Virus record (IMG/VR): IMGVR_UViG_3300027299_000110
Coordinates: 1 to 32,384 of that record
DNA length: 32,384 nucleotides
Direction: 5' to 3' (one strand)
DNA from: a virus
Shown here: one piece after another, positions 1-32,384 of the stretch
Layout: every line of letters begins with the position of its first letter
Position numbering within the stretch: position 1 is the stretch's first letter
The notes under the pieces: generated by a model
The model's database searches: none
Told to the model about the DNA's origin: nothing
What the model saw: the letters and a program-made list of their open reading frames with translations, nothing else
Made by a program: the position numbers and the translations under genes

Positions 1-2058
1 CCATTTTGCGTCAGTGAAGGTGACTCGGTCACACTCACAGGGCAGTGGAAAAGCGACCCAAAGTATGGTGACCAGTTCGACGCCAAAAGCGTGACTTACG
101 ATTTGCCCGAAACCCCTGAAGGGTTAGTGCAATACCTAGCAAAACATCCTGCGTTCGTTGGGATCGGGGAATCCACAGCCCGCAAGATTGTCCAGTACGT
201 CAGCAGCGCCGAGCACCTTGATCGCGTGATTCGTCAGGATGTTCAAGAACTCAATCGTGCACTGCGGATCCCTAAGCAGACATTGCATTCATTGCGGGAA
301 GCATGGATCGCCAACAGCGCACAAAATGAGGTCCGTTCCTACTTAGCAAGCTTTGGGCTCTCCCATCTTCAAATGGAAGCCTTGATCGAGGAGTTTGGCT
401 CCTCGGTCGTTGGTGTGCTTCGAGCCAATCCGTATTTGATCATTCAGTACGTCAAAGGCTACGGATTTAAGCGAGTCGACAAGATAGCAAGATCCATGGG
501 GGTTCCAAAAGAACATCCAGGAAGGCTCGAAGCCGCTTTGTGCTACTTGGTATTCGATGAGGTCAACTCCGGTCACACATGGATATCTCGCGACGAGCTG
601 GTACACAAGGCAACTGAGTTGCTGCTCCTGGATTCGCTTGACTGCCAGTCAACCATCGAGGTTGCTCTCGATCGAACCATCGAGCAAGGGAAGCTAATCC
701 TCAACGAGGATGCTGTCGCTCTGGCCTATTACGCGGAATCCGAGTGGTTCATCCACCAGTGTTTTCAGAATTACGGCAACGTGACTCGTCCGCTGGGGAT
801 CAGACCATCGCACGGCGAAGGTCTCAAACGCGCACAGCTAGCTGCCTACGAGGCTGCATTGCATCATTCGATCATTGTGATTTCCGGGGGGGCTGGTACC
901 GGTAAGACCCACACACTGGCTCGCATCGCTAAAACCTTCGAGTCAGCCGAACTAAAGGTCGCACTTTGCTCACCCACCGGGAAGGCCTCCAAGCGTATCG
1001 AGGAGTCGCTGCGATCCCAAGGGCTATCGCTTGAAGCAAAGACAATCCACCGGTTGCTTGAGTACAACGGCCATGAGTTTCAAAGAAAGAGCCTCTCGAT
1101 ACCAAGCAACCCAGGGGCTGGCGATACAGCAAACGACGCTTTCGATGTAGTCATCGTAGATGAAGTCTCGATGGTTGATGTCCCCTTGATGGCTGAATTG
1201 CTTCGACGCATCGACTTAGACTCCACCAGACTTATTCTAGTCGGTGATCATAATCAATTGCCCCCTGTGGGCGCTGGTAATGTCCTTCGAGACTGCATCA
1301 AACATGAGCTTGTTCCGACGTTCATTTTGGATGAGGTCATGCGCCAAGCTGGTGTTCTCAAAACCAACAGCATGGCGATTCTATCACAGCGTGTGATGCC
1401 AACGGCCCTGGGCGATCCGGGCTGGAGCGTAATCGATTCCCTCAGTGACCCGGTGCAGATCCAGGTTTACCTGCGCGATTTGGTGCTCAATCGAATTCCG
1501 GATCGGCTTGGTCTAGACCCTGTCATTGATGTTCAAATCATCACGCCGACGCATATTGGACCTCTCGGTACCAAGGCCATCAATGGAATGATGCAGTACC
1601 TGCTCCACGGTGAAGTCAATCGCAAGTTTGCAGTCGGAGACAAAGTCATCCAGACGGCCAATGATTACTGCATGGGGGTTATGAATGGCACACTCGGAAT
1701 TATCTCTGAAATCGACACTGAAGCAGGGACGAGGTACGTCGTCGATTTCGATGGGCACGGTCGCAAGCTAGTCCAGGATGACCAGATTCTTAACGTCCAG
1801 CTTGCCTACGCACTGACTGCGCATAAGGCCCAGGGGAGCGAGTTTCCATGCGTGGTCGTACTTTGCCACAAATCGCATTTCTTCGCCGATCGGAATTGGC
1901 TCTACACCGCGGTGACTCGCGCGTCGAAGTACTGCATCTTGGTCGGTGATCGTTGGGGACTGTCAAACGCTGTGAAAAAGAACAGTGTTAGTCAGCGCCG
2001 AACTTTCCTTGATCGCTGGGCCAAAGAGACTGCTCAAGCCACGGAGGTGTCACTTTGA
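1..2058 (+). CDS. recD2: RecD2-type SF1B DNA helicase, 5' end cut by window
   Basis: ATP-dependent 5'-3' DNA helicase of the RecD2/TraA type, presumably serving phage replication or recombination. The frame is open from base 1, and the residues before the first possible GTG at 91 (a G-Q-W...P-K-Y-G-x-Q-F pattern) match the N-terminal domain of RecD2, so the GTG is internal and the real start lies upstream. Visible parts are helix-hairpin-helix-like segments, Walker A (GGAGTGKT, about nt 886-909), the Walker B-type DEVSMVD (about 1156-1175), and the C-terminal helicase motifs LTAHKAQGSEF and YTAVTRAS. About 685 residues are visible against about 740 in the family, so roughly 40-60 residues are missing. 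Its TGA stop overlaps the start of the primase gene. Confidence 0.9.
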   Translation, partial: PFCVSEGDSVTLTGQWKSDPKYGDQFDAKSVTYDLPETPEGLVQYLAKHPAFVGIGESTARKIVQYVSSAEHLDRVIRQDVQELNRALRIPKQTLHSLREAWIANSAQNEVRSYLASFGLSHLQMEALIEEFGSSVVGVLRANPYLIIQYVKGYGFKRVDKIARSMGVPKEHPGRLEAALCYLVFDEVNSGHTWISRDELVHKATELLLLDSLDCQSTIEVALDRTIEQGKLILNEDAVALAYYAESEWFIHQCFQNYGNVTRPLGIRPSHGEGLKRAQLAAYEAALHHSIIVISGGAGTGKTHTLARIAKTFESAELKVALCSPTGKASKRIEESLRSQGLSLEAKTIHRLLEYNGHEFQRKSLSIPSNPGAGDTANDAFDVVIVDEVSMVDVPLMAELLRRIDLDSTRLILVGDHNQLPPVGAGNVLRDCIKHELVPTFILDEVMRQAGVLKTNSMAILSQRVMPTALGDPGWSVIDSLSDPVQIQVYLRDLVLNRIPDRLGLDPVIDVQIITPTHIGPLGTKAINGMMQYLLHGEVNRKFAVGDKVIQTANDYCMGVMNGTLGIISEIDTEAGTRYVVDFDGHGRKLVQDDQILNVQLAYALTAHKAQGSEFPCVVVLCHKSHFFADRNWLYTAVTRASKYCILVGDRWGLSNAVKKNSVSQRRTFLDRWAKETAQATEVSL

Positions 2059-4397
2059 GTGAGGCTATTGAACGAAATTGTCCAGCGAGCATCCGTGATT
2101 GCCATCAGTGGGTCGCTTGGAAGTATGTCGAGCGAGACGGCAAGCCGACCAAAGCACCGATTAATCCACACACTGGGTTGCTTGCCTCTTCGACTGACTC
2201 ATCGACCTGGGGGACATTCTCACAGGCGATGCAAGCCTGCGAGCGTAACAAGTCTCTTGCCGGTGTTGGCTTTGTCTTTTCAGCCGATGATCCGTACTGC
2301 GGTGTGGACCTGGATGATTCCATCGACGAAGCCACCAGAGAGCTTAAGCCGTGGGCACAGCAGATCGTCGATCGACTCGACAGTTACACCGAGATCAGTC
2401 CTTCAGGCTTGGGCTTAAAAGTATTCATCAGAGCCAGTAAGCCCGGATCCCGCTGCCGCAAGGCGTATCACGACGGTGAAGTCGAGATCTATGATCGCGA
2501 TCGGTTTTTCACTGTCACAGGGAATCGAATCGTCAGTGTTCCCGACGAGGTGAATATTCGGCAAGAATCCCTCGATGCTGTTTATGCACAGGTGTTTGGC
2601 AACGATGAACCAGGCGGTAACGGGACTCCATCGACTAGTCGAGGCCCCCAGCCAAGCGATAGTGGTTCGGTTTCTCTCAGTGACGATCAGATCATCAATC
2701 TGGCGTCCCGGCGTCGCTCCTCGGGCGCAAAGTTTCAATCGCTGTGGAATGGCGATTGGAACTCGCATTTCAATTCGGCCAGTGAGGCGGACTCATCGGT
2801 GGTCTTTACCCTCGCTTACTACACCAAAGATGCTGCTCAGATCGATCGGATCTTCCGACGTTCACAGTTGATGCGTGAGAAATGGGATCAAAAACACGGC
2901 AACGAAACCTATGGACAGCGGACGATCGCCAATGCGTTAAAGAAGGTCACCAAGCAGTACGATCCGACGAAAAAACGCTCTGTTGCCCCCAAGCCACCAA
3001 GCCAGATCCCCCCAAAAATCGGTTTCCCAAACACGGACATCGATTGGGATTTCAGAAGCGATCAGACTGAAAACGCTATGGCCGTGGAGTTCATCGACGG
3101 CAATCAAACCATATTGCGATATGTGCCATCTTGGAAGAAATGGCTCGCCTGGGACTCAAAGCGTTGGAAGATCGATATCGATCAAAGTCGAACGACTCGA
3201 TTGGCACGCAGATTGGTTCGCAATTACTGGGACAGGATGCGAGTCATCCAAAACGAGGACCAGCAAGAGAAATGGGCGGATTTCTGCCGACGAGCCAATC
3301 GCAAGACCACGATCGAGAACGTCGTATCGCTAGCACGGTGCGATGGTAGGACGACGATCGATCACGAGCTATTGAATCAAAACTCCTATTTCCTGAATCT
3401 GCAAAACGGCACACTTGATTTATCCACATCGGAGTTTCGCGATCATCGTCAGACGGATTCCATTACGCAAATCGCCAACGTCGCATACGATCCCAATGCG
3501 TCATGTCCAAAGTGGCGAGCATTCATCGATCTGATTTTCGGAAGCGACGATGAAGCCAAGCGATACATCCAAGCCCTGCTGGGTTATTCGTGCTCGGGGG
3601 ATGTCGGCGAGCATATTCTTCCAATCTGCTATGGCTCGGGTGCCAACGGCAAGTCAACGCTCTGGAATGCAATCGTCGAATTGCTTGGTGACTATGCCAT
3701 GCTGGCACCTAGCAAGTTGCTGCTTGGCACGACCAACGAGCATGACACGATCATCGCATCGCTCTACCAGCGGCGTTTGGTTGCCATCAGCGAGCCCGAT
3801 GAAGGCTCAAAGCTCCGGGAAGCTCGGGTCAAGGAATTAACAGGCGACGAGCAGATCACAGCAAGACGGATGCGAGAGGATTATTGGAGCTTTCGACGCA
3901 CGCACAAGTTTTGGCTAAGCACGAACCATCTGCCACAAATCAATGGCACTGATGAGGGCATCTGGCGTCGCATCAAGCTTATCCCCTTTAGAGTAGACCT
4001 CCGGACGGTAACAAAACCTATCCCTGACTATCACAAATTGCTCATTAGCGAAGAAGGTCCTGGAATCCTTAATTGGCTACTAGAAGGGTTTAAAGACTGG
4101 CGCAAGAACGGCTTTATTGAGCCTCAATCGGTCATTAGCGAGACAAGATCGTATCGGGGAAGTTCGGATGAGCTAGGTCGCTTCATTGCCGACTGCTGTG
4201 AGGTTTCACCGGAACTTGTGGTCGCCTCTTCGGAGCTTTTTGATGCTTATCGAACCTGGGGAGGCGAGCTGAGCCAGGTCCGATTTTCGAAGCAAATGCA
4301 GACCCGTTTTGCGCACTCAAAACGCAACTTTGGACGGTTCCGAAACAAGCAGGTTTTCGAGGGCATTTCTTTCTCAAAAAGTGATCAAAATGACTGA
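2055..4397 (+). CDS. phage primase-helicase (PrimPol-like domain plus SF3/D5 helicase)
   Basis: Multidomain replication protein of 780 residues. The N-terminal part (about 14-165) has archaeo-eukaryotic primase features like those of NrS-1-type phage polymerases: GVDLDD with candidate metal ligands D85 and D87, SPSGLGLKVF (115-124) and FTVTGNRI. The C-terminal part is a D5/SF3 helicase with Walker A GSGANGKST (527-535, Lys533). It would make primers and unwind DNA at the phage origin. The start is TTG at 2055, overlapping the recD2 stop and preceded by a strong GGAGG at 2043-2047. A candidate origin lies 47 bp downstream of its stop. In the SPSG motif a Lys replaces the His often found there. 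I am confident of the class but not of the exact primase subfamily. Confidence 0.88.
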   Translation: MSEAIERNCPASIRDCHQWVAWKYVERDGKPTKAPINPHTGLLASSTDSSTWGTFSQAMQACERNKSLAGVGFVFSADDPYCGVDLDDSIDEATRELKPWAQQIVDRLDSYTEISPSGLGLKVFIRASKPGSRCRKAYHDGEVEIYDRDRFFTVTGNRIVSVPDEVNIRQESLDAVYAQVFGNDEPGGNGTPSTSRGPQPSDSGSVSLSDDQIINLASRRRSSGAKFQSLWNGDWNSHFNSASEADSSVVFTLAYYTKDAAQIDRIFRRSQLMREKWDQKHGNETYGQRTIANALKKVTKQYDPTKKRSVAPKPPSQIPPKIGFPNTDIDWDFRSDQTENAMAVEFIDGNQTILRYVPSWKKWLAWDSKRWKIDIDQSRTTRLARRLVRNYWDRMRVIQNEDQQEKWADFCRRANRKTTIENVVSLARCDGRTTIDHELLNQNSYFLNLQNGTLDLSTSEFRDHRQTDSITQIANVAYDPNASCPKWRAFIDLIFGSDDEAKRYIQALLGYSCSGDVGEHILPICYGSGANGKSTLWNAIVELLGDYAMLAPSKLLLGTTNEHDTIIASLYQRRLVAISEPDEGSKLREARVKELTGDEQITARRMREDYWSFRRTHKFWLSTNHLPQINGTDEGIWRRIKLIPFRVDLRTVTKPIPDYHKLLISEEGPGILNWLLEGFKDWRKNGFIEPQSVISETRSYRGSSDELGRFIADCCEVSPELVVASSELFDAYRTWGGELSQVRFSKQMQTRFAHSKRNFGRFRNKQVFEGISFSKSDQND

Positions 4398-4443
4398 TTC
4401 GAAGCAACACAAAAGACTGTCGAAAACCCTGGAAATTTGCACG

Positions 4444-4533
4444 TTGCGCCAGGTTGCGCTAGGTCACTTCATTATCTTCCATGCGCGTACGCGCATGGGA
4501 ATCAATAAAAGTACCCAGCGCAACCTGGCGCAC
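4444..4533. repeat. iteron-like inverted repeats around a palindrome, candidate replication origin
   Basis: Two tandem 10-bp units, TTGCGCCAGG (4444-4453) and TTGCGCTAGG (4454-4463), are mirrored by CCCAGCGCAA (4514-4523) and CCTGGCGCAC (4524-4533). The arms 4445-4460 and 4517-4532 are perfect 16-bp reverse complements. Exactly midway sits the perfect 20-bp palindrome 4479-4498 (CCATGCGCGTACGCGCATGG). Both the arms and the palindrome are centred at 4488.5, with 18-bp AT-richer spacers on each side. One-turn-spaced repeats next to a primase-helicase gene are typical of an origin or initiator binding site. The function is inferred; a regulatory operator is the alternative. Confidence 0.6.
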
Positions 4534-4920
4534 GAGGCGATTTTATCGCTCGTCGTCGGACTGAATTTCATGGGTGGTGATGGCCTCAAAAATATGATCC
4601 CAAATCGACGCTCAACGAGGGCGTATCGACCACTGAAAAACGACGCCAAGCGTTACATAGGCTTTTTCGAGTCGGCAGCTGATTTGAATGTCTCAGATCA
4701 CGGATCTGTTTCAGTGATTCTCTTTCGAACCCATTCATCACACGCTACCGCACGCTTGCTTACAGGCTTCGCGCACAACCGCCTAAGTTTGCGCCTGACG
4801 CGTTCAGAGCACCACATTCGTGCAATGTGCGCATTTAGCGAAAGGTCGCGTAACAGGGCCATCGGTGGCGATTTAAAAGACTGCCAAACTGGCAGACCCA
4901 ATAGGTACTTCCGGCAAAAA

Positions 4921-4936
4921 CCCCTCTCCGGAGGGG
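4921..4936. other. short GC-rich hairpin
   Basis: CCCCTC and GAGGGG pair around a TCCG loop (6-bp stem). There is no T-run directly after it, so a terminator role is doubtful. It may be part of a dispersed intergenic repeat. Confidence 0.3.
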
Positions 4937-4965
4937 CGTGGGAAGGGTCGGCAACTTAGACAGAG

Positions 4966-5169
4966 TTTTATTTCCTAGTCCGAATTTGAAATCAGGAGGA
5001 CCTTTAGCAACGAAAAGCAAAGCGAAAACGATTTTTCGGAATCGACGTGATCCAGATTGCCAGGGGGTTGGAACGGTCCCTTTGGAGCCTGGGTTGGACC
5101 ACTACGGAAGCCAGATGCCAATTGTGGTGTCTTGGAATTTCACATCAAACGCATGCCTAGGAAATAAAA
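4966..5169. repeat. 13-bp inverted repeat pair upstream of the methyltransferase gene
   Basis: TTTTATTTCCTAG (4966-4978) and CTAGGAAATAAAA (5157-5169) are perfect reverse complements, 178 bp apart. The right copy ends immediately before the ATG at 5170. It may mark the ends of a small inserted segment or pair binding sites. A match of this length could occur by chance in the window with modest probability. Confidence 0.4.
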
Positions 5170-7368
5170 ATGAAAATTGACATTAGACCGATAGCGGAAA
5201 TCAAACCATACCCGAACAACCCCCGCATCAACGATGATGCGGTCGATGCTGTCGCAAGTAGCATCAAGGAGTTCGGGTTCCGACAACCGATCGTTGTGGA
5301 TACCGATGGGGTGATCATTTGCGGACATACCCGATTCAAAGCCGCGCAGAAGCTTGGCCTTGAGAAGGTACCGATCCATGTGGCCACGGATCTTACCCCC
5401 GAGCAGATCAAGGCCTACCGGATCGCCGACAACAAGAGTTCGGAATTGGCCGATTGGAATTTCGATCTCTTGCCGATCGAACTTGGTGAACTTCAAACAG
5501 CAGGATTTGATCTATCGCTCCTGGGTTTTGATTCCGATGAGCTTCTAAAGCTCATGAGCGGGGACGTAAACGAAGGACTCACGGATCCCGATGATGTGCC
5601 GGCACCACCGGATGCTGCGGTAACCCAACCTGGAGATCTTTGGATCTTGGGTGATCATAGGTTGCTCTGCGGGGACTCATCGAAACCCGAGGACCTGGAT
5701 CGACTCTTGGGTGGTAAAACCATCCAATTGGTCAACACGGATCCGCCCTACAACGTGAAGGTGGAACCGCGATCGAACAACGCGATCGCAGCGGGGTTGT
5801 CATCGTTCTCGAACGATAACGCTTCACAAAAGCTCAAAGGGGGCCAAGGGAACGCAGCCTCCTTTGGTGTCGACCACGAGACCGGTAAGCCAAAGCATCC
5901 TGCGACGCACAAAAAACTCCGAGCCAAGGATCGTCCCTTGGCAAACGACTTTGTGAGCGATCAAGAGTTCGATCGATTGCTCGATGCATGGTTTGGAAAC
6001 ATCGCTCGGGTGCTCGACCCAGGTCGTGGTTTCTACATCTGGGGTGGGTATGCCAACTGCGGCAACTACCCACCGTTCCTCAAGAAGCATGGTTTGTATT
6101 TCAGCCAAGCAATCATCTGGGACAAGATGCACCCGGTGCTTACCCGCAAGGACTTCATGGGAGCCCATGAATGGTGCCAACCACCAGATACGATGGTGCA
6201 AACCGCAGGGGGAACAAGTACGCTTGGCCAAATGCGTGACGACGATCGCGTGGTTAGTTATTATTCGCACAGCTCAGCAATCGTGGGCTTGCGAGATGGC
6301 TACCGAGTCAAAGTCGGCAGGCGGCCTTACGGAGGAAAGCTCTATGGGGTAGCAACCCCGTCGAAGCAATCCTGGGGGACCGATGGTCACATCTGGACGG
6401 TACGCATGACCCAAGATTACGCATCGCGATGGTGCGTGTATCTTATGCGTCGTGGCACTTGGTGGCGCGTTGGTATGACCAAGATGCGAACCACCTGGGG
6501 CTTTGGTGTAAAGGGACGATTGCTTCATGAGCTTGGAGATGAGGCTTGGATTCTCTCGCTGCATGATTCGGCAGCGGAGGCTCGGATGCAAGAACAGCTG
6601 GTGTCGATTCAGTTTGGGATTCCGCAGACATGCTGGGTCACGAACCGAAGCTCGTCGCACAGGCAAAGTGATCACATCAGGGACTTTTACGGTCAACTCG
6701 ATGCAGATGCCCAAGAAGCGGCTGCTTGCAACGCACTTGCACACTTCAATCGAAACCGAAAGTATCCGTTTGTCGAATCAAACGATACCAGGGCAAAGTT
6801 TGGAGCGCGGCAGTCGATCCAAGTACGTTCGTGCAATCTGCTCCCTGGCAGCATGGAGGTTCCAACTCCAAAGCGAGGTCAAAATGTGGAGTGGACTCCA
6901 ATTCGTGCCGTTGATGTCCAGGACTACTCTGGTGAGGTTGTCTCGTTGGGGGTCGATACGCACGAGCACTACATTGCCGACGGGCTTGTCACCCATAATT
7001 GCTTTTATGGATGGCTTGAAGGGGCTGCGCACGTGTACCTAGGGCCCAACAACGCCACGGATCTATGGCAGATCAAGAAAGTCAACCCGCAGTCGATGGT
7101 CCATCTGACCGAGAAGCCTGTCGAACTGGCGGTCCGCGCGATGCAGTACTCGTCGCGACCAGGAGAGAACGTGCTGGATCTGTTTGGTGGTAGCGGATCG
7201 ACCTTGATCGCTGCCCAGCAGACCGGTCGGCATGCATACCTCATGGAGCTTGACCCGCTTTACAGCGACGTCATCGTCGATCGGTACCAACGGTTCACTG
7301 GCAAGCCGGCTGTCCTCGAGAGAACCGGAACCTCGCCGATTCCGATGCGTGCGGCAGACGCTAAGTAG
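5170..7368 (+). CDS. ParB-like domain / beta-class DNA methyltransferase with intein
   Basis: Predicted 732-residue precursor that would splice to a 457-residue protein. Residues 1-110 form a ParB/Srx-like domain with the GHTR box at 52-55. The methyltransferase part has DPPY (191-194, catalytic motif IV) before DLFGGSGS (670-677, S-adenosylmethionine motif I), the beta-class order for adenine-N6 or cytosine-N4 methylation. Between Trp335 and Cys611 lies an intein (residues 336-610). Removing it restores a continuous H-E-W-C-F-Y-G-W motif. The enzyme could protect phage DNA or regulate through methylation; no partner endonuclease is visible. The gene ends 2 bp before a convergent minus-strand gene. 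Confidence 0.9.
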   Translation: MKIDIRPIAEIKPYPNNPRINDDAVDAVASSIKEFGFRQPIVVDTDGVIICGHTRFKAAQKLGLEKVPIHVATDLTPEQIKAYRIADNKSSELADWNFDLLPIELGELQTAGFDLSLLGFDSDELLKLMSGDVNEGLTDPDDVPAPPDAAVTQPGDLWILGDHRLLCGDSSKPEDLDRLLGGKTIQLVNTDPPYNVKVEPRSNNAIAAGLSSFSNDNASQKLKGGQGNAASFGVDHETGKPKHPATHKKLRAKDRPLANDFVSDQEFDRLLDAWFGNIARVLDPGRGFYIWGGYANCGNYPPFLKKHGLYFSQAIIWDKMHPVLTRKDFMGAHEWCQPPDTMVQTAGGTSTLGQMRDDDRVVSYYSHSSAIVGLRDGYRVKVGRRPYGGKLYGVATPSKQSWGTDGHIWTVRMTQDYASRWCVYLMRRGTWWRVGMTKMRTTWGFGVKGRLLHELGDEAWILSLHDSAAEARMQEQLVSIQFGIPQTCWVTNRSSSHRQSDHIRDFYGQLDADAQEAAACNALAHFNRNRKYPFVESNDTRAKFGARQSIQVRSCNLLPGSMEVPTPKRGQNVEWTPIRAVDVQDYSGEVVSLGVDTHEHYIADGLVTHNCFYGWLEGAAHVYLGPNNATDLWQIKKVNPQSMVHLTEKPVELAVRAMQYSSRPGENVLDLFGGSGSTLIAAQQTGRHAYLMELDPLYSDVIVDRYQRFTGKPAVLERTGTSPIPMRAADAK
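6175..6999 (+). mobile_element. intein within the DNA methyltransferase
   Basis: A 275-residue intervening protein starts at Cys336 and ends at Asn610, followed by the +1 extein residue Cys611. Splicing signatures visible are block A (C-x-P-P-D-T-M-V), block B T-x-x-H in GTDGHIWT, block F (V-S-L-G-V-D-T-H-E-H-Y-I-A-D-G) and block G LVTHN with the penultimate His, before Cys. These are the features of a self-splicing Hint domain. The middle segment (about residues 415-570) contains VYLM and WRVG followed by conserved-looking Arg and Glu positions, a possible divergent GIY-YIG-like endonuclease; no LAGLIDADG or HNH motif is evident. The insertion disrupts a conserved host motif, as is usual for inteins. 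Confidence 0.9.
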
Positions 7369-7370
7369 CG

Positions 7371-7691
7371 TTACAGCTTCTGGCACTGCCACGTTTGGTT
7401 TTGGAAAACATACAGGTAGTTCGCATCGCAGTTGCATGCGAACTCCAGCAGAGATCGGGTGTCGCAGACATGCTTTGGGGGCCGAGCGCGAGCCAAGTAC
7501 TCCGGACCACCGGCTTCGGAGGTCAAGCTGCGAAGGTCACCACCTGCCAAGAGTGCCGAAACTTTTTCGATGGAGTTGAAACGTTGATTAAGAATCACGC
7601 CTGCGAATTCTGGATAACCATCGTAGTGCAGGTACGTTGCCTGGAATGTCCCATCCTCGTTAGCACAAGCAATCGTTGCTCGTGTGGACAT
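7371..7691 (-). CDS. conserved phage protein, function unknown
   Basis: A 106-residue protein beginning MSTRATIACANEDG, with a Y-L-H-Y-D-G-Y-P-E stretch that recurs in many phage-encoded proteins of unknown role. Start codon at 7691 is preceded by GAGAGG. It is the last gene of the minus-strand block, 18 bp after the DUF4314 gene, and converges on the methyltransferase gene with only 2 bp between the stops, leaving no room for a separate terminator. No catalytic motif is evident. Confidence 0.8.
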   Translation of the reverse strand: MSTRATIACANEDGTFQATYLHYDGYPEFAGVILNQRFNSIEKVSALLAGGDLRSLTSEAGGPEYLARARPPKHVCDTRSLLEFACNCDANYLYVFQNQTWQCQKL

Positions 7692-7709
7692 GGTTGTACC
7701 TCTCTCGGA

Positions 7710-7922
7710 TTAGGTTACGTCGGAACTAAGGATCTCGATGAGGTCGTCGGGCAACGTGAGCATCAATCGCCGACCGTTGTCCCAATCGACCTCAACCTGC
7801 GTCCAGCGATGGTGCGGGTGGATCGCGCGAACGGTGCCGAGCGATCCGGAAGGAACCGGATCAGGATCCTCGGGCATGTGGATCAGTCGGATTCGATCTC
7901 CGACTTTGGGTGCATCGATCAT
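7710..7922 (-). CDS. DUF4314-like small protein
   Basis: A 70-residue protein whose body (G-D-R-I-R-L-I-H-M, G-S-L-G-T-V, W-D-N-G-R) fits the DUF4314 family, small SH3-like beta-barrel proteins frequent in phages and plasmids. The role is unknown. AAAGGA precedes the ATG. The gene lies between two short intergenic gaps of 18 bp, consistent with a polycistronic minus-strand message. Confidence 0.82.
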   Translation of the reverse strand: MIDAPKVGDRIRLIHMPEDPDPVPSGSLGTVRAIHPHHRWTQVEVDWDNGRRLMLTLPDDLIEILSSDVT

Positions 7923-7940
7923 GATTGCGATTCCTTTCGT

Positions 7941-8192
7941 TTAGAGAACCTTACCGAGCAGGCTTTTCTTCATCGCGTAGATCGCTTCGCAGGCCAGGAG
8001 GTGTTCGGTAAGAAGCGGGCCGGCGGTCTGTGGTTGCTGTGCGTCGGCGATCTCAAGGAGCTCGGCCAAGGCGTGGATCCCTTCGATCGCTTTGTAGTAG
8101 GACTCGCGGATCTCTTGGGCTTGGTGTGGGTCCATCGTGCGGAAGGCGTCGCGAAGGATTTTTTCGTTGGCTTGTTTTTCTGCGGTGGTCAT
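7941..8192 (-). CDS. small helical protein, function unknown
   Basis: An 83-residue protein predicted to be mostly helical (rich in Ala, Glu, Leu; no Cys motif except one near the C-terminus). AAGGA precedes the start. The distances to its neighbours (18 and 30 bp) place it in the same transcript. I do not recognise a family. Confidence 0.7.
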   Translation of the reverse strand: MTTAEKQANEKILRDAFRTMDPHQAQEIRESYYKAIEGIHALAELLEIADAQQPQTAGPLLTEHLLACEAIYAMKKSLLGKVL

Positions 8193-8222
8193 CGGAAGGT
8201 TCCTTGTGGTGGGGTGTTGCGT

Positions 8223-8516
8223 TTATTGTTTCTTGATCAGGTACTGGAGCATCTTTTGTTGTTCGTAGAGCTTGTTGAGTTCCGCCTTGGCTTCTTTGGC
8301 TTCGCGGAGGTCGCCATCGGCGAAGTCCGTCCAACTCAAGCAGCAGGGTTGGTCGTTGAGCATTGCGGTTGCATCCTCTACTGCTCGTTGGGCTCGCCAG
8401 AGCATTTGTTCGGCGGCCTTTGCGATTCGTTTCTTGGCGTCCGGAATCATCCACTCGAGGCGATTGAGTTGTTCCTGGATCGCTGCGACCGTTGGGTGTG
8501 TGACGGTGTCGTTCAT
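8223..8516 (-). CDS. small helical/coiled-coil protein, function unknown
   Basis: A 97-residue protein starting MNDTVTHPTVAAIQEQ. The ATG at 8516 was chosen over an upstream in-frame ATG because GGAGAAA stands at the right distance and the longer frame would run into the leader repeat. The sequence is rich in Ala, Glu, Lys and Leu, with a probable C-terminal coiled coil and a C-C pair in the middle. It is the first gene after the leader at 8517-8710. I do not recognise a family. Confidence 0.72.
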   Translation of the reverse strand: MNDTVTHPTVAAIQEQLNRLEWMIPDAKKRIAKAAEQMLWRAQRAVEDATAMLNDQPCCLSWTDFADGDLREAKEAKAELNKLYEQQKMLQYLIKKQ

Positions 8517-8710
8517 CGTCGTTTCTCCGTGTTTGCGTTGGGGTTTTCGTTTGGCGTTACAACACATTTCCCATGCGTTGGGCAGAACATCAAGCCGATG
8601 TGGAAAGTAATGTTTTGGATTCTCGGAGAATGTTTTCGAGCCCCACAAACGCCACAGTTTGGCACCGGTTGCGTCGCTTTGGATCTTGGGGTAACTAGGC
8701 CATCCAACGA
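8517..8710 (-). promoter_or_regulatory. minus-strand leader, copy A of a repeated element
   Basis: Non-coding stretch ahead of the 8516 gene. The segment 8631-8661 (ending in ACAAACGCCACAGTTTG) is nearly repeated at 11788-11821 ahead of the amidoligase. Read on the minus strand, both copies then show TTGAT (here 8589-8593), a short hairpin (CCCA/TGGG here), ATGTGT, and ACGC(C)AAACG (here 8548-8557). This suggests a shared promoter or structured 5' untranslated region. The exact promoter boxes are uncertain. Confidence 0.5.
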
Positions 8711-8717
8711 GAAAACG

Positions 8718-8738
8718 CCCACACGTCGCAAACGTGGG
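8718..8738 (-). terminator. possible terminator after the 8763-9740 minus-strand genes
   Basis: On the minus strand CCCAC pairs with GTGGG, extended by two G-U pairs around a 7-nt loop, followed closely by CGTTTTC. It lies about 25 bp past the stop at 8763 and just before leader copy A. The stem is modest. Confidence 0.4.
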
Positions 8739-8762
8739 GCGCAGTCGCCAAATCGACCCGGG

Positions 8763-9002
8763 TTAGCGCCGGAGCCAATTCCGAATCGTCTTGAGCTCGT
8801 ACCTGCCCAAACCGGAGACCGCATAGTCCTGGCCGTTAAGCCCTCGGGCGATCAATCGATCCCCTCGGCGTTCGACATACTCAACCGTGGTATCAAGCGA
8901 CGGGTCGTCTTCGGATTGGATTTGGTACGAATGGTCGTCATCGGGGAAAACCCGCTGGCCGTCGGTAAGATCGGTCACCAGATGGATCTGTCCGATGTGC
9001 AT
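8763..9002 (-). CDS. small protein, function unknown
   Basis: A 79-residue, mostly beta-type sequence starting MHIGQIHLVTDLTDG and ending in a basic R-N-W-L-R-R. The start at 9002 is one base after the upstream gene's TAG and is preceded by GGAG, so the two are translationally coupled. A hairpin follows at 8718-8738. No family recognised. Confidence 0.72.
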   Translation of the reverse strand: MHIGQIHLVTDLTDGQRVFPDDDHSYQIQSEDDPSLDTTVEYVERRGDRLIARGLNGQDYAVSGLGRYELKTIRNWLRR

Positions 9003-9003
9003 G

Positions 9004-9198
9004 CTAGTGCTCCGTGGTCTTGGTGGATTGGTCGCGGTTGGGGAACGGTGGATCTAGCTCTTCGGCGATCGAGAGCAGGATCTCGGCAAGTTGGTTGGCG
9101 TAGATGCAAGCCACCTTGCCCGACTCAAAAGCCTCATCGAGTCGCAGCGCAACCTTTCGCATCGCATCTGCGACTCGGTAATTCGGATCGTCGCTCAT
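9004..9198 (-). CDS. small helical protein, function unknown
   Basis: A 64-residue helical protein starting MSDDPNYRVADAMRKVAL. Its ATG overlaps the TGA of the upstream winged-helix gene (ATGA, 4 bp) and its stop is one base from the next start, a tight translational coupling that supports reality despite small size. It is the only gene of the block not in the codon phase shared by the other nine. Confidence 0.68.
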   Translation of the reverse strand: MSDDPNYRVADAMRKVALRLDEAFESGKVACIYANQLAEILLSIAEELDPPFPNRDQSTKTTEH

Positions 9199-9740
9199 TG
9201 GGCCACCTCGGCAGTCGCGCTAGCGGCTACAAACCGGCCCCGATCGGTCTTTACGAATCGCGAAGCCTCCCCCTTGGCCAACTCTCGGAGGATCGCGCTG
9301 TAGAGAGTTGCGTGCGGGGTTTTCCCACCGGGGCTTGTCCAATACCCCTTGCTGGTCATCGCTTCGATCATCTGCTGAACGTTGAGGGGTTCGGTCGCTT
9401 CGCACAGAACCTTGTGGGCGGCAGCCAAAGCACTCAGGCGTTTGGGTTCTTGGCCCTCGGTCTTCTTGGCGACCCGCTTGGGTTTGATTGGAACGACATC
9501 CGGGTTCGCATCGGCGGGTTGTTCTACCGGCGATTCGCTTTGCGTTTGCGCGGTCGATTTGCTCTTGCCGACCTCGCCCTGCAATCGCTGGGCACTTTTG
9601 ACGAGGATCTTCTTGCCGGTCGCCAGGTTGGTGGCGTTCCAACCACCGCTGGGTTTCTCGCTATCTATCTGAATCTCGACCTTCTTGCCGGTGACGTTCG
9701 CATAGTACTTGCCACCGATCCTGACCTCTGCCTTCTTCAT
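9195..9740 (-). CDS. HARE-HTH winged-helix protein
   Basis: A 181-residue protein. The N-terminal ~50 residues (MKKAEVRIGGKYYANVTGKK) look like a small beta domain, then a Lys/Pro/Gln-rich linker, then a C-terminal winged-helix domain of the HARE-HTH type: LSALAAAHKVL, a helix ending MTSKGYW, and a wing ending in R-G-R-F-V. Such domains in phages and bacteria bind DNA or link to modified-base systems; here the role is unknown. The start at 9740 has GGGAG upstream; a longer frame begins at 9779 but lacks a ribosome site. The 3' end overlaps the next gene by 4 bp. Confidence 0.8.
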   Translation of the reverse strand: MKKAEVRIGGKYYANVTGKKVEIQIDSEKPSGGWNATNLATGKKILVKSAQRLQGEVGKSKSTAQTQSESPVEQPADANPDVVPIKPKRVAKKTEGQEPKRLSALAAAHKVLCEATEPLNVQQMIEAMTSKGYWTSPGGKTPHATLYSAILRELAKGEASRFVKTDRGRFVAASATAEVAQ

Positions 9741-9833
9741 TCGTCTCTCTCCCGTATTGGAACCGTGGTTAGCTGCCATCGTCAGGCCACTCGCACTACC
9801 GAGCGACGATCCCGATCGTGTCGGGATTTCGGC

Positions 9834-10160
9834 TTAGGATCCCCAGACCAGGTCGGCCAACCCGCATCCGAGGAAGTCGACCACCACCTGAATCTCGGTG
9901 GTCGTGGCAGGTACATCCAACCCGCGGTCGAAGTTGAAAAGGGTCTTCTTGGTTTGGATGTCTTGAATCCAGAGCTTCGAAATCTTGGTGCGTCCGAGTT
10001 CGTAGTCTTCGCTCTCTGCGTGTTCGGCGAAGACCAGAGCTTCGAACCGAACCGCGTTGTTGATCTTGCCTCGTACCCAAGCTCCCCCGCTGGAAGTTCG
10101 CTTTTCGATCTTGGTGATCACCAGGTCGAGGTCCGTTACGTCAATCTTTTCGTTGGCCAT
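9834..10160 (-). CDS. conserved phage protein, function unknown
   Basis: A 108-residue protein starting MANEKIDVTDLDLV, with a predicted mainly beta structure and an acidic middle section (F-A-E-H-A-E-S-E-D-Y). GGAGAAA precedes the ATG. The upstream gap (10161-10304) contains operator-like repeats, so the gene may begin its own transcript. The gap of 93 bp to the downstream HTH gene holds nothing recognisable. No family assigned. Confidence 0.72.
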   Translation of the reverse strand: MANEKIDVTDLDLVITKIEKRTSSGGAWVRGKINNAVRFEALVFAEHAESEDYELGRTKISKLWIQDIQTKKTLFNFDRGLDVPATTTEIQVVVDFLGCGLADLVWGS

Positions 10161-10193
10161 TTTTGTTTCTCCGTCTTGGAAAGGGTGGTGCTT

Positions 10194-10283
10194 CGTTTGG
10201 CGTATTCATATAAGAGCCATGTTCTCAAAAGACATGCAACTCGATTATGCGATAATCTGCCAGTAATCTGGAGACTTCCAGAA
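10194..10283 (-). promoter_or_regulatory. operator-like repeats and probable promoter ahead of the 10160 gene
   Basis: An AT-richer gap contains the perfect inverted repeat GATTATGCGATAATC (10243-10257), the direct repeat TAATCTG (10253-10259 and 10264-10270, 11 bp apart, one helical turn) and the hairpin TCTGGAGACTTCCAGA (10267-10282). On the minus strand a TATATG box (in 10204-10214) and the ACGCCAAACG motif (10194-10203) shared with two other leaders follow. This arrangement suggests a repressor-controlled promoter. Confidence 0.42.
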
Positions 10284-10304
10284 ACATGTGGAAATCCTTG
10301 CAAG

Positions 10305-10577
10305 TTAATTGTTTCGGGCCACATCCCAGGCGCGCTTGGTTCCGTATCCAAGCTGCTGGCCTTCGACGATGAAAAGGACCGCATCTTCGGCCGCATCGTC
10401 GTTGTCCTCACCGTCCTCATCGTCTTCGTCGTAGTCATTGATCTCGGCTCCGGATACCAAGCCATAGACAGAGTTCTCGAAGGGCCAGTTCTGCTGCGTC
10501 ATCAACCGGACCTCAGCTTCGCCACCGATCTCGTCGCGGTAGTCTTCGAGGCGTGCAATCAATTCATCGATCGTCAT
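10305..10577 (-). CDS. acidic conserved phage protein
   Basis: A 90-residue protein starting MTIDELIARLEDYRDEIG, with a central run of Asp/Glu (about residues 48-63) and a C-terminal V-E-G-Q-Q-L-G-Y-G motif. Proteins of this layout, with a helix, then E-V-R-L, then an acidic insert and V-E-G-x-Q-L-G-Y, recur in phages with no known function. The ATG at 10577 follows GGAGAA; an upstream in-frame ATG at 10673 was rejected for lack of a ribosome site and implausible sequence. The leader includes two GGCTTGATGT words in tandem. Confidence 0.75.
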   Translation of the reverse strand: MTIDELIARLEDYRDEIGGEAEVRLMTQQNWPFENSVYGLVSGAEINDYDEDDEDGEDNDDAAEDAVLFIVEGQQLGYGTKRAWDVARNN

Positions 10578-10753
10578 GGTCTGTTCTCCATGGGGTTTGA
10601 AATATGTCGGAAACAAAAAGTCATCACACATCAGTACATCAAGCCGGGAAACATCAAGCCGCAAGCCAACCAAATCGGAGACAAGCCCCTCGCGTGGATT
10701 GGATCCCCTATAGGTATGACCTACACGGTCAGGATGCCCCGTGACGAACCCAG

Positions 10754-10787
10754 CAAGAAAACCTTGGGGTTTTTCCCAAGGTTCTTG
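10754..10787 (-). terminator. rho-independent terminator after the amidoligase gene
   Basis: On the minus strand CAAGAACCTTGGG pairs with CCCAAGGTT(TT)CTTG, a 13-bp stem with a two-T bulge and a small loop. The inner 9 bp (10760-10768 with 10775-10783) are perfect. It lies 13 bp after the amidoligase stop. Confidence 0.62.
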
Positions 10788-10799
10788 CCCGCTAGGCCC

Positions 10800-11657
10800 T
10801 TAGGCCGCTTGGTCGTATTTCTTGGCCATCTCCAGGAGCTTGTTCTTGATCGTCTTCCATTCGCGGTTGGTCTCGCCGGTGATCTCGCCGAAGATCTTGT
10901 TTCGAAGGTCACCCTTGTACCAACCCTTGGTCCATCCGAGCCGGTAGAAAAGGCGGTTGAGTTCTGTCTCGCCCAGGCCGGCCCCGGGTCGATCCCAGCA
11001 ACTCTTGGTTCCGTCTTTCTTGGCGTAGTCCCAATCGGCGCATCGTTTGGTGTTCATCGCCAGCTCTGCCAACCCCAGGACCATCATCAGGTATCCGACC
11101 ACCTTGGTCTTGTTGAGCGTTCCGGCGAAGGCCCGGAATTCGATTCGGTTCTTGCCCGCGGCCAGGTGGGTGAGGTTCAGCAGGTGGTAGCGATCCGCTT
11201 CGCATCGGTTCTTCGCGGCGTCTTTGTCCCCGTATTGTTTGATCCGTTTGGTGTAGACCGTTTGTTCTCGCCGGCGTGTTCCGGTGCTCGCGAAAATCGC
11301 TTTTTCGTGGTTGCCAACCAGGGAAATCAATCTGGCCAAGGCGGCTGCATCCCCATTCCATTCGATCGTTATGTGCAAACCGCAGGTGGCGTTTACGCGT
11401 GCTCCGTGCTCGTTGATCTTGTCGATCGCGTCTTCGATCTGCTTGAGGCCTTCGTATCCCTTGAGCTTGGGGCTTACGAATTCGCATCCCTTGCGGTTAG
11501 GTGTTTCTGGTTTGATGCTCGCGTCGCGTTCTGCTCGCCATCCGGTGGGCAACCAAGGTACTTGGTGTCCGTGGTGGTAGGGTCCGATCGGTGTGGTGTC
11601 GCTATTTGGAAGGGTGGTCTCGAATTCGATTCCGAAGGCGATCTCGTTAGCGTTCAT
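10800..11657 (-). CDS. amidoligase family protein
   Basis: A 285-residue member of the putative amidoligase family (glutamine-synthetase-like fold, predicted ATP-dependent COOH-NH2 ligase). Family signatures are present in order: FGIEFE near the N-terminus (8-13), CEFVSP (58-63), TCGLHI (91-96), RYHLLNL (156-162) and RIEFRAFAGTLN (171-182). The start at 11657 puts FGIEFE at the usual distance from the N-terminus; in-frame ATGs at 11699 and 11726 are possible but lie in the leader repeat. The substrate is unknown; known relatives are proposed to modify peptides, cell-wall components or other proteins. It is the first gene of the minus-strand block and is followed by a strong terminator, so it is probably transcribed alone. 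Confidence 0.87.
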   Translation of the reverse strand: MNANEIAFGIEFETTLPNSDTTPIGPYHHGHQVPWLPTGWRAERDASIKPETPNRKGCEFVSPKLKGYEGLKQIEDAIDKINEHGARVNATCGLHITIEWNGDAAALARLISLVGNHEKAIFASTGTRRREQTVYTKRIKQYGDKDAAKNRCEADRYHLLNLTHLAAGKNRIEFRAFAGTLNKTKVVGYLMMVLGLAELAMNTKRCADWDYAKKDGTKSCWDRPGAGLGETELNRLFYRLGWTKGWYKGDLRNKIFGEITGETNREWKTIKNKLLEMAKKYDQAA

Positions 11658-11932
11658 CTGCGTCTGTCCGTTTGGGTTGGGTTGGTCTCTCGTTTGCATT
11701 CGCCATCGCGTTTGCGTGTGACACATTCAGCCCTGCGGCTGGGGATCAATCCAGCCGATAAAGCATGTTTTCCTCAGTCTTTTTGCATGTTTTTCGGTGC
11801 CCCAACAAACGCCACGGTTTGCAACAACACGCATGCGAAATCGCCTTGGCCAAGGGCTCGCATGCGCCAAGAAAACACGCCGGTGGGCCCCGTGTGGGCC
11901 ACGGTGCCAATCCTCAAAGAAGGGAGCCTGGC
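11658..11932. promoter_or_regulatory. divergent intergenic region with leader copy B
   Basis: Separates the minus-strand amidoligase from the plus-strand late operon, so it should hold promoters for both. Copy B of the leader repeat (11788-11821) matches 8631-8661; then on the minus strand come TTGAT (11745-11749), the hairpin CAGCC/GGCTG, ATGTGT and ACGCAAACG (11709-11717). A second palindromic structure at 11830-11866 has CGCATGCGA and TCGCATGCG arms around CCTTGGCCAAGG (11844-11855). Confidence 0.5.
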
Positions 11933-12139
11933 ATGAGTGACGGAAAAAACCCGATCGATCCGAATCGACTAACCCCCGAGCAGGCTGCCAAACTCCTCTC
12001 GGCAGCGGCCAAGATCCGGATCCCCGAGGAGAACATTGTGCTGGACATCGAAAGCGGTGCTCCAACAAACCAAGATGGATCAATCAACTTGGTCCACTAC
12101 ATCGCATGGATGGTAAAGGAGATGGGCCGTGGTGAGTGA
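11933..12139 (+). CDS. small TerS-like protein (putative)
   Basis: A 68-residue protein directly upstream of the terminase large subunit, where a small terminase subunit is expected. Start at 11933 follows GGGAG; an upstream in-frame ATG at 11765 would read through the leader repeat and is rejected. Residues 9-61 (D-P-x-x-L-T-P-E ... L-V-H-Y-I-A-W-M-V) align with residues 4-58 of the following terminase in the same pattern: D-P, L-x-P, paired leucines, I-x-E and Y-x-A-W-x-V. This suggests a shared DNA-binding module. The length is short for a full TerS. The gene overlaps the terminase start by 8-11 bp. Confidence 0.7.
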   Translation: MSDGKNPIDPNRLTPEQAAKLLSAAAKIRIPEENIVLDIESGAPTNQDGSINLVHYIAWMVKEMGRGE

Positions 12140-14396
12140 TCCAAGAAAACTTCGACCTAGCGAACTTTGCAGAATGCTAAACTCCACACCCCTAGGTGAG
12201 GTCATTAGCGAGAGGCAACTGTATCGACACCGAACTCGCGCTGGCATGCGCATCGGCGATGCAAGGTACGTCGATCTTCTTCGCTACGGAGCATGGCTAG
12301 TCGAGACTCGGCATGCGCCAGAGCCCGAGACCTCCGGGGATCCATACGAGAAGCTCAAGGAACGTGCTCGGGCGCGCAATGTGGCTATCGCAACGGCAGG
12401 TCGTGACATCGGAGAGCTTCCGGAGATTGCAGACCCCGCGCGAAAAGCCAAGGCTGCTGTCAATTTTCGATACTTCTGCGAGAGCTATTTTCCGTTGACG
12501 TTCCATCTGGCTTGGTCGGATGATCACCTGAAGGTCATCAACCGGATCGAGCAAGCGGTTCTGCGAGGGGGGCTTTTCTCGATGGCAATGCCTCGGGGGA
12601 GTGGCAAGACTACGATTTGTGAATGTGCTTGCATTTGGGCGGTTCTTAACGGCCATCGTGAGTTCGTATGCCTCATTGGTAGCGACGAGGGCCATGCCTG
12701 CGATATGCTCGAATCGATCAAGATGGAACTCGATGGAAACGAGCTGCTCCTTGCGGATTACCCCGAGGTAGTGTTTCCAATCCAATCCCTCGATGGAATC
12801 GCCAATCGCTGCAATGGCCAGCTCTACAAAGGGGAGCGAACCCACATCGGATGGACCGCCAAAGAAATAGTGCTCCCTACGATGCCCGGAAGCATCGCAA
12901 GCGGAGCGATCATCAAAGTCGCTGGTATCACCGGTCGAATCCGCGGTATGAAGTACAAACGGTCCGATGGCAGGACCGTTCGGCCAACCCTTGTGGTCAT
13001 CGACGATCCACAAACGGACGAATCAGCCAGATCCCTTTCCCAGTGTGCCACGCGCGAGAGTATCCTTGCTGGGGCTATCTTGGGGCTCTCGGGCCCAGGT
13101 AAAAAAATCTCTGGGATCATGCCCTGCACGGTCATTCGCCCGGGGGATATGGCCGACAACATCCTATCGCGAGACAAGCACCCCGAATGGAATGGGGAAC
13201 GGACACGGATGGTCTATGAGTTCCCAACCGACGAAAAACTTTGGACGAAGTACGCCGAGCTTCGAGCAGAGAGCCTTCGTAGTCGTGGCGACCTATCGTT
13301 AGCCACAGAATTCTACGGTTCGAATCGTGCCGCGATGGATCTTGGATCCAAGGTCGCCTGGCCCGAGCGTTACAACCATGATGAACTCTCGGCGATCCAA
13401 CATGCAATGAACCTCAAGCTTCAAGACGAAGCAGCCTTCTTTGCCGAGTACCAAAACGAACCTCTTCCAGAACAAGAAGCAAATGACAACGAACTGACAG
13501 CAGATCAGATTGCTGCGAAGTTTAACCGGATCGACAGACGGGTGGTTCCGATTTCCACCAACCATCTAACGATGTTCGTCGACGTTCAGGCAACGCTGCT
13601 GTTCTATACCGTGGTCGCCTGGGAGAGCGATTTCACTGGATACCTCATCGACTATGGGAGCTACCCGGATCAAAAACGGCCCTATTTCACACTTCGGGAT
13701 GCAAGGAGCACCCTAGCGACGGCAACCAAAGCCGAGGGGCTCGAAGGGAGTATCTACGCGGGTCTTGAGCGACTAACTGGAGATCTGATTGGTCGGGAAT
13801 GGCGACGTGACGATGGTGCCATGATGCGAATCGAGCGATGCCTAATCGATGCCAACTGGGGTGCTTCGACCGATGTGGTATACCAGTTTTGCAGGCAAAG
13901 TGCACACGCTGGCATCGTAATCCCAAGCCACGGGAGGTTCGTTGGGGCATCGAGTCAGCCGTTTTCCGAGTACAAACGTCGCCCGGGGGATCGAGTTGGC
14001 CACAACTGGAGAATCCCCAATATCCATGGGAAACGAGCCGTTCGGCACGTGGTGTATGACACCAACTACTGGAAAACCTTCATGCATGCTCGCATCGCTG
14101 TTTCGATGGGGAGCCGAGGTTGCTTGTCCTTTTTTGGAACAAGCCCCGAGACCCACCGCCTCTTGGCCGAGCACCTCTGTGCCGAGTACCGCGTGCGCAC
14201 CGAAGGCCGTGGTCGAACAGTGGATGAGTGGAAGCAGCGCCCGGAGCGAGGTGACAACCACTGGTTCGATTGCATTGTGGGTTGCTGCGTTGGAGCTTCG
14301 ATGCAGGGTGTAGCACTCTCGGGAAGCAAATCGGTTGGTATCCCCAAGTCTGGACGCGTCAGTTTCGCTGAAATGCAAAGGAAACGAAACCGATGA
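12129..14396 (+). CDS. phage terminase large subunit
   Basis: ATP-driven DNA packaging motor of 755 residues. Residues 1-60 form an extra N-terminal module similar to the preceding small protein. The ATPase has Walker A MPRGSGKTT (154-162, Lys160) and Walker B LVVIDDP (288-294). The C-terminal RNase-H-like nuclease begins with MFVDVQ (Asp485). Start is GTG at 12129 (or the adjacent GTG at 12132) with AAGGAG about 8 bp upstream. The stop overlaps the following zinc-ribbon gene (ATGA). The clear late position before portal and capsid genes supports the call. Confidence 0.92.
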   Translation: MVSDPRKLRPSELCRMLNSTPLGEVISERQLYRHRTRAGMRIGDARYVDLLRYGAWLVETRHAPEPETSGDPYEKLKERARARNVAIATAGRDIGELPEIADPARKAKAAVNFRYFCESYFPLTFHLAWSDDHLKVINRIEQAVLRGGLFSMAMPRGSGKTTICECACIWAVLNGHREFVCLIGSDEGHACDMLESIKMELDGNELLLADYPEVVFPIQSLDGIANRCNGQLYKGERTHIGWTAKEIVLPTMPGSIASGAIIKVAGITGRIRGMKYKRSDGRTVRPTLVVIDDPQTDESARSLSQCATRESILAGAILGLSGPGKKISGIMPCTVIRPGDMADNILSRDKHPEWNGERTRMVYEFPTDEKLWTKYAELRAESLRSRGDLSLATEFYGSNRAAMDLGSKVAWPERYNHDELSAIQHAMNLKLQDEAAFFAEYQNEPLPEQEANDNELTADQIAAKFNRIDRRVVPISTNHLTMFVDVQATLLFYTVVAWESDFTGYLIDYGSYPDQKRPYFTLRDARSTLATATKAEGLEGSIYAGLERLTGDLIGREWRRDDGAMMRIERCLIDANWGASTDVVYQFCRQSAHAGIVIPSHGRFVGASSQPFSEYKRRPGDRVGHNWRIPNIHGKRAVRHVVYDTNYWKTFMHARIAVSMGSRGCLSFFGTSPETHRLLAEHLCAEYRVRTEGRGRTVDEWKQRPERGDNHWFDCIVGCCVGASMQGVALSGSKSVGIPKSGRVSFAEMQRKRNR

Positions 14397-14587
14397 GCGA
14401 GCCCAAAGATGATAATCAAGAACGAGGCATCTCTTGCCCCCGATGTGGATGTCGGCACTTCTACACCACTAACACCGAACCGCTTCGTGATGGTCGTATC
14501 CGCAGACGTAAAGAATGTCGGCATTGCGGCCGACGGATCGTGACGTATGAAATCACGATGACGAAAGACCAAGATTGCTACAGGTAG
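14393..14587 (+). CDS. small zinc-ribbon protein
   Basis: A 64-residue protein with two knuckles, C15-P-R-C18 and C42-R-H-C45, separated by a basic stretch (R-D-G-R-I-R-R-R-K). This is the layout of an NrdR-type or transcription-factor-type zinc ribbon without further domains. It could bind DNA and control late genes or assist packaging. It overlaps the terminase stop by 4 bp, so is co-translated with it. Confidence 0.82.
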   Translation: MSEPKDDNQERGISCPRCGCRHFYTTNTEPLRDGRIRRRKECRHCGRRIVTYEITMTKDQDCYR

Positions 14588-14649
14588 CAATACTCGAACA
14601 AATCAGACTTTTTTTACGTCAGATGAGCAACTGACCGGGTAGTTCTACA

Positions 14650-14672
14650 GATAGGCAGACGCATTGTCTATC
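14650..14672 (+). other. hairpin in the gap before the 14690 gene
   Basis: GATAGGCAG and TGTCTATC-type arms pair over about 9 bp with two G-U pairs and a small loop, in a 102-bp gap. It could modulate read-through or message stability. A run of seven T occurs earlier in the same gap (about 14608-14615) without a stem before it. Confidence 0.3.
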
Positions 14673-14689
14673 GAACTGGAGCTGACCCC

Positions 14690-14887
14690 ATGGCTGATGA
14701 GCTAAAAGACACCATTCTTGAAAACGCGCAAGGACCTGCAAAGGCCTCGGGCGATGCGGGCAGTATCGAGCAGCACAAGCTGACCGACCAGATTGAAGCC
14801 GATCGCTATTTAGCCTCCAAGCAAGCTGCGAAATCGAAGCGTCGTGGCTTGGTCTTCAACAAGATCGTTCCACCGGGGGCCGAGTAA
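14690..14887 (+). CDS. small head protein, function unknown (putative connector)
   Basis: A 65-residue helical protein between terminase and portal, the place of lambda gpW. GGAG precedes the ATG. The sequence has I-E-Q-H-K-L-T-D-Q-I-E-A-D-R-Y-L and ends F-N-K-I-V-P-P-G-A-E, a tail that looks conserved in similarly placed small phage proteins. A head-tail connector or scaffold function is inferred only from position. Confidence 0.68.
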   Translation: MADELKDTILENAQGPAKASGDAGSIEQHKLTDQIEADRYLASKQAAKSKRRGLVFNKIVPPGAE

Positions 14888-14889
14888 CC

Positions 14890-16344
14890 GTGTTGTCCTG
14901 GATTTCCAATTGGTGGTCGCCAAAAAGCACTCCCTCGCAATCGCGAAACATTGCAAGGGTCGTGCGCGCTCGTTATGACGCTGCGGTGACCACCGATGAT
15001 AATCGTCGCCATTGGGCCAATGCCGATGGGCTCTCGCCCAACGCATCCAATAGCGCCGAGGTTCGGCGGATCCTTAGGAACCGTGCTCGGTATGAAACGG
15101 CCAACAACTCGTATGCTCGTGGGATTGTGCTAACCCTCGCGCATGACGTAGTGGGTACCGGCCCCCGGTTACAAATGCTTACTGCCGACTCCGAAGCGAA
15201 CCGTCGCATCGAGCATGCCTTCATGATGTGGGCAAAGGCCGTAAACCTTGCAGAGAAACTCCGCACGATGCGGATGGCACGTGCCACGGATGGCGAGGCA
15301 TTTGCTGTCTTGGTGAACAATCCTCGACTAAGCACGCAAGTTCAACTCGACTTGCGTCTCATCGAGGCCGACCAGGTCACGACGTCCGATCTCGATAGGC
15401 TCTCGACAACCGCTGTTGACGGGATCGTATTTGATATTGCTGGTAATCCTATCGAGTACCACGTACTTCGAAGTCATCCAGGGGATGGATACTACTGGGG
15501 AAGAAGCGACTACGAGCAGATCCCAGCATCGTCTGTGCTCCATTGGTTTCGAGCCGATAGGCCAGGACAAACGCGTGGCATCCCTGACATCATGCCAGCC
15601 CTACCGCTATTTGCTCAATTGCGAAGATTCACTTTAGCGGTTCTTGCTGCAGCAGAGACTGCAGCTGACTTTGCAGGGATCCTCTATACCGATGCACCTG
15701 CGAATGGAGAGGCTGATGCAGCAGAACCATTCGAACCAATCGAGCTTGAGAAGCGTGCATTGGTCACCATGCCAGGTGGATGGAAGATGGCTCAAATGCA
15801 GGCTGAACAACCATCTACAACGTATGCGGAGTTTAAACGTGAGTTGCTCAACGAGATCGCTCGATGCTTAAGTATGCCTTATAATTTTGCTGCCTGCAAT
15901 TCCAGTTCTTATAACTATGCGAGTGGGCGTCTTGATGGACAAATTTATTTCAAAGCGATCCGTGTTGAGCAATCGCATTTAGAGCGAGTTATTCTCGATC
16001 GTATCCTCTCAGCTTGGCTTGATGAAGCCTCGCTCATACCTGATTTGCTTCCAACAGGTTTAGGTCCCATTGCACAATGGCCACATCAATGGTTCTGGGA
16101 TGGTCATGAACATGTTGATCCTGCCAAAGAAGCCAACGCACAAGCCACTCGGCTAGCAAGCCACACCACCACCTTGGCAGACGAGTATGCCAAGCGGGGG
16201 CAAGACTGGGAAGTTCAGCTTCGCCAGCGTGCAAGGGAGATTGCACTTATATCTGAGCTTGGTTTAGCTGCCGAGCAAGTTTCTCAAACTCCAATTCAGG
16301 ATCCACAAGATGTCCAAGACGATGAAGTCCCCATCGACGATTAA
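14890..16344 (+). CDS. phage portal protein, lambda family
   Basis: A 484-residue protein forming the dodecameric DNA entry ring at one capsid vertex. The N-terminal third has the lambda-portal pattern (A-R-Y-x-A-A, then N-x-x-S-A-x-V-R-x-x-L-R-N-R-A-R-Y-E, N-N-x-Y-A-R-G). Start is GTG at 14890, two bases after the preceding stop, with GGGGG upstream. The C-terminus overlaps the protease-capsid gene by 35 bp. From about 15600 to 16300 the DNA is visibly AT-richer and uses codons such as TTT, TTA, AAT and TAT more than the neighbours, possibly a recombinant segment. Confidence 0.9.
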   Translation: MLSWISNWWSPKSTPSQSRNIARVVRARYDAAVTTDDNRRHWANADGLSPNASNSAEVRRILRNRARYETANNSYARGIVLTLAHDVVGTGPRLQMLTADSEANRRIEHAFMMWAKAVNLAEKLRTMRMARATDGEAFAVLVNNPRLSTQVQLDLRLIEADQVTTSDLDRLSTTAVDGIVFDIAGNPIEYHVLRSHPGDGYYWGRSDYEQIPASSVLHWFRADRPGQTRGIPDIMPALPLFAQLRRFTLAVLAAAETAADFAGILYTDAPANGEADAAEPFEPIELEKRALVTMPGGWKMAQMQAEQPSTTYAEFKRELLNEIARCLSMPYNFAACNSSSYNYASGRLDGQIYFKAIRVEQSHLERVILDRILSAWLDEASLIPDLLPTGLGPIAQWPHQWFWDGHEHVDPAKEANAQATRLASHTTTLADEYAKRGQDWEVQLRQRAREIALISELGLAAEQVSQTPIQDPQDVQDDEVPIDD

Positions 16345-18364
16345 GGCCGAAGAGAATCGCAACCAACTGAGGTTAAATGCAACAGCGGTGATCGATGTCG
16401 ATGCATCGGCTGACGGTGCATCAAGCGGTGTGCTCCCCCGTTTTCGGATGGTCGCATATACAGGTGGCCAGATGCGAGTCGCTGGATGGCGGCACCCTGT
16501 GATCATCGACCTGGCTGGTCTATCGATCCCATCGCAAGCGCGGCCGATCCGATTCGGACACGATCCTCTCTCGGGTGTTGGTCATACCGACTCGATCCGA
16601 GTCGAGGCCGGCCAGCTTGTAGCCACCGGTGTGGTCTCTCGGGATACACCTGCTGCTCGTGAGGTAGTCGTCAGTTCAAAGAACGGATTCCCATGGCAAG
16701 CAAGCGTGGGGACCGGTGTGGATGAGTTCGAGTTCGTCAAGGAAGGTCAAAAGGTCACCGTCAACGGCAACCAATACAACGGTCCGGTGAATGTGATTCG
16801 AAGATCCTCGCTTGGTGAAATCAGTTTCGTAGACCTTGGTGCCGACGGAGCCACTAGCGCGAGTGTCGCAGCTCAGGCATCTGCAACCTTTGGAGAATCC
16901 GAGATGGATCAAAGTCAAACTGCAAACCAAGACGACCAAGCCGTAACTCCAGCGACTCCGGTTGCTCCGGATCCAGTACCGGTCTTGGTTCCCCCGAATC
17001 CAGTTCCAGTCGAGCCAGTCACGAATCCTCCTGAGGGGATTAGCGAAGTGGAAGCCATGAGGGCGGCCCATGCTACTGAACTCGAGCGTATTGCTGGCAT
17101 TCGCAGCATTTACAACGGGGCTCTTCCGCTAGTCGAAGCCCAAGCGATCCGCGAAGGATGGAACCTTGAGAAAGCTGAACTCATGAAGATCCGAATGATG
17201 CGCCCCGAAGTTCCTGCGATCCATGTCCCGCAAAACACAATTAGCGCCAGCGTCCTAGAGGCCGCCTGTTATATCAGCGCTAATCTTATGGACGTCGAGC
17301 AGCATATTCCCGAGCAAAGCCTTGAGATTGCTTCCAAGAAGTTCCGAGGGGGGATCGGTCTTCAGGAACTTCTGCTCGAAACCGCTTGGGCCAATGGTTA
17401 TACGGGACGGACTTTTCGAGACAACCGCGAGGTGATGCGAGCAGCGTTCGGCCAGCGTGTGGAAGCGAGCTCGGTAAGCAATATCGACATCGGTGGAATT
17501 CTCTCGAACGTGGCAAACAAGTTCCTTCTTGAGGGTTTCTACACCGTGGAACGCACATGGCGTAACATCTGCTCGGTGCGTAATGTAACGGACTTCAAAA
17601 CCGTGACGAGCTATCGGCTGATCGGTAAAGATCAGTACGAGCTGGTGGCCCCTGGGGGGGAAATCAAGCACGGGAATCTTGGGAACGAGAGCTTTACGAA
17701 CAAGGCAGACACCTACGGGTTGATGCTCGGTGTGGATCGTCGAGATTTCATCAACGATGATCTGGGAGCAATCACCACCGTACCTAGGAAGCTGGGCCGG
17801 GGATCAGGGATGAAGATCAACGATGTGTTCTGGACTACGTTCATGAACAATTCGGCGTTCTTCACCGCAGGCAACAAAAACTTTTTGACCGGGACCGATA
17901 CCGTTTTGTCGATCGATGGGCTCACCAAAGCAGAGGTTGCCTACTACGACTTGGTGGACTCCGATGGAAAACCGATCGGAACGATGCCGGCGATTTTACT
18001 GGTGCCGACGTCATTGTCCGCGATCGGCTCGCAGCTCTACAAATCTTTGGAGATGCGAGACAACACGGCCAACGCCAGAACTCCAATTAGCAACCCTCAC
18101 GCTGGTAAGTTCCGTGTGGAGATCAGCCGTTACCTCGGCAACACGATTTATACAGGGAATTCGACCAAGGCTTGGTACTTGCTGTCGGATCCCAACGATC
18201 TTCCGCTGATCGAAGTTGCTTTCTTGAACGGCCAAGAAGCCCCAACGATCGAAACCGCTACGGCTGATTTCAACGTCCTGGGCGTCCAGATGCGCGGTTA
18301 TCACGACTTCGGTGCGAGTCTTCAAGACCCACGCGCAGCGATCAAGTGCAAGGGTGAGGCATAA
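16310..18364 (+). CDS. fused prohead protease and major capsid protein
   Basis: A single 684-residue chain combining maturation protease, linker/scaffold and capsid protein. Residues 40-190 resemble the HK97-type prohead protease: FGHD with His84, W-Q-A-S-V-G with Ser132 and L-G-E-I-S-F-V-D (168-175). Residues 195-245 form a Pro/Val/Gln-rich linker; 245-300 look helical like a scaffold delta domain. From about 310 to the end the sequence resembles Mu gpT/HK97-fold major capsid proteins, including A-I-L-L-V-P and the C-terminal R-G-Y-H-D-F-G. Self-cleavage is expected to release the capsid subunit. Start at 16310 follows AGGA; ATG at 16322 is an alternative. Confidence 0.88.
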   Translation: MSKTMKSPSTIKAEENRNQLRLNATAVIDVDASADGASSGVLPRFRMVAYTGGQMRVAGWRHPVIIDLAGLSIPSQARPIRFGHDPLSGVGHTDSIRVEAGQLVATGVVSRDTPAAREVVVSSKNGFPWQASVGTGVDEFEFVKEGQKVTVNGNQYNGPVNVIRRSSLGEISFVDLGADGATSASVAAQASATFGESEMDQSQTANQDDQAVTPATPVAPDPVPVLVPPNPVPVEPVTNPPEGISEVEAMRAAHATELERIAGIRSIYNGALPLVEAQAIREGWNLEKAELMKIRMMRPEVPAIHVPQNTISASVLEAACYISANLMDVEQHIPEQSLEIASKKFRGGIGLQELLLETAWANGYTGRTFRDNREVMRAAFGQRVEASSVSNIDIGGILSNVANKFLLEGFYTVERTWRNICSVRNVTDFKTVTSYRLIGKDQYELVAPGGEIKHGNLGNESFTNKADTYGLMLGVDRRDFINDDLGAITTVPRKLGRGSGMKINDVFWTTFMNNSAFFTAGNKNFLTGTDTVLSIDGLTKAEVAYYDLVDSDGKPIGTMPAILLVPTSLSAIGSQLYKSLEMRDNTANARTPISNPHAGKFRVEISRYLGNTIYTGNSTKAWYLLSDPNDLPLIEVAFLNGQEAPTIETATADFNVLGVQMRGYHDFGASLQDPRAAIKCKGEA

Positions 18365-18424
18365 GCCTAGCTAGGCACCTCGTTCATTCTTTCATTGAAT
18401 TCATAAGTTGAGGTTAAACCAATC

Positions 18425-18754
18425 ATGCCACAGGCAACATTTATTCAGGAAGGTCACTACATCGATCACACCCCCGTGGGCGCTCTTGCCTCCGGGGATG
18501 TGGTCGTCCAGGGCGATCTTGTGGGGGTTACAGTCCGTCCGCTGGCAGCCGGTGAAACCGGTTCCCTTGCCGTCGATGGAGTCTTTGACTTCAACAAGAA
18601 CACCGGTGTGGCCTACACGGCTGGGACCATCCTGTATTGGGATGACACCGCCAATGTCGTAACCACCACCTCCGCAGGGAACAAGTCGATCGGCAAAGTG
18701 GTTCGCGCTGCGGCGTCCGCAGACACCACGGTCCGAATGCGACTTAGTCAGTAA
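18425..18754 (+). CDS. DUF2190-like capsid protein
   Basis: A 109-residue beta-rich protein with the family pattern: an H-Y-I-D-H-T-P start, repeated G-D-V/G-D-L turns, an F-D-F-N-K-N core and I-L-Y-W-D-D near the C-terminal third. DUF2190 proteins are found directly after capsid genes and are thought to decorate or cement the capsid. GAGG precedes the ATG; 60 bp separate it from the capsid gene. Confidence 0.87.
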   Translation: MPQATFIQEGHYIDHTPVGALASGDVVVQGDLVGVTVRPLAAGETGSLAVDGVFDFNKNTGVAYTAGTILYWDDTANVVTTTSAGNKSIGKVVRAAASADTTVRMRLSQ

Positions 18755-18810
18755 CCCCGCATCAGATTCGTATTTCCAATTTTGAAACCTATTCATTCGC
18801 AGGAATCACT

Positions 18811-20064
18811 ATGAAAACCAAGTGTTTGTCGCTGGTAGCTCTGGTGGCTGTTTGCATCGCCACCGTTGCATTCTCCCAAGAAACGATCTGCATCGATGGC
18901 AAGTGCCAGGCTGGGCAAGTCCAGAGCACGATCTACATTGATCCACTTCGTGAGGAACTCACCCTTGTAGACCAGGAACCGAGGGCAACAGCCGTCGGCA
19001 TCGCTGGCGATCGTTTCGATCAGGTCGTCCGGGCCACGGTTCGCGTTACGGTCAGTGGTGTATGCGGAAGTGGTACGGTTGTCGGTCGCACCCCCGAAGG
19101 GAATGCGATTGTGCTTACCAACGCACACGTGGCAGGTACCGCGCGTGGCCGAACCGTCAACGTAGAACGCTGGAATACCAACGGCAGTAGCGAGAAAGGA
19201 ACCGGGACGATCATCGCCTCCGGTTATGGTCGAGGCACCAGCGTCGACTTCGCCTTGCTCAAGTGCAGTCCTGCATTCGCCAAAGACGTCGATCCGATCC
19301 CTCTAGCCGATCGCTACCCTAGCAACCAATCGTCGGTGACGACCTTCGGATGCCCGCGATGCGAATGGCCAAGCCTTCAGGTTCTTCGGCTCAATCGCAA
19401 GGAAGGTCAAATCCTCTCTTGGAAACCGGAAGCCATCGGAGGACGCAGCGGCTCGAGTCTGATCGACTACACGGATGAAGGTCCGCGTGTCGTCGGGCTA
19501 CTTACCTGGGCTGGTGGTGGCGAGGGGCTTGGCCAATCGACTCCGTTTCTACTCAGCGCGATGCGAGGCAAGCTTCCAACAACGCTCGAGGGTCTACCAT
19601 CCGGCACCCGGGAAGTTAGTTGTCAAACCGAAGAAGCCAGCGGCTCCGAACAGATCGTCCAGGTTCCTTCAACTACGCTCGGCGAACCATTGCAATGGCC
19701 AATGGGTTTGCTCGCCCAAGCACAGGTGCAAGATGATGTGATCGACTCGATCGTCGATCGACCAAAGATACGACCAACCCCTCGGGATCCAGAAGAATGG
19801 GATCCGACGCCGGGTCGTTTTCGACTTATACCGTCCTGGACAGCAGGAGGTTTGGTTGCTACCTCAGCCGCATCAAGCATTGCGATCATCTTGGGGTTGC
19901 AATATGGAATCCCTCTGGTGCTTGGTGCTATTCGAAATGCACGCAAGAATCGTGGGAAAACGCTTCTTGATGACGAGCAGTTTAATCAGCTCATGGATCA
20001 GTATTCTCAACTGATCAAGCTCGTTGAACAAAACGGCAAGACTCCTCCGGACATCAAATCCTAA
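18811..20064 (+). CDS. exported trypsin-like serine protease with C-terminal membrane segment
   Basis: A 417-residue protein with an N-terminal signal peptide (basic start, hydrophobic residues 6-20, likely cleavage near A-F-S/Q at 20-24). A trypsin/HtrA-type domain carries a full catalytic triad: His106 in T-N-A-H-V, Asp146 in S-V-D-F-A-L-L, Ser213 in G-R-S-G-S. A Pro/Asp-rich region (about 265-340) leads to a hydrophobic helix near residues 348-372 followed by basic residues, so the C-terminus would be anchored with a cytoplasmic tail. No PDZ domain. AGGA precedes the ATG. It sits between capsid decoration and head-completion genes, an unusual place for an exported enzyme; it may serve entry, exclusion of other phages or virion maturation. 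Confidence 0.87.
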   Translation: MKTKCLSLVALVAVCIATVAFSQETICIDGKCQAGQVQSTIYIDPLREELTLVDQEPRATAVGIAGDRFDQVVRATVRVTVSGVCGSGTVVGRTPEGNAIVLTNAHVAGTARGRTVNVERWNTNGSSEKGTGTIIASGYGRGTSVDFALLKCSPAFAKDVDPIPLADRYPSNQSSVTTFGCPRCEWPSLQVLRLNRKEGQILSWKPEAIGGRSGSSLIDYTDEGPRVVGLLTWAGGGEGLGQSTPFLLSAMRGKLPTTLEGLPSGTREVSCQTEEASGSEQIVQVPSTTLGEPLQWPMGLLAQAQVQDDVIDSIVDRPKIRPTPRDPEEWDPTPGRFRLIPSWTAGGLVATSAASSIAIILGLQYGIPLVLGAIRNARKNRGKTLLDDEQFNQLMDQYSQLIKLVEQNGKTPPDIKS

Positions 20065-20077
20065 GCGGAGCAGCGCC

Positions 20078-20458
20078 ATGGCCGACATGCTTCGTGCAGG
20101 CCAAGAATGGCTCGCCAACCAGCTCAAGACTCATGCGTCTAGCACGGTGGTCTATCTGAGGGGTGCCAACCAAACCAGCGTCACGGCAATCATCGGCCGG
20201 ACGCTGATGAAAATCGAGGATGGTTACGGGGGCGTTCACATGCAATGGACCGACCGTGATTTTCTCGTTTCACCTGCGGAATTGGTACTCGCCAGTTCTC
20301 AGGTTCTGCCGGAACGTGGTGACACGATCCGCGAAACCGACAACGGCAAAGTCTACATCTACGAGGTTAACGCCCCAGGGAGCGAACCACCTTGGCGATG
20401 GTCGGACCCACACCGCAGACTTCTTCGTATTCATACAAAACAGATCGGGATCGAGTAA
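20078..20458 (+). CDS. head completion / head-tail joining protein (putative)
   Basis: A 126-residue protein. ATG at 20078 follows GGAG and gives a typical start (M-A-D-M-L-R-A-G-Q-E-W-L); the longer frame from 20024 would overlap the protease gene. A region reading D-F-L-V-S-P-A-E-L, L-P-x-R-G-D, and a C-terminal W-R-W-S-D-P is typical of small head-tail connector proteins seen at this place. The function rests on position and general resemblance. Confidence 0.7.
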   Translation: MADMLRAGQEWLANQLKTHASSTVVYLRGANQTSVTAIIGRTLMKIEDGYGGVHMQWTDRDFLVSPAELVLASSQVLPERGDTIRETDNGKVYIYEVNAPGSEPPWRWSDPHRRLLRIHTKQIGIE

Positions 20459-20886
20459 TGCCGGCAAGTATCGTCGCAATCGCCGATGCAGTGACCGCAG
20501 AGCTGAACGGCAATTCGTTCAGTCAGCCGTTCACCGCGCAGCGGCTTTACCTACCGGTCTTTGATCTGCAAGGGATGTCGCAGCTCAAAGTAACCGTGGT
20601 CCCCAAGGGAATCATTAGTGCATCGCTAGATCGCTCGCGAGACAGCCTCGATTACCAGATCGATGTGGCAGTCCAAAAGAAAACACCCAATGAAATCGAA
20701 GCCATCGATTTGCTGATGGTCGTGGTCGAAGAGATCGCCGATTACTTCCGATCCAATACGCTATCGAGCTTCCCTGGGGCTCGTTGCACCAGCGTGGAAA
20801 ACTTGCCGGTCTATGCTCCCGACCATTTGCACGAACTACGTCAATTCACCAGCGTCCTGACTCTTACGTTTCGCCTTTGGAGATAA
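20458..20886 (+). CDS. tail terminator / minor tail protein (putative)
   Basis: A 142-residue protein whose ATG overlaps the preceding TAA (TAATG). It has an N-terminal helix (I-V-A-I-A-D-A-V-T-A-E-L), a beta section and a C-terminal strand (S-V-L-T-L-T-F-R-L-W-R) that fit proteins closing the tail tube end. The identification is positional; no diagnostic motif is known to me. Confidence 0.65.
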   Translation: MPASIVAIADAVTAELNGNSFSQPFTAQRLYLPVFDLQGMSQLKVTVVPKGIISASLDRSRDSLDYQIDVAVQKKTPNEIEAIDLLMVVVEEIADYFRSNTLSSFPGARCTSVENLPVYAPDHLHELRQFTSVLTLTFRLWR

Positions 20887-20889
20887 CCG

Positions 20890-22467
20890 ATGACCACCGG
20901 AGACGTTGGCCCATTCCGCATGCAGTTCACCAATTCGCGTGGAGTCACCCGAGAGATTCCTGGCTTGGATGACGTGGACGACATGTTCAAAGTCAAATCG
21001 ATCCAGAAGAAGTTCCGCGATTCCTGGACTCGAACTCTGACGGACCTTTGGGATCTGACCACCAGCGGTGGATCCACGGCGAGCGTCTCCGGTGGCGTCC
21101 TAACCATCGGATCTGGAACAACCGCAGGAGGGTACGTCGAGCTGCTCTCGAAAGACACGTTCACGATTCCATTTCGAGCGATGATTGCGGTTCAATCCGG
21201 AACTCCTCGCCAAGCCAATACGCATCACATCATCGAAGCGGTCTCGGTGGACCCAACTACCGGAATACCGGATGGCAAGCACAGCATGAACATCGACTTT
21301 GGCGGTGCGGCGAATATGACTGCTAGCAATATGGTTTATAGCGTGCAAAACGGCGGACTGACCCCACTTCCCTCCGCGCCATCATCGATTGTCACCACCG
21401 TCAGTTACACAATTCTCGAACTCGAACCATTCTCCGACGAATGCTACTTCCACTCCCGAGCGATGGATTCGACCGGTGGACGCTCGAACTCGTACGTTCG
21501 GCATCAACAGATTCCAGATCCGACCGCCACCTACAAAATCCGCATCCGCTCGATGAATCATCAAGGTTTCAAGGCGATTTCGGGCGCGGGCGCTGGACCT
21601 GGCAATGTCATCCGTCTTACGTCGACCGCACATGGATACACCGGAACACCAACTCTGTGGGTAGATCATCTCGCAGGTGTTACAAACAATGGAGCTACCG
21701 TTCGTGGCAATTACTCCGCCACGGTGATCGACCCCAATACGATTGATCTAAACGGCACCGTGTTTGGAGGTTCATACGTTGTAGGTTCCGGTCACGTTGC
21801 CCTCGCTGCCGCACCAGCTGCGAACATCAATTTCCAATCCCAATTCATCAACTGCCAGGATTACGCGGAACTCACCGCTGAAATCACTGCGGGTCGTGGC
21901 CAAACCGTCGTCGGTCAAGGTGTGGGGGTGATCCTTACCGGTGCGACCGCAACCACGACCAACATCGGAACCGTCACAGCGAACGTTATCGGACAGGCGG
22001 CCCACGATGCTGTTATCTCGGGTAATCCTGTGCGCGTCGCAGGGCGAGCGCAGACAGCAGCGTACGCGAGCGTCGCGACCGGTGATGTGGCTGACTTGGT
22101 TTCTACGTTGCAAGGTGTACTGGTAACGCGTCCGTGGCAAATTCCCGAACTTGAATGGTCGTATGTAGCTGCTGCGGGTGGTGCGATCAATACGACGGAT
22201 GTCCCCTTGGTTGCCGCAGCGGGTGCGAGTCTGCGTCGCTACATCTGCTCGATGCAACTCTCGAACAACTCGGCAGTCGCCACCGAAGTCGTCCTCAAAG
22301 ACGGAGCAACGATCATTTGGCGAGGTCACTTGCCTGCCAACGCTCCGATGTCGGAGATCATCTTCGAGAACCCACTCAAGACCACGGCCAATGCGGCCCT
22401 GAACTTTGCGTGCATCACCACCGGTGCTGCGGTCTACGTCAACGCACAAGGATTCACCGCACCGTAA
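20890..22467 (+). CDS. virion surface protein with FCCH-like repeat (putative)
   Basis: A 525-residue beta-rich protein starting 3 bp after the preceding gene, with GGAGA upstream. Residues 240-305 contain the pattern T-S-T-A-H-G-Y-T-G-T-P ... V-T-N-N-G-A-T-V-R-G-N-Y ... V-I-D-P-N-T-I-D-L-N-G, like the FCCH-type repeats seen in phage structural proteins. The middle (about 85-220) looks like a lectin-like sandwich with a Q-F-I-N-C and F-D-F core; the C-terminus (430-525) resembles a small beta domain. It may bind the receptor or coat the head or tail. Its place between tail-completion genes is unusual for a fibre. Confidence 0.65.
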   Translation: MTTGDVGPFRMQFTNSRGVTREIPGLDDVDDMFKVKSIQKKFRDSWTRTLTDLWDLTTSGGSTASVSGGVLTIGSGTTAGGYVELLSKDTFTIPFRAMIAVQSGTPRQANTHHIIEAVSVDPTTGIPDGKHSMNIDFGGAANMTASNMVYSVQNGGLTPLPSAPSSIVTTVSYTILELEPFSDECYFHSRAMDSTGGRSNSYVRHQQIPDPTATYKIRIRSMNHQGFKAISGAGAGPGNVIRLTSTAHGYTGTPTLWVDHLAGVTNNGATVRGNYSATVIDPNTIDLNGTVFGGSYVVGSGHVALAAAPAANINFQSQFINCQDYAELTAEITAGRGQTVVGQGVGVILTGATATTTNIGTVTANVIGQAAHDAVISGNPVRVAGRAQTAAYASVATGDVADLVSTLQGVLVTRPWQIPELEWSYVAAAGGAINTTDVPLVAAAGASLRRYICSMQLSNNSAVATEVVLKDGATIIWRGHLPANAPMSEIIFENPLKTTANAALNFACITTGAAVYVNAQGFTAP

Positions 22468-22475
22468 GGGCAACC

Positions 22476-22868
22476 ATGATCGGCGTTAAAGTCACCACGA
22501 AGAAATCGATCGACAAAGTGAAACGCAGGGCGCAGCAAGGCAACTTCAAAAGCCTTGGACATGCGGCTGCGACCATTCGTTTGGTGGCTCGTCGCTCCAT
22601 CCGTAGACGCCAGACGGCTGCAATGCCAGGTAGTCCACCCAACACACGTCGTGGCCAGCTCAAGCGATCGATCATGTATGCAATCGACAAACAGCGTGGC
22701 GTGGCCCTCATCGGACCTGACTTCGATGTGATTGCCACCGCTGGCAAAGCCCATGAGTTTGGTGGCAAGTTTCGACGTGAGCATTACCCCAAACGACCGT
22801 TCATGGGACCAGCCCTAGAAAAAGTCAAAGACCGATTGCCACCTATGTGGGCTGGCAGCATTCGATAA
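22476..22868 (+). CDS. tail completion / virion morphogenesis protein (gpG or gp10-like)
   Basis: A 130-residue, highly basic protein. Motifs P-G-S-P-P-N-x-R-R-G-Q-L-K-R-S-I, A-H-E-F-G-G and Y-P-K-R-P-F-M-G-P-A-L are characteristic of Mu gpG / HK97 gp10-like proteins that join head and tail. The start at 22476 follows AAGGG; a longer frame from 22155 is antiparallel noise over the previous gene. It precedes the tail tube gene by 12 bp. Confidence 0.82.
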   Translation: MIGVKVTTKKSIDKVKRRAQQGNFKSLGHAAATIRLVARRSIRRRQTAAMPGSPPNTRRGQLKRSIMYAIDKQRGVALIGPDFDVIATAGKAHEFGGKFRREHYPKRPFMGPALEKVKDRLPPMWAGSIR

Positions 22869-22880
22869 GGAGAAGATGCG

Positions 22881-23330
22881 ATGGGTGTAAAACTAGGACT
22901 CGATGCAAGGCTCTATATGAACTCAGGGACGTACGCGAGCCCCACTTGGTCGGGACTCAATACCGTTCGTGACCTAACACTGAACCTGGAAACGGGTGAA
23001 GCCGACGTGTCGACTCGATCCAATCAAGGATGGCGAGCAACGGTAAGCACCCTCAAGGATGCGTCGTTGGAATTCGAGTTGGTCATTGACCCAGAAGATT
23101 CCGGATTCACTTCGGTTGTCAACGCGTTTCTCCAAAACGAGCCGATTGAATTTGTCGTTCTCGACGGACCGGTCTCGGGGCCAGAGAGTATCGGTTCCCA
23201 AGGACTACGGGCCACGTGTCGCATCGCAAGTTTCTCTCGGAACGAGGCACTCGAAGAAGCGATCACCGCCTCGGTTACTGCCAAGCCAACGTACTCGGAA
23301 AATCCACCGAGCTGGATGTCGATCGGCTAA
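22881..23330 (+). CDS. major tail (tube) protein
   Basis: A 149-residue protein with the tail tube signature: N-terminal strand, then V-R-D-L-T-L-N-L-E-T-G-E-A-D-V-S-T-R-S and W-R-A-T-V-S-T-L-K-D-A-S-L-E-F, ending in a strand with A-S-V-T-A-K-P. It is predicted to stack into the tail tube. GGAGAAG precedes the ATG. Next genes are tail chaperones, supporting the call. Confidence 0.85.
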   Translation: MGVKLGLDARLYMNSGTYASPTWSGLNTVRDLTLNLETGEADVSTRSNQGWRATVSTLKDASLEFELVIDPEDSGFTSVVNAFLQNEPIEFVVLDGPVSGPESIGSQGLRATCRIASFSRNEALEEAITASVTAKPTYSENPPSWMSIG

Positions 23331-23373
23331 TCCCCTGGGCGCTACTTTCTCTTAGAGTTTGAGGTTTTAGAAC

Positions 23374-23868
23374 ATGCACAGTTTTGTGGACAACTCCCGA
23401 CGGACTTGGGAAGTTGCGATTAACGTTGCAGCGGTTAAACGGATCCGTGGCTTGCTGGGGATCGATCTCTTCGCACTGGTCGACGACGGATTCAAGTCGC
23501 TCTCGAAACTCGTATCCGATCCGGTCACGCTTGCCGATGTGCTGTACTGCTTGTGCAAAGACCAAGCAGACAGGCAATCGATCACCGACGAGGATTTCGG
23601 CAGAGCACTCTCGGGGGATGTGATCACCCAGGCTGCCGATGCATTCGTTGAGGAACTCATCGATTTTTTCCCAGATGCCCGCGCCAGGGCGAGCCTTCGC
23701 AAGGCGATCGAAGCGGGCAGAGCGGTTCGGGACAAGGTGATAAGTCACGCGGAGAAGATCCTCGACTCGATCAACCCCGAAACCGAAGCGCAGAAGTGGA
23801 TCAACTCGTCTGGCACTTGGCCGGAGTCCTCGGCATCGACCCAGGACCATTCAGCCTCCGAGAGCTAA
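23374..23868 (+). CDS. tail assembly chaperone
   Basis: A 164-residue helical protein after the tail tube gene, in the position of lambda gpG. Motifs F-E-x-E-L-V and F-F-P-D-A-R-A-R-A-S-L are absent of catalytic residues. GAGG precedes the ATG. The last 73 bp overlap the next gene in the -1 frame, the arrangement in which a fused chaperone is often made by ribosomal frameshifting; no canonical slippery heptamer was spotted in the overlap. Confidence 0.8.
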   Translation: MHSFVDNSRRTWEVAINVAAVKRIRGLLGIDLFALVDDGFKSLSKLVSDPVTLADVLYCLCKDQADRQSITDEDFGRALSGDVITQAADAFVEELIDFFPDARARASLRKAIEAGRAVRDKVISHAEKILDSINPETEAQKWINSSGTWPESSASTQDHSASES

Positions 23869-24083
23869 TCGCCATGGGGGAAGCTCGAAGCCAGGTGCTC
23901 TGGAGTCACACCTCCAGCGTCCTGGCGATGCTTGCCAACATCCATCGCGATGCGAAACGTTCGAAAGTCTACCACCCTGCGGATTTCAATCCGCATGCCA
24001 AGAAACGAATCCAGCCTCGCACGGTGGTTGGGATCGAAGCCTTAAAGCATATCTTCATCGATCGCCAAAGTGAGTTGCAATAG
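23796..24083 (+). CDS. second tail assembly chaperone (gpGT-like partner)
   Basis: A 95-residue protein; the conserved-looking section W-H-L-A-G-V-L-G-I-D-P-G-P-F-S-L-R-E-L followed by M-L-A-N-I-H-R-D-A and a D-F-N-P-H tail is a recurrent phage layout. The start is GTG at 23796 inside the upstream gene with only a weak ribosome site; alternatively it is made as a frameshift extension of the preceding protein. ATG at 23874 would cut off the conserved section. Confidence 0.72.
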   Translation: MDQLVWHLAGVLGIDPGPFSLRELIAMGEARSQVLWSHTSSVLAMLANIHRDAKRSKVYHPADFNPHAKKRIQPRTVVGIEALKHIFIDRQSELQ

Positions 24084-24085
24084 TC

Positions 24086-26077
24086 ATGGCTTCCAGTTCC
24101 AGCATCAAAGCAGGTGCAGCCTACATCGAGCTCTACACCAAAGACTCGCGTCTGGTGAAGGGACTCAATGATGCTGCCAAGCGACTGGACGCATTCGGCA
24201 AAAGCCTCCAAGGAATCGGGACCAAGATGGCGATGCTCGGCGCGGGGATCGTCACCCCATTGGCCGGTGCAGCCAAGGTGTTTGCCGACATGGGGAGCGA
24301 TATGGTCGACATGAGCCAACGCACCGGCGTGTCGGTCGAAGCCCTCTCGGAACTAGGATTCGCTGCCGAACAGTCCGGTGCCGACCTGGGGACGCTTGAA
24401 GGATCCCTCAAGAAGATGCAGAAAATGCTCTTTGAAGCGGCATCCGGTTCGCAAGCGGCCCAGGAAACCCTCGCATCGCTTGGGCTCAGTGTGGCGCAGC
24501 TTTCCAAACTCTCGCCTGACGAACAGTTTAAAGCGATCGCAGATCGGATGTCTCAAATCACCGATCCGACACTGAAAACCGCCGCCGCGATGGCGATCTT
24601 TGGCAAGTCAGGCACACAGCTTCTACCAATGTTATCGAGCGGTGCGCAAGGAATCGAGGAGCTGCAGCAACAAGCCCGCGATCTGGGGCTGACCATGGCA
24701 ACCGACGATGCCCAAGCCGCAGAAGCCTTTGGGGACCGTATCGATGTGTTGTGGAAAGTTCTCAAAAAGGCCGTCTTTACGATCGGATCAGCCTTGGAGC
24801 CGGTTCTCTCAGCCATGATCGATTCGACCGTTCGAATCGTCGTGGCGACCAGCGATTGGATCAAAAACAACCAAGACTTGATCGTCACCGTCTTCAAAGT
24901 CGGCATGGCGATCGCAGCTGGGGGAGCAGCGATTGTTGCGTTGGGGGCTGCAGCAACCGGACTTGGGACAGTATTTAGCGCAGCCGCTGCAGTCATCGTC
25001 GGCATTGGCCAAGGGATCGCAATACTAGGAACCGCGATCGCAGCACTGCTGTCTCCGATTGGTCTTACCATCGCCGGCCTTGCTGCTCTGGTCGGCTACC
25101 TCGTCTACACCAGCGGTGCGGGTACCCAGGCGATGCAGTGGCTGGGTGAGCGATTCAATGAACTCAAAGACACCGCACTGGCAGCCTGGAAAGGGATCGG
25201 CGATGCACTGGCCGCCGGTGACATCGCGCTAGCAGGCAAGATCCTTTGGCTCACGTTGAAGATGGAATGGCAACGCGGGGTCGCATTCTTGCAATCCAAA
25301 TGGCTGGACTTCAAAGGATTCTTCATCGGTATCTTCCAAAGTGCGGTTTACAGCGTCGCCGGATTGATGACCGACGCGTGGGCAGGTCTGCAAACCGGTT
25401 GGCTTGAAACCACCCACTTCATCGCCGATAGCTGGACGGTTCTGATCAGCCTGCTGCAAAAGGGATGGAACCGATTCAGTGGATTCTTTCAAAAAGTATG
25501 GGCCCGTATCCAAGGTCTCTTTGGGGATACCAACGCCGAAGCTGAGATTGCCAAGATCAATGATGAGATCGCTCGCCAAGACGACCTGATCAACAACTCT
25601 CAAAACCAAACGATCCTCGATCGCGAGAAGCAACGTCAAAAGGCTCGAAACCAAATCGAGCAAGACCGGCAAGGTGCCCAGTCGGCACTCTCGGACATGC
25701 AGGCCCAAGAGCAATCCGCACTGGCCGATGCAAACCAGAAAGCTTTGGCCGACTCTGCTGCCGAGCTCGAGAAGGCCAAAGGGGAGTGGAAAGCCGCCCT
25801 GGGTGAAGCAGCACAAAAGCGAGCAGAAACCTCCCCCGGATCACCGAGCAAATTCTCCTTGTCTGAGCTTGGCCTTCCAGACATGGGTAGCATGGATCAA
25901 ACGCTTGCCGAGACCAAGAAGAAAACGGATGTCGTGGGGACCTTCAACCCCATCGCGGCGATGAACCTCGGATCCGATTCGCTTGGCGAACGCACAGCTC
26001 GGGCTAGCGAAGAGGTGGCAACGAACACCAAGAAACTCGTACAGCAAGCCGAACGTGGTGGCTTGGTCTTTGGATAG
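24086..26077 (+). CDS. tape measure protein
   Basis: A 663-residue tail-length protein. Residues 30-245 are helical with typical A-G-x-x-V-x-P-L-A-G-A-A; about 265-345 hold several hydrophobic helices rich in Gly/Ala, as expected for the membrane-active part; about 490-590 form a long coiled coil rich in Gln, Lys, Ala. A P-G-S-P-S segment follows. The start is 2 bp after the upstream stop. At 663 residues it implies a tail of about 100 nm by the usual relation, an estimate only. Confidence 0.9.
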   Translation: MASSSSIKAGAAYIELYTKDSRLVKGLNDAAKRLDAFGKSLQGIGTKMAMLGAGIVTPLAGAAKVFADMGSDMVDMSQRTGVSVEALSELGFAAEQSGADLGTLEGSLKKMQKMLFEAASGSQAAQETLASLGLSVAQLSKLSPDEQFKAIADRMSQITDPTLKTAAAMAIFGKSGTQLLPMLSSGAQGIEELQQQARDLGLTMATDDAQAAEAFGDRIDVLWKVLKKAVFTIGSALEPVLSAMIDSTVRIVVATSDWIKNNQDLIVTVFKVGMAIAAGGAAIVALGAAATGLGTVFSAAAAVIVGIGQGIAILGTAIAALLSPIGLTIAGLAALVGYLVYTSGAGTQAMQWLGERFNELKDTALAAWKGIGDALAAGDIALAGKILWLTLKMEWQRGVAFLQSKWLDFKGFFIGIFQSAVYSVAGLMTDAWAGLQTGWLETTHFIADSWTVLISLLQKGWNRFSGFFQKVWARIQGLFGDTNAEAEIAKINDEIARQDDLINNSQNQTILDREKQRQKARNQIEQDRQGAQSALSDMQAQEQSALADANQKALADSAAELEKAKGEWKAALGEAAQKRAETSPGSPSKFSLSELGLPDMGSMDQTLAETKKKTDVVGTFNPIAAMNLGSDSLGERTARASEEVATNTKKLVQQAERGGLVFG

Positions 26078-26087
26078 GAGAACAACG

Positions 26088-26879
26088 ATGGCAGATCCAA
26101 TCATTATCGAACGCTTCGACTCCAAAGAAGCGACCGAAAGCAAAGACAATCCGACCCATGATCTGGTCTACATGATCATGAACACGGAACAGTACTCGGT
26201 CGCCAAGAGCCTCATGGCATCGACGGTTCCTGAAAAGATCGGCGAATTGTTCTTGGATGACTACCACGTTGTCCACTTGGGCAATGGCGTCTGGGAAGGG
26301 ACCGCTCATTACGTCAAATGGAAAAGTGAGTCGCAGTACTCGTTCGACACCGGAGGTGGTACGCAGCACATCTCCCAAAGCATGGCGAATGTGGGACGGT
26401 ATGCCGCCACTGGATTCACCGCTCCGGATTTCTTCGGCGCGATTGGGGTTACCGACGATCGTGTCGAAGGCACCGACATCACAGTTCCGGTGTTCAATTT
26501 CACCGAGACGCACTACATCGAAAAAGCCCTTGTTACTGGTGCCTACAAGCTCGCTCTGTTCAATCTCACCGGCAAAGTCAACATTTCGGGATTCAAAGGA
26601 TTCGCCAAGGGGGAAGTCCTATTCCTCGGAGCAAGTGGATCAAAGCGTGGTCTGGATGACTGGGAGATTACGTTTCGATTCGCTGCCAGTCCCAACGTTG
26701 CTGGGTTGTCGCTTGGAAGCATTGCAGGGATTGCTAAGGAAGGTTGGCAGTACCTTTGGGTGCGATTTATCGACGACGAAGACGCAACGGCCAAAGCATT
26801 GATCAAACGTCCCATCGCAGCCTATGTCGAACAAGTTTACCCCTATGGAAACTTTGCCAATCTTGGAATTGGAGTGTGA
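26088..26879 (+). CDS. tail protein, function unknown (distal tail candidate)
   Basis: A 263-residue protein immediately after the tape measure gene. ATG at 26088 follows AGGAG; the frame open from 25983 overlaps the tape measure gene and is rejected. The sequence is mixed beta with a G-x-F-K-G-F-A-K-G-E-V motif and a C-terminal W-E-I-T-F-R-F-A-A-S. The position is that of the distal tail protein that connects tube and tip. No firm family assignment. Confidence 0.72.
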   Translation: MADPIIIERFDSKEATESKDNPTHDLVYMIMNTEQYSVAKSLMASTVPEKIGELFLDDYHVVHLGNGVWEGTAHYVKWKSESQYSFDTGGGTQHISQSMANVGRYAATGFTAPDFFGAIGVTDDRVEGTDITVPVFNFTETHYIEKALVTGAYKLALFNLTGKVNISGFKGFAKGEVLFLGASGSKRGLDDWEITFRFAASPNVAGLSLGSIAGIAKEGWQYLWVRFIDDEDATAKALIKRPIAAYVEQVYPYGNFANLGIGV

Positions 26880-26882
26880 TCC

Positions 26883-27554
26883 ATGGGAGACCAGTTCCGC
26901 AAAGTTCAACCAGGGGATCCGCTGAAGATTCCGGCAGAGGCCTGGAATGCTTTGGTGGATTTATCCCAGCAGCAAAAGAACCAACGACACGATCAACTCT
27001 CCGAATCCGAAGGAACACCCCGTCAAACAACACTCGCCAAAGTACGCAACCAAACTGGCGTCGACCTTGATCGATTCTCGATCGTTGCACTTGGTACACC
27101 GATCATCACCCCCGCAGAGAACCTCCGAGAATTCAAACGCCAAGTGAGTTTCCAAGGCTTGGTCCCAAGTGCCGGCACGGGAACTCGCTTCGGTGTACTG
27201 CTCGAACCGCTGAAGAATAATTTAATTGGCACCGCAGCAATTGCAGGGTGTGTCTTGACGCGAGTCTTGGTGGGATCCGTCGCTTACACCTGTGCGGAAA
27301 CAGTTGCTGGTCAAAATAGCTACCTGCGCAGCGTACCACATGGGCCGGCCTCGGTGCTCTGGATCGAATCCTCGGGTGCGGTGCGATGGGCAGTGATCCG
27401 ATTCGATGATGCCAACTACGAAGAGATCGTGTTCATCACGAGCAATATCCCTGACGGCAATGGGTACTACCCAGGCGTGGTTCAGAAGTTCGATGTCGCT
27501 ATGAAATCTTGGAGCACGGCTTTTAGCTGCAAGGTGGTGGATGCCAACAAATGA
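26883..27554 (+). CDS. tail protein, function unknown
   Basis: A 223-residue protein starting MGDQFRKVQPGDPLKIPAE. GGAG precedes the ATG, 3 bp after the previous stop. The N-terminal 60 residues look helical and linker-like; the rest is beta-rich, with a central V-A-L-G-x-P and a C-terminal Y-Y-P-G-V-V-Q-K-F-D strand pair. The layout (N-terminal attachment helix plus beta domain) suits a tail tip adaptor. Its stop overlaps the next gene's ATG. Confidence 0.7.
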   Translation: MGDQFRKVQPGDPLKIPAEAWNALVDLSQQQKNQRHDQLSESEGTPRQTTLAKVRNQTGVDLDRFSIVALGTPIITPAENLREFKRQVSFQGLVPSAGTGTRFGVLLEPLKNNLIGTAAIAGCVLTRVLVGSVAYTCAETVAGQNSYLRSVPHGPASVLWIESSGAVRWAVIRFDDANYEEIVFITSNIPDGNGYYPGVVQKFDVAMKSWSTAFSCKVVDANK

Positions 27555-28630
27555 CCCTGTATTCACGTCGCTACATTGCCACTTCTGTTAGTGGCTCGGT
27601 CGAAGGCCTGCCAGTGTACGCGGCAACTTGTACGCAACAACGATTCGGGCAGGGCCCTAAACGCCAGCTCGGACATTTCCTTGGAATGGTTAATGGAGAA
27701 CCTTTGTATGCAGTATCTAGCTGTGAGTTTCCTCAGATGGGTCGTTACCTCATGCGTTATGTGGGGTTTTCCGACCTGCCAATCTACGCCATTGTGTGCT
27801 GCGAAGTTTCCTCGAGTGGATCTTCGGGCAGTAGCGGTTCATCGGGCTCATCCAGCTCCTCTGGATCGTCGGGCTCAAATAGCTCGTCAGGTACTTCGGG
27901 TTCAAGTGGCACCTCGGGATCGAGCGGAAGCAGCGGATCCTCTGGAGACGTCGATCCTCCTGGATCCCACGGAAACTCAGGTTCCTCCGGCCAAAGCGGC
28001 AGCTCAGGGTCCAGCGGATACTCCGGATCCAGTGGGTCCTCTGGGAGTAGCGGCTCGTCGGGAAGCAGTGGATCCTCCGGCTCAAGCGGCTCGTCGGGAA
28101 GTTCCGGGTCGAGTGGCAGCTCTGGCTCGTCGGGTTCGAGTGGGTCCTCTGGTAGCTCGGGCTCTTCTGGCTCATCGGGCACTTCAGGGGCGTCTAGTTC
28201 CAGCGGTGGATCATCGGTTGGTTCCAGTGGTGTTGGCTCTTCGGGCTCGAGTGGTTCGTCCAGTTCCTCGGGAAGTTCGAGCGGTTCTAGCTCATCAGGT
28301 AGCTCTGGCTCCTCCGGTAGCTCGGGATCCAGTGGCCCAAGTGGATCCAGCGGTTCATCCGGTTCGGGACCATCTGGCGTCGGGTCCAGTGGTGTGGGTT
28401 CAAGCGGTGTTAGCGGTGGCTCGGCAAGCGACTCTGGTTCCGGTTCGTCGAGCGGTTGCTGTTGCCCATGTTACTACGAATGGAATGGAATCGGATGGGT
28501 ACCGGTCCCAGTTCCCGATCCATGCGTTAGTCCGATGGGACCGCTACAGGCCGTTTGCGTCTGTGCGGGGAAAGAGCCAACACGCCCTGGGTCTTACTAT
28601 GGTGAAGTTGTCTACACAGGATGCGAGTAA
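27551..28630 (+). CDS. Ser-Gly repeat protein of the tail tip
   Basis: A 359-residue protein with three parts. Residues 1-86 hold three imperfect repeats of about 28 residues, each containing a G/D-L/E-P-x-Y-A-x-x-C core (around 19-27, 49-58 and 75-84). Residues 86-302 are almost only Ser and Gly in an S-S-G triplet. The C-terminal 57 residues are Cys-rich (C-C-C-P-C-Y-Y-E-W-N-G) with a W-V-P-V-P-V-P-D-P strand. A long flexible or fibrous stalk between two folded heads is implied. AAGGTGG precedes the ATG, which overlaps the previous stop. It could be a tail fibre or a tether for glycosylation by the downstream enzyme. Confidence 0.82.
   Translation: MTLYSRRYIATSVSGSVEGLPVYAATCTQQRFGQGPKRQLGHFLGMVNGEPLYAVSSCEFPQMGRYLMRYVGFSDLPIYAIVCCEVSSSGSSGSSGSSGSSSSSGSSGSNSSSGTSGSSGTSGSSGSSGSSGDVDPPGSHGNSGSSGQSGSSGSSGYSGSSGSSGSSGSSGSSGSSGSSGSSGSSGSSGSSGSSGSSGSSGSSGSSGSSGTSGASSSSGGSSVGSSGVGSSGSSGSSSSSGSSSGSSSSGSSGSSGSSGSSGPSGSSGSSGSGPSGVGSSGVGSSGVSGGSASDSGSGSSSGCCCPCYYEWNGIGWVPVPVPDPCVSPMGPLQAVCVCAGKEPTRPGSYYGEVVYTGCE
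27806..28456 (+). repeat. Ser-Ser-Gly coding triplet array
   Basis: About 650 bp encode an almost uninterrupted S-S-G pattern. Serine uses several codons (TCC, TCG, TCA, AGC, AGT, TCT) and glycine all four, so the array is conserved at protein level rather than as an exact DNA repeat. It creates long spurious open frames in other frames and on the minus strand. Confidence 0.85.
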
Positions 28631-28638
28631 GGTTTGCA

Positions 28639-29172
28639 ATGAGTAATTCAACAGACTGCCAACATAACGTGGATGGCTACTGCCAGATCTCCTCCGATCT
28701 TGCCCAACTGCCAGTACCGATCGCCCAAGATGCGTGCGCGGCTTGTATTCAGCAAGCTACGCCAAGAGCAAAGAACTCAGTGACTTGCAGCAAAGCGATC
28801 CAGTATCGAATGCTCGTCGGCATGCTCCCTACAACGGAATTGCTCGAGTGCATCAAACCTCCCACAAAGGGAGTTGGTACCGAACTGGAACTCTTGATCG
28901 AAAAGACTCGCCGGACGCTCAATTGGTTGTGCCTGGGGTGGCTCATTCCAGATAGGTTTACCTGTGGATGCCATTCCACGAAGTCACGCATGAATGAGCT
29001 GGGCGTGCGCAAGTGCCTGCGCAACAACGAAACCCTATCCGCTGAAATTCTCACACGCTGGATCGTCCATGTTCCACCGATCCGATTCATTCCATTCGTT
29101 CTAACCATCATCGGACTTTACGTCCTCCGCGCTGCCTACAACGCCGAATCCAAGGAGAAGCTCCATGGCTAA
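28639..29172 (+). CDS. Cys-rich protein with C-terminal membrane segment
   Basis: A 177-residue protein. The start at 28639 follows AAGG. N-terminal C-x-H-N-x-D-G-Y-C and C-A-A-C pairs, later C-x-x-C-G-C-H, give a zinc-binding or disulfide-rich look. Residues about 146-167 (F-I-P-F-V-L-T-I-I-G-L-Y-V-L) form one hydrophobic helix near the C-terminus followed by a short charged tail. It overlaps the glycosyltransferase start by 8 bp. I do not recognise a family. It might recruit the glycosyltransferase to a membrane, an inference from position only. Confidence 0.68.
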   Translation: MSNSTDCQHNVDGYCQISSDLAQLPVPIAQDACAACIQQATPRAKNSVTCSKAIQYRMLVGMLPTTELLECIKPPTKGVGTELELLIEKTRRTLNWLCLGWLIPDRFTCGCHSTKSRMNELGVRKCLRNNETLSAEILTRWIVHVPPIRFIPFVLTIIGLYVLRAAYNAESKEKLHG

Positions 29173-31159
29173 TTGCAATCAAGCTACCCCCGACCTGTCT
29201 CCCGAAGCAATGCTTGAGTTGATTAAGCAGTGCCCACCCGGACCTTGGCCCAACGCCTGGGGCACCTGGGACAATACGATCGAAGCCCATCGGCGATTGG
29301 TCGACCAGTATGTCGATAATCTGATGCCCAGCCGAGTGACCTATGCCCAGGAACGCGGCATCGTCATCGCAGGGGGAGGACTGAAATACTTCCCGAGCGT
29401 TTGGGTCAATGTGAATCTGCTTCGGCATTTCGGGTGCACGCTCCCGATCCAGCTTTGGTACCTCGGTGACACCGAGATGGATCCGTATATGAAACGATTG
29501 CTCGACCCCTTAGGTGTCGAGTGCATCGATGCTCGTCAGGTCGAAAAGGAGCACCCCAGCAGAATCCTGTGTGGTTGGGAACTAAAACTCTACGCGACGC
29601 TCCATAGTCCGTTTGCCCAAGTTTTATTCCTGGACGCCGACAATGGGGTCGTGTGCGATCCAACGTACTTGTTCGACTGCGAAGAGTACAAACGCCACGG
29701 AGCGATTTTCTGGCCAGACTACGCGTGCTGGACTTTGAAACCTGGAGTCTGGAAAGTATTCGGGATGGTGGACATGGCCGAGCCCGAAGTTGCCGAGCAC
29801 GAGCGGGCCTTCGAATCTGGCCAGTACCTCATCGACAAACGTCGGTGCGATCGCGAGCTGCGATTGTCCTTGTTCTACGCTGAGCATTCCGATTTCACCT
29901 TCCAGCACGTTTATGGTGACAAAGAGTGCTTTCACCTGGGCTGGCGACGACTTGGCTCCGATTACGCGATGCCCGGTGCCGGCCCTGGCTGGAATGTCCA
30001 CACGATCGTGCAGTTTGACTTCCGAGGTCAGATCGTCTTCCAACATCGATGCCAAGACAAATGGCGATTCGGAGGAAACCGGTTCGTGGACTCATTGGCC
30101 AACGAGGAACTCTGCTTCCAGTTGGTCCGTGATCTGGCCAGCAAATGGAGTGGCAACCTTTGGAAGAACGAGGCACCGACAACCATGGAAACCGAAACGA
30201 TCGAGCAGCTCATCAACACTCGGGTACTTTACCGACGGGTGGGTTACGACCAGCGGGTGATCAAGCTCGGGCCCAACCGCGAAGTCATCGAAGGTGCTGC
30301 CGAATGTGAACGCCTCTGGCACGTCAATCATGTCGATGGCCAGCCCGTGCTGACGCTTGCCCGTCTCGATCGACCAACGTGCCATCTGCGTCGCGACTAC
30401 GAAGGGATCTGGCGTGGATCGTGGCTGGAATACGAACGGATGCCGATTGAGGTAATCCCCGAGGTGGAATGGAAACCCACGGTCGATGCGATCGATCCGA
30501 CCCAGTCGCGTTTGCTGATCACCGTGGCCACCGGGGATTCGTTTCGAGAACTACTACGGTACACCGGCCCACTGATGGAAGCCTACGCCAAACGGATTGG
30601 TGCTGATTTCGTTGCGATCATCAAACCATCACAAGACTGGTGGGGACTCGAGAAGTTCCGAGTGCAGCCGTTTGCTCAGTCCTACGAGCGCACCCTCTAC
30701 GTCGATGCCGATGTGTTCCTGACCGAGGAGACACCGAATCTATTCGATGTCGTTCCTACCGGTCACGTTTCGATGCACGATGATTGGAGTCAATTGCCAA
30801 GCTTTGAGTGGGTCTTCGAGGAACGTCGCAACATCCTGGAATCTCAGGAAATCCCCATGGACTACAGCCAGGTGGTTCTCAACAGTGGAATTGTGATGTG
30901 CGATCGCAAGCACGCTTCTATTTGGAAACCGCCGTTGCATCCATTCTTTCCGACCCACTGCTCCGAGCAGTTCTGGATCCAGAACAACGCTCGAGGGCTG
31001 CCGTTCTTCCAACTGCCGACCGAATTCAACACCCAGTACTGGATGCCCAAGTTCAGAGAGTTGGTGACGACAGCCAAAGTGATCCACTTGGCCAACTGCA
31101 CACCAGAGAAACGGCTCGAATTTGCTCGACAGTTCACTTCATCCCTTGCGAATGCTTAA
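29165..31159 (+). CDS. two-domain glycosyltransferase
   Basis: A 664-residue protein with two GT-A-type domains. Domain 1 (about 60-330) shows G-G-L-K-Y-F-P-S-V-W-V, then the nucleotide-sugar/metal motif F-L-D-A-D (Asp157 and Asp159), resembling alpha-mannosyltransferase-like families. A linker domain (about 340-450) looks beta-rich. Domain 2 (about 455-650) has Y-V-D-A-D (Asp514 and Asp516) and a later H-L-A-N-C. AAGGAG precedes the ATG. Two complete DxD motifs suggest two transfer steps in one chain. The sugar and acceptor are unknown; the Ser-rich protein upstream is one candidate acceptor. Confidence 0.82.
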   Translation: MANCNQATPDLSPEAMLELIKQCPPGPWPNAWGTWDNTIEAHRRLVDQYVDNLMPSRVTYAQERGIVIAGGGLKYFPSVWVNVNLLRHFGCTLPIQLWYLGDTEMDPYMKRLLDPLGVECIDARQVEKEHPSRILCGWELKLYATLHSPFAQVLFLDADNGVVCDPTYLFDCEEYKRHGAIFWPDYACWTLKPGVWKVFGMVDMAEPEVAEHERAFESGQYLIDKRRCDRELRLSLFYAEHSDFTFQHVYGDKECFHLGWRRLGSDYAMPGAGPGWNVHTIVQFDFRGQIVFQHRCQDKWRFGGNRFVDSLANEELCFQLVRDLASKWSGNLWKNEAPTTMETETIEQLINTRVLYRRVGYDQRVIKLGPNREVIEGAAECERLWHVNHVDGQPVLTLARLDRPTCHLRRDYEGIWRGSWLEYERMPIEVIPEVEWKPTVDAIDPTQSRLLITVATGDSFRELLRYTGPLMEAYAKRIGADFVAIIKPSQDWWGLEKFRVQPFAQSYERTLYVDADVFLTEETPNLFDVVPTGHVSMHDDWSQLPSFEWVFEERRNILESQEIPMDYSQVVLNSGIVMCDRKHASIWKPPLHPFFPTHCSEQFWIQNNARGLPFFQLPTEFNTQYWMPKFRELVTTAKVIHLANCTPEKRLEFARQFTSSLANA

Positions 31160-31178
31160 TCCACGAAAGGATTCCATA

Positions 31179-31874
31179 ATGACCAACTCCGTTTGCTACA
31201 AGATCTATGGGCAAGACTTCCACATCGAGCCAGAGAGCGTGCAGTTCGCCAATGCGGTGTTCCATGACGAGTACCGCATCAACGATCTGCGTTCCCACAA
31301 CGTGCGCACGATTGTCGATGTCGGCTCGCACGTTGGGAGCTTTACCGTGATGGCCCACCACTATTGGCCCAATGCCAAGATGGTCGCTGTCGAGCCCCAT
31401 CCGCAGAGTTTTGAGCTGATGACCAAGAACACCAGTCACATTCCCGAATCGCAGTTGCTCCGGATTAACGCAGCAATCTCGTCCAAGCCAGGGAAATGCC
31501 TGTTGTCATTCCCCGTCTCGAACAGTCGCGTAGCCGACTATGTTCCGGACGTCTGGGAATCGCTTGAGCCGCGGTACCGAGATTTCGGCATTGAAGTTCC
31601 ATCTCTGACCGTCGAGCAGTTCTGGACGCAAGTAACGGACTTCGGAATCGAGGAGGTCGACTTGATCAAGCTCGATTGCGAGGGGGCCGAGTACCTGATC
31701 GTCTCTGAGCTATCGGCCTTGGGGCTGATGAACCGCATCGGCTGGATCCGTGGCGAGTGGCACAGTCGCAAAGACAATCTGCTGCTGGCCAACCTCCTTA
31801 GCCAGACGCATGTCTTCAACATCGATCCAAATTATCCGCACTCGGTGGGGATGTTTGTGGCGCATCGGATATAA
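31179..31874 (+). CDS. FkbM-family methyltransferase
   Basis: A 231-residue S-adenosylmethionine-dependent methyltransferase with the FkbM pattern: V-D-V-G-S-H-V-G-S-F-T (46-56) for cofactor binding, V-E-P-H-P (71-75), and D-L-I-K-L-D-C-E-G-A-E (161-171). FkbM enzymes methylate hydroxyl groups, often on sugars, so it may modify the product of the upstream glycosyltransferase. The start at 31179 follows GAAAGGA, 19 bp after the preceding stop. It is the last clear gene of the element. Confidence 0.88.
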   Translation: MTNSVCYKIYGQDFHIEPESVQFANAVFHDEYRINDLRSHNVRTIVDVGSHVGSFTVMAHHYWPNAKMVAVEPHPQSFELMTKNTSHIPESQLLRINAAISSKPGKCLLSFPVSNSRVADYVPDVWESLEPRYRDFGIEVPSLTVEQFWTQVTDFGIEEVDLIKLDCEGAEYLIVSELSALGLMNRIGWIRGEWHSRKDNLLLANLLSQTHVFNIDPNYPHSVGMFVAHRI

Positions 31875-32155
31875 GCCGTTCAAAAAATTACGAGTCGAAA
31901 GCACACGCAAATTAGCCCTGTTTTTAGTCATTTTTGTTGATATGCATGGCAACATGCTATACAAACGTAGTGACACGAAAGAGGAATCGATCAGAATAAA
32001 TCGCGGTAATCAAAATTTGAAACATGTGGCAAGATATCGTCAGGGATCTAAAAACTTCTTTATATCCGGATTGCATGCTCTCGTTCTGTATAGGCAAATG
32101 GGCCAAGGTCTTGATCTGTGATTCCCGAGATTGTCATAAGCGAAATCAATCTGGC
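31875..32155. other. AT-richer region without a clear gene, possible element boundary
   Basis: Composition drops in GC relative to both sides. An open frame from inside the FkbM gene ends at 32121 but lacks a ribosome site and familiar sequence; a small protein starting near 31942 cannot be excluded. No tRNA, terminator stem or obvious direct repeat was found. A frame that becomes the RHS fragment opens at 32024. Confidence 0.5.
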
Positions 32156-32384
32156 AGCTACCATTCCACCGGAGCACTCAATGAGCTAGCCCTAGACGGT
32201 TCGACGATCAGCACACGCTCCTACGACGCAGGGCGTCGACAGACAACCGAAGTCCTCGGCAACGGGATCACCGAGACACGCAGTTACCGAAGCGATAACC
32301 TTCTTTCGGGAATTAGCTACAGCAACACCAGCCTCGGGGATTTAAGTTACACCTGGGATGCCAACAAGAACAAGACCTCCGAGA
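32024..32384 (+). CDS. RHS/YD-repeat protein fragment, open at the right edge
   Basis: The frame following the stop at 32018-32020 stays open to the end of the window. From about 32156 it reads as RHS/YD-repeat protein: S-Y-D-A-G-R-R-Q-T-T-E-V-L-G-N-G-I-T-E-T-R-S-Y, then S-Y-T-W-D-A-N-K-N-K. The first ~44 codons (32024-32155) do not look like RHS sequence, so the gene seems truncated at its 5' end, either by insertion of the element or by decay. No convincing ribosome site precedes the ATG at 32024. RHS proteins are large surface or toxin-carrying proteins common in planctomycetes. Confidence 0.6.
   Translation, partial: MWQDIVRDLKTSLYPDCMLSFCIGKWAKVLICDSRDCHKRNQSGSYHSTGALNELALDGSTISTRSYDAGRRQTTEVLGNGITETRSYRSDNLLSGISYSNTSLGDLSYTWDANKNKTSE

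Follow-up and report, generated by a model that had tools for sequence, protein, structure and literature searches.

Might a compact, symmetric piece of DNA lying just past a primase-helicase gene be the site from which a virus starts to replicate? The window considered here is the whole analysed stretch of DNA, positions 1 to 32,384 of IMG/VR virus record IMGVR_UViG_3300027299_000110, and the element in question is a 90-bp dyad at 4444-4533, situated between the stop codon of the primase-helicase gene and the next long ORF (5170). From the outside inward, each side contributes two 10-bp units (TTGCGCYAGG), oriented oppositely on the two sides, and a 15-bp spacer, which together enclose a 20-bp palindrome; iterons, spacers, arms and palindrome all share a single centre, 4488.5. 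The outer left iteron, TTGCGCCAGG (4444-4453), and the inner left iteron, TTGCGCTAGG (4454-4463), lie on the plus strand. Their inverted counterparts belong to the minus strand and read CCCAGCGCAA (inner, 4514-4523) and CCTGGCGCAC (outer, 4524-4533) on the plus strand. A+T-rich spacers occupy 4464-4478, where a TTATCT word is conserved, and 4499-4513, and between them sits the palindrome (4479-4498), perfect over its 20 bp and strictly alternating between pyrimidine and purine across its inner 18 bp (4480-4497). The original prediction had described such an arrangement—two tandem units mirrored by two inverted ones, 16-bp arms that are exact complements and, sharing their centre, a perfect 20-bp palindrome, just after a PrimPol-helicase gene—and re-measurement bears it out, placing the arms at 4445-4460 and 4517-4532 and counting 46 bases between the primase stop codon (which ends at 4397) and the first unit, with the single amendment that each inverted unit is one base off the exact reverse complement of a unit. 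Less fortunate was the accompanying claim that further TTGCGCC and GCGC words continue to about 4830: in the vicinity downstream TTGCGC has just one further occurrence (4789), and relatives do not conserve that stretch.

The symmetry of the dyad is far beyond chance. About the centre at 4488.5, 35 of 45 positions are complementary, as against at most 23 at any other centre in the window and 27 in the best of 60 first-order Markov sequences of window length. The element also has a fixed address in close relatives, among which locus counts, here and below, contain related sequences unless a non-redundant set is named. It follows the primase gene in 23 of the 24 Planctomycetota-relative loci whose sequence extends past there. 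Among the 20 viral loci, whose primases are 74-100% identical, 16 carry the whole element, two end before it, one ends inside it and one is without it; this last (L097), the lone miss among 17 viral loci with downstream sequence, is on a contig that stops 145 nt on. The 10 genome loci comprise seven with the element whole, one in which it is cut inside and two whose sequence ends before it, and the near relatives from named genomes are, in 10 of 10 cases, labelled Planctomycetota or subgroups thereof (Planctomycetales, Planctomycetaceae, Pirellula). Scanning viral contigs with the core word returned 27 stretches, made up of 16 whole elements and 11 chance words lacking symmetry. Two true elements outside the known-relative contigs (L318, L329) likewise lie directly after a primase.

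An alignment of the element, termed A4, comprises 115 positions and 18 rows (17 distinct), and leaves out duplicates and near-duplicates (L080, L082, L091, L093, L096, L119), truncated loci (L095, L117) and loci without the 3' end. Between pairs of rows, 99% of the 115 positions are alignable inside the element, compared with 47-57% downstream of it. The TGCGC of the outer left iteron (4445-4449) and the GCGCA of the outer right iteron (4528-4532) are invariant in 18/18 rows, and the inner left iteron varies more. Among the 17 distinct rows, both members have changed in seven of the 16 arm pairs, and arm partners pair in 93.4% of cells, a figure that falls to 19-51% when they are slid by 1-3 columns. 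A+T content over the 18 rows is 78% in the left spacer and 79% in the right, 27-29% in the iterons and 29% in the core, against 45.5% for the window; a conserved flank on the primase side (4421-4443) is also A+T-richer, at 63% in A4 columns 1-25, which include the element's first base. In part of the family (L084, L086, L096 and others) a tRNA T-arm-like word, GTTCGAGTCC, occurs about 30 nt after the element; ARAGORN found no tRNA in the window.

The gene upstream (2055-4397, plus strand) encodes the presumed initiator, in which a PrimPol domain is followed by an NrS-1-like helical bundle, a D5_N/SF3 helicase and a predicted winged helix. The protein matches NrS1-1_pol-like_HBD, D5_N and DUF5906 in Pfam and the P4-family primase model TIGR01613 in NCBIfam, its residues 16-312 match the NrS-1 polymerase chains 6k9a/6a9w (E ~1e-38), and its AF2 model has a pLDDT of 83.8 and a pTM of 0.53. 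The product is an AEP primase-polymerase fused to an SF3 helicase of the P4-D5 type. AF2 modeling of the last 155 residues predicts the C-terminal winged helix at residues ~704-778 (4164-4388, plus strand), a candidate reader of the iterons. The best aligned chains for this predicted fold are RFX5 8zjr (Z 8.9, 71 residues) and the RFX1 DBD 1dp7 (Z 7.2, 66 residues), and comparison with the matching part of AsfvPrimPol gives Z 7.4; a Foldseek search with the predicted winged helix returned nothing below E 0.001. Arm similarity is positively related to C-terminal domain identity in a permutation analysis, where 0 of 500 permutations reach the observed value. It correlates more strongly, however, with helicase-domain identity (partial correlation 0.26) than with C-terminal identity (0.14), and because the correlation with the helicase part is the stronger, the winged helix is not specifically supported as the iteron reader.

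Origins of this kind are already known, since biochemical precedents exist in SaPI and Cch2 and a genetic precedent in pRN1, and the window element is a compact variant. PMC7581432 places the SaPI and Cch2 origins just downstream of the helicase gene and reports that the isolated C-terminal domain of Cch2 binds a site downstream of its gene. As described there, SaPI Rep and SCCmec Cch2 combine a self-loading helicase, a C-terminal DNA-binding domain and iterons directly downstream, an arrangement that the window would share if its predicted winged helix binds DNA, and SaPI5 Rep has primase and helicase fused, as in the window protein, whereas the Cch2 iterons (AAGTG) differ from those of the window. 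The text examined makes no mention of a palindrome, of Z-DNA or of AT-rich, and it reports that direct repeats mattered, a point that we count against our best explanation. For pRN1, PMC4234260 describes a stem-loop of 100 bp that begins 54 bp past the gene; it is necessary and, together with the replication operon, sufficient. pRN1 shares with the window a protein of PrimPol, SF3 and winged helix (the last predicted in the window) and a symmetric element of ~100 bp downstream of its gene, and its authors extend the stem-loop idea to phage BIP-1 (PMC4234260). Unlike the window element, that of pRN1 is without iterons according to its authors; no alternating core is described in the text examined, from which the words 'alternating' and 'Z-DNA' are absent, and in gel shifts the pRN1 protein did not bind specifically to the stem-loop (PMC4234260), which is likewise counted against our best explanation. 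P4 alpha, for its part, binds the P4 origin repeats with a winged helix according to PMC4234260, and the window protein scores in the P4 family (TIGR01613), but P4 alpha has a Toprim-type primase, unlike the window protein.

More distant relatives carry annotated origins at this very place. In the records of the Lactobacillus phages A2 and phiadh, a rep_origin is annotated from the 3' end of the primase gene (NC_004112.1, NC_000896.1). Both phages have a homologous primase-helicase (32% identity for A2 and 29% for phiadh, over 97%) and oppositely oriented iterons, but their iteron sequences are different and their origins extend over several hundred bp around an A+T-rich centre with TA runs, where the window has a compact, G+C-rich dyad of 90 bp. 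Other iterons in both orientations follow primases about one-third identical in IME1365, A9Y, phi105, Angelica, Murucutumbu and plasmid pSINAC02; in phi105 the arms measure 16 bp, and in IME1365 a palindromic ATATATACGTATATAT lies between the iterons. A further 66 viral loci (31-35% identity) were measured for the longest perfect inverted repeat past the primase: its mean length is 11.5 bp, compared with 8.5 bp in shuffles and 7.5 bp upstream, and 26 of the 66 exceed all 20 of their shuffles. Iterons after the primase are not a universal rule for the protein family, because seven actinophage relatives (Samy, Honk, Liebe, phiSASD1, RemusLoopin, Phives and Abigail) show no such structure there. 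By the same measure none was found in a Thermaerobacter plasmid or a Halomarina plasmid, and BIP-1 has only a 9-bp inverted repeat, although PMC4234260 reports a stem-loop there.

Certain words recur among these segments. AGGGTT occurs at least twice in 19 of 48 non-redundant downstream segments, with 2.0 expected; the window family reads GGGTTGCGC in many rows, and an AGGGTT-like core is common to the iterons of many families. A GGGTT-like iteron core shared across families is nonetheless a lead only, many segments being without AGGGTT. CAAGG/CCTTG is present at least twice in 17 of the 48 segments (3.2 expected), and a box like CCTTGGGAGAGTAAG accompanies the iterons downstream of the primase in phi105 (L225), phiadh (L104) and A2 (L103), possibly as a priming or single-strand site.

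On account of its anatomy, its place and its relatives, the dyad is best read as an iteron origin: very probably it is a phage replication origin, whose iterons lie directly 3' of the gene for a self-loading PrimPol-SF3 helicase that would bind them. The original prediction, which had allowed that related phages might lack the structure or place it elsewhere, thus finds its origin or initiator-site interpretation supported, both by the constant placement in close relatives (23 of 24 loci) and by the origins annotated there in distant ones. GC skew, also offered with that prediction as a check, was computed over the window and over bases 1-50,000 of AcaML1; it makes no sharp turn at 4488 and is uninformative, the AcaML1 minimum lying ~3.7 kb from that phage's own element.

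Several other roles deserve to be weighed against an origin. Dyad sites are typical of operators, and another ORF begins past the element (at 5170, or at 4938 if a short one is taken), such that the primase-helicase or a repressor could bind the inverted iterons and control the following gene with no origin role at all. Against such autoregulation, a search restricted to the sigma-70 type found no sigma-70-like promoter in 4300-5250, the iterons keep their position beside the primase even though the window, A2, phiadh and AcaML1 differ in the gene that comes next, and homologues have their annotated origins at that place; we consider it very improbable. An RNA element of the primase transcript, either a terminator or a 3'-UTR hairpin, is in keeping with the compensatory changes and a few G-U cells, and in pRN1, likewise, a terminator hairpin immediately precedes the ori stem-loop. 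Yet a stem would not need the tandem units in the arms, which also recur in the same orientation, and it is broken in 5 of the 17 distinct rows by an A-C clash at 4483/4494. Nor is there an Rfam match, a T run or a terminator-like match at the element, the sole terminator-like site in 4300-5250 being at 4895-4881 on the minus strand, and we hold an RNA function to be very unlikely. A Rho-independent terminator specifically, sought as a G+C-rich hairpin and then a T run, was rejected at the element. Packaging (cos), attachment or recombination sites also combine repeats with dyads, but this element tracks the primase, whereas the terminase comes 7.6 kb later in the window and 8 kb later in AcaML1, and plasmid pSINAC02, with a primase of the same family, also has iterons there; a role of this sort is scarcely credible.

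If the dyad is an iteron origin, a mechanism can be sketched. The C-terminal winged helix would bind the paired 10-bp iterons, which should lie on one DNA face because they are one helical turn apart. The inverted iteron pairs would load two helicase rings facing each other across ~50 bp, and the A+T-rich spacers and alternating core, easily distorted under negative supercoiling, would open first. The PrimPol domain would then prime on the exposed strands, and forks would depart in both directions. The SV40 core origin uses two plus two inverted recognition units for loading an SF3 helicase as two rings; the comparison with the window is one of analogy, as the SV40 virus and protein architecture are unrelated and the binding domain is N-terminal.

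The core of the dyad presents the more unusual aspect. In A4, the central 18 bp alternate strictly between pyrimidine and purine in 18/18 rows and form a full palindrome in 5/18. The predicted perfect palindrome is therefore present in the window but fails as a conserved property, alternation being what relatives keep; for example, the A-C clash at 4483/4494 leaves alternation intact while breaking the stem. Variants in the core amount to 6 transitions and 0 transversions, compared with 32 transitions and 42 transversions elsewhere in A4, a bias with a hypergeometric chance of ~0.01 (calculated by hand) for which CpG decay is an alternative cause. Within the window, the core is the sole alternating tract of at least 14 bp. 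Alternation of CG and CA is a classical Z-DNA-prone sequence. Flanked as it is on both sides by A+T-rich spacers, the core may be where the DNA opens in response to supercoiling, with a cruciform or a priming site as alternative roles; a core driven by supercoiling into Z-DNA or melting would be a bold reading.

The same layout recurs beyond the close family, among phages and genomes of widely differing bacteria. After its primase, bacteriophage AcaML1 has tandem iterons, TTTACTTATTTACC, a 20-bp alternating CGTACACGCGCGCGCGCGTA, GGAAGTTAACCGGC and inverted iterons. From 377 AcaML1-like viral loci 80 were taken, of which 71 have 250 nt past the stop codon and 18 are non-redundant. In these 18 the alternating tracts average 18.7 bp, against 9.2 bp in shuffles and 8.0 bp in 481 control windows from the same loci, and a tract of at least 14 bp is present in 15 of them compared with 1.2% of control windows. 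A combined rule, requiring an alternating tract together with inverted arms that are 9 bp or longer and whose centre lies no more than 8 bp from that of the tract, picks out the site after the primase in 13 of the 18, whereas none of 6 other tracts in 130 kb qualifies. Three of the remaining loci have no 14-bp tract (L258, L276, L294), and two have a tract with no flanking arms by the combined rule (L240, L257). A further locus, L101, with a helicase part 38% identical, has 19-bp arms around a 20-bp alternating core that is not a palindrome.

Planctomycetota genomes offer a second sample. Of 294 searched, 57 match the primase-helicase protein; outside the close family 30 loci were examined, 24 of them measurable. 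A flanked alternating tract lies at the primase 3' end in seven of the 24 (L350, L352, L353, L354, L359, L367 and L371), with iterons that differ from the window's. The arms of L354 are only 8 bp long, and in L350 and L353 the open frame continues past the tract, the primase homology stopping before it. Another locus, L369, has a tract and 16-bp arms that are ~16 bp off centre, and in 16 of the 24 there is no tract that is either flanked or near-central. In a mostly Firmicutes set, alternating tracts average 10.2 bp against 7.7 bp in shuffles, with p<0.05 in 14 of 48; these could reflect A+T richness alone, because they are mostly TA runs. In A+T-rich phages (L136, L149, L154, L193 and others) the primase is followed by alternating tracts, 15-19 bp long and TA-rich.

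Such recurrence invites a wider proposal, which we advance tentatively and hold to be possible rather than probable: a cross-phylum class of phage and mobile-element origins whose inverted iterons enclose a core that alternates strictly, is mostly CG/CA-rich and hence Z-DNA-prone, and lies between A+T-rich spacers. This core would serve a self-loading PrimPol-SF3 initiator as an opening switch that responds to supercoiling, the G+C-rich counterpart of the TA runs of Firmicutes phages, and the iterons would turn over completely while the layout stays. A search covering titles and abstract openings of openly searchable papers returned no alternating or Z-prone core in any phage origin. Close to an even call is the alternative that the origin reading is right but alternation itself has no role, the core being merely a hairpin or cruciform, or a leftover of CpG decay. 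The window core is, after all, itself a perfect palindrome, core substitutions are all transitions, as CpG decay would give, and at one locus in a Planctomycetota genome (L362) the arms enclose a plain hairpin. Set against this are the A4 rows, every one of which alternates when only 5 of 18 are full palindromes; the L101 core, which alternates over 20 bp and is not self-complementary; and the AcaML1-like cores, which reach 26 bp, strictly alternating and non-palindromic.

The iteron-origin reading would assign an origin to viruses of Planctomycetota, a phylum whose phages have received little study. It would also supply a simple rule by which origins could be located in metagenomic phages, namely that inverted iterons enclosing an alternating pyrimidine-purine tract should be sought immediately past the PrimPol-helicase gene. 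Should the core prove functional, the element would be a natural one-initiator system for studying B-to-Z or related transitions at an origin, and would bear on the way in which initiators manage to open origins rich in G+C.

Other features of the window are recorded here in their own right. Adjoining the candidate origin, a 732-aa ORF (5170-7368) fuses ParB-N to an N6/N4 DNA methylase domain. On the minus strand, 9767-9834 matches the type II hammerhead ribozyme (Rfam RF02276) at 43.3 bits, against a gathering score of 37, with E 8e-06. The match runs antisense within a 1513-aa ORF (7395-11936) for which neither Pfam nor NCBIfam gave a hit. Toward the far end of the record are genes for a putative mannosyltransferase (PF11051; 29165-31159) and a collagen-repeat protein (27551-28630).

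Follow-up and report, generated by a model that had tools for sequence, protein, structure and literature searches.

The virus record analyzed here (32,384 bases; hereafter the window, i.e. the whole stretch of DNA under study) has the layout of a tailed phage, and a gene coding for a ParB-domain N6/N4 DNA methyltransferase is interrupted in it by a long in-frame insert. Which element resides in this gene, and what may be the role of the domain located in its middle? Nucleases carried by inteins are usually of the LAGLIDADG, less often of the HNH type. The initial annotation had suggested an intein lacking either signature, the middle part of which could be a divergent GIY-YIG nuclease. Taken together, the data point with high probability to a mobile class 1 intein, in which a divergent GIY-YIG nuclease, most likely a homing endonuclease, is embedded.

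The methyltransferase gene and its insert

The gene spans positions 5170 to 7368 of the window (plus strand, as all its segments described below), and encodes a precursor of 732 aa, from which a spliced product of 457 aa is predicted. Pfam domains PF02195 (ParB_N) and PF01555 (N6_N4_Mtase) are both found in the frame, which also matches phage methyltransferase families of PHROGs (phrog_498, DNA methyltransferase, 2.5e-121). The N-extein (5170-6174, 335 aa) includes the ParB domain and the first half of the methylase, with the DPPY motif; the C-extein (7000-7368, stop codon included) starts at Cys+1 with the residues CFYGW, and includes the second half of the methylase, with the DLFGGSGST motif. 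The exteins of the intein-bearing methyltransferases are intact and strongly conserved. The insert (6175-6999) corresponds to precursor codons 336-610, and is made up by 275 in-frame codons free of stops; frame and insert had been mapped exactly to the base in the initial annotation.

Other genes of the window code for an exonuclease/helicase (91-2058), a primase (2055-4397), the large terminase (12129-14396), the portal (14890-16344), the head maturation protease (16310-18364), the tape measure (24086-26077) and a tail fibre (27551-28630). According to Pfam, the phage also carries accessory genes unusual for a tailed phage, coding for a trypsin-like peptidase, a putative amidoligase, a mannosyltransferase-like protein and an FkbM-type methyltransferase (18811-20064, 10800-11726 on the minus strand, 29165-31159 and 31122-31874). 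Near-identical copies of the intein reside in other virus contigs (L001-L008), and copies 95-100% identical in MAG contigs labelled Planctomycetota or Pirellula (L087-L089). The host of the phage, as judged from these binned contigs, is therefore probably a planctomycete.

All the residues required for splicing, already listed in the initial annotation, can be located exactly. Cys1 is encoded by TGC at 6175-6177, the block B motif T69-x-x-H72 reads TDGH (6379-6390), His274 and Asn275 end the insert (6994-6999), and Cys+1 is encoded by TGC at 7000-7002. C1, H72, H274 and N275 are invariant across 62 aligned intein sequences, and the Pfam Intein_splicing domain was found in 61 of these 62 relatives, and hence the insert is not a product of chance. 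All the 139 inteins extracted feature HN at the C-terminal end, and either C or S at the +1 position. The same codon carries the insert in a large number of contigs and phyla independent of each other, which rules out a chance event or an assembly artefact.

The splicing domain is split in two. The N-terminal half covers intein residues 1-83 (6175-6423), and is also kept in two mini-inteins (L074 and L125); the C-terminal half covers residues 214-275 (6814-6999), ends with His274-Asn275, and is the region hit by PF14890 and TIGR01443 (intein_Cterm). PF14890 (Intein_splicing) aligns to residues 196-275 of the window intein and reaches the end of the profile (155/155), with a score of 20.2 bits vs. 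a cut-off of 35.8. TIGR01443 scores 14.1 on the intein alone and 17.7 on the whole precursor, vs. a cut-off of 15.6, and is therefore passed by the latter. The structure prediction proposed in the initial annotation was carried out with AlphaFold2 on 46 aligned inteins, and yielded a model with a mean pLDDT of 96.2. Intein, BIL and hedgehog Hint structures are the best neighbours of the model in a Foldseek search of the PDB (top probability 1.00). According to splicing residues, model and PDB matches, the 275 aa insert is a class 1 (Cys1) intein, with a modelled Hint splicing fold.

Excision of the 275 codons leaves 457 residues, joined as ...DFMGAHEW|CFYGWLEG.... The restored HEWCFYGW stretch, anticipated in the initial annotation, is found in intein-free viral and MAG homologues. 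The intein-free viral alleles nearest to the window gene (L230, L231, L232, L234 and L235; N-exteins 90-91% identical) are ungapped at the junction, and read ...KD[FY]MGAHEW CFYGWLEG[SA]AHVYLG. Three MAG copies (L214, L215 and L216) are intein-free as well; L216 is continuous across the junction, and L214 shares genome bin G022 with an intein-bearing copy. The initial annotation had indicated that a failure of insert-free homologues to match across the junction would speak against an intein; the comparison was made, and the junction is continuous.

The domain between the Hint halves

Intein residues 84-156 (protein residues 419-491; 6424-6642) form the core of a divergent GIY-YIG nuclease, as supported by invariant columns, structural model, fold search in BFVD, profile comparison and dN/dS. 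Among 46 diverse inteins, the residues invariant between the two Hint halves are Y89 (6439-6441), R98 (6466-6468), G100 (6472-6474), R115 (6517-6519), W125, E140 (6592-6594) and P150. The VYLM and WRVG motifs spotted in the initial annotation correspond to residues 88-91 and 97-100. Y89 is the tyrosine of the GIY element; the tyrosine of the YIG element is replaced in every aligned member by the invariant R98, in the context F/W/Y-R-V/I-G, and the literal GIY-YIG motif is incomplete. In the model, R115 lies in a helix formed by residues 111-118 and E140 in a helix formed by residues 133-147. The asparagine that follows the Glu helix in GIY-YIG proteins was not identified in the domain. Modelled in isolation, the middle domain (pLDDT 94.6) folds as beta-beta-alpha-beta-alpha, followed by two helices. 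These belong to a variable extension (residues 157-213; 6643-6813), the least conserved segment, and were placed by AlphaFold2 at residues 162-173 and 177-190; the extension is a candidate for, and possibly represents, the DNA-binding part of the endonuclease.

The relationship to GIY-YIG proteins was monitored by profile-profile comparison. The reference profile was made up by 28 domains (UvrC, UPF0213 and one other) gathered from bacterial genomes via PF01541. The intein domain matched the UvrC and UPF0213 profile with P=3.9e-6 (hhalign probability 87%), the GIY tyrosine, the YIG glycine and the glutamate of helix 2 being aligned in register. The best P value was 0.018 in 42 control windows taken from unrelated extein alignments; twenty column shuffles, aligned in a different mode that yielded P=1.5e-5 for the real pair, never went below P=0.12. 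The MUG113/T5orf172 group had been considered as the nearest GIY-YIG branch ('RVG' resembling 'KIG'); hhalign gave a P of 0.33, obtained with the only two usable MUG113 sequences.

In the fold search against BFVD, a library of modelled viral proteins, ranks 1-3 are significant, and include a phage adenine methyltransferase and a 3'-5' helicase, which presumably match because they host homologous inteins. They are followed by a GIY-YIG domain protein at rank 4 (E 4.5e-3, probability 0.97), and then by homing and group I intron endonucleases; the GIY-YIG matches are weak, with E values from 4.5e-3 to 0.2, a TM score of about 0.4-0.5 on the query, and probabilities of 0.84-0.99 in the first ten. 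The PDB, searched by Foldseek with the isolated domain, returned neither a GIY-YIG structure nor any significant match, which is a true weakness of the case for GIY-YIG.

No GIY-YIG family of Pfam, NCBIfam or PHROGs matches the domain of the window intein. PF01541, PF10544 and PF13455 find no match in the 62 members either, which reflects a limit of detection rather than a trait defining the family. The profile searches proposed in the initial annotation were positive for Intein_splicing in the relatives and for the GIY-YIG profile built for hhalign, and negative for the Pfam GIY-YIG models. Its suggestion of a divergent GIY-YIG domain is supported by the profile match and by the resemblance to GIY-YIG proteins in the viral fold library; a match to an unrelated fold, which it had named as the contrary outcome, did not emerge. 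Homology of the middle domain to the GIY-YIG superfamily is supported, the claim being one of domain homology and not of a complete motif. As all the aligned sequences have Arg in place of the YIG tyrosine, 'divergent GIY-YIG nuclease' is the most fitting name, and the domain is no textbook member. Neither LAGLIDADG nor HNH families were found by Pfam and NCBIfam in the window intein, as initially annotated, nor are they listed for the 62 relatives.

Mobility, selection and alternative readings

Occupancy of the methylase site is sporadic. The N-extein identified 80 viral relatives, 12 of which are occupied, 65 empty and 3 broken otherwise. The same site is occupied in phage, prophage or chromosomal copies in Planctomycetota, Streptococcus, Providencia and alphaproteobacteria. 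Seven out of 17 supported splits of the intein tree conflict with supported splits of the extein tree (FastTree, local support at least 0.95, 34 sequences), which indicates that inteins move between methylase genes, as expected for elements encoding a homing endonuclease. A co-conversion tract at the insertion site was looked for as well; DNA identity in 30-nt bins revealed no clear gradient around the site in the loci compared.

Splicing domain and nuclease are separable modules. The mini-inteins L074 (149 aa) and L125 (144 aa), inserted at the same methylase site, consist of the Hint halves only, and lack the nuclease. Within full-length inteins, the nuclease core is the part under the strongest purifying selection, dN/dS among close copies (the window, L225 and L233) being 0.00-0.02 in the core vs. 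0.07-0.17 in the Hint halves; the extension that follows the core is the most variable part. The domain profile matched exactly once in each of 29 whole genomes, always in a long ORF of the size of an intein precursor, and a search with the nuclease core as single sequence retrieved only contigs already known to carry such inteins.

The empty viral alleles (n=65) have an uninterrupted junction, with Cys at +1 in 41 and Ala in 24. All the methylase inteins found feature Cys at +1 (54/54), and occupied alleles with Ala+1 were not found, a pattern which a requirement of splicing for Cys+1 would predict. Alleles with Ala in place of Cys could therefore not splice the intein upon its entry, and may possibly be homing-resistant. 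They include L214, L215 and L236-L247. In three alleles (L248 from 1258, L286 from 3449, L288 from 1149) the methylase is broken after ...PVLTRKD, seven codons upstream of the intein site; the interrupting sequences are similar over the first 50 bases or so (RMGxRVERVRFAWERGKV), and divergent beyond. Rfam returned no match for the alleles interrupted shortly before the site; the interruption may mark an integration point or the border of another mobile element.

The Hint domain (residues 1-83 and 214-275) would excise itself post-translationally by the standard pathway, in which the N-S shift at Cys1 would be followed by transfer to Cys+1 and by cyclization of Asn275, joining the methyltransferase halves into the 457 aa enzyme. 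The GIY-YIG nuclease (84-156) and the helical extension (157-213) sit inside the Hint domain at the position usually occupied by the endonuclease. As suggested by signs that are all indirect (sporadic occupancy, tree conflict, purifying selection and mini-inteins), the nuclease is most likely a homing endonuclease, which would cleave methyltransferase genes free of the intein where HEW|CFYGW is encoded, and repair of the cut allele would copy the intein in. From these computational results we infer splicing activity, DNA cleavage and the site of cleavage.

Other readings differ from this one in the fate of either module. The intein might splice and yet host a GIY-YIG-like domain devoid of nuclease activity after loss of the YIG tyrosine, acting as a folding or regulatory insert, a nickase or a DNA-binding module. 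The presence of Arg at this position in every aligned member and the invisibility of the domain to the Pfam GIY-YIG models would fit, but Tyr89, Gly100, Arg115 and Glu140 are kept invariant over very diverse hosts, the core exhibits the lowest dN/dS of the intein, where an inert insert is expected to drift, and the mini-inteins show that the Hint domain can dispense with it; we regard this reading as unlikely. It is quite improbable that the domain has a separate descent, as a small alpha/beta nuclease or DNA-binding fold which came to resemble GIY-YIG proteins by convergence. The profile-profile match, with Tyr, Gly and Glu positions co-linear, and the predominance of GIY-YIG proteins among the first viral fold neighbours with an annotation argue against convergence, whereas the lack of GIY-YIG matches in the PDB and of any curated family match argues for it.

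The remaining reading denies splicing. The insert would be of the Hint type, but no longer splice, or only cleave, leaving a methyltransferase in two pieces or inactive. It would fit that scores of the intein alone fall below the cut-offs of PF14890 and TIGR01443, although the latter is passed by the whole precursor. This reading is nevertheless very improbable, as no family member lacks any of the canonical catalytic residues, Cys+1 is always kept at occupied sites in spite of Ala being common in empty alleles, and the exteins are intact and highly conserved. The mobile intein with a nuclease most likely active in homing is accordingly preferred. The homing cycle can be tested on variants already provided by nature, namely the empty Ala+1 alleles and the mini-inteins.

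Breadth of the family and related systems

The window intein is by no means peculiar to this phage, but belongs to a large family. The motif pattern of the nuclease was found in 126 of the 139 inteins extracted; 13 miss the strict pattern, two mini-inteins included. Family members reside in ParB-methyltransferases and, at several positions around the GDxxQ motif, in UvrD/PcrA-type helicases, such as phage SPO1 gp34.33, that of Vibrio phage RYC, and chromosomal helicases of Acidobacteriota, Proteobacteria, Actinomycetota and others. Single cases were found in the alpha subunit of DNA polymerase III (DnaE; L067), a sugar C-methyltransferase (L073) and an AAA-type ATPase (L116).

The intein of the UvrD-type helicase SPO1 gp34.33 (FJ230960) has the same length as the window intein (275 aa), is 34.5% identical over the full length, starts with Cys1 and ends with His-Asn, and features a similar nuclease core (VYLM...FRVG...R...E); it differs in the host protein and in having Ser at +1. 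The intein is annotated in the GenBank record, which, as displayed, reports no nuclease type. The intein of a Streptococcus suis prophage methyltransferase (e.g. phage YS162, phiD12) is inserted at the same site of a homologous ParB-methyltransferase as the window intein, and is 40% identical to it over all 275 residues, in a host of a different phylum; the record does not name it.

In sequence-order terms, the middle domain resembles the GIY-YIG superfamily (I-TevI, Seg proteins, UvrC, UPF0213) in the succession of elements, in the positions of Tyr, Gly, Arg and Glu and in the profile match, but differs because the YIG tyrosine is Arg, and because it is embedded in a Hint domain. LAGLIDADG inteins are likewise mobile, and host the endonuclease between the Hint halves, but the fold of the nuclease is different, and no LAGLIDADG match was found in the window intein. 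Actinophage methylase inteins (Gosselin et al. 2023, PMC9957025) also reside in a phage DNA methylase, are sporadic and undergo within-gene transfer, but carry a LAGLIDADG endonuclease. The AceL NrdHF intein (PMC7891396) has a putative GIY-YIG homing endonuclease at the endonuclease position of the intein; in contrast to the window intein, it is a split class 3 intein, and the GIY-YIG protein is encoded by a separate gene between the halves of the fractured gene.

According to a phylogenomic survey of the GIY-YIG superfamily published in 2006, its members had been found in group I introns, but not in inteins (PMC1564403). The inteins of phage R2 ribonucleotide reductases are all of the LAGLIDADG type (PMC8772380), and GIY-YIG genes of gut huge phages are stand-alone (PMC12363816). 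The open-access literature searched yielded no report of a contiguous intein with a GIY-YIG domain embedded in it. We lean slightly towards the view that these elements form an unrecognized family of contiguous inteins with an embedded GIY-YIG homing endonuclease (YIG tyrosine changed to Arg), distributed among phages and the chromosomes of many bacterial phyla and hosted by methyltransferases, UvrD/PcrA, DnaE and other proteins.

If this is true, a GIY-YIG class would be added to the LAGLIDADG and HNH inteins, and a widespread family with a compact GIY-YIG-derived nuclease would represent a further case in which a splicing domain and a nuclease were paired independently. The family is widespread but apparently uncharacterized, and such inteins, whose nuclease is missed by Pfam, are therefore probably under-annotated in UvrD/PcrA and methylase genes. 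With its 275 aa, the intein is small enough to be expressed and studied for structure and specificity with ease, and compact tools for splicing and cutting could be derived from it.

Further variation was observed among relatives. The chromosomal UvrD/PcrA inteins L113-L166 (about 360 aa) have some 85 extra residues after the GIY-YIG core, with the consensus HRISMVGxDxExRxxLExxGxxVRxAKxGSxSWRxET, perhaps a DNA-binding part. Inteins of the two types may coexist, as a helicase-like ORF (L058:1813-3909) hosts two, one of the GIY-YIG type and the other LAGLIDADG-like (FIGSMLGDGS). The 809 aa methylase ORF of L291, from the same methyltransferase family, hosts a LAGLIDADG-like intein (LFGLYLAQGH, ILQGWLSGDGC) further downstream, at MVHL|C...SHN|TEKPVEL, while its site for the GIY-YIG intein is empty and features Ala+1; in both L058 and L291 the LAGLIDADG motifs were called by eye. 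Finally, an intact intein-bearing methyltransferase frame (L013:2501-3358), absent from the gene table of the plasmid, is located in the Providencia rettgeri plasmid NZ_CP077319.1 near genes coding for an SGNH hydrolase and an integrase; this plasmid may be a phage.
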